From NCBI GenBank assembly GCA_030737835.1, contig CM060853.1, positions 10,102,034-10,166,033 on the forward strand: a stretch of 64,000 nucleotides of DNA, given 5' to 3'. The notes beneath the pieces are model-generated. The model saw only the letters and a program-made list of their open reading frames with translations. It made no database searches and was not told where the DNA came from. Each line of letters starts with the position of its first letter. Position 1 is the first letter of the stretch. Below, piece by piece: positions 1-64,000 of this stretch. Source of the stretch: Acorus gramineus (Eukaryota > Streptophyta > Magnoliopsida > Acorales > Acoraceae). Both the position numbers and the translations under genes were made by a program.

Positions 1-220
1 CAGAAATAATTAAATAAGGGATTAGGGACCTAAAAATATCATGAAAAGGTCCAGGGACATAACAATAATGAGGGATAGGCTGATGGACCTCAAATTAATT
101 TCCTCTGAAAAATAACTATTTTTAAATTATTTTATGTGCCCCTCCTGTGAAAAGAACGGAAAACACCCTTTATCCATTCAAAACCCTCCAAACCTCCCTC
201 CTAAACCCCAAACCCTCACC
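1..220. other. Upstream region of the methyltransferase gene
   Basis: No coding sequence is supported here. The stretch is AT-rich for about 130 bases and then C-rich and pyrimidine-rich just before the ATG at 221, as in a plant 5' leader. An upstream in-frame ATG exists at 134, but the 29 codons it would add look like translated leader. No clear TATA box was seen. Confidence 0.4.
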
Positions 221-11930
<11,710 letters not shown>

Positions 11931-14336
11931 CCATGGAGTCTTTCCAATATTTTTATCTCTCTAAACAAGAGATCCGAAGTTCATTTTCTGTTTGTTTTCA
12001 GGTATCCCTCCCCCTAAAATCAATTTTCTTTTGTTTTTGCAATCTATTCATATAAAACAAACATGTATTTTATCATGTCAGGTTGATGCAGTCAACAGAA
12101 TCATTGGCCTGTGCTGTCAATTTACAAGATTAGTTGAGAAACAATGGTGGTCTTGAGTTCTTGACTTGCATCTTGGACACAATTTTTTTTAGGGATGGGT
12201 GGAAGAAAATGCTCGACGATGCTAAAAAAAGGGGGGAAAATGAGCAGTGACTTCTTAGTGGGTGACTGGGTGTTAAATGAACTGCTGCCTAGAACAAATT
12301 CTAGACTGTATTTACAGGTCTTTGATCGAGTGGTTTCCAGTTACTCAAACCTTTGTGTTTGTTGTAATTTACATAATGATTCACTATTTCATGTAAAATT
12401 ACATACCTTTGAGTTATATTGTTGCTCTTGGGAGAACCATCAAGATTATTTCCTTTGATCAGACCAGCCAAAACTCCAACATGAAATGCTTTTCTGTTTT
12501 TATTGATTCAGATTCTTTTGCTTAAGTGACTGATGTGCAGATACTAGAACATACTTTAGAGAGAGAGAATCAACTGTTAAGTGGGTTGTCAGAATGGATG
12601 TAATGACTTAATTAGTTGTCACATCAATAACTTTGAAGAGAAGATGTTGATTGAATTTACATTTTAATGAACAAAAAGTGGATGTAGAATTTGAGAATTT
12701 CCCCTAGAAGATCTTCCATGTCTACTATAATATTTATTATCAATCAATGATGAGGACAATGTCAAGTCCATGGGCAATGGTACACTATAGTCATTTATGT
12801 AATTTTTATTTTAATTTAAAGTTATCCACTTAATTAGTTCAGCGTATCCCTAATCGAATATATAACAAATATGAAAATATATGTATTTAATTTATTTAAA
12901 TATATACGTGATTTTTTTGTAATTACATAGGTAGTGTTTGATCACATAAAGAAACTTTATGTGAGCTTAAGATGCACATGTCACATTCAACTAATTATTT
13001 ATACTGGAATAATTATCTATTCTAGAAATATTAGTATCCATTCAACCATATCTGTCTCAGATTTTTGAAGATGCATTTCTTTTGTTCTTTTTACCTGATA
13101 TAGTATGCTAGATACTCATTTATTTAAGGGGCTATAACATATGGATTTTACACCATTTGTAAGAATTGAAATGAAACTATAAAAACCTTACATTAGGTGT
13201 CCTTGACAACTCTCTATCTCTCTCTATATATTTTGCTAATCCTGTTAATTCAGCATAACTTTATCTCCTCTGTTGGTATGTTTGTCTCTCTCTTTTTTCA
13301 TTTATTTCTTTATAGAATTCCGTAGGTTGTTTTTATTAGTTCGTTCTTGAGATTATTCTGATTGATTAATTTCATTCAAATTTTCTGTAATATTTTTTGT
13401 ATGAATAATTTGTTGATCAAGCTTCCTTATAAAATAAATACCCCTCAAGTACTTTTTTTTTTTTTTTTGGAAAACTGAATCTAATTTTTTTTTTTGGAAA
13501 ACTGAATCTAATGGATTTTTTTTTTTATCTTTCTGTTTCCATGAAAAACGAAACTACTGAAGTGGCTTCCCCTCTTCAACAAAAGGTTCTGGATTCAAGT
13601 TTTACTTCCTTTTAGTAGAATATTTAACTTAAAACTTGACTTAATCAACAAAAAAAAATCAATATATTCTATTTTCATCTTCATGTATACGAGTGCCACA
13701 CTGCTTAATAGGGTGAAGTAATTTGCGTTTACATGTAGTTATGGATTCTTATACAAAAAGCATTTGAAACACTGTAAACTCTACTCGAAGCTCCCGTTTT
13801 GAGTAATGACATAAACTATTTATAAATTATGGATAAAAAGTGAATAAAATGTAAATGTGATTTATAATAGTTGAAAAATGATTTGATATATAAGTCTCCT
13901 TATACCAATGTGATAGAACGGATGATATAATACAATTCAATGGGACTTGGAATACCAGTACTAACTTATTCCCACGTAGTTTTGACATAGTTGTATCGAT
14001 TTTTTCCTTGCTAATAAACATGTTTTTTTTGGGCTTATTCACCCCCATTTCACCTATTCCATATCTATTCTTATACCCAAACTGGGGGGAAAGATTTCAA
14101 GTCATTGAATGATTTTTACATTGGGTATCTTTCTTTTCTATAATTTTTCTTTTTTTTTTTTCAAATTAAATTCTATGATTCTCAAATGCTGGATATTGTT
14201 GGGGTCTTCTTAAACTCCTTATCTTTTCTATTCCTTCAATATTTGAATGTTAACAGGGAGGCACGTATAACAAGTTATTCTAACTACAATGATGATCTAT
14301 ATATATATATGTAGGTGAGACTCTGAAGCTGCCCAA
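11931..14336. other. Intergenic region
   Basis: This holds the downstream end of the methyltransferase gene and the upstream region of the first neprosin gene. It is AT-rich with long T-runs near 13460, 13480 and 14150. The open frames at 12195-12458 and 13827-14048 show no recognisable domain and I do not call them genes. A TATATATATATAT stretch at about 14300 lies 30-40 bp upstream of the neprosin ATG but could be simple repeat. Confidence 0.5.
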
Positions 14337-17300
14337 ATGAAAACAAACACCATGAGAGGTCTCAACCCATCAGTGCCTATTATAAAAGCAATTCTCCTAT
14401 CATTGGTTCTGGTAGTTTTGATTGATGGAGTAGCAAGGGCTGAAAAAACACAATCTCATGAGACATATATCAAGATCAATGAATTTCTCAAGCATCTCAA
14501 CAAGCCACCAAGCAAGACTATTGAGGTTAATATATTGCTTTCTGATATGGATAAAATATTTAGAAACTAATTTTTATTTTCAAATTCCTTTTTCTATTGT
14601 AGAGTGAAGATGGGGACATCATAGACTGTATTGATATATACAAACAATCAGCTTTTGATCATCCTTCATTGAAAAACCACATCATCCAGGTCTAGTTCAT
14701 TTTATATGTTATAATTATATTGAAATTTATATATCTTGGGGGACTTAATTTTTATTTGTTTGATTTTAGATGACACCAAGTTTGTTCAAAAAGAGAGATG
14801 TGGTTTCATCCAATTCAAAAAATGAGTGGACATGGCAGAAGAGTGGGAGTTGTCCTCAAGGAACAGTTCCCATCAGGAGGACTTCAAGGGAGGATATACT
14901 TAGGGCCACTTCAGTAGAACAGTTTGGTAGAAGGGATGGATCTGCAGGATCTGGTACTATTGATGTGAGTCAATCAACTTTCATTGTTCTTGTTTCTTCA
15001 GTGTTCTTATGTTTATTGAATCCAACAATGAATATTTTATTTTGGTATAACAATCTTCAAAACAAAAAAAAAAAAATTTGGCTAAGTATATATACTGCTT
15101 GCATCTTAATACCCATGAATTTAACGCACTTTTATTTTTGAATATTAACTTAATAAGTTAATTTAATTATATAAACAACTTTTGTCTTTTGCTGATTCTG
15201 TGCATTTTTCAAAATATCAGGAAAAGATGAGTGATGTTCATATTTTTTTAGTGAGAATTTGCGCAATGATATTTACTTTATATATGCCATTCAGGTATAA
15301 AATGGTATTAATCTTAATTTATCTCAGTTGCAGTAATAACAGAACCATCAGGTTGTATTTAAACATCATTTTAACTTTATATCATGATTATATCAGCTAA
15401 TATAACAATCAGAAGTGAAATATTTGCTTGATCTTATGTGGCACTCTAACATATTAACATATTTATATGTCATTTTTATTAATCATATCTGCTGTTTTCT
15501 TTTCTCAGTATGCTGTAATACATACGGATTATGCTGAATCTATATTCTATGGGGCTAAAGGAAGAATCAATGTATGGAATGTCTATGTTGAGCCCAATGA
15601 GTGGAGCCATAGTGCAATTATTGTGGGAAATGATAACCACAAAAATCATGCTTTCATTGAAGCTGGATGGAGTGTAAGTTTTCTCTATTACAACCTTTTT
15701 TTTTTGTTCATATTGTTTGAAATGGGTAGTTCATTTCATTCACATTAATATTTTATTTTGATCATCATTAATATAATTTTTTTATAATACTTATAGTTTA
15801 ACACTTTCAAGATTGCAGATTCATCCGGAGTTATTTGGAGATAATCGAACTCGATTCTATAATTATTGGACAGTAAGATTTTTTCATCTTTTTCATGTTT
15901 TTTTTTTCAATTTTAAACACTAATAATTTGAATCAATAAAATTTCATCATGTAGTTGTTGATTTTGCACTCTTATGTTATGACTTGCTAAGCGCGTCACT
16001 TATTGAGCCAAAAAAGATAAATCATGAAATGATTTATTTTAATTTTTATTCTTTAATTTTTTTGGTATTTAGACCCTGATATACCGGGCAATACATCTTT
16101 ACAAAATACTCTACAAAACATTAAGTGTGCGGAGTAGTAACTCTATTGTAGACAACCTTTCAGACTCTCTAAAAATATGCTGAAAAAGATTTGGTCTTTA
16201 ACATGATTATGTCATGGCAATTTCATTGAGCTTCTTTTGCTGTGTATCTAATTCGTTGTATATATATATGTACACAGGCAGATGAATCTGGAAGAACAGG
16301 CTGTTACAACCTGATATGCCCAGGTTTTGTCCAAGTTAGCCGGAAAACGGCGCTCGGCGCAACCATCCAGCCTCTCTCGACTTTTCGAGGCCCACAACAT
16401 GTGATCGACGTTGCCATTTACAGGGTAACAACTCTATTTTTAATAAATGTAAGAAAAAAAATTAGAATATTGTTACACTCAGTCTTTTTTACGGTCTCTT
16501 ATGTGTCATTAGAAATGCAGTGATTTTTGTTTTACGTTTACTAAAAATAAATTTCTTCAACTCGAAATGGAGCTATATACATTTTTTTATTAGATAATGT
16601 CTATTATTTAAAATAAAAATAAAAATATATATGTAGTTTGCATTTTAAACTATAAAAAAGTACTGAAGCTAACATTGTTAAAAAAGTTAACAAATCACTG
16701 AATGTCTAACGAAGTATATGAGACTATATTTGATACTATAAAACAGACTGTGTGCAATAATATTTTTATTTTATTTTATTTTTTTTAGTCCAAGTCCATC
16801 GACCCCAAAATGGTGGATGAGTGTGAATGTAGGGCTGGTAAACGAACCAAGCCGCTCGGGCTCGGCTCGATATGAGTCGTTCGGGCTCGTTCAATTAGAC
16901 AAATGAGCGAGCTTGAACAATTTTTAAAACTCGGTTAAGCTCGGGAGCTGGATTGAACTTCATTTTGTATTCAAATTAGACTCGTTTGTGTTATAAAAAT
17001 TTAGTTAAAGTTTTACTCAACTCCTTTGTAAAATCAGAACATTAAATCAATACAAAGTTATGCTCGTTTAGGCTCATGAACATGGTTCATTTATGCTAAA
17101 ATTTTGTTTTAAACACCTAAAAACCCTAAAATGAAGAAGAATATTAGGCTCGTAAGCTCGGCTCGTTTATAAACGAGCCGAGCTTGAACATGTCAAAGCT
17201 CGGCTCGTTTACCACCCCTATGTGAATGGAGACATTGCGGGCTTTTTTAAATGTACAAATTACACGCGGCCTATTTTATATTTCAAAACATGGACAACAC

Positions 17301-19655
17301 ATGTTTTCATTTTTTGAAACACCGTATACTTCATTTAATGGGGTAAGGTGAAGTATATGCTTTAATGAATTGAATAATACAATTGATATAAAATGTAATT
17401 TTTTTGACAAAGTATATACCTTGATTACTCAATACAATGAGTAGAGGGTGCTAACGAGGAATATAAAACTATGTTTAGAAGGAAAAAAGAATGAGTGCAA
17501 CAAAACTTATTATTTTTTGTGAAACAATATTACACTCAGTTATTTTTACAATATAAAACGTAAACCAGACATGTTTTTATTTTTTATTTAAATAGGATAC
17601 ATCGTTTATTTAGGTAAATGCTTTGATGAAAAAGTATACATCGCATTATCGCTCTATTTTTTAGTTGAAAGAACACATTTTGAGTAAATGTAAAAATAAT
17701 TTTAATAAAGTATATACCTCGTCTAAATAAATATACTGCATTTATGACTGTAAAAAGAATTGCGTGTAACAACACTCTTAAATTTTTTTTGGTGTTAATT
17801 AGGACCCGGTGAGCCCAACAGTTGACTGGGTCGGGTTATAGCCTTGCCCAAATTTTGTTAGAAAAACTCCAAAATACCAGTGCAGCCAGATTTTGTTTAA
17901 AAACCCTAAATATCTTTGCTATGTAAACCTAAATTTATCCTAAGATAATTAATATATTTGTTTTATCAAGTATGTAAAGAGATTTATGAAATGATTGGTT
18001 AAGCCCACCATAAAGTATCTGGGATTTTCATTCTCATTTGAAACTTCTCAAAAAAAGCTCTTTTACACTCAATCCGTTTTGTAGCCTCATACACTATGAT
18101 AGTATAGTATACATTCTACTATCATAATATATGGAGTTTTATCATAGTGTATGACATTTTTTTTTAATGTGAAAAAAATATACTAATACATTTCGATATA
18201 TATTTTATTTGAAAAAAATTCATATAACCCCCTGTAATCTGGCCTAAATCCATATAACCCCCTGCAATCTTGATAAATCCATATAACCCCCTATAATCAC
18301 CCCACTATATCCATAAAACCCCCTCCGTTTGCATTCCACCCGTCTGTTTAACGGGACAGGGGGTTATATGGATTTATGGTAGATTACAGGGGGTTATATG
18401 GATTTTTCTCATTTTTTTAAATTTTTCTTTAACTGTGGTTTAAAAATTGGGCTGTTTAACATTTAGTTTTGAATTTTTTTCAAGATACTATGTACCTTTA
18501 ATTTTAATAAAAGAAAAAGGATTATTCAAATCATAAACACATACAAGATCACCCACCAAAGAGATAGAAGTAAAAGAGATATATACTTTTTCTTTTGGTA
18601 TTTCAAAAAAGAACTAAAAACTACTCCTCCACGTACAGTTTATCCCTAACAAAATTCACTCATGACACCAACACAAGAGGTGCCCAAGATTTAATAAAAA
18701 ACATAATTCGCATTTTTGAAAATTTGTTGGTTGATGTTACACACTTTTTGTTACAAAATTCATTCTCTTTTACTTCTATCTCTTTGGTGGGTGATCTTGT
18801 ATGTGTTTATAATCTGAATAACCCTTTTTCTTTTATTAAAATTAAAGGTGCGTGGTATCTTAAAAAAAAATTCAAAACTAAATGTTAAACAGTCTAATTT
18901 TTAAACCACATGTAAAGAAAAAAAAAAAAGAGAAAAATCCATATAACCCCCTGTAATCTGTCATAAATCCATATAACCCCCTGCCCCGTTAAACAGATGA
19001 ACGGAAGGTAGACGGAGGGGGTTTTATGGATATAGAAGGGTGATTACAGGGGGTTATATGAATTTAGGCCAGCTTACAGGGGGTTATATGAATTTTTTCC
19101 ATTTTATTTTACATGACAACATGTATTTCAACTTTTTAGAGTTTATGATTTAAAAAAAAAAAAAAAAAAAATTTGGGGTGTAGGAGGCTGGACATATATC
19201 ATTTCCTTCTCAAAATGATGTATGTATTCGGGGGGTGGGCTATTGAGCAGGATCCAGCCACCCCAAAATGGTGGGTTAGCGTGAACGGGGACCCGGTGGG
19301 GTACTACCCAGACTCGATATTCCCACCCCTGTCCTTCACGAACGCCTCCATCATAAACTGGGGCGGGGCCGTCCTGAACAGGAGAAACGGCGGGCGACAC
19401 ACCTCGACCGAAATGGGGAGCGGCGTCTACGCGAGGCACGGCGTGGGCGAGAGCGCCTTCGTGGAGAGGTGCGAGATCTCCGAGGACAGGTCCCGCGGTT
19501 CAACCGACTTCCATTGGCCGATCAATTTCTCGCCTCACATGTCGCACCCGAACTGTTACACGGCGGTTCAGGCGATGAGGGTCGTCAAAGGGAAGCGGGG
19601 GATGTGGGCCTTCTTCGGCGGGGCTGGTGGGGCTGGCTGCGATGTGGCTTCGTAA
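14337..19655 (+). CDS. Neprosin-family (DUF4409 + DUF239) secreted protein, seven exons
   Basis: Exons joining in phase 0: 14337-14525, 14603-14689, 14770-14964, 15509-15673, 15819-15872, 16278-16424, 19251-19655; 413 aa. A hydrophobic stretch at residues 14-36 is a signal peptide, so the protein should enter the secretory pathway. The activation-peptide domain (DUF4409) spans about 40-150 with the hallmark [12 protein letters not shown]. The neprosin domain spans about 160-410 with [20 protein letters not shown] and HTSTEMGSG. Nepenthes neprosin is a glutamate peptidase using two Glu. The first matches Glu208 (IEAGW). At the second site I expect WGGE but see WGGA (Ala319), so activity is doubtful. 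Intron 6 (16425-19250) is swollen by mobile elements. A broken paralogue lies 4 kb downstream on the same strand. Confidence 0.9.
16469..16762. mobile_element. MITE with TTGTTACACTC-type ends (copy 2)
   Basis: The left end TTGTTACACTCAGTC resembles the copy at 724. The right end (CAGACTGTGTGCAATAATA) is a degenerate inverse. It lies at the start of intron 6 of the neprosin gene. Boundaries are approximate. Confidence 0.35.
16787..17255 (+). pseudogene. Decayed copy of the start of neprosin exon 7, split by a MITE
   Basis: After a strong acceptor-like tract (T-rich, ending AG at 16788-16789) the sequence shares the 15-mer ACCCCAAAATGGTGG with true exon 7 (19251 on). It continues as GAGTGTGAATGGAGAC, matching exon 7's AGCGTGAACGGGGAC. 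The match is interrupted at 16830-17220 by a hAT MITE and fades after about 17250. It is a relic of an exon duplication or of the original terminal exon. Confidence 0.6.
16830..17220. mobile_element. hAT-type MITE, TAGGG-TGGTAAACGA ends
   Basis: Ends TAGGGCTGGTAAACGAAC and the inverse of TAGGGGTGGTAAACGAGC, with a perfect 8-bp target duplication TGTGAATG at 16822-16829 and 17221-17228. Subterminal CTCGGCTCG/CGAGCCGAG repeats are typical of this plant family. Length 391 bp, no coding. Confidence 0.88.
17525..17773. mobile_element. MITE with TTGTTACACTC-type ends (copy 3)
   Basis: The left end TATTACACTCAGTTATTTTT and the right end (inverse of GTTGTTACACGCAATTC) bracket about 250 bp without coding. 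This is the same family as 724-982. Confidence 0.5.
18211..19100. mobile_element. Fold-back Mutator-like MITE with arms of about 340-370 bp
   Basis: The arm 18211-18578 is repeated in inverse orientation at 18764-19100, leaving a loop of about 185 bp. A perfect 9-bp duplication ATTTTATTT flanks it (18202-18210, 19101-19109), the Mutator target size. Each arm contains several copies of a CCATATAACCCCCTGTAATCT-like unit in both orientations. A transcript would form a very long hairpin. It ends 150 bp before exon 7 of the neprosin gene. Confidence 0.82.
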
Positions 19656-20278
19656 GGTTTTTTTGTTTTTATTATTAATGGTTTGCTTTTGTTTTGACAT
19701 GGAAATTTGGTTTGGCTTTCAGTTGGATGTTTACGGAACTACACAATTGCACAATCAATTGTTGGATACATGTTCCACTTTCCTACTAGAGATTAATTAG
19801 ACCGGTGGTATTTCAAAATCCATGTTTTATCCAATAGCTAACTTGATCCAGCAGGAGATCGAGTTAAATATGTACCTAACAATTGGTTATACAGTTTGAT
19901 TCATAAGCTGTGTAGTACAATACTGACATGACTGAACGAAACCAATCGTGACTGGATCTGAACCCATGTTTATGTGCCTCACGAGCCATATCAACAGACT
20001 CAGCGTTTCTAGTTTGAGTACAGTTTTTTTTTTTTTCAACACCAATTCTAGTCCTATATGTGCCGATAGAAAATCAACAAAGTATATACTCACATTAATG
20101 AGGTGTGTGTTTTGATAGAAATTTTTCACAGTTTTTCAACTCCAATTCTAGTCTACATATATTTTTTTATAAAAGCATGTATTTTATTAGATGTGACCAG
20201 TTGCGATGTGGATTCATGATGTCATTGATCAGGGCTTCATTTGGATGAGTTTGGTTTTGTTTGAGATAGAGATATATG
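19656..20278. other. Downstream flank of the first neprosin gene
   Basis: AT-rich, no gene seen. It should contain the 3' UTR and poly(A) site of the neprosin gene. I could not single out a convincing signal. Confidence 0.4.
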
Positions 20279-21254
20279 TGTAGATACTCCAATTTTGATC
20301 GTCCAAAGAACATAAACTTATCTCAATCAAGTAGACTACCCAAGGAAGTAGATAGGAGAAAAGAAAGCCAAACCTATAGGAAGTCGATTGATAGAGACCA
20401 GCCGACCCCCCTCCGACAGCTACATTAGAGTAGCCGGTGGGCACCTTCCCTCAAACTCATTGAAAACCTAGGCAAAAACCCGACGGATCCCTCAAACTAT
20501 CCATCTCCCTCTGCCGGCTAAAATCAACCAACCGACTCCTAACCGCTCCCTTGAGATGGACATAAAGTTCGCATTTATTGCTGATGATGACAACGTGTAA
20601 TCCAAACCAGCCGGCCCTCTTTGCCGGCTCAACCCTAGTAACTGACCTAATTCACCACCAGCCTGAGATAGGATATAAAGTTGCAAATAATGACGAATGG
20701 CTAGTTGAAACTAGCCGACTCCCTGAAAACGACTGCATTGAATTAGCTGACCTCTGCCTCGACAAATTGTCAGAACAAAGATCTAAACTTCTGAGGTGGG
20801 AAAATTTATCTGAACCCACTCTATTACCCAGCCCATTCTATTGTCCAATGAATAATCCACTGCATCCCTTTCTACTATAAAAGGAGAGGACTGTTCACTT
20901 TTAAAAGAGTTAGAGAAATCATTTGTTGGTAGAAAACTTTTAGTGAAGGCTTATGCTTGAGAGAGAGAGAAAGAGACCAAAGAGAGCAAGCCCCTCACTA
21001 TCTTCCAATCCCAAACCTTTCCAAGCTTTGCCCTACCAAATCCTACTCTCCAAACATCCTACCCCACTTATCCTGAACTAAAACTACCATATCCACTACC
21101 AAAAGCTCCATCTACCAGTCCAATTTCTACTACCCTAACCAAACAAATCAAATTCCATACCTAGGTGCTGGTTAGAAGCCCAAAAACTCAAGTAAATTTT
21201 GTTGAGAAAAGGTGTTCAGGTAACAACTGGCTAGTGAGAACTAATCAATAGTCA
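20279..21254 (+). mobile_element. Probable LTR of a degenerate retrotransposon
   Basis: It starts TGTAGATACTCC and ends CA at 21253-21254. The end is followed by AT and a TGGCGCC primer-binding-site-like sequence (21257-21263), as in gypsy elements primed by tRNA-Asp. A TATAAAAGG box lies near 20877 with a GAGAGAGA tract downstream, as in a plant LTR promoter/leader. No second LTR or target duplication was found. The following 21265-21700 has no recognisable gag. Treat it as a remnant. Confidence 0.42.
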
Positions 21255-21264
21255 ATTGGCGCCT

Positions 21265-23404
21265 AGACTCCCCAGAAACAAGTCAGCTAGCATTTTCTAG
21301 GTGGCAGACTCAGACGGCTAGAACCAAGTAGCCGGCGAAACTGTCCCAAAATCTTCTCAAGCGAAAAGGATTACCGGTTAATCACCTCAAAGTGCAGCTG
21401 ACCATAACTTTGAGAGGAGAACTCCGCAACTTCCTGGACGAGGCGACAACAAAAACACCAACTTTTCCTACTTTTTAAGAAAACGGGTGACGATCACAAT
21501 TTTGTCTTTTTGAGAGGCTATCAGGCAGCTCAAAAACGACTCTTCAAACGAAGGTCTGATTTGTTGCAAGACGAACTAGGACCAAATTCAGAGAAAACCA
21601 CCCCCAACCTATCTGAAAATCCATTCCGACAATATGGAGAGTGGAATAATAAGAAGGTGATTCTTACAAGCGTCTTTGTTTGCACCCCTCAAATTTGATA
21701 TTATGACCCTCCAATCTAAGTGAATATGTTTGTACATCTTTCTGATTTGCACCTTACATTTGTGGATCACAACTTTTTCTTGTTGTTTCTCGTCCGTCCG
21801 CTACTCCTCTTAGTTGGTCATATGCCTATTCCTCCTCTTCGTCTTTTCTCAGGTTCATGGCAAATTGAATTTAAAATGTGAACATGAGAAGGATATAAAT
21901 GAAGAATAATGTTACACACTACCCTTTTTCTAGATCAAATTTAAATGGACTTGGGCTCTCATATTCATATAAAAAGACGTGCAAACAAATTTGAATGGTG
22001 CAAATAGATACACCGTTCCATAAGTGCTAGGAATGTCAATGGATCCAGTATAATATATCAGTCAATCATCCAAATTAGTGGTCCATATTTATATGCGTCA
22101 AATATCCGAAAAAATATTTATATTCGATTTGAATCTGAAAATTAAAATCTATATTCGAATGATTTAGTATAGGCGGGATTTGGATATCCATGTATCTTAT
22201 TTGTTTTCATTCTTGCCAGGCTTAGTAGCTTCTTCTTTTTTTTTATTTTTCTTTTTTTACAGAAAAGCCAGGCTTTAGTATCGTGTGCCCAAGTGCTTGT
22301 GCCCATAGTTTCTGTGTAATGTTTTTCAGTTTTGAATGTCAGACTAATCTGTAGTAGGTTTGCCCTCCACCACCAATAAAATAAAAGATGACTTTTTAGA
22401 TCTAAAATGTATCATAAATCTTAGATGTAAATGGGAATATCTGAAAAAAGACATTATGATGATATCCAATCTTCCAAAATCGTCATGTTAGATGCCAAAT
22501 TATACACTATGGTAGCTTTTAAAAACATGATATCCAACTTTCAAAAAAGTGTAATCCATGTGTTTAGGTTGGGACCTGATCCTTTATTAAATGAAATTTT
22601 TGGTGAAGGTGACATACATATATTGCATGTCACTTCTCTATAAGTTAGCATATATTTTGTTACTCATTCTTACCATCTTTTGTATGTGATAATCCTATTC
22701 ATATACAGAGGTGCAGAGCTTTTTGTTGGCATGTTATGTTGAATTGTTGATTTTTTAGTATTTGTTCTTAGTTCATCTTGTGCAACATTTTTTTTCATAT
22801 CACTTCTTACATGTTATATTACTTATTAAGTTGAATTATGTTTTTTATTTACTAATTTTCATCTACTTTTACTTACTGGGCACATCTTTGATGGAAATAG
22901 AAATGTGGGGATAGTTGGGTTGAAAATGTGAATGAAAGAATTTAATTTTTGTATTCATGATTTTTTAGCAAGATGCTAAGAAGCGCCTAAATTTAATTTT
23001 TGGCATTATAATGAATATTTTGAATTCTTCATATTTTCTTATCCAAATAAGATATTTGTGGACAAATCAATTCAAACATGGATATTAACGTGTCCCTCTA
23101 TATGTTATCCAAAAAAAATACATTGATTTGAAATACTGAAAACATTTTTTTTGGTAAATATATTTCTGATTAGATCTTTTTCCTTCAATAGAACAAAATC
23201 GAACCAGAAACATCTACCATCTTACTAAGAGGTGGTTTTGTAATTTGAAGCTATTTTTTTTCATATTAATAAGAGATAGACTATTTTCAGCTAGATAATT
23301 AAATATCCCTTCTTATAAGTACTATAGTTCAAATTTTTATCTAGTGATTACGGTTCATGATCTATGTAGGTTGGACACATAAGTCTCCTCGAAGAAATCA
23401 ACTA
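21265..23404. other. Region between LTR remnant and neprosin pseudogene
   Basis: The first about 400 bp may be internal DNA of the LTR element. The rest is AT-rich with no supported coding region. The open frame at 22431-22643 has no recognisable motif. Confidence 0.4.
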
Positions 23405-23755
23405 CCATGTAAGATTTTAATCATTTAATAAATATCCGATGGAGCATCAACTTTCTATTGATTTTGTTGGCATTGAGTGATGAAGTGATCAGAGTAAAAG
23501 CTCAGTCTGATCAAAAGGAAATTCAACTCAATGAGCTTCTCAAGAATCTCAACAAGCCAGCAGTCAAGACTATTAAGGTTTGATTAGATTTCATATTTGG
23601 TCCTATATGATCTTTAACAATGATTTGAGCATATTTTACTTTATAACTTATTTCAGAGTGAAGATGGGGACATAGTAGATTGTGTTCGATATCCACAAGC
23701 AACCAACATTAGATCATCCTCTACTTAAAAATCACACTATTCAGGTACATGTAAT

Positions 23756-23808
23756 TCTTATATATATATTTACATACATATATATATATTTACATACATA
23801 TATATATC
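23756..23808. repeat. TATATA/TACATA microsatellite
   Basis: A low-complexity run of TATATATA and TTTACATACATA between the second and third pseudogene blocks. Confidence 0.8.
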
Positions 23809-24558
23809 ATTATTGACCTTTAAATGTAGATATAATGTTGCAATGAATAATTTGTACATATGTTATTTAGATGGCACCAAGTTTTGCTCCAAAATGGGAG
23901 GACACCTTGAAGCCTACATTTGAGTGGATTTGGCAAAAGAGTGGAAGTTGTCCAGAGGGGACTGTTCCTATAAGAAGGATTTCAAGAGATGACATTCTCA
24001 GAGCCAACTCCATTGAAAGCTTTGGGAAGAAGGATGTGTTGGGAGAAGATGATTCAGTTGATTCTATTATCCCCTTTCATTGGTTTCATTTAGTCATTCA
24101 TATAAAATGCATCATATAATTAATTCTATTATCCCCTTTCCCCTTTTAGAAACCGTTGTAGAGCTATTTGCCGTAGAATATGAGGTTGGATTCAGTTAGG
24201 CCCAGTTCTATCAGTATCAAACTGCATAACTTATTAATCGAATTACACAGAATATGAATCGAACTCATAGAGAATGACACTTATACCCAACAATTGATTG
24301 TGTAGTTTGATTTATAAAATGTGTAGTTTGATTAATAGGTTATGCAGTTCAATACTGATGGTATCCAGACCTGACTGGATCTGGACTTGAGATATATAAT
24401 AATCTATGCAGAATAAGTGATATTTTATTGTTGTTTTCATTGCAATACATAAAAGATTTTTTTGGTCGAATGATTCACCATGGATAAATTGAAGATAAGT
24501 TTTGGGTGATATATGAGTACTCTTTTTTAATTTTTTTAAATGACAATTCTATTATTAT

Positions 24559-24823
24559 TGTTGTAAATACATGCATATGAATGTGCATGTAATTCTAGAT
24601 GCATGTAATTGTGGATGACCTCTTGGTGCATGTATACATTAGTGTACCAAATTTATTGTAAATTCATGTATGTTGGAAATACATGAATGAGTCATTATAG
24701 CTATTTCCCCTATAAATAGAGGGCTTGTAAAATATGAAAGGCATGGAAATGAAATAAGAATCTCTTGAAGAATAGTTCTCTATAATCTTTTGTGTTTTCT
24801 CTTTCTCTTTTGTTATTTTTACA
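24559..24823 (+). repeat. Copia 5' LTR
   Basis: Starts TGTTGTAAATAC and ends TACA. A TATA box (TATAAATA) lies at 24711-24718. It is followed by ATACGTTATCAGCACGACG, the usual position of the primer-binding site, which I cannot assign to a specific tRNA. Confidence 0.92.
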
Positions 24824-25879
24824 ATACGTTATCAGCACGACGATGCTCTCGAGGTTTGTATTTTGGTGAGTTGATGATGTTCAAATCATCATAAATTTTA
24901 TTTGATATTTTGTATACAACATAGTATACACTTTTATAATAAAAAAAAATTTATGTTAAAAAAAAAGGGGGGGTGTTGATCTCATACCCTATGCTACATA
25001 TGTAAATTCACTTTCGGCCATGTTCAATATTCCTATCTTATGTAAGTAATATACGGATGAATCCATAGTTCATAATCAAATCTGTATGAATGTTTGAATT
25101 GTGATTCACATGTACATTTGATTATGGACTATTTCTAATTATCATCTAGTCTTAATTTACTATTCTCCATCTTTAAAGAAAAGTCAATTTAAACTTCTTG
25201 ATATAAATATACATATATGGTTAATTTATGTGCACTGTATGGGTGCAATATTTCATTGATATATTTGTATATATTAATTAATATGTACTTTTATTTTTTG
25301 GTTTCATTCTTTATTCATGTGATACTTCGAACATATGGAATTGTATATTAGCCAATAATATCTAGTATCATTGTTGAAATCATTATTTGCATTAAAAAAT
25401 GAAACGTGTTTTAAACTTATGCATGTGTTTTAAACATTATTTTGGATTAATATTCCCTTACTGTAACGTATTTGTGTATTTATTCTTCACATAGAATTGA
25501 TAATTTGAATCATTAGTAATATAAAGAAATTATTTTAATATGTCGGACAGAAGTCCATGTTGTATAGATATACTGGATAGAAAAATGTGTTAGATATATA
25601 GAAATTCGTACTTTCATGATGCAAATGATAGAGTGCCCTAGACGTATATGTGGTTGTAATTATTCAAATAATTACATCTGCAGTTTAATATTTTTTTTTC
25701 AATTTTGTGTATCAATCTTGGTTTTTATCAATTAAAATAAACATGTACTCCAAGTTACTGTACTTTTGCCGAGTTACATTTTCTCTATATCATGGGGAAT
25801 TTGCAATTTGCAATTTCTTTTAACGAGTGCTTAATTATCATTTTTATAATTCTCTTTACATATACGATGTAAAGTTTCA

Positions 25880-26310
25880 TTTTGATGTTACAAAGAAAAT
25901 CAATGTCCCTGAAGGACTATAGTTATCATGTGTCTTTGTTAGACCATGCAAAAAAAAAATTATATTGCATCCCTCGAGGATCATACAAAATTTTAATAAT
26001 GTCCTGTGGGACCATGCAAAAGGGAAGAAATTTTTTTTAGGGATCTTTTAAGGACCATAAAAAAAAGTTGTATGATAGCATAGATCCCAGAATAATCATG
26101 TGAAAGATATGTCTATACATGAGTATACAAAATTTTTTGATATAATGAATCCCTGAAGGATCATGTAAAAGATATGTTCATACATGAGTATACAAAAATT
26201 CTGATATAATGAATCCCTGAAGGATCATGTAAAAGATATGACTAACGTGTTCATGAAGGACTATATACAATTTTATTATCCCTGAAGGATTAAGCAATCA
26301 AATGGCTTAG
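25880..26310. repeat. CCCTGAAGGATCATG-type degenerate tandem repeats
   Basis: The phrase ATCCCTGAAGGATCATG recurs with decay. The clearest two units, starting at 26147 and 26211, have a period of 64 bp and share a GATATG and CATACATGAGTATACAAAA core. The array occupies the position where gag would be. Confidence 0.7.
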
Positions 26311-27232
26311 CATCCCTGCATTAAGCAAATGCATTTTTTTATTTATTTTAGCCATGGAAGTTGAATGATGAGATTATGTTTCATATAGTTAGAAGCATAA
26401 CAATCATAGAGATTGTAAAACATCTTAAACCACCAGAAGTGGGTTGCTATTGTACAAAAACAAAATAAAGGGAATAAGTTTGTAAAGCAAAGCCCTAAAA
26501 TTCAAGGAAAATTATTGTTGTACACATAGTGCTGAAAAACATGGTCACGTGTCTGATGTATGATCAAAACTTTGTCAATTATGCATTTATGTTTTTATAA
26601 TTTTTCTTTATTTTATGAAATGCACTTTTATGATTTTATACTTATCTTATTTTAAGTTTAACATTTATTAATGCAAATAATAATACTATTTTTGGTATTA
26701 CACTTGATGGAAGGCTCCAGAAGAGCAGATATCAGAAGAAAAAAAAATGATCAACGATGAATTTATATACATCTAAATCATATTGTGACTATGAAGTATC
26801 TATGCATGAACGACAATCATTTATTTTATACCAGAAGCATACATTAAAAATCATTTGGCTAGAAACATACCTTATGCCATAAGCATATACTAGAAAAACA
26901 TTGCACTCTCTCCCAACGGGTTATATTAGAAAAGCATATACTAGAAAAACATATGAACGAGAAGTTCTATAATATTTATGATTTGGTATGATTGTCTTAG
27001 ATATTCATTATGATCGTCGTTCTATGGTATGCGATAATACATTGAACTATTCATTTGGGTATATAATAAAGAACCAGAAGATTCTTTTTCTTGATGATAG
27101 TTAATATTTGTACCGCATGATTTTTGTGGATTGTTATTTCAATAAAATAATATTCCCGTCGTTAGGGGGAGGAAATATGTTGCTTAAAGAACGACGTGAA
27201 ATTTATTAGAGAAAATTGAGCATCAATGACGG

Positions 27233-27625
27233 ATGCATTTACTCATACAAAAAAGTGACAATGTCACATATTCAACTATAAAAACTAATGTTCAGATTGG
27301 TGTTCTTATTGAAAAACTATCAGTATGCCGGCTAAATAATTCACAAAACATGCCTGAAGCATGGAAGACATATAGGTTCAAAAGATCATTATGTTCCCTG
27401 AAAGAGAAAAATAATGCTTCAGAAGAGCCTGAAACACTTGTAAGATCTACATTATTAACTTTTGCAGAAGATAAAATATCCGAAGAGACATATGTCCCTG
27501 AAGTGACATGTCCCCAAAGAATATACATGGAAATGAGAAAATTCCATATGTTATACAAATACAAAAAGATCTTGTGGTATCGCAAACAAGTGATCATTGA
27601 TGATATATTTTGCTATAGCTGCTAA
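27233..27625 (+). CDS. Copia internal open frame of unclear identity
   Basis: A 130-codon frame with no domain I can name. Just downstream (27670-27720) the sequence reads like the GRPI-x-KDK motif that follows integrase in many copia polyproteins. This frame may therefore be decayed integrase C-terminal or linker sequence. Confidence 0.3.
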   Translation: MHLLIQKSDNVTYSTIKTNVQIGVLIEKLSVCRLNNSQNMPEAWKTYRFKRSLCSLKEKNNASEEPETLVRSTLLTFAEDKISEETYVPEVTCPQRIYMEMRKFHMLYKYKKILWYRKQVIIDDIFCYSC

Positions 27626-27896
27626 AATCATGATTTAGAACAATATTCAGTGTATGAATATAGGGAACGCCAAAAGTGTGGCCGGCCGATTATTGTAAAA
27701 GACAAAATTAACTCTCATAAAGAAAGGTACGAGAAATGTAGATAAAGAGATTAGTGCTCACAAAGAGACCTCAATATAAGCAACAAAAGCAAATTGATCA
27801 ATCTCATCTTTCTAATGAAAGATGTAACCCCAGAAGAGGTAGCGCCTGAGGAGGCAAATGTAAATATGAGATCTCATTAAATCATAAAGAAGAAAG

Positions 27897-28400
27897 ATGA
27901 GATATAATAAAATCATCGTCGACAATGTATATTCATATGCTGTTGCTCTTAATTTTGTGAATGATAATGAGGATCCTGAACCACAAAGCGTTGACGAATG
28001 TCGACGTAGAAAAGATTGGCCAAATTGGAAAGAGACAATACAGGCTGAATTAAATTCGCTAGCAAAACATGAAGTATTTGGGCCTGTAGTCCAAACACCT
28101 AAAGATGTAAAGCCTATAGGATACAAATGGGTATTTGTAAGAAAGCGCAATGACAAAAATGAAATTGTGAGATATAAAGCACGTCTTGTAGCACAAGGTT
28201 TCTCTCAGAGACCGGGCATTGACTATGAAGAGACATATTCTCCTGTAATGGATGCAATCACATTTAGATTTTTTATTTGCTTGGTAGTCATGGAAGGACT
28301 AGATATGCATCTAATGGATGTAGTTACAGCGTACTTGTACGGATCATTGGATAGTGATATATATATGAAGATTCCTGAAGGATTTAAATTCCTGAAGTAA
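27897..28400 (+). CDS. Copia reverse transcriptase, N-terminal part
   Basis: Shows the family pattern WKETIQAELNSLAKH, KWVFVRKRN, RYKARLVAQGFSQ and YSPV, ending in a stop just after IPEGF. The reading frame then shifts; the remaining polymerase is in the frame opening at 28421. The fragment covers the fingers region without the YVDD box. Confidence 0.88.
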   Translation: MRYNKIIVDNVYSYAVALNFVNDNEDPEPQSVDECRRRKDWPNWKETIQAELNSLAKHEVFGPVVQTPKDVKPIGYKWVFVRKRNDKNEIVRYKARLVAQGFSQRPGIDYEETYSPVMDAITFRFFICLVVMEGLDMHLMDVVTAYLYGSLDSDIYMKIPEGFKFLK

Positions 28401-28420
28401 GCAAATCAAAACCCCATAGC

Positions 28421-29608
28421 ATGTATTCTATAAAGTTACAAAGATCACTGTATGGATTAAAACAATCTGGGCGCATGTGGTATAATCGTCTCAGTGAATA
28501 TCTGTTGAAAGAGGGGTATGAGAATAATCCAATATGTCCTTGTATTTTTATTAAAAAATCAGAATTTGGATTTGCTATTGTTGCAGTTTATGTCGATGAT
28601 CTAAATTTGGTAGGAACTTCAGAAGAGCTTATAAAAACTGCATCCTATCTGAAGAAAGAGTTTGAGATGAAAGATCTGGGAAAAACAAAATTTTGCCTTG
28701 GGCTACAAATCGAACATTTACCGAATGGAATTTTTATCCATCAGTTAGCATATACAGAAAAAATCTTAAAGCGCTTTTATATGGATAAAGCACATCCACT
28801 GAATTCTCCAATGGTTGTTCGATCACTCGATGTAAAGAAAGATCCTTTTCGTCCTAAAGACGATGAAGAAGAAGTCCTTGGTCCAGAAGTACCATATCTT
28901 AGTGCAATTGGTGCTTTGATGTACCTTGCTAACTGCACACGCCCTGATATAGCATTTTCAGTTAATCTATTGGCAAGATATAGTTCTGCACCAACTAGAA
29001 GACATTGGAATGGAGTAAAACACATATTACGCTACCTCCGTGGAACAATTGATATGGGCTTATTTTATTCAAAAGGATCAAAACCACTAGTTGGATATGC
29101 GGATGCTGGATATCTTTCTGATCCACACAAGGCTCGGTCGCAAACGGGATATGTTTTTATTTGTAATAATGCAGCAATATCATGGCGGTCTGTGAAACAA
29201 ACCTTAACTGCCACTTCTTCAAATCATTCTGAGATACTCGCAATTCATGAAGCAAGCAGAGAATGTGTTTGGCTAAGATCTATGGTTCAACACATTCGAA
29301 ATACATGTGGATTGTCTTCGATCACAGATAGGCCAACTATTTTATATGAAGACAATGCTGCATGTATTACACAGCTTAAGGGAGGTTACATCAAAGGTGA
29401 CATGACCAAGCATATCTCGCCTAAATTTTTCTACACGCATGAGCTCCAGAAAAGTGGTGATATCGATGTCCAACAAATTCGCTCAAGTGATAATTTAGCA
29501 GATCTATTCACTAAAGCGTTACCAACTACGACGTTTAAGAAGCTAGTGCAAAATATCGGAATGCGTCAATTCAAGGATCTTCATGCTGACATGAGGGGGA
29601 GCAATTAA
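28421..29608 (+). CDS. Copia reverse transcriptase (C-terminal) and RNase H
   Basis: 395 codons. The polymerase active-site box YVDD is intact (about residue 58). RNase H follows with the acidic residues in YADAGY, SSNHSEI and YEDNAACI, and the usual copia C-terminus (LADLFTKALP). The start is set by a frameshift, not by a true initiation site. Confidence 0.9.
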   Translation: MYSIKLQRSLYGLKQSGRMWYNRLSEYLLKEGYENNPICPCIFIKKSEFGFAIVAVYVDDLNLVGTSEELIKTASYLKKEFEMKDLGKTKFCLGLQIEHLPNGIFIHQLAYTEKILKRFYMDKAHPLNSPMVVRSLDVKKDPFRPKDDEEEVLGPEVPYLSAIGALMYLANCTRPDIAFSVNLLARYSSAPTRRHWNGVKHILRYLRGTIDMGLFYSKGSKPLVGYADAGYLSDPHKARSQTGYVFICNNAAISWRSVKQTLTATSSNHSEILAIHEASRECVWLRSMVQHIRNTCGLSSITDRPTILYEDNAACITQLKGGYIKGDMTKHISPKFFYTHELQKSGDIDVQQIRSSDNLADLFTKALPTTTFKKLVQNIGMRQFKDLHADMRGSN

Positions 29609-29814
29609 ATTTTATTTACTGTACTCTTTTTCCTTCGTCCAGTTTTTATTTCCCATTGGGTTTTTTTTTTTTTGGCAAGGTTTTAATGAGGTAGTAGTCA
29701 AGTATACACAAGAATATGTACTCTTTTTCCTTCGCTAATTTTTATCCCACGAGGTTTTTCTTAGCAAGGTTTTAACGAGGCATATTGCTTGTGTGAAGGT
29801 CATCCAAGGGGGAG

Positions 29815-30082
29815 TGTTGTAAATACATGCATATGAATGTGCATGTAATTCTAGATGCATGTAATTGTGGATGACCTCTTGGTGCATGTATACATTAGTG
29901 TACCAAATTTATTGTAAATTCATGTATGTTGGAAATACATGAATGAGTCATTATAGCTATTTCCCCTATAAATAGAGGGCTTGTAAAATATGAAAGGCAT
30001 GGAAATGAAATAAGAATCTCTTGAAGAATAGTTCTCTATAATCTTTTGTGTTTTCTCTTTCTCTTTTGTTATTTTTATAACA
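29815..30082 (+). repeat. Copia 3' LTR
   Basis: Matches the 5' LTR over its whole length apart from a TAA insertion before the terminal CA. Target duplication ATTAT follows at 30083-30087. Confidence 0.92.
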
Positions 30083-31713
30083 ATTATATTAGTTGTTTGG
30101 GTTTGTGTGTGCAAGTGAGATATGCAATAGATTGATAATCCGAACCCAACCCGAACATGGAAATCAACTAAAATGCAACCCAATTGAACTTTCAAAACCG
30201 AGAAGCTCAACATGAACCCCACCCATTGGGATTGGTTAGAGTTCAGGTTGGATTCATGTTTAACTTTTAAAATATATCATTTTAAATTATTGAAACTCCG
30301 CAAAAAGCTGATACCCAGCACCAAATGAATAACAAAGATAAGGATGAGAAACAATCCTAGCAAGAGAAAAAACTGAAACTATGAAATTGATAGATTTTAG
30401 GTAAAACATATTACACAATTCATATTTGTCTCACAAATTAATCTATTTACATTTAACTTAGAATAGCAAATTTTTTTACTCACTGTTTGGGGTCGAGTTA
30501 CCCAAACCCTCAACCCAATCCCAGCCAAATTAGATTTGGGTTATTCGGGTTCACGCTTAGGTTGAACCAGACTCGGTATCAAATTTAACTCACCCAAGTT
30601 GTAACCTTACTAAATTATGATAATTCAATAGTTTTAATTTGATTATTCAATTCTGATGTTCATGTGTCATAGACTGCTGGACTGAAGCCAGCGCCCAATC
30701 CACCAAGTTATGGGACCACAGGTGCTATAAATGTTTGGAGTGTACATGTTGGGCCAGATGAATGGAGTCAGAGTGCTCTTATAGTGGGAAACACCAATGG
30801 TGATGCACATAGTTTTATTGAAGCTGGATGGAGTGTAAGTTTTGTATTTTTCAAATTACTTTAAAGCATCAAAACATCATTTCCTATCATCACTACAATC
30901 TAACTCTGTTGTTTTCTTATCAAAATTTGTAGATTCATCCTGTGGTCTTTGGAGATACTAAGACTCGACTCTATGCGTATTGGACAGTAAGTTCTCTTGT
31001 ATCTAGGCTCTCAAAAACATTTTTTTCCCTTCCATGATGAGTACATTTTTTTTTTTTTTTTTTGTGCAATGGCCCAAAGAAGGGTGATACAATCACATCA
31101 TACAGTGGTAACCTACTATTATAAGTAGACATGAGTCCATATGAACTCAGAACTGACAGTGGGCTGAAGCCCATGAAACCCAGCCCAAGAGCACGTTGCA
31201 CAACATAGAGCTATGTTGTTACGCTCAGTTTTTTTGCGCGTTGCATAACAGAGTGTTGTTACACTCAGTTTTTTTTTTTATGTCTTAAATACAGGTATAA
31301 ATATCTCGTTAGAAATTCAATTATGCATATACATCGTTAGATGTTGTATATACCTTGTTAAATATTTTTTTACATTTGTTAAAAATAGATTCATTCAATT
31401 CAAAATAAAAAGATATATATTTTTTTATCAAAGTATATACTTTAATAGATGATGATTACTATTTAAAAAAAAAAATGCAAACACGTGTGATCTGAGTTTT
31501 GATTGATAAAAAAACGGAGTCAACATTTTGCTTTTCTTTTTGGAAGTGGTGAGATTTGATCTGAGGGGGATTTCTGAGGAAGCCAGTGTCCTTCACCAAT
31601 GACTTAAAGCCGTGAGGACTTTGATATAAGAATGATTTAACATCCGAAAAGGGTGGTATTGAAATTATAAGAATTTGGTTCACCCACAAACCACCTGTCT
31701 GGTACATCTAGGG

Positions 31714-32596
31714 TAGGCCTGTCAACGGGTCGGGTCCAGACCCGGACCCGACCCGACCCGGACCCGATTACACGTGTAATATACCCGACCCGATTTGGAC
31801 CCGACCCGAGTTGGACCCGACCCGGCGGACCCGAACAAACAAACGGGTCGGGTCCGGGTCCACCCCGCCCCGACCCGTTGGACCCGTTGGGCCCGACTGT
31901 TTTTTTTAATATATGTTCATATATTATAAGACCATTAGTATTAGTTGATACATAATTTTATTTTTTACTTAACTTATTTTTGTATCTACAAGTTCATAAA
32001 TCATAATCATAACAAGCCTATAAATCGGTTTGTTTTGGACAATTAACTTATTAGCTTTTGAATTTGTATGATTAATTAGTTTTGTTGTATGATTTATGTT
32101 TATTATTTAGGTTAATATGTTAGTGTTTATTGTTTTGAATGTTGTTTAGGTTAATATTGTTTTGAATGTTGTTTAGGTTAATATTGTTTTGAATGTTGTT
32201 TATGTTAGTTATGTTTATTATTTAGGTTAATATGTTTTTTATGTTAGTGATTATTGTTTTGGATGTTGTTTAATAATTCATTTACTTCTTTTGAATTGTA
32301 TAAAATTATATTCAAACATAGTCTCATTAACAATAATGTTTTATTACAAAAAAATTCAAATAGAATGATAAGGCAAACAAATACATGAGCTTTTCTCTTT
32401 TTTTTTTTTTTACCCAACCATCCTGGTCGGGTCGGGTCGGACCCGGGCCCGGCCCGGGTCCGACGGGGCCGGGGCCGGGTCCACATTTCCCCGGACCCGC
32501 CGGATCCTGGGTTGGACCCGGACCCGTCGGGTCTTGTCACGGGTCGGGTCCGGGTCCACCCCGACCCGACCCGGACCCGATCCGTTGGCAGGCCTA
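31714..32596. mobile_element. hAT-type non-autonomous element with ACCCGACCCG-rich ends
   Basis: Starts TAGGCCTGTCAACGGGTCG; the right end is the inverse of TAGGCCTGCCAACGGATCG. A perfect 8-bp duplication ATCTAGGG lies at 31706-31713 and 32597-32604. The terminal 150 bp on each side are packed with CGGGTC/GACCCG repeats, while the middle is AT-rich. About three tandem 28-bp GTTAATATTGTTTTGAATG-type units lie at 32110-32200. Open frames in the ends are composition artefacts. Confidence 0.88.
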
Positions 32597-34189
32597 ATCT
32601 AGGGTGACTTGAAACCAATTTGAAGCCCATGGCTAACTAAAAAATTTACCCTTTTTTGAACTAGATTCATGGAAAGATATAGGTTTAAGCTAGCTTAACT
32701 AGATGAACAAACCACAACATACACGTCAATTTGTAAGATCAAAAACTCAAACCTAGAACCCCTCGATGAAAAAGAGGTATATCTATCAACTTGACAATAG
32801 GTGGTTTGGTAAAAAAAAAAAAAAATTATACTTACTTGAGATACAACTAAATACTTCAAAAGACAAGACAAACATGATTGAAAGTTAAAGTAGAGTCAAT
32901 ATCAGGAATTGATGTCAATTGCAATTGCAACAACAGGGAGATGGCTACCAAAAGACAGGGTGCTACAACATAATGTGTTCAGGCTTTGTTCAAGTCAGCA
33001 ACCACACAATGCTCGGCTCCTTTTTGCAACCTCTTTCATCTTTAGGGGGCCAACAATATGAGACGAGGTTTCGGTTTTTCGGGTAAGGATGGATTTTGGA
33101 AAGCCATCTAAAAAATATGATTTTGTAAAAAGTAGTTTAATAAAACTGATTATTTTTCTTTGCTTTAAAAAAAAAAAAAAACAAATTTTTTTGTATTAAT
33201 TAAGTACATGTTTTTCGGAACCATTTGAAAACGCGTCCACGTTTTTTTATTTATGCAAAAAACAAAAGCATTTTAAATGGTCCCCAAATGGAAGTTTAAC
33301 TAGACTTAGGGCATGTTTGTTAACAATGGTTGGGATGTCTGCGATGCCAAAACACTAGGGGAGACTAGTGTTGTGTGAATCGTTGTTTTCGCGGAATCGG
33401 GAAACACGGAAAAAAATCAATGAAAAACCATATACGATAAAGATTTTTTGGGTCATTGACACAGAAGGAAAAAAATTGTTTGTGTGTGCGTTTGGGTCCG
33501 CCGGTGTCCACCAACGCCATTGCTGATGAAACACACACATAAACGGGGCTTTAATTAACAAGTATTTATATTTGATTTATGGATAATAATAGATGCAATC
33601 ATTCTTGCAATCTGAACTTATTTTAAATATTATTTTCAAAGTTGTATACCGGACTAATAAAATACATATGTTCACAAAAAAAAAAAAAAAATTATATAAA
33701 TAAATTGAATGCACGCATTTACACTAGTATACACTAGAATTAAGAGAGTACATACTAAATTCAGATGGCAAGAGTGAGTGTATCACCCATTAAACTTCAT
33801 AAAGAAGCTCAACAAATGCAACAATTCTGTTAGATTAAAGGAAAACTTTTATAATTTTATTAGAACAGTTAAATGAAACCTCTAAAAAGAAAAACATCAA
33901 ACTAGAAAGAGAAAAACTAACAACGAAGAAAAAGAGAAAAAAAAAACTACTTACATAATGATTTTTTTAACAAATTCAAATCAAACTGTTCTTTTTATGA
34001 ACATGTTCAGGACAAGAAGCAATGGAGTTGGTGGCTGAGGGTGGACAGAGATAATGTGGGATACTGGCCGGAGTCCATATTTCAGGGCTTCACAAACTGC
34101 CCAGTTGTGAACTGGGGCGGGGCGGTGCTTGACAAGAGGAGAGGAGGGAAGCACACCATGACCCAGATGGGGAACGGGAACCACCCCAG

Positions 34190-34269
34190 GTCTGGTTTTT
34201 TTTTTTTCCAAATGAAATGTGGGCATATCTATTTTAAAAATTTGTTAACAAAACAAACCATTCGGACAG
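34190..34269 (+). other. 80-bp intron-like insertion in the last neprosin exon
   Basis: Directly repeated AGGTCTGG at 34188-34195 and 34268-34275 bracket 80 bp. The left copy supplies a CAG|GT donor and the right copy supplies an ACAG acceptor. Removing 34190-34269 keeps the reading frame into the conserved C-terminal block. The paralogue at 19251-19655 has no intron here. Confidence 0.75.
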
Positions 34270-34560
34270 GTCTGGGTTATTCGGGCAGAGCGCTCACATC
34301 GCTCGTGCGCAAGTAATTAATGAAGATGGTGCCTTGATCACCCGGACATTCATAGGTCACTACTACCCCAAGGAGAAGTGTCATTCAGCTAAGCCGGATT
34401 GGGTTCCGAGGAGGTTCCCAACTATGTTTGCACATCTCTGGGTTTATTTTGGTGGACCTGGTGTGGTTGAATGTGATTGATTTTTATAACAGCTTTGTAA
34501 CAACCAGTTCTAAATAGTGTCTTTGAGATCATATACCTTTATTTGAGAATTATATGTGTA

Positions 34561-37500
34561 TCTATTACTTACTTATTAAAATGATTCTGTGATCCAATAT
34601 TTTCATTTTCCTTTTTATCCTCCTATAAATTATATAATTACTTATATATCTATTACTTACTTAGTAAAAGGATTACGTGACCCAGTATTTTCATTTTCCT
34701 TTTTATCCTCCTATAAATTTAATAATTACTTATATATTATTTCTTCAAATTTAAGATTTCAAATTACATTTAGAGAAACTTAATTAAAAATTTAATAATT
34801 TAATCTATTACTTACTTATTAAAAGGATTATGTGATCCAGTATTTTCATTTCCCTTTTTATCCTCCTATAAATTTAGTAATTACTTATATACTATTTATT
34901 CAAATTTAAGATTTCAAATTACATTTAGAGAAACTTAAATATATTTTAAGATTTGAATATCAGATTTAGTAAATCACATCTAAGATTAAAATTTTAATAA
35001 TTTAATCTATTACTTACTTATTAAAAGGATTATGTGATCTAATATTTTCATTTTCCTTTTTATCCTCCTATAAATTATATAATTACTTATATATCTATTA
35101 CTTACTTAGTAAAAGGATTACGTGACCCAGTATTTTCATTTTCCTTTTTATCCTCCTATAAATTTAATAATTACTTATATATTATTTCTTCAAATTTAAG
35201 ATTTCAAATTACATTTAGAGAAACTTAAATATATTTTAAGATTTGAATATCAGATTTAGTAAATCACATCTAAGATTAAAATTTTAATAATTTAATCTAT
35301 TAGTTATTAAAAGGATTATGTGATCCAGTATTTTCATTTCCCTTTTTATCCTCCTATAAATTTAGTAATTACTTATATACTATTTATTCAAATTTAAGAT
35401 TTCAAATTACATTTAGATAAACTTAAATATATTTTAAGATTTTAATATCAGATTTAGTAAATCATATCTAAGATTAAAATTTTAATAATTTAATCTATTA
35501 TTTATTTATTAAAAAGTTTATATGATCCAGTATTTTTATTTTCCTTTTTATCCTCTTATAAATTTAGTAATTACTTATATACTATTTATTCAAATTTAAG
35601 ATTTCATCTATTACTTACTTATTAACCAGCATTTTCATTTCCCTTTTTATCCTCCTATAAATTTAGTAATTACTTATATACTATTTATTCAAATTTAAGA
35701 TTTCAAATTACATTTAGATAAACTTAAATATATTTTAAGATTTTAATATCAGATTTAGTAAATCATATCTAAGATTAAAATTTTAATAATTTAAAATTAA
35801 AAATATTCATTAAATTTATTTTCAGAAAAAAAATCTATCTTTTAACAAGAAAAAATTAAATATAAATATGATAAAATCATATTCATATATAATTCAAAAT
35901 TTCAAATGGAAAATAAATCACAATTAAGATATTAGATTAATTAACATATTTTAAATAAATAATCGGCTAAACTAATAAATACTTTGAAAATATATTAATC
36001 ATCTAATTTAAAAAGAGATGTGAAATTTAAATTGATTTCGGGATAGATGCTATAAAATCCATCTAAAAATAATAAATAAATCCCACGACCTCACCCATTC
36101 TCCTCGTTCATTCTTTTTTCTTTTTTTTTCTTGGTTTTTAAGTCTTCTTATATATAGGAAACGATTTTTATTTTTATTTATTTATACTTTATGGTTTTTA
36201 TTTGGTTATGTACTTATGTAACAATAATAATTAGATTAAAAAGTTACTTTTTTATTTGTTTTTAGATGTTTGTTTTTAGATGAATGTGTTTTTTAATATT
36301 TTTGAATGTTTTTATTGTGATTTCTTAACAATAAAAAAAAAATTAATCCTTTGTTTGATTAATATTTTTATATCTCAGAAGAATTGATTATTGCATCCAC
36401 CAATTCGACACACAAAAAAAGTAAGTAATTCTTTTCAATATTTTAATTTTATTTTTATTATCTTCTTATTTATTTTGTTTGGATTGATATATTATTCTTT
36501 TGATTAAAATATATTTTATTAAATGCTAAGTTGAATCAAAACAAAAATATGATTTACCTTGGTGAGATTCATTCGATTTATGTATATACGTAGGAAGAGA
36601 TTTTACATGATTGTTTGTTTAGATTATTTTTCTCCAAACTCTATACCTTATGTTTCTATTTTTAATGATTTATTCAACAGAGTGGAAATGTGGCACATAT
36701 TTTGAATCAATCTTGATATTTTTAATATTTTATGATAGATGATAATTTATAATTTTTATTCATTGAAAATGTATTAATACAAAACAATTTATTTTTCTAA
36801 TTTTTAAAAATTTCTTCCGTATCATTCTTTTATCCTTTGGTTTTATTAATTTTTTAATAATCCCTATCTTTTTTCATTTTACCGTCTCATGAATTAGTCA
36901 TATTTCTATTACTTATTAAAAGGAAAGACCTATCTTTTTTCATTTTTACCCTCCCATGAATTAGTAATTATTTATATTGTATTTATTCATAATTTAAAAT
37001 TTTATATCAGATTTAGATAAATCATATGTGACCCAATTTTTTTATTTTCATTTTTACCCACCTATAAATTTAATAATTTTCTATATCCTATTTATTTAAA
37101 ATTTACCTTTCAAATCAGATTTTGATAAATAATAAATATCTTTTAGGATTTTAAAATTAGATTTAATTAAATTATATCTTAAAATTTTATTTATTCAAAA
37201 TTAAAAATAATCATTTTTAAATTCAAAATAATCCATTACTGATTACTTATTAAAAGGATTATGTGACCCAATATTTTTATTTCCCTTTTTATCATTTAAT
37301 CAATTGTTTAATTACTAACAGTAATTGATTTATTTAAATTTTAAAATTATTCAATGATACAATCTAATGTAATAAGATTATGATTTCTTTAATTAATAAT
37401 AGTAATAGATTTATTTAAATTTTAAAATTCATTCCGTTTATATCGGTTTATTCATATCAATATTATAGTTAGGCTATGTATTTATTTATCTAGTTAATCG

Positions 37501-38640
37501 CGTACATTGTGTTATTAAAATCAATAATTAAAAAATTAGTTTCATTAAATTAATATAAATATACAGATATAAAAATTAATTTTAATTTTAAAATTAAATG
37601 CACGACTAAATAAATTGAAAATGAAATTCTTTTGTAGTGATTGGGTTATGCAAATCCTATTTATTAAATTGTCTATGTAATTTTCATTTTTATCCTTTAA
37701 TTAATTATTTAATTACCGATAGGAATATATTTTTTAAAATTTTAAATTTTTAAAATCATTAAATGATACGATCTGATCTAATAAGATTATGATTGTTTAA
37801 CTAATCTATTATTACCAGATTTAGATAAATCATAAAAATTTTAAGATATCAAAATCAGATTTTATTAAATCATATAAATGTATTTTTGTTTTAAAATCAA
37901 TAATTCATATCTATATATTCAAAAAAATTTAATTTTAAAATTAAATATATTCACCATGTATATCCATTAAATTTTATTTTCATGAATATGTTTTTTATAA
38001 TAGAATGAAAAAACCTCATGAACTAAAATAAATAATATAAGATGTACATATGAATGTGAATATAATATACCTTATATATCTATTATTTACTTATTAAAAA
38101 GACTCTGTGACCCATTATTTTCATTTTTCTTTTTATCTTTTAATCAATTGCTAGTTACTAATAGTAATAGCGATAGATTTGTTTAAATTTTATAAATTCA
38201 GTGATATCTTCTAATCTAATAAGATCAGTTTTTATCCTTTAATCAATTGTTTAATTACTAATAGTAATATATTTATTTAAATTTTAAAATTATTGAATGA
38301 TACAATCTGATATAATAAAATTATGATTTTTTATTTACTAATGGTAATAGTTTTATTTAAATTTTATATTCTTTGTATTATATATTAAAATCCCTAAATT
38401 ATCTCGATTTGTTAATTGAGCCAAAGGAACATCTTATTTAGTTTGTTTATTGATTGATTTACTGATCCTTAGAGCAGCAACTTTGTTTCTTATTTTTGAT
38501 AGCCGCACCAATTGGAGTTTTATTCTTAATTTTTTTTTTTATCAATCAAATAATTTATGTATCTTACTTTATCATCTTTTAATTTCATTGTATATTTTTT
38601 TATTATCTAATTTCATGTCGTTAATGTGTTCAAGAAGATG
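34561..38640. repeat. AT-rich array of TCTATTACTTACTTATTAAAAGG units
   Basis: Units beginning TCTATTACTTA and followed by GGATTATGTGA, TATTTTCATTT, CCTTTTTATCCTCCTATAAAT start at about 34561, 34649, 34804, 35006, 35094, 35296, 35494, 35607, 36904 and 38079. A larger direct repeat of about 445 bp links 34561-34800 with 35006-35250. Inter-unit DNA repeats AAATTTAAGATTTCAAATTACATTTAGA. The TC start and adjoining motif resemble Helitron 5' ends. No coding sequence is supported. From about 38100 to 38956 the repeats fade into plain AT-rich DNA. Confidence 0.7.
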
Positions 38641-39006
38641 AATGAACTACCTTTTTAATAAGAAATGGATGTGAGTATATTTCAGGTTATGTATGATCTT
38701 AAAAATTTCTTCTTGTTTAACCTTTTGTTCTTATTCATCTTCGTAACACATGGTGAGTTTGTTTTATGTTATTTTCCTTTGAATTGTATGATCGATTAGT
38801 TTTTTTTTCCTGTTACTGTTGAATTTTTTTATAATAATCAATCAATACAATGATTTTATTGTTTTTTTTTAATTCTCATGTTTCATTTAATATATTTTGT
38901 TGTGTAGATTGTAAATAGTTTTCTCAGTTTTTATTTTATTATTAATATTACTATTATTATTTTAACGGGGGTGATACCTAGGCCCCAAAATATAAGCCCC
39001 ACTCAC

Positions 39007-42000
39007 TGTTATATATGTGTCACTTTTTGGCCTGTTGGTAACCATTGGAGCATTTTAGCAGTTTTTGAAATTTTTCATTTTTCGATCGGAACCGCAAAAT
39101 TTTGGACTGTTAGCTATCGTCCTGAGCTAGAGAACTCCGATTGAAAATCTAACTGCATATTATGTGTCCTGGTGCCATTTTAAGCCACTCATGAAAATTT
39201 CATCGAATTCCGACAACGTTTCCGAAATTTCGCAGTTCCGGGCGTATCCGGGTTTTTAAGTGACTTGCTATATAAAGGGTGAGCTAAAATTTGAGATGCA
39301 CTATTCATCATCCCTACCAAGCTTCCTCTCTCTCCCCTCTCTCCTTTTCTCCCTTTTGAGCCCCTTAGAGCCCTCAAACCCAAAAACCTAAAGCATAAGA
39401 AGTGTAGATCGGGTCCCGATCTACACCCCGGTGCTTTCAAATCCCGATTTCGACCAACCTAGCCCTCCCATCCGTCCCCTTTTCTCCTCAGATCTGAGCC
39501 AAATCGGAGGTGGGAGTAGATCCCGGTGGTAGAGACCGTTGGGGAAGCGTTTCGGTGCGTGGAGAGCAACCGGACGCCTCTCCCTCCCCTTGGTAAGCTC
39601 CTTTTCCTCTTCTTTTTGGCTTAGATGTATGCTAGGATGGGGGTTTTGTGTTTGGGTGGTGGTCGGCGGCTGTGGGAGGCTGTCGGAGGTGGTTGGGGGT
39701 GGTCGGAGGCCGTTGGATGGGTGGTGGAGGTGCTCGGGCATGGGGGTTGCTGGTTCGGGCAGCAGTCAGCACCGGCAGCGCAGCAGGCTGGACGCGCGCG
39801 GGTGTGCGCGCGGGCGTGCGCTCGGGGGGGGGGAGCTGGTGGCCAGCAGAGCGCGCGTGCTGGGTGTGCTGTGCGCGGGTGTGCTGGGCGTGCGGACGCT
39901 GGACGTGCTGTGCGCGGGTGTGCTGGACGTGCACGCGCGGGAGTCGGTGGAGCGCTGGGCGTGCTGGTTGCTGGCGTGCCGGGTGTGCTGGGCGCGCGTG
40001 CAGGGGCGCAGTGCGCGCGGGTGCACCCGGGAGGAGCTGGTCGAGCGGCTGGTGCGAGGAGCTGGTCGAGCGGCTGGTGCGGAGAGCTGTGCGAGCGGAT
40101 GATGCGCGGGGAGTGCGCGCGAGGCGAGCGAGGTGCGCGCGGGGTGCGCGCGGGGCGAGGAGCTGGGCGCGCGGGGCGTGCGGGGTGCTCGCGGGCCAGC
40201 GCAAGGCGTGCGGGGTGCGCGCGGGCGGCCGCGCTGGGGCGCAGAGGGCGCGCGGTACACCCGGGAGGCTCGGCGGCGTGTCCAGGCGACGGGCAGGGGC
40301 CGGCGGTGCGCTGGGTGCGCGGGCTGAGGCGCGGCGGTGCACCCGGGCGGTCGGGTGGCCGTGCGGGTGGTTGCCGGCCGTGCGGGTGGTTGCCGGAGTG
40401 CTCGGGCTAGCGTGCGTGTGGGTCGTATGCACGTTTGCCCGAGTGTTGGGTGTTTGTTGTGTGGGTTTTGTGTATTTTTGATGTCTTTTGTAGTAGTTGT
40501 GGATTTTTACTCATCAGTTGATACACTGTTGCAGATCTCGACGGACGGTCACGCGTCGACCCGACTTCCGGTGAGTGGGACAACCCAACCCAGTTTGGGA
40601 GGCGCTACATGCATTTGGGCGTGTACCGTCCTCCCCTGGGGCAGATAGTTAGTATTAACTGTTGTTTTGAAATCCATGTAAGCATGATGTGTGTGTAGAA
40701 TGCATGCCACCCTAGACTTGTATGTTAGGGACTTGCACCCTTAGGATTTGTGCATGAGCCGTGCATCCTGTCACCCCGCTATCATGCTAGGAAAGCCTTG
40801 ACCTATGCATGCGTCCTATTAGTTTGATTTATTTATTTAAATGCAAACTGTGATATTTATTAGCATGCTTTGGGGAATATAAGGGGGCCTTGCGAGGTTA
40901 ACATTGAGACCTGGGTTAGGGTACTCCGTGTTCCTTGTTTGGTTGGCGGGGTGTCCTACATCGGGACCTCAGGTTGCCCTCCCAAGGTCTCTTTTCCCCA
41001 TTTATGTCTTATTTATTTCCCCGCATCTTGGTTATGCGCGCTGGTAGAATTCTGAATGAATTCAAGACATTAGAGTTGTAGAGATGTGCTGTCAGCGGAT
41101 CCGAGTGGATCATATGCGATGGATAGGCTGTTCTGTTCCCTTCGTTGGATCCGTGTAGAGACTACCTCGGCGTTGGAAAGGTTGTCCCGTGCAGGGGCTT
41201 CCATCAGTAGGCGTCTCCTGATTTGGTAGAAGGACTGCGCTGAATGTGGGAGTGGCCAAACGACCTACGGAGTGGGGAGAGACTATCGGTGGACCAAGGG
41301 TGACCAACAGCCTAGTCAGTCCCAAGAGCCTATGTCACCTATTGAGGGTGAGGGTGAGGGTATGGTGGGCCGGCGATGCGACGACCCACAGGATTGTGTA
41401 AGGATGATTATCAACCTATTAAGTCCCAACATCCTTGGTCACCTATTGAGGGTGAGGGTGAGGGTATGGCGGTTCGGCGATGTGACGAACCCCCGGATTT
41501 GTGTTGTTTATGCCGCTTTGGGGCTGGTGATTTGATTAATATGAACTGTATGCATGGGTTGTGCTATTCACTGAGCGTGTGGCTCACCCCTCGCATAAAA
41601 TCTTTTTCAGTGATCACTGAGGAGGACTTGAAGGAGGAGCTTCCAGAGCGACTACATCAGTAGCGGAGTAGCGCCACGTCCCTCGAGTTGAGGCCATCAG
41701 CATCCTTCTCTTTGTTGTATGTATATATTTCTGTGCTTGGGCACCTAGTTTGGATTATGTATGGATTGTATTTGTGTATATATGGACATGTTGGCTCTCA
41801 CAGGACATATGATTATGTATCGAGTCTGTAGTATGTTTTGATTACAGATTCAGTCTTTTAGCTTCCGCATTTGGTGTATATATTATGTCAGCCCTGCTTT
41901 TATCTGTGTTGTCATTTTAGCTGTTGTGTGAGTATATTATTGAACTCCTGTTTACTGATATCATATATACACTTGTCGCGTCCCGGGGACGGCCGCCCTG

Positions 42001-42010
42001 GGGCGTGACA
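39007..42010 (+). mobile_element. Solo LTR of a Tekay/Del chromovirus
   Basis: TGTTATATATGTGTCAC to GGGGCGTGACA, 3004 bp, with perfect duplication CTCAC at 39002-39006 and 42011-42015. It is collinear with the two LTRs of the element at 46196-57127. A TATATAAAG box lies at about 39269-39277. Bases 39780-40420 are extremely G+C-rich (GCGCGCGGG-type) and produce long spurious frames on both strands. An internal duplication of about 104 bp (GTCACCTATTGAGGGTGAGG units at 41334 and 41438) is also present in the sister LTRs. No internal domain is left, so it arose by LTR-LTR recombination. Confidence 0.95.
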
Positions 42011-42319
42011 CTCACAAGCCCCATGAGTTGTCAACCTGTCATTGGTTTATTATTTCACTTTTCAAAAAGGGTAAGAAAGCAAAAACCAATTATACCCTCT
42101 CATATAAACTACTCAGAAACACATGCGCGAATCGAATAATCCGGATTTGAAGTCCACGAATTAAACTCAAGCGTCTCTTTCGGCGAGCCAAAACGAACTT
42201 TCAAATTCTCTCACCCCCAAATAATCCATTCGTTCGAAAAAGGGGGAAAAAAACCCTAAACCCTTCTGTACGCGTCGTTTTTTCTTCCCCGAACTGCTTG
42301 GATCATCTGGACAAACAAA

Positions 42320-45300
42320 ATGGCGACAAGCAGTAAGAAACCTTGTTTCCTTTCTTTCCCGAATTTCTTTTTTTTTTCTGTTTGTTTGAACGAATTTCTT
42401 CGTTTTTCCGAAATAGGGTTTCGAAAAAGCTCATAGATTGCGTTTGCATTGTACCTGTGACAGATTGTTTTAGGGTTTTGATTAGTTTATGGAGATCTTA
42501 ACAAAAGAATGTAACAGAATATTTACAATGCAAATAAATTAAGAACGCTTGTTTTTATTTCTTTTTTGATCAAATGTCTTGATTTTTGCGAACAAGAAAT
42601 TCAAAAAATTTAGAGATTTCATTTGCAGAGTAAATGTAACATATTATATTAGGTTTTTCATTAGGGTTTTACATGACATGTAACAGAATATTAAAGCTTT
42701 GAAAATAACTCCAACAGAAATTGACGTTATATTGGGCATCAAATCTGGAAAAAAGAAGTTAAAGGTAATCAGAATTTCCTGTTTTGAATTACATTTAATT
42801 TTTTAAGATGTAACACCGTGTTCATGATTAATGGGTTTGGTTGAACTTTGTTACAGTGAACTATGGCACCAAGCCAAACACGGAGTTCATAAAGCGAAGA
42901 TTTAGGTCCGTGAGCAGACCTAATGCTCCATATATCAAAGAGCAACTTCTGGTTGCATTGGAGGGAGAATCAAGCCATGATCTGAACGATTTCACAAAGT
43001 TGTGCTGCCTGTACTTGTTTGTGGGTTTATTTTACACAAACAGTGGTCACACCATAGGATGGGCTACCTTTCAGTATTTGGAGGACATCAACAACATAAA
43101 GGAGTTCGATTGGTCGTCATCAATACTAGATTTACTGATGAAGTCAATTCATAGGCATCAGAATAACCCAGCAAGTGTGACTGGCTGTGTTGCACTGCTA
43201 CCTGTAAGTTAACAACAAATGCTAACAAATAGTTTAAGCTGAAACTGATATCAATATATTTACTGACACTGTTCTTTTAAATTCTATGCAGTTCTGGTTA
43301 TGTGAGCACACCACTTTGATTTCTCCCTCACGTCCATCAGTGTTCCCAAGGTTCAAGAAATGGGATTTGAAAAAATTCCACAAAACCATGTCGGAGATAA
43401 ACATTCGCAAGATTAAAGCATCACAGGTTAGAATTTGAATACTTATAACTCCATTACTGATTCATGAAATTTATTATTCACATGACTTTATGACAGAACA
43501 TTAGTATACAAACAATGTAACTATAATATTACAAATGTAACAATATAAATATGTGCTACATTGTTTCACACACTATGTGTTGATAATGTAACATTTGTGA
43601 TTTAAAAATTAACATATTTACATTAGCATTCTAGTTAGGTTACTAAATTAAATGAATGTATCTCTTATATTTGGAAGAACTATCTGTCATGACATGTTTA
43701 ATTGTGCAAAAACTTGTTACATTTGTCAAGCTGTCTCCATTCCATATGTTATGTTGTACCAATATAGCAGATATTATTAACAATTGTAATATAAAATGAA
43801 AATGTAACATATCTTATATAATGTTTTGGTTATGTCTAAACTGCACTGATGCAATTAACTATTATGATGATAAATGAAATAAATGAAAATGTTATGACTT
43901 TGTTACATTTTGACTAATATAAACTTGTCTCTTACATGAAAAGTTATCCATAGAAGAGATTGAACCAAGGCTGATAGAGCTGCAGCAGCTGGGGGTAAGG
44001 GCCTCTGCACATATTGATACTGAAAATGAAGAAGAAACATTTGAAAAAAATGAAGAAGATTTGACTGGTAGTGCTAAAGATGGCTGTGGGGAGACTTCAT
44101 CAGAAAATGAGGAATCCAATGAAAAAAATGAGAATAACCCGTCAGGTGAAGAGGAAATTGATAAAGAACTACTGAATAGTGAAGGTGGGGGTGATTCAAC
44201 ACATGGTGGCTGTGGGAATATGAATGTCTGTGCTGATAGTAACAATGAAGACAATCAACCAGTAATGGAAGATGATTGTGGGGGGGCAGTTTGGCGACTC
44301 TGCAATTGAACATCAGAGTGAAGGAATACAGATAAGCAACTTGTCATCAGATAATGTTAAAAAAACTGTTACTATGGAAGCCCAAGAAAAAGAAAACACA
44401 AACCTCGTAAGAACTGTAGCAGCACATGGGATTGACATGCTGAGAATTATGGCAGAGAACAGTAGTAAGAGTTTCAGGTTGAGAACAAGTGCCCGCAATT
44501 TAAATTGCCTTTTCAAGAAATGTGGTTTACTAAGGAGAAAGATCCGTGGGTTAAATCAACAGATAGGAAAATTGAAAATTGTGAAAACAAAATTGAAAAA
44601 AAATGTCAGTCTAAAAGATGATGACATAAAAGGTTACAAAGATCGAGAAAAAAGATATCTGAGTGTCATTGCAAAACATAAACAAATAATCTCTGACATG
44701 GAAGACGATGCCTCGGTGCATGACATTACCCAGAAGACAGCTTTGGATGCAGAGATCATGAGTCTGAAAGAACTGATCACTGAGAAACAGAACATAATAG
44801 CACAGCAGTCTGTAATGCTAGATTTCCTTCAGACACAATACCCATCACAGGAAGCAAAACCCCTTGATGTGATTCCACTTAAGTCGTATACACCAGATAT
44901 TCAATATGTGGAGGTGGACATGGGAGAAGCAAGACATAAAAAGAAAAAGCAGACAAGGTCAATGGTTAGAAGAATCAAGATGAGGGATAGGAAAGTAGCA
45001 AAGGACCCTGAATTTCAATACTCAGATGCTGGAAAAAGAGCCAAAAGAGTGGCTATTGGAGCTCCACAAGAGAAAAAAACCAAAAAACAAAAATTTAATT
45101 TCAGAATTCCAAAAAATAATGTAGCCAAGGCACTGGGACAAAAAGATGTCAAGAAATTGAGGCAAATAGTTGGCCTCACCTCTGGAAGGTAATTTTACTG
45201 TCATAAATTGTTCTGAATATCACATCTTCAATAGTTGTTAAATGTAACTCTTTTTGTATATGCAGTGGACCAATTTGGCAAGGGGGTCTTTCAGTTATAC

Positions 45301-45931
45301 ATTTTGAGGATATCATGTCTATACTGAAAGAGGATGAAATTTTCAGTAATGTGAGTATTTACTTATAAATGTAACAACTATTGAGTAAATGTAACAATTG
45401 TGAATATTACAAACTATATGTAACATATAATGTATTTACTTGTAATTTCTTAGGTCATTGATGGGTATACAGAAATCTTATATGATGAGCAAGGAATTCC
45501 AATGCGGATCAACCGATCTTCATTTTTCGTTTCTGCAAGCATCTCTCAGTCACTGCAAAATGAAAAACAGCGTCACCTCTTCAAGGTGCTAGTGAAAGAT
45601 AGGATAGATCTCAGTCTGTATCAATTCATACACTTCCCTCTGCATAATGAAGGGCATTGGACTTTGGCGGTGTATGACATAGTTGAAAACATATGGAGAC
45701 ACTACAATTCACTACTTCAGGAGTATGCAGACATGGACACACATTTGCAGATGGTTAACAAATTGGTAATCACTACTTAAATTTTCTGACCATATATATG
45801 TTTAACTTAATTTAACTTCTCATGCATATACATTATAATTTACAGATGGACACATTCATTGAACATTACGAAGGAATTAAACCTGGACAGATCATCTCTG
45901 TTCAGAATGCACCGCAGCAGCCTGATTTTTC
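42320..45931 (+). pseudogene. MULE-borne DUF1985 / coiled-coil / Ulp1 (C48) protease-like gene, truncated
   Basis: Candidate exons: 42320-42332, 42697-42764, 42857-43203, 43292-43426, 43944-45188, 45266-45350, 45454-45765, 45846-45931. The first two join in phase but do not fit the third, so the 5' model is uncertain. The first part (ITPTEIDVILGI, FTKLCCLYLF, WLCEHT) is DUF1985-like. Then come an acidic segment (44030-44280), a Lys-rich coiled coil (about 44500-44800) and a basic, NLS-like stretch (44930-45110). The Ulp1 part has the catalytic His in EGHWTL (codon 45655); the usual Asp is Asn in HYNSL (codon 45706). A frameshift lies in the G7 run at about 44279-44285. The exon that should bring the catalytic Cys (DCG) after QQPDFS is absent; the Tekay insertion begins 264 bp downstream. 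Confidence 0.75.
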
Positions 45932-46195
45932 GTAAGTTCATTTACTTTGTTAGGTAATTTCATTATAGAATAAAGGAACATACTGATTAAATGTAACAAG
46001 CCAAAAATGTCACAATCTGGGTATAGTAAATGTAATTACAATGATTAAATTGTGACAGATACCTCTAATGCAACCGACTTATAATTTGATTGTAACACAA
46101 ATAAACTCTGTTACATATCATTAAAATTGTTACATTTCTCTATGTAACGAAAAACTCAGAGTGATTCATAGTACAACATAATATTTGTTATATAT

Positions 46196-49100
46196 GTGTC
46201 ACTTTTTGGCCTGTTGGTAACCATTGGAGCATTTTAGCAGTTTTTGAAATTTTTGCATTTTTCGATCGGAACCGCATATTTTTGGACTGTTAGCTATCGT
46301 CTGAGTTAGAGGACTCCGATTGAAAATCTAACTGCATATTATGTGTCCTGGTGCCATTTTAAGCCACTCATGAAAATTTCATCGAATTCCGGCAACGTTT
46401 TCGAAATTTCACAGTTCCGGGGCGTATCTGGGTTTTTAAGTCGCACACTATAAATAAGTGAGATCTAATTTTTGAAAACACTATTCATCATCCCTACCAA
46501 CCCTTCCCCTCTCTCCTCTTTCTCATTTTTCTTCCATTTGAGGCCCTTAGACCCCTCAAACCCAAAAACCTAAAACCTAGGAAGTGTAGATCGGGTCCCG
46601 ATCTACACCCCGGTGGTTTCAAATCTCGATTCCGGTGAGTTTTACCCCTCCGTCCGCCCTCTCTTCTCCTCTGTTTTGGCCCATTTCGGAGGTGGGAGTA
46701 GATCCGGGCGTTGGAAGCCCTTTGGGAAAGGTTTCGGTGCGCGGAGAGCAACCGAACTTCCCTTCTTCCCCTCGGTAAGCCTCTTTTCCCTCTTTTTCAT
46801 GCTTAGATGTATGTTAGGAGGGTAGATTTGAGGTTGGGAGGCGGTCGACGGCGGTGGGTGGCCGTCGGAGGGCTGTGGTGGTGGTCGGAGGCCGTGGGGT
46901 GGTCGGAGGTGGGTGATGGGGAAGCTCGGGCTGGCAAGCTCTGTTTCGGGCAGCAGGCAGAGCAGCGGCAGCTGCCCAGGCAGCGCGCAGGCTGGGCGCG
47001 CGCGGGCATGCGCGCGTGCGTGCGCGAGCGTGCGTACGCGCGGCGTGCGCGCGGGTATGCGCGGGTCTGGTGCGAGGAGCTGGTCGGGCAGCTGTGCGCG
47101 GGTCTGGTCGAGCGGCTGGTGCGGGGAGATGTGTGAGTGGTCGATGCGCGCGGAGTGCGTGCTGGGGCGCGCGCGTGCGTGCGCGCGAGCGTGCGCGCGG
47201 GCGTGCGCTCGGGGAGAGCTGGAGGCCAGCTAGGCGTGCAAGCGCGGGGAGCTGTGCACGAGGTGATGGCCGAGGCAGGGGTGGTGCGTGCGCGAGGTGA
47301 TGGCCGAGGCAGGGGTGGTGCGTGCGCGAGGTGATGGCCGAGGCAGGGGTGGTGCGTGCGCGAGGTGATGGCCGAGGCAGGGGTGGTGCGTGCGCGAGGT
47401 GATGGCCGAGGAGAGTTCGTGCGGGAGGCAGTGTGGTGCGCGCGGGGGCGCGGCGAGGCAGTGCGGTGCTCACGGGGCGCGGTGAGGCAGCTGTGGTGCG
47501 CGCGAGGCGCGGCGAGGTGCCGGCGGTGCGTGGGGTGCGCGGGCTGAAGCGTGGCGGTGCACCCGGGCGGTCGGGTGGCCGTGCGGGTGGTTGCCGGGGT
47601 GCGGGTGGTTGCCGGAGTGCTCGGGTTAGCGTGCGTACGGGTCGTGTGCACGTTTGCCCGAGTGTGGGTGTTTGTTGTGGGTTTGTATTATTTGTGTATT
47701 TTGGGTATTGTGGATTTATACTCACCAGTTAATACCCTGTCTTGCAGATCTCGACGGACGGTCGCGCGTCGACCCGACTTCCGGTGAGTGGGACAACCCA
47801 ACCCAGTTTGGGAGGCGTTACATGCTTTGGGCGTGTACCGTCCTCCCCTGGGGCACATAGTTAGTATTAACTGCTTTGATATAATCCATGTAAGCATGAT
47901 GTGTGTGTGTAGAATGCATGCCACCCTAGACTTGTATGTTAGGGACTTGCACCCTTAGGTTTTGTGCATGAGCCATGTATCATGTCACCCCGTTATCATG
48001 CTAGGAAAGCCCTGACCTGTGCATGCGTCCTATTAGTTTGATTTATTTAATTAAATGTAAGCTTTAATGTTGATAGCATGCCTTGGGAATATAAGGGGGC
48101 CTTGCGAGGTTAACATTGAGACCCGGGTTAGGGTACTCCGTGTTCCTCGTTTGGTTGTCGGATGTCCTACATCGGGACCTCAGGTTACCCTCCCAAGGTC
48201 TCTTTTCCCCTCCTTGTCTTATTTATTTCCCCGCATCCTGGTTATGCGCGCTGGTGGAATTCTGAGGAATTCAAGACATTAGAGTTGTAGAGATGTGCTG
48301 TCAGCGGATCCGAGTGGATCATATGCGATGGATAGGCTGTTCTGTTCCCTTCGTCGGATTCGTGTAGAGACTACCCGGCGTTAGAAAGGTTGTCCCGTGC
48401 AGGGGCTTCCATCAGTAGGCGCCTCCTGATTTGGAAGAAGGACTGCGCCAAACGTGGGAGTGGCCAAACGACCTACAGAGTGGGGAGAGACTATCGGTGG
48501 ACCGAGGGTGACCAACAGCCTAGTCAGTCCCAAGAGCCTAGGTCACCTGTTGAGAGGTGAGGGTGAGGGTATGGTGGGCCGGCGATGCGACGACCCACAG
48601 GATTGTGTATGGATGATTATCCACCCATTAAGTCCCAACATCCTAGGTCACCTATTGAGGGTGAGGGTGAGGGTAAGGGTATGGCGGTTCGGCGATGTGA
48701 CGAACCCCCGGATTTGGATGTTTATGCCGCTTTGGGCTATTGGCTTGATTTAAATGTGGTTAATATGAACTGTATGCATGGGTTGTGCTATTCACTGAGC
48801 GTGTGGCTCACCCCTCGCATAATTATCTTTCAGTGATTTCTGAGGGAGGAGCTTCGCGAGCGACTACACCAGTAGAGGAGTAGCGCCACGTCCCACGAGT
48901 TTTGAGGCCATCAGCACCCTTCTCTTGTTGTATGTATATATTCTGTGCTTGGGCACCTAGTTGGATTATGTATGGATTTTATTTGTGTATATATGGACAT
49001 GTTGGCTCTCACAGGACATATGATTATGTATCGAGTCTGTAGTATGTTTTGATTACAGATTCAGTCTTTTAGCTTCCGCATTTGGTGTATATATTATGTC

Positions 49101-49221
49101 AGCCCTGCTTTTATCTGTGTTGTCATTTTAGTTGTTGTTTGTAGTATATTGTTGATCTCCTGTTACTGATATCATATATACACTTGCCGCGTCCCGGGGA
49201 CGGCCGCCCTGGGGCGTGACA
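46196..49221 (+). repeat. Tekay 5' LTR
   Basis: 3026 bp. TATAAATA at 46449-46456. G+C-rich block 46960-47640 with a 34-bp minisatellite. Splice-like signals: donor GGTAAGC at about 46772 and acceptor TTGCAG at about 47748, then donor GGTGAGTGG at about 47782. Confidence 0.93.
47259..47420. repeat. 34-bp minisatellite in the Tekay 5' LTR
   Basis: Four near-identical units GAGGTGATGGCCGAGGCAGG-GGTGGTGCGTGCGC plus a partial fifth. The 3' LTR has three diverged units plus a partial (about 55188-55310); the solo LTR lacks the array. Confidence 0.85.
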
Positions 49222-49226
49222 AAAGT

Positions 49227-49238
49227 TGGTATCAGAGC
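49227..49238 (+). promoter_or_regulatory. Tekay primer-binding site (tRNA-iMet)
   Basis: TGGTATCAGAGC, five bases after the LTR end, is complementary to the 3' end of plant initiator methionine tRNA. Confidence 0.93.
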
Positions 49239-49340
49239 CTGGTCCTGTCAGAGCCAAATGTCTTCTTTTCGTAGAGATGAGTCCTAGGATTTCTATATGC
49301 GTATTCTGATCCTAGTGTCTGGTTTTCTTAGGTTGCTGAT

Positions 49341-50160
49341 ATGCCTCCTCGCAGAGGACGGCGCGGACGTGGTCCCTCTCGACCCTTGGAGGTCTCCGGA
49401 CCTGCCAGAGTCGAGGATGCTATTGGTGAGTCCTCAGCCGTGAGGCCAGGATCAGCTCAGGAGCCTCCTGCCTGGGAGCGCGCGTTTGCGCGGTTAGCAG
49501 ATTTGGTAGAGACCCAGACGAGGGTGTTGGCAGATCAGGCACGGGAGATTCGGGAGCTGCGGGCAGCCCGCGAGGCAGTACCGCAGGTTCCCTTGGCGGC
49601 AGATCCGCCTGTGGTACCTGATACACCCCCAGTCCCCGTGGTGGAGATTCCGGCGGCCAGAGTTCAGGATCCTCAGGAGAGGGAGGCGGGGCTAGAGGCA
49701 GCAGCGAGGGTGCAGCAGAGTGGACTCTCAGCCTTTCTGAAGCTCCATCCTCCCGAGTTCCAGGGTCAGACGGAGGACCCCCTTGCTCCAGAGATGGTTG
49801 ATGGAGGTGGATACCATCTTCTCGACGATGCTTTGCACAGACCGCCAGAGGTCTCCCTGGCTACGTTTATGCTGAAGGGTAGCGCCGCCGAGTGGTGGGC
49901 TACTAGATCAGTGGACATCCCAGAGGGATTGGAGCAGCTCACATGGGCGGGATTCAGGGGATATTTCTTGGAGGAGTATTTCCCCTTCTCGACGCGACAG
50001 ATAGTGGAGCGGGAGTTTGAGCAGCTGACTCAGGGCACTATGTCCGTCGCTGACTACTCCACGCGGTTCACGAGGCTGTCCAGATTCGCTCCAGCTCTGG
50101 CGATGGACGAGGGACGAGGTGCCGTCGGTTCGAGCTCGGTCTCAGCAGTGCCATCCGAGT
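49341..50160 (+). CDS. Tekay gag (capsid region)
   Basis: Starts at an ATG after the primer-binding site with a typical basic N-terminus (MPPRRGRRGRG). The capsid-like core shows FLKLHPPEFQG, VSLATFMLKGSAAEWW and FEQLTQGTMSVADY. A short out-of-frame segment at about 49790-49855 is compensated downstream. A net frameshift near 50110 moves the rest of gag into another frame. Confidence 0.85.
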
Positions 50161-51246
50161 GCACGTCACCGCCCATGCTTTCACGAGGTACTCCGACTTA
50201 GTGTCTCGAGCGAAGACCGTCGAGAGAGACCTCGGGATCCAGGTGAGAGCTCCGACCCCGTCGACAGACCAGAGGCCACCCAGAGGCCAGGACAGAGGGC
50301 AGCGGAAGAAGAAGAGGGCCCGCTTCGAGCAGTCAGCGGCTCCCTCTCCAGCAGATGTGGTGCCAGCGCGAGGCCCAGCACCCATCGCAGCAGTGCCAGT
50401 CCAGATGAGGCGACCGGAGACGAGGCGCTGTTATCACTGTCAGCGCGTCGGGCATATTCTGTATAATTGCCCTGACGCAGGCCGACCAGCAGTGATGCCC
50501 CAGCAGCAGTTGCAGCAGCGGCCGTTCCAGCAGCCGTTTCAGCAGCAGCAGCAGCCTCAGCGCCAGCCGCAGCAGCAGCCTCAGCGTCAGCAGCAGCAGC
50601 CACAGGGTGGCCGTGCTGATCAGAGGAGGCAGCCAGCGCAGCAGGCGAGGCGTGCCCCTGCTCCTCAGCCTCAGTTCGTCCAGGGCCGAGTGGCAGCGCT
50701 TTCGGCAGAGGAGGCCCAGGCATCAGGCAGCGTGGTCAGAGGTACTGTTCAGATCTCCCAGCTTCCTGCTTATGTACTATTTGATTCCGGAGCCACCCAC
50801 TCGTTCGTGTCTCCCGCTTTCGCGAGACGGACGGGTGTGGCGTCCGCTCCTCTAGATGCTGTGTTAGAGGTGTCGTTGCCCGTGGGAGACCGGATTCTCC
50901 TCAGTTCGGTGTACCGAGGGTGCACGGTGGAGATCGCGGAGCATGAGTTTCCGGTAGAGCTGGTGGAGCTTGCGATGGCGGATTTTGATGCCATCCTGGG
51001 GATGGATTGGCTTGCAGCTAGTCATGCCAGCATCGACTGTTTCGCCAAGTCGGTGTCGTTCCACCTTCCTGGTCGGAGGTCTTTCCAGTTCGTGGGCGAT
51101 CGAGACGTAGCTCCTCTGGGGTTCGTGTCGTCCATGCAGGCGTGGAGACTCCTTCAGGGTGGATGCGAGGGCTTTCTGGCTTATATTGCTCTGGAGGATG
51201 CACCGCTGCGGGCAGATATCAGTCAGACTCCGGTCGTGGCAGAGTA
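50159..51246 (+). CDS. Tekay gag C-terminus (zinc knuckle) and protease
   Basis: Continues gag in a shifted frame. A CCHC knuckle [14 protein letters not shown] (C-x2-C-x4-H-x4-C) is followed by a Gln-rich tract (about 50500-50650, CAG-type codons) and an aspartic protease with the DSGATHSF active-site motif. A further frameshift lies at about 51245. Confidence 0.88.
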
Positions 51247-52916
51247 CCCGAGGTTTTCCCTGATGATCTTCCGGGATTACCGCCGGATCGCGCGATCGAG
51301 TTTGAGATCAATCTGCTTCCGGGGACCGAGCCGGTTTCGAGGGCTCCGTACCGGATGGCTCCCGCAGAGCTGAGGGTGCTGAAGGAGCAGTTGGAGGAGT
51401 TGCTGGAGAAGGGCTTCGCACGTCCGAGTGTGTCTCCGTGGGGAGCCCCTGTCCTGTTCGTCCGGAAGAAGGACGGTTCACTGCGGCTGTGTATTGATTA
51501 CAGGCAGTTGAATAAGCGGACAGTGAAGAACAAGTACCCGTTGCCGCGGATCGACGATCTGTTTGACCAGCTCCAGGGAGCGTGCGTCTTTTCCAAGATC
51601 GATCTCCGCTCGGGGTACTACCAGTTGAAGATCCGGGAGTCGGATATCTCGAAGACGGCCTTTCGCACCCGGTATGGGCACTACGAGTTCAGAGTACTGC
51701 CATTCGGGTTGACGAACGCGCCGGCGGCCTTCATGGATCTGATGAACCGGGTATTTCGACCCTTCCTCGACTCCTTTGTGGTAGTATTCATCGATGATAT
51801 ATTGGTGTACTCGAGGAGTCTTGAGGAGCACGCTCACCATCTTCGCACTGTCTTGGAGACTTTGGCCAGACATCAGTTGTTCGCCAAGTTCAGCAAGTGC
51901 GAGTTCTGGTTGGAGCGGATGGCCTTTCTGGGCCATGTGATTTCCGGTGAGGGTATAGCTGTGGACCCGGAGAAGACGCTCGCCGTGTCGAATTGGCGTC
52001 GACCGTCGAACCCCACTGAGATTCGTAGCTTCTTGGGCTTGGCGGGTTATTACAGGAGGTTTGTGGAGGGTTTCTCCAAGATAGCCGTTCCTCTTACCCG
52101 CCTCACTCGGAAAGACGTTCGGTTCGAGTGGTCCCCTTCTTGCGAGGAGAGCTTCCAGGAGCTGAAGCGAAGGCTCACCTCAGCGCCAGTTCTTACCCTT
52201 CCATCTGGGAGTGGTGGGTTCGCAGTATACACAGATGCATCGCAGTTGGGTGTGGGTTGCGTCCTGATGCAGCACGGTAAGGTGGTGGCTTACGCGTCTC
52301 GTCAGTTGAAGCCCCATGAGCAGAACTACCCCACCCATGACCTCGAGTTGGCTGCGATCATATTTGCGCTGAAGATGTGGAGGCATTATCTCTACGGAGA
52401 GGAGTTCGAGCTCTTTACAGATCATAAGAGCTTGACGTATCTGCAGTCTCAGCCGGAGCTCAACATGCGACAGAGGCGTTGGGTTGAGTTCCTTACAGAC
52501 TATGACTGTGACATCGCTTACCATCCGGGTAAGGCGAATGTCGTTGCAGATGCGCTCAGTAGGCAGCCCCTGGGCATGGCCGCCCACATGGCTGTCCGTC
52601 GTTGGAGGCTTCTGGAGGAGGCCGCTTGCTGGATCAGTGTTCGAGAGACCCCTGCGGGTGGCTTTTTGGCCAGGCTGGTGGTGCAGCCGGTTCTTCTCGA
52701 CGAGATCCGCACGGCTCAGGCTCAGGACCCGCATTTTATAGTCCTTTCTGAAGGCGTCGCCCGGGGCGAGCGTCAGGACTACCAGATTCGCGCGGACGGG
52801 ATCCTGAGATTCAGAGGCCGAGTGTGCATCCCCGACGACGCAGAGCTGAGGCGGAAGATTCTGGACGAGGCCCATCGCTCGAGGTACACCGTGCACCCTG
52901 GTGGCACGAAGATGTA
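51247..52916 (+). CDS. Tekay reverse transcriptase and RNase H
   Basis: Opens with the conserved linker ([14 protein letters not shown]). RT contains the FIDDILVYS active-site box and LRSGYYQ and RTRYGHYEF blocks. RNase H has YTDAS, the catalytic Glu in DLELAAI, and TDHKSL. The integrase N-terminal region begins before the frame is lost at about 52916. Confidence 0.92.
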
Positions 52917-54122
52917 CAGGGCCTTCGTCGCGGCTACTGGTGGCGCGGGATGAAGACGGATATCGCCCGTTTCGTTGCCCGATGCCTAGTATGCCAGCAG
53001 GTGAAGTCGGAGCATCAGCGCCCTGCGGGGAAGCTGCAGTCCATTGAGATCCCTCAGTGGAAGTGGGAGCAGATCACCATGGACTTCGTCTCGGGTTTGC
53101 CGAGGTCACGTTCGGGTCGCGATGCCATCTGGGTGATCGTCGACCGGCTGACGAAGTCTGCTCATTTCCTCCCCATCCGACTCACCGATTCTCTGGACAC
53201 CCTGGCGCAGTTATTCGTCTCCGAGATTGTCCGACTCCATGGCACTCCAGTCAGCATCATTTCTGATCGAGACGCGCGTTTTACTTCGAGGTTCTGGCGT
53301 AGCCTCCAGCACGCCCTTGGTACGGACCTCCTATTCAGTACAGCGTTTCATCCTCAGACGGACGGCCAGTCGGAGAGGACGATCCAGACCCTTGAGGACA
53401 TGCTGCGGGCCTGTGTACTCGATTTTGGGGGCAGTTGGGAGAGGCACCTTCCGTTGGTGGAGTTTGCCTACAACAACAGCTACCACTCGAGCATCCGGAT
53501 GGCTCCCTACGAGGCACTTTATGGCCGCAGCTGCAGGTCCCCCCTGTGTTGGGATGAGGTCGGAGAGCGCCAGCTAGAGGGACCAGAGATCGTTCACCAG
53601 ACCTCCGAGATGGTGAAGACGATTCGCGAGCGTATCCGAGTCGCTCAGAGTCGTCAGAAGAGCTACGCCGACCGCCGTCGCCGTGAGCTCGCCTTCGAGG
53701 TCGGTGATCATGTGTTCTTGAAGGTGTCCCCGATGAAGGGCATCTTCCGATTCGGTGTGCGGGGCAAGCTGAGTCCGCGTTTCATTGGGCCATTCCTCAT
53801 CCTCGAGCGAGTTGGGGAGGTGGCCTATCGCATAGCTCTGCCCCCACAGTTGGCTCAGGCCCATGACGTCTTCCACGTCTCGCAGCTGAGGCGATACGTC
53901 CACGATCCTGCTCACATCATCCCGTTCGAGCCGCTCGTCTTCGAGCCGGACTTGTCTTTCGTGGAGCAGCCGATTGAGATCATGGACCGCCGCGAGAAGA
54001 GGCTCCGCACCAAGACCGTCCAGCTGGTCAAGGTGCGATGGCAGCACCGTTCCGGTGCCGAGGCCACCTGGGAGCTCGAGGACGCCATGCGTGACGCGTA
54101 TCCGCATCTTTTCCCTTCTTAG
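52917..54122 (+). CDS. Tekay integrase with C-terminal chromodomain-like segment
   Basis: Zinc-finger cysteines in RCLVCQQVK, core domain acidic residues in [15 protein letters not shown] and the Glu in [10 protein letters not shown], then the [10 protein letters not shown] linker. The C-terminus (VKVRWQHRS followed by ATWELED) is the chromodomain-like tail that marks chromoviruses. Ends with TAG at 54120-54122, 48 bp before the 3' LTR. Confidence 0.92.
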
Positions 54123-54157
54123 ATGTATTTGTATTTATTTTGAGGACAAAATTTCCT

Positions 54158-54170
54158 AAGGGGGGGAGAA
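54158..54170 (+). promoter_or_regulatory. Tekay polypurine tract
   Basis: AAGGGGGGGAGAA immediately precedes the TG of the 3' LTR and would prime plus-strand synthesis. Confidence 0.9.
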
Positions 54171-57127
54171 TGTTATATATGTGTCACTTTTTGGCCTGTT
54201 GGTAACCATTGGAGCATTTTAGCAGTTTTAAATTTTTGCATTTTTCGATCGGAACCGCATAATTTTGGACTGTTAGCTATCGTCCTGAGTTAGAGGACTC
54301 CGATTGAAAATCTAACTGCATATTATGTGTCCTGGTGCCATTTTAAGCCACTCATGAAAATTTCATCGAATTCCGGCAACGTTTCAAATTTGCAGTTCCG
54401 GGGCGTATCTGGGTTTTTAAGTCGCACACTATAATAAGTGGATCTAATTTTAAACACTATTCATCATCCCTACCAACCCTTCCCCTCTCTCCTCTCTCCA
54501 TTTTTCTCCATTTGAGGCCCTTAGACCCCTCAAACCAAAAACCTAAAACCTAGGAAGTGTAGTCCCGATCTACACCCCGGTGGTTTCAAATCTCGATTCC
54601 GACGAGTTAGCCCCTCCGTCCCCTCTCTTCTCCTCTGTTTTGGCCCATTTCGAGGTGGGAGTAGATCGGGCGTTGGAAGCCTTTGGAAAGGTTTCGGTGC
54701 GCGGAGAGCAACCGGACTTCCTTCTTCCCCTCGGTAAGCCTTTTCCCTCTTTTTCATGCTTAGATGTATGTTAGGAGGGTAGATTTGTGGTTGGGAGGCG
54801 GTCGGCGGCGGTGGGTGGCCGTCGGAGGGCTGTGGTGGTGGTCGGAGGCCGTGGGGTGGTCGGAGGTGGGTGTGGGGAGCTCGGGCTGGCTGGCTCTGTT
54901 CCGGGCAGCAGGCAGCAGCGGCAGCGGCCCAGGCAGCGCGCAGGCTGGGCGCGCGCGGGCATGCGAGCGTGCGTGCGCGAGCGTGCGTACGCGCGGCGTG
55001 CGCGCGGGTATGCGCGGGTCTGGTGCGAGGAGCTGGTCGGGCAGTTGTGCGCAGGTTGGTCGAGCGGCTGGCGCGGGGAGATGTGTGAGTGGTCGATGCG
55101 CGCAGAGTGCGTGCTGGGGCGCGCGCAGGCGTGCGCTCGGGGAGAGCTGGAGGCCAGCTAGGCGTGCGAGCGCGGGGAGCCGTGCGCGAGGTGATGACTG
55201 AGGCAGGGGTGGTGCGTGCGCGAGGTGATGGCCGAAGTAGGGGTGGTGCGTGCGCGAGGTGATGGCCGAGGCAGGGTGGTCCGTGCACGAGGTGATGGCC
55301 GAGGAGAGTTCGTGCGGGAGGCAGTGTGGTGCGCGCGGGGGCGCGGCGAGGCAGCGCGGTGCTCACGGGGCACGGTGAGGCGGCTGTGGTGGGCGCGAGG
55401 CGCGGCGAGGTGCCGGCGGTGCGCGGGGTGCGCGGGCTGAAGCGTGGCGGTGCACCCGGGCGGTCGGGTGGCCGTGCGGGTGGTTGCCGGGGGTGCGGGT
55501 GGTTGCCGGAGTGCTCGGGTTAGCGTGCGTACGGGTCGTGTGCACGTTTGCCCGAGTGTGGGGTGTTTGTTGGTCTTAAGTACTTATTTGTGTATTTTGG
55601 GTAATTGTGGATTTATACTCACCAGTTAATACCTTGTCTTGCAGATCTCGACGGACGGTCGCGCGACGACCCGATTTCCGGTGAGTGGGACAACCCAACC
55701 CAGTTTGGGAGGCGTTACATGCTTTGGGCGTGTACCGTCCTCCCCTGGGGCACATAGTTAGTATTAACTGCTTTGATATAATCCATGTAAGCATGATGTG
55801 TGTGTGTAGAATGCATGCCACCCTAACTTGTATGTTAGGGACTTGCACCCTTAGGTTTTGTGCATGAGCCATGTATCATGTCACCCCGTTATCATGCTAG
55901 GAAAGCCCTGACTTGTGCATGCGTCCTATTAGTTTGATTTATTTAATTAAATGCAAGCTTTAATATTGATAGCATGCCTTGGGGAATAAAAAGGGGGCCT
56001 TGCGAGGTTAACATTGAGAGCCGGGTTAGGGTACTCCGTGTTCCTTGTTTGGTTGTCGGGGTGTCCTACATCGGGACCTCAGGTTACCCTCCCAATGTCT
56101 CTTTTCCTCATTTTACCTTATGTATTTTCCCCGCATCCTGGTTATGCGCGCTGATGGAATTCAGAGGAATTCAAGACATTAGAGTTGTAGAGACGTGCTG
56201 TCAGCGGATCCGAGTGGATCATATGCGATGGATAGGCTGTTCTGTTCCCTCTGTTGGATCAGTGTAGAGACTACCCCGGCGTTAGAAAGGTTGTCCCGTG
56301 CAGGGGCTTCCACCAGTAGGCGCCTCCTGATTTGGTAGAAGGACTGCGCCGAACGTGGGAGTGGCCAAACGACCTACGGAGTGGGGAGAGACTATCGGTG
56401 GACCGAGGGTGACCAACAGCCTAGTCAGTCCCAAGAGCCTAGGTCACCTGTTGAGATGTGAGGGTGAGGGTATGGTGGGCCGGCGATGCGACGACCCACA
56501 GGATTGTGTATGGATGATTATCCACCCATTAAGTCCCAACATCCTAGGTCACCTATTGAGGGTGAGGGTGAGGGTAAGGGTATGGCGGTTCGGCGATGTG
56601 ATGAACCCCCGGATTTGCGATGTTTATGCCGCTTTGGGCTATTGGCTTGATTTAAATGTGGTTAATATGAACTGTATGCATGGGTTGTGCTATTCACTGA
56701 GCGTGTGGCTCACCCCTCGCATATTGCCTTTTTTTCAGTGATCTCTGAGGGAGAAGCTTCCCGAGCGACTACACCAGTAGAGGAGTAGCGCCACGTCCTT
56801 CGAGTTTTGAGGCCATCAGCACCCTTCTCTTGTTGTACGTATATATCTCTGTGCTTGGGCACCTAGTTGGGATTATGTATGGATTTTATTTGTGTATATA
56901 TGGATATGTTGGCTCTCACAGGACTTATGATTATGTATCGAGTCTGTAGTATATTTTGATTACAGATGCAGTCTTTTTAGCTTCCGCACTTGGTGTATAT
57001 ATTATGTCAGCCCTGCTTTATCTGTGTTGTCATTTTAGTTGTTGTGTGAGTATGTTATTGATTCCTGTTCACTGATATCATATATACACTTGCCGCGTCA
57101 CGGGGACGGCCGCCCTGGGGCGTGACA
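54171..57127 (+). repeat. Tekay 3' LTR
   Basis: 2957 bp, collinear with the 5' LTR but 69 bp shorter. Its first 600 bp differ mainly by loss of single bases in short homopolymers. Target duplication ATATT follows. Confidence 0.93.
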
Positions 57128-57737
57128 ATATTGAATATTAAATCTGGAATCTACAAAACATATATCACTTATGCATCAATATGAATTTAAAAATGTGACA
57201 GATGTCTCTGATGCAATCAGTTAATAACTCGAATGTAATACAGGTACACAACACAAATACACACTGTTACATATCATTAAAATTGTTACATCTTCTCTAT
57301 GTAACCAAAAACCCAGAGTGATTCATATTATAACATAATATTGAATATTAAATCTAGAAACTACAAAACAGACTTCACTTATGCATCAATATGAATTTAA
57401 AATGGGACAGATGTCTCTGATGCAATCAACTAATAACTCGAGCGAAATACAAGTACACACTATCAATGAATTTATATTTGTTACATCTTCAAATGTAACA
57501 ACAACCCAAGACTGATCCATTGTTACATCATTGTGGAAATTAAACCTGAAAAATATAAAAAGAAAATCAATTGAGTCAGAACAAATCACTTATGTATCAA
57601 TCTGCACATTGCTTTATGTATTCTTCACGTGCTTAGTCTTCGGCCTGTAAACCTTTGCTGCCTTCCTTTTTGTCGGTGGTCGCCCTTTGCTTCGAACTTT
57701 TTTAGGTGAATGTACACATCTAACCGGCGATGGTGTT

Positions 57738-57901
57738 ACGCCAACAGAACTGCAGTTAGCATTCGCAGATGAAAAATGCAACAAAGATTCCTGCAAAGAA
57801 TCCATGTATTGTGTACAAAACGCCAACAGAACTGCAGTTAGCATTCGCAGATGAAAAATGCAACAAAGATTCCTGCAAAGAATCCATGTATTGTGTACAA
57901 A
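57738..57901. repeat. 82-bp direct duplication at the transposase 3' end
   Basis: ACGCCAACAGAACTGCAG... starts at 57738 and again at 57820, near-perfect over 82 bp. As 82 is not a multiple of three, it shifts the minus-strand frame of the transposase. Confidence 0.93.
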
Positions 57902-59996
57902 AGACATATTTTTCTTCAGATACAACTGCAGCATCCACAACAAATGAAAATTTGGAATATAATTCATTATGCCTCGACATGTGATCATTTGACATGTTGT
58001 CAAAATAACAATTCTTCAAAGCATTATGAATTCTTTTGATGCCCTTCCGCCAGCGATCCATAATGTAATATGAAGAAACTACACTCGTGTTTGTATGTAT
58101 CAAAACTTTAATACAATGCCTACATATGATACCCATGAACTCAAATAGACAACAAACACATCGAAACTCCTGTTTCAATTCATCAAACTTAACCTCATAA
58201 GCTGTTTTCTTTGTTGCTCCATCTTTGCCTTTTGAAACATCAGTGACAACAAAAGCTCTCACGCCACCTAAATCCGAAACTTCTACCAAATTGCAAAAAA
58301 TCAACCCCTTGATTTCATTCTGAAATTTCCTAAACATATCATGTGTATATGCTTCTTCAAACTGCCTCTCAAACTCAAAATCAGTAAGCAATGGAATGCT
58401 TGAGTTAACCGATTGAAAGTCAGCCCTTTCTTCCTTCTCAACCTTACTTCTCAGTGCATTATCGTATTGTTCCACAAATTGCTTCAAAGTCGTTTTTGAG
58501 TTCACATAGTCATCAAAAAAAGCATTCATACTTTCACTTCTCTGAGTAGTTGACATACCAGCCCAAAAGGTTTCTTTAACGTATACAGGAGCCCATCTTG
58601 TTCGGTCGTTGAATAGACATGTGAGCCAGACATTGTTGCTCAGACCATGATCCAAAATCATTTCCATCCACTGCTTGTCGAAAACATCAGCAGTTAAAGA
58701 CTCGTAAACTATTGCCTTCAAGCATTTCTTAATAACATCATAACTCTTGCAACTGCAAAAATGTATCAGGAAATTAAATTGAAACCATTATAAAAATGTA
58801 GAACTTCATCTGCAATCAAATGACAATGAATATTGCACTGCTAATAACATGACGTGAAATGTAACAATAATAAAATAAATGTAACAAAAAACAAGTAAAA
58901 TAACAAACCTGCCCAGTTTCTCAGGAATCTTCTTCATGATATGCCACAGGCACAATCTGTGGTGAGAATGAGGAAAAACCTCTGACACAGCCCCTTGTAT
59001 GGCCTTGCATTGGCCAGTCACTATAGCATTTGGCATACGTCCATACATGCACTCCAACCATGCTTTGAATAGCCACACGTATGTTGCAGTATTTTCGTTG
59101 GATAATAGACCGCATCCAAACAAGACCGATTGTCCATGATGGTTTACACCAACAAAAGGTGCAAATGGCATATCATACTTGTTCGTCAAATATGTTGAGT
59201 CAAATGAAATAACGTCTGAAAATGACTCATATAATGCTCGTGATCTCGCATCAGCCCAAAAAATATTTCTTACTCTGAAATTCTCATCAAAATCAATAGC
59301 ATGAAAAAAATTTGGATTTCGCTTTTGCATGCGCACGAAATAATCACAAACAGTTTGTGCATCGCCTCCACCAAGCCTTCCAATTCTAGTTTTAGACAAG
59401 TAATTCCTTGCATCTCTCTCCTCATATGATATGCAATCGTATCCCCCAGCTTTAATAACAAGTGAATTAAAACTTTTTGATGTTCTGATCCCTGCTTGGT
59501 CATTTATATCCAGCACTCTTTTTGAAAAAGGATCAATTTCCCTATGGCAAGCAAAATGCCGTGACTTAAGTGGACTCAAATGATGGTTATGACCTAAGAC
59601 AACCTTTGAAATAACAAACAATTCTCCATCCTTCACATTAATGTTTATCCTAGCTCCGCACCCAGACTTGATCGGTGACCTACCACTGAAAACATTCCTC
59701 CCTGTGGAAACATGCTTCCCATTCCGACAACATGCAAGTGAAAAAAATCTTGGTCGCCCATTGTCATCCTTTTTACCGTGAATCTTCGCAATGCCAAAAC
59801 CTTCACTGTGAGCAAAGTTTTTATAAAACATCCTAACATCATTTTCCGAGCAAAATGACATTCCAACACTTGGAACAATAACTTCAGTACTATGCTCATC
59901 AAAAACATCGATTTCACCTTCTATTGCACTGCCTTCCAAAGAAAATGTAGCAGATTCCCCTGCACAAGTATCTACTTCACTGTTACATTTATGCAT
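57756..59996 (-). CDS. FAR1-type MULE transposase, two exons
   Basis: Exons 59996-58909 and 58752-57756 (intron 58908-58753, 156 bp, GT-AG) join in phase to 694 aa. The FAR1 DNA-binding domain (residues about 45-150) has Cys residues in LACCRNG and SGCGA and the pair in GHNHH. The MULE transposase domain follows with the first Asp in ISFDSTY and CLWHI, and the Glu in TQRSESMNAFF. Where the family has TDQ-x-KA it reads TGQCKA, so the second catalytic Asp is missing. The SWIM finger C-x-C-x(n)-C-x-H is present (CVCCLFEF, ICRHC). An 82-bp duplication replaces the original C-terminus, whose basic GRPPTKRK (AT-hook-like) end survives out of frame at about 57720-57615. The start at 59996 is the first ATG of the open frame; an upstream exon is possible. 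It is convergent with the DUF1985-Ulp1 gene. Confidence 0.85.
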
Positions 59997-60030
59997 AAAT
60001 TAAATTCAAATGTTTAAAGAAATGCAGTAC

Positions 60031-60552
60031 ACAGTGACTGCTACATGTTAGATATCCCCTGCAACAATATAAACTTCATTGTTACAATTACATATAATTT
60101 CTATTTTCATAGTTGAAAAAAAATGCAGTACATGAGTGATTGTCACATGTTGGACCGTTACATTTATGAATGTAACAAAATTAGAAAACGTGTATTCGAG
60201 ATGAGGATTGAAATATTAACATCACACAAACCATTATGTATTAAATGTAACGATATCAAAAGTAACAATTATGAAAATATATCGAAACCTACACAGTGAC
60301 TGCTACATGTTAGATATCCCCTGCATCAGTATAAACTTCATTGTTACAATTACATATAATTTCTATTTGCATAGTTGAAAAAAAATGCAGTACATGAGTG
60401 ATTGTTACATGTTGGACCGTTACATTTATGAATGTAACAAAATTAGAAAACGTCTATTCGAGATGAGGATTGAAATATTAACATCACACAAACCATTATG
60501 TATTAAATGCAACGATATTAAAAGTAACAATTATGAAAATATATCGAAACCT
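60031..60552. repeat. 262-bp tandem duplication upstream of the transposase
   Basis: Two near-identical units (ACAGTGACTGCTACATGTTAG... at 60031 and 60293) directly upstream of the transposase start. Each holds TTGTTACAA, CGTTACATT, AATGTAACAA and AATGTAACG-like motifs. Confidence 0.9.
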
Positions 60553-60650
60553 AATAAAAAGATGCGAAATAGCGATCAATAAATAAACGAGTTTCATTCC
60601 TCTTAATTGGTACATGTAACATATATTGAAAAATTGATCATCACAAATTT

Positions 60651-61040
60651 AATTTTAATTTCGAATGTTATTTTCAATCCAAAAGGTCAAGATATGATGG
60701 AAAACAATTCACAGAACCAGATCCAGAAGGCGTTGATTGGAGATTCAACTCCATAAAGAACAAACAATGTTTTCGAACTTCACAGGATTAAACAATCCTA
60801 AAGATCTACAATGGTTTCACCGTATTCAAATCGGTTTTGATTTAAATTTAATTTCGAATGTTATTTTCATTCCAAAAAGATCAAGATATGACGGAAAACA
60901 ATTCACATACCAGATCGAGTAGGCGTTGATTGAAGATCCACCTCCATAAAAAACAAACAATGTTTTTGAACTTCACCGGATTAAAAAATCCTATAGAGCT
61001 ACGATGGTTTCACAATATTCAATCGGTTTTGATTTGATTT
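60651..61040. repeat. 193-bp tandem duplication in the MULE right subterminal region
   Basis: Units starting TCGAATGTTATTTTCA at about 60661 and 60854 share GTCAAGATATGA, GGCGTTGATTG and CAAACAATGTTTT. They lie between the 262-bp repeats and the right inverted terminus. Confidence 0.85.
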
Positions 61041-61272
61041 GGTTGACGATGATCTGCAAATACAAAACCTAAATGATCGGCAGTTGTAAATCTCCCCAAT
61101 ATGCGGTTGGAATAAAAATCAATTGTGACGCCATAGTCGGATCAGATCTGTAACCGTCTACTGATCCCCAAAATGTATAAAGGGTATTATGGACAATGTG
61201 TGTATGCCATGTCATGGGGCCTGGTTTGGGGCCTGTGAATTTGGGGCTTGGGAATCATTATTGTTATTTTAA

Positions 61273-61984
61273 TATGCTCTTCATTCTCTTTTATGCTTAT
61301 TTGAGTGTTAGTTTGGATTTTTTTAAAGAGTATATTTTTTTTGAATCATTTATTTGTGAGAGTAGAAAATGTGAACAAATTCTTACCGGTTTATATATTT
61401 TTTTAAAATTCAGCACAGAGATATTGATGAATTTTTATTTATTATTATTAATAATTAAACTAATAATATGTGTTCAACGTTTTTTATATTTTTATTTAAG
61501 ATATAAATATTTTTAAAAAAAAATGGTAGGGGCCTTCAGATATAGATATGTTGACGTTTTATAATATTAGAACATTCTTTTAGCATTGTACATGTTAATA
61601 ACATATTTTTTATTTTTTATTCAATCATTACTTAGTTCTTGTATAAATAGAATTATTATTTATTAAATTAAGTATATAATTTGGAATGCTATATCTCGTG
61701 CATTAGCACATGCATGATAACTAGTATAGTGGTATATGGATTCCATCCAACCTCTAAAATTAAGTTATTCTAGGTTATTCAACCCAAAAGAATATGTTGG
61801 CCAACTATCAAATCAACTGTCATCATTTTTTCACCTTTTATAAATCTGTATCCATACATTATTCACATTTTATTCAAACAACAAAATTTTTATTATTACG
61901 TTTCCCAACGAGAATAATTTAAAACACACTCAAACAAAAAAATCATTATATCCTTATTTAAACTAGAAAAGTCATAAATCTCAG
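61273..61984. other. AT-rich region right of the MULE with Helitron-like 3' end
   Basis: No coding sequence. It contains hairpin GTGC-ATTA-GCAC (61698-61709) and CTAG|T at 61721-61725, the candidate Helitron terminus. The rest is featureless AT-rich DNA. Confidence 0.45.
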
Positions 61985-64000
61985 TGTTATGTTTGTGTCA
62001 CTTTTTGGGAGCGGTCCATATCACATTTTTATTTATTATTAGAATTTGGGCCATCAATTCAAAAATTGAATTGCATATTTGTGTTCCTGGTATTCATATG
62101 AGCTTACTTATAAATTTTCATTAAGTTCTAACATTGTTTTAAAAAAACTTTCGCAGTTCTAAGCGGTATCCGAGTTGGGACATTACTGAACTCTAGTTGT
62201 TGAGAATTATCAAATGTTTATCATGTAAGCTTCCTTGGTGAGTAGGTGGGTGAGTTTAAACAAATGACAACCCTTCCCCCCCTCTCCATGTTTTTCCTTT
62301 TTTTTGGCCCATTAGTAGTGAGACTAGCTAACCCTCACTCTCCCCTCACTTTATTCACCCAAAAAGGGTCAAATCCCACCAACCCTCACCTCTCCCTTTC
62401 ATTTCACTCGACCTTGTTATGCCCAAATCAAAGAAAAGAAAAATCTGAGGCAAAGAAGAAGAGAAGGGGGAGAAAAAGAAGGAAAAGGTGAGATTAATTG
62501 TTTTTGTGTGTGCGTGCGCTTAATATGGGTTGATCTCTCTCTCCCTCTCCCTCTTCCTCTTTCTCACCCTCTCTTAATCACCCTCTTTAGACAGCTCAAT
62601 CAGCCATGTTTATGTGTGTTCTGTGAGTATTCAAAAGAGGAGATGGAGGGGATGGAGTGTCAATGTGTTCATGTTTGAGTGTTGTTGTGCTCCTCTCCTT
62701 TTCTAGGTGAGTTTCCCTCTTTCTTTGGTTGGTTTTGTGTTTGTTTGAAGGTTATTGGGTTTATGCATGTGTAGTAATTGTTTTTATGTGTGTTTGGGGT
62801 GTTAAATAGTTGAGGGGAAGGGGGGGGATGCATGCTGTCGCGCGCGTGTGCCTGCGCGCCTGTGCGCGAGGGCTGCCCGCGCGTGCGTTGCTCACGCGTG
62901 CTGACCGTGCAGGTCGCGTGCGCATGCTGCCCGCGTGCACCCGGCGCACGGTTCGCATACCCCGTGCCTCGCTTTCCATGCGAGCTCGGTGTATGGTCCG
63001 TGCGTTTATGTAATCAAGCCAAACTCATTACTTTGCTCACCTATTCTATGTTATTGTGATGCAGGTCTTGTAGATTGGACACGTGGTGGTTCGGTTGTTG
63101 GTGAGTGGTTCGACCCACTCATTTGGAAAGTGCTTAGGGCACTTAACCATGCATTGAGCATTTTTTTTTTGGACTACATAGCTATATTTAATCACGATGG
63201 ATAGATCATATGATTGTTATATATTGTAGCTCGTATAGGATCTCATGCTTGCTTGTATATCATGCCCATGTATGCATAATCATGCTTCCATACCCCTCTT
63301 TGTTTTGTATAATAATGTAAGTTGCCCATACATGAATACATAAGTATAAAGCATGCTTTAGGTTGTATCTTGTAATCCCACTACCATGAATATCTTATGC
63401 ATCCAATCCATGTTTGGTTAAACCTATTATACACCCATGATCCTTGTTTTAAATCTTTAGCCAAATGATAGCTTATTAGGTATATGTACTTGAAATAATA
63501 AAAACTCTTTTTGCCTAAATGTATTGGGCACTCGTGTGACCGGTCTCTAAAGTCATTCTATGGCATAAATAAGGTGAGAACTTAATTTGTCTTCTTGCAT
63601 CTAAATGATGCAATATCGTATAACTTTAGTTGGATTTAATATCGTTTGGTGAGTGATAATTAGAGGATCCATAAATATCATGTTATGAGTGTAGATATGC
63701 TTCTTCCCTATCTCGTATCCGTGTTGAAGCTACCCGGCGTTGGAGCTATCCTGAACGGTGCCACCACATTATAGGAGGCTCAATGTGTATTTCAATAACC
63801 TTGTGGCTTCGTACCTATCTTGGAAGGCCGTCAGGAAGAGGGCTACTCGAAAGAGGGCTACCAGAAGGTTAGGGGAGTTAGCGAGTTTGGTTTTCTTTTT
63901 TTATAATCTCATGGTGAGGATGAGATAGGGGTTGTATGGCACTTAGGATTGTTGGTTTGTTTCCCTTAGTTGTTGGAAATCTATATGTTTTATGAGATAC
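61985..64000 (+). mobile_element. Diverged Tekay-related LTR, truncated by the window edge
   Basis: Begins TGTTATGTTTGTGTCACTTTTTGG, like the other LTRs (TGTTATATATGTGTCACTTTTTGG), and keeps their order of landmarks: TGCATATTTGTGTTCCTGGT, TTCGCAGTTCT, a splice-donor-like AGGTGAG at 62486, a G+C-rich block (62820-62990), GATGCAGGTCTTGTAGATTGG, TGGTGAGTGGTTC, and CTACCCGGCGTTGGA near 63730. Overall similarity is low, so it is a related but distinct family. The 3' end lies outside the window. Confidence 0.75.

Follow-up and report, generated by a model that had tools for sequence, protein, structure and literature searches.

A probable VANC-type anti-silencing system in a FAR1-type MULE of Acorus gramineus, an early-branching monocot

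Introduction

Sequence-specific anti-silencing by transposable elements has so far been characterised in the VANDALs of Arabidopsis, namely, in the VANDAL21/VANC21 and VANDAL6/VANC6 systems (PMC5735166). Among other MULEs, a ULP sequence has already been reported in Jittery-like elements (melon and grapevine), and VANDALs that carry KIU are reported to recognise motifs in elements of their own kind; the cited portions of these reports describe neither motif arrays in Jittery-like ULP MULEs nor any monocot case (PMC2528002, PMC13317346). For MuDR-group MULEs, genes of the plant mobile domain (PMD) that lie antisense to the transposase have been listed (PMC6446971). Anti-silencing by a MULE-borne PMD has also been speculated on by Ikeda et al., whose PMD-MULEs are transposase fusions of grasses and Amborella for which the cited text gives no cognate motif (PMC5418596, PMC7156037, PMC6446971).

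Here, we describe a MULE in a stretch of 64 kb of A. gramineus DNA (the window) and compare it with these systems. As in VANDAL21 and VANDAL6, the MULE carries its own protein with the same predicted fold (as modelled for a relative), the short family-specific motifs form arrays in introns, intergenic DNA and a promoter, with one orientation prevailing, and the arrays expand by tandem repeats, with protein and motif diverging between families (PMC5735166). Unlike VANDAL21 and VANDAL6, however, the Acorus element resides in an early-diverging monocot and has a FAR1 transposase, recognisable TIRs and a ULP-like tail, and its motifs ATGTAACA, ATGTAACTAA and TGTATCTKAA differ from the YAGTATTAY and AGTTGTMC of the VANDALs (PMC5735166). 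The Arabidopsis VANC systems have, moreover, functional tests, whereas the Acorus system is predicted from sequence and fold. The ULP-like gene is opposite in orientation to the transposase, as in the KAONASHI (KIU) KI-MULEs, but those are non-TIR elements (PMC2528002, PMC13317346).

Results

By comparison of TSDs and TIRs in the 64-kb window, the MULE was delimited to 38966-61263, wider than the extent originally predicted, with the 9-bp TSD TTATTTTAA on either side (38957-38965 and 61264-61272). The outer part of the left TIR (38966-39006, + strand), recognised by an end-to-end match, is interrupted by a solo LTR of a Ty3-like element (39007-42010, + strand; 5-bp TSD CTCAC) and resumes at 42016. 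It agrees with the right end at 37 of 60 positions, which is the best of all positions in the window (runner-up, 31), and none of 20,000 shuffles reached an equal score. The right TIR (61143-61263, - strand; inner limit approximate) matches the left end at 43 of the outer 70 positions. A degenerate TIR of ~70 bp is to be set against the VANDAL trait of no TIR or a short degenerate one, and TIRs are known in some elements of the VANDAL clade (PMC6446971). A Ty3/gypsy element (46186-57127, + strand; 5-bp TSD ATATT; LTR-LTR K2P 0.037) is nested within the MULE. Features of the MULE superfamily are present, namely, the MULE transposase domain PF10551 (E 1.5e-34) and the TSD of ~9 bp, and the element is an old, defective copy of a large multi-copy family.

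The transposase is encoded on the - strand by exon 1 (58909-59999), with a FAR1 DNA-binding domain (4e-10) and the MULE catalytic domain (1.5e-34), and by exon 2 (57614-58755), a SWIM-containing exon that a perfect tandem duplication of 82 bp (57738-57902) disrupts; SWIM scored 20.2 bits on the exon (cut-off, 19.6) and 19.4 on the joined protein. An N-terminal FAR1 combined with SWIM or CCHC, as found here, is the domain combination of the Jittery group in PMC6446971, which records FAR1 for certain other groups as well. Dioscorea alata supplies the best match of the transposase, an FHY3/FAR1-family protein with 54% identity. Judging from sequence, the FAR1 domain points away from the VANDAL clade and to another group.

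In the opposite orientation (+ strand), the MULE carries a VANC-like gene, in which the exons for a PMD/DUF1985-like domain (42696-42765, 42857-43203 and 43292-43428; limits approximate) are followed by an exon for acidic and coiled-coil regions (43945-45189), whose reading frame is broken within a run of G near 44284, and by ULP/C48-like exons (45454-45932), which were assigned by alignment to a Camellia homologue (P0005) carrying Peptidase_C48. In a domain scan, the ULP/C48-like exon of the window alone gave no C48 match. The window copy also has no counterpart to the first part of the PMD/DUF1985-like domain present in a sibling copy, and the last exon (ECG...) of the sibling at L017+L078 is missing. 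A protein encoded on the MULE had been predicted to contain DUF1985, but the match is sub-threshold: DUF1985 scored 16.8 bits in the window and 21.9 bits in the sibling (profile positions 6-141 of 141), below the Pfam cut-off of 35.1, and PMD outscored it with 28.5 and 29.2 bits, respectively, still under its cut-off of 34.9. Indeed, neither DUF1985 nor PMD was found above the Pfam threshold in the window, the sibling or the 10 homologues scanned. The sub-threshold match of the DUF1985-like region to PMD (E 6.7e-7) is nonetheless a likeness to PMD-bearing MULEs and to the host proteins MAIL1/MAIN (PMC5418596, PMC7156037, PMC6446971). The predicted structure of a relative of the window's protein, which was modelled in place of the window's own product, matches the fold of VANC21, for which a structure on such a motif has been solved (VANC21-DNA entry 9lnj). 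When the family alignment was run as a profile against the PDB, all matches were weak (best E 0.019) and lay mainly in the coiled coil, and VANC21 was not among them.

The dense ATGTAAC array of the original prediction was borne out by exact counting: the window contains 40 copies of ATGTAAC/GTTACAT, and 34 of these are in the MULE outside the nested LTR retrotransposons. The remaining six (25773, 27822, 29385 and 36216, plus 47817 and 55714 inside LTRs) agree with the few predicted elsewhere, and the predicted coordinates are correct within ~10 bp where compared. As also predicted, the array lies in non-coding DNA (33 of the 34 sites), with the exception at 59982 touching the first codons of the transposase. 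An order-2 Markov model built from the element's own non-coding DNA gives 1.95 expected sites (about two had been predicted) against the 33 observed (P 6e-29), placing ATGTAAC first among all 7-mers. The enrichment does not come from a few tandem duplications only, because 24 non-coding copies against 1.47 expected (10^-20.4) are left after removal of internally repeated stretches. The predicted scarcity in coding exons, by contrast, was not a depletion but a background level (1 seen, 0.58 expected). The leading 7-mers of 12 control windows taken elsewhere (3.8 kb each) were mostly low-complexity or local-repeat words, and the strongest was CGGGTCC at 31.7-32.6 kb (18 copies, 10^-23.8), a two-ended cluster.

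The 34 sites share the 7-bp core within largely heterogeneous flanks and form five clusters. Ten sites (eight on the + and two on the - strand) are in introns of the VANC-like gene (42509-43908), and eight (45242, 45369, 45389, 45418, 45991, 46110, 46129 and 46142; cluster 45242-46148) are in introns and an intergenic stretch. Six are located in the diverged tandem repeats that separate the convergent genes (57266-57528), and the intron of the transposase holds two, with a spacing of 20 bp (58859-58885). The last eight (59982, 60157, 60170, 60245, 60404, 60419, 60432 and 60614; cluster 59982-60620) are at and upstream of the transposase start, partly within a 97% tandem duplication (60028-60553). 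The outer ~530 bp on the left, with the nested LTR removed, and ~640 bp on the right are site-free.

Enrichment in other family members, a test set by the original prediction, was passed as well: ATGTAAC ranks first among 7-mers in 27 of the 29 other copies examined in the A. gramineus genome (up to 37 per 3.35 kb), and it was not the top word at L027 and L034, two of the 30 best loci. Many sites are intronic, most of them in the sense orientation of the VANC-like gene, and many fall within tandem repeats in the four siblings examined; in several copies, furthermore, one intron contains a 130-bp segment of another in inverted form. Nearly all sites of two divergent class-A families are in DNA that is no longer alignable, and the motif is thus retained where the surrounding DNA has diverged. 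Abutting motif pairs were not enriched genome-wide (13 versus 10 for a reversed-pattern control); among eight such loci inspected, a dense cluster was present at L005 alone (8 copies in 3 kb), and no match to the element's proteins was found within 30 kb of it. In class A, unique same-strand spacings hinted at helical phasing, both in the divergent families (33 spacings; R 0.43 at 10.5 bp; jitter P 0.0005) and in the main family (69 spacings; R 0.25; P 0.012; best period 11.75). Class C gave no such hint (42 spacings; P 0.26), and phasing is not claimed.

Across 66 loci, three VANC-like clades carry three motifs, AAATGTAACA, AAATGTAACTAA and TGTATCTKAA, in classes that were defined after the first 12 divergent loci had been seen. 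Motif use is nearly exclusive per class, with the boundary following the VANC-like clade, and the motif classes need two changes on the protein tree, the fewest possible for three classes and three clades; clade B is weakly supported (84/36). The predicted co-variation of motif and encoded protein among related families is therefore present. Since protein and array reside on one element, however, common descent alone would be expected to produce co-variation with only two changes, which could be co-inheritance. In a comparison with the one class-C locus traced to a transposase, class-A and class-C transposases were 60% identical in the FAR1 part, 83-93% in the catalytic part and 59-76% in the C-terminal part. 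No transposase was found in the 8.4 kb examined (including 5 kb of flank) at L046, the only class-B locus traced.

Discussion

We consider it probable that this FAR1-type MULE family of an early-branching monocot possesses a VANC-type, self-recognising anti-silencing system, in which binding and demethylation are inferred. The original prediction of such a system is supported in part, by the non-coding array, its recurrence with tandem expansion, the co-variation and the VANC21 fold of a relative; the window copy is damaged and cannot itself be a working system. The family encodes a VANC-like protein and holds AAATGTAACA arrays in introns, intergenic DNA and the transposase promoter. The protein of working copies most likely binds the motif of its own element where it is dense, and would then counteract host silencing along that element, with presumed loss of silencing marks; expression of both genes would be restored, with other families unaffected. 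At related loci in the same genome, other VANC-like clades are paired with AAATGTAACTAA or TGTATCTKAA, and the arrays expand and turn over through tandem duplication.

Spm and Ac have subterminal repeats, an analogue for transposase-binding sites, and the motif might likewise be bound by the element's own transposase through the FAR1 domain, for synapsis or autoregulation. Such a DNA-binding domain is present, its region is among the less conserved between classes A and C, and eight sites are upstream of or at the transposase start; as the transposase also differs between these classes, binding by it is still conceivable. It is nevertheless unlikely, given that the outer ends of the element are free of sites that occur instead in introns and between genes, that the motif is wholly different between A and C despite the similar catalytic part, and that the solved precedent for binding such a motif belongs to the VANC21 fold. 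The cores GTTAC and TAACA are similar to regulatory sites known from plants, and this resemblance, together with the sites upstream of the transposase, would fit enhancers bound by a host factor (e.g., a trihelix or MYB-type regulator) with no relation to the VANC-like protein. Related loci in the same host, however, have different and nearly exclusive motifs with a boundary that tracks the VANC-like clade, and we regard a host factor as quite improbable.

Passive spread, in which a single functionless ancestral sequence was multiplied as intron segments duplicated in tandem, and an RNA-level intron signal (splicing or branch point) are both ranked low. The former would explain the sites in tandem repeats of the four siblings and the inverted 130-bp segment, and also the excess of one-mismatch variants of ATGTAAC (37, where the rest of the window predicts 15.0), which may be older sites in decay. 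It is very improbable in view of the heterogeneous flanks around the 7-bp core, the 24 copies left without repeats and the persistence of the motif in non-aligning DNA of the divergent families. The intronic position of many sites, mostly sense to the VANC-like gene, is what an RNA signal would predict, but the two sites in the intron of the transposase run antisense to that gene, and further clusters lie between the genes and upstream, in either orientation, making this explanation barely credible.

The VANC-type system thus remains the reading that we prefer. An EMBO J paper of 2022 on VANC coevolution reportedly places the origin of VANC-type anti-silencing in eudicots, and our literature search, which covered titles and abstract openings with subscription papers mostly beyond reach, found no report of such a system in a monocot. 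We give even odds to VANC-type anti-silencing not being a eudicot invention, with Acorus FAR1-type MULEs having three or more nearly exclusive specificities and a PMD/DUF1985 fold akin to that of host silencing factors such as MAIL1/MAIN. The Acorus lineage represents an early split from all other monocots; if true, the same fold, arrays and co-variation in a FAR1-type MULE of this lineage would mean an earlier origin or repeated capture, and TE-borne anti-silencers would be linked to the PMD silencing proteins of the host. At least three specificities in one genome would, furthermore, constitute a natural protein-motif series for reading the recognition code, and these many natural pairs may thereby offer a route to how VANC specificity evolves.

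Element structure and genes

The element (38966-61263) lies between two copies of the duplicated 9-bp sequence TTATTTTAA (38957-38965 and 61264-61272), which sit immediately outside terminal inverted repeats that match at 37 of 60 positions; when the left end was compared with all positions of the window, the right end was its best match. Two retroelements are nested in it, a solo LTR at 39007-42010 and, at 46186-57127, a Ty3-like element, each bounded by a 5-bp duplication of its own. The two LTRs of the Ty3-like element differ by a K2P distance of 0.037, and 8,342 bp remain when both retroelements are subtracted. Also, LTRs about 72-83% identical to the window's were noticed in or beside other MULE copies, at varied places (loci L013, L024, L034, L038, and L079-L081).

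On the minus strand, the transposase has FAR1, MULE, and SWIM domains, of which SWIM scored just over the cut-off on the exon and just below it in the joined protein; the best match of the transposase, at 54% identity, is a Dioscorea alata protein of the FHY3/FAR1 family. The VANC-like gene lies tail to tail with it on the plus strand and comprises a PMD/DUF1985-like domain, followed by an acidic, coiled-coil region and a ULP-like tail. Its nearest relatives are proteins of Acorus gramineus and A. calamus, followed by one of Davidia and one of Camellia. Pfam scores of the domain were sub-threshold both in the window (PMD 28.5, DUF1985 16.8 bits) and in a fuller sibling (29.2 and 21.9 bits), and neither family exceeded the cut-off in any of the ten homologues scanned. 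Peptidase_C48 was found in three scanned Camellia homologues (P0005, P0006, and P0012), while a search of the tail of the window's own gene gave no match. The window copy is broken: it lacks the domain's initial part and the final ULP exon (each found in the sibling L017+L078), the coiled-coil frame is interrupted at a G run, the transposase is interrupted by an exact 82-bp duplication, and two retroelements are nested in it. As a separate observation, the coiled-coil exon of the family also forms the start of an A. gramineus protein predicted to be cytochrome P450 71A1 (P0002), through either a fusion in the annotation or exonisation of a piece of the transposon.

The motif array

An exact listing gave 40 copies of ATGTAAC/GTTACAT in the window, 34 inside the element without its nested retroelements and 6 in the remaining 55,658 bp, just as the original prediction had it (about 34, with only a few elsewhere). 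In 3,815 non-coding bp of the element, as delimited by our own approximate exon limits, ATGTAAC ranked first of all 7-mers with 33 copies against 1.95 expected (P = 6e-29); the words ranked second to fifth overlap with it, and 24 copies against 1.47 expected were left upon removal of repeated stretches. The exons, supposed to be almost free of the motif, carry it at background frequency and not below. The 34 sites share the 7-bp core, with A preferred two bases upstream (26/34) and one base downstream (27/34). One-mismatch variants (21 kinds) numbered 37, none exceeding five, where the rest of the window would predict 15.0; they may be decayed sites.

Several other repeats were noticed in the window. 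A Copia-like element (24559-30080), in which three of the six background ATGTAAC hits fall, has 266-bp LTRs (24559-24824 and 29815-30080) that are 99.6% identical and is a recent insertion. CGGGTCC forms two nine-copy clusters separated by about 0.6 kb (31731-32573), which look like the terminal repeats of a small DNA transposon, and at 18216-19095 there are foldback-like inverted arms, 89% identical, with units of about 30 bp carrying ACCCCCT.

Other copies and motif classes

A domain search of the same genome gave at least 215 matches, each exon being counted on its own and 150 of the 391 candidates having been scored. The enrichment extends to these copies: ATGTAAC was the top 7-mer in 28 of the 30 best loci (the window among them; 3.34-3.36 kb per locus), with a mean of 23.3 and a maximum of 37 copies, the exceptions being L027 (3 copies) and L034 (8 copies, much of the locus being taken up by an LTR). 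A fuller sibling element has 47 copies in 7,475 bp, and TRF on four loci detected motif-bearing units of about 20, 103-107, 126, 255, and 281-288 bp. In two loci (L036 and L040), internal deletions fuse the VANC-like gene straight to transposase sequence, and the arrays are kept (27 and 26 copies). Apart from these, L010 (G000:C4:26347762-26348043) has seven ATGTAAC copies within about 290 bp, every one on the minus strand and six of them, by eye, with a class-B-like flank, AGTTACAT; no match to the element's proteins was found in the 30 kb fetched around this cluster.

A further 36 divergent loci (12 + 24) were hand-picked from the listed domain hits to cover the identity range. With the domain exon masked and the classes fixed after the first 12 divergent loci had been inspected, 66 loci fell into class A (ATGTAACA; 36 loci), class B (ATGTAACT; 6), and class C (TGTATCT; 23), leaving L027 in no class. 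Mean copies per locus of ATGTAAC and TGTATCT were 22.2 and 0.8 (maximum 4, in L020) in class A, 5.5 and 0 in class B, and 0.3 and 13.4 in class C. The consensus can be extended to AAATGTAACA, AAATGTAACTAA, and TGTATCT(T/G)AA, respectively; the class motif is unrelated to the top word of L060, L071, and L073. In the class-C loci (L048-L051, L053, L059, and L061-L077), we also noticed frequent inverted pairing of the motif (AGATACA-NN-TGTATCT, start-to-start distance 9 bp); the 30 adjacent pairs, in 19 of the 23 loci, suggest a dimeric site.

Origin of the co-variation and candidate binders

In the maximum-likelihood domain tree, each class forms one side of a branch (support: A, 100/99; C, 100/100; B, 84/36), and the class changes twice, the minimum possible, against a mean of 24.4 in shuffles (0/200 as low). 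Such co-variation is consistent with co-evolution of motif and protein and also with plain co-inheritance, since the gene and the array travel together. With six class-A sequences as the reference for alignable DNA, only 1 of 19 sites in L044 and 1 of 23 in L054, both divergent class-A families, lie inside alignable blocks; the numbers are 4 to 9 of 10 to 19 sites in the other five such families and 0 to 2 of 3 to 9 in the six class-B loci. Thus, the same 7-mer has been re-made or kept through turnover of the DNA around it, which points to constraint.

The array might instead consist of putative binding sites of the element's transposase, a reading weakened by two points. The motif is missing from the outer ~530 bp (left) and ~640 bp (right) and clusters in introns and between the genes, which speaks against subterminal transposase sites. 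Furthermore, a class-C element (L049+L079+L081), the one compared, is laid out in the same way, with a VANC-like gene, its ULP-like tail and a transposase convergent to it, and has TGTATCT 64 times in its first 8.6 kb and 71 times in 13.1 kb, with no ATGTAAC; its transposase is nonetheless better conserved relative to the window's (catalytic part 83-93%, FAR1 part 60%, C-terminal part 59-76% identical) than are the VANC-like domain (46%) and the coiled-coil exon (24%). Near one class-B locus, no transposase was found within the 8.4 kb followed.

Relation to known systems

As described by Hosaka et al. (PMC5735166), the motifs of VANC21 and VANC6 are YAGTATTAY and AGTTGTCC/AGTTGTAC, located in introns and in intergenic and terminal non-coding DNA in one orientation; the arrays evolve through tandem repeats, and VANC is variable, the transposase being more conserved. 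The Acorus system is alike in these architectural points, but its motifs differ, the element is a FAR1-type TIR-MULE, and the host is a monocot. According to a review (PMC13317346), VANDALs that carry KIU recognise the motifs of their own kind, and the Ulp1 capture, conserved in eudicots, dates to the monocot-eudicot separation. ULP sequences were reported in Jittery-like MULEs of melon and grapevine (PMC2528002), and an anti-silencing role of MULE-borne PMDs is a speculation of Ikeda et al. (PMC5418596). Given that the VANC21/VANC6 architecture, the KIU motifs, ULP in Jittery-like MULEs, and the speculation on PMDs are already published, the Acorus system is not categorically new; it is best read as a variant on the known VANC-type theme.
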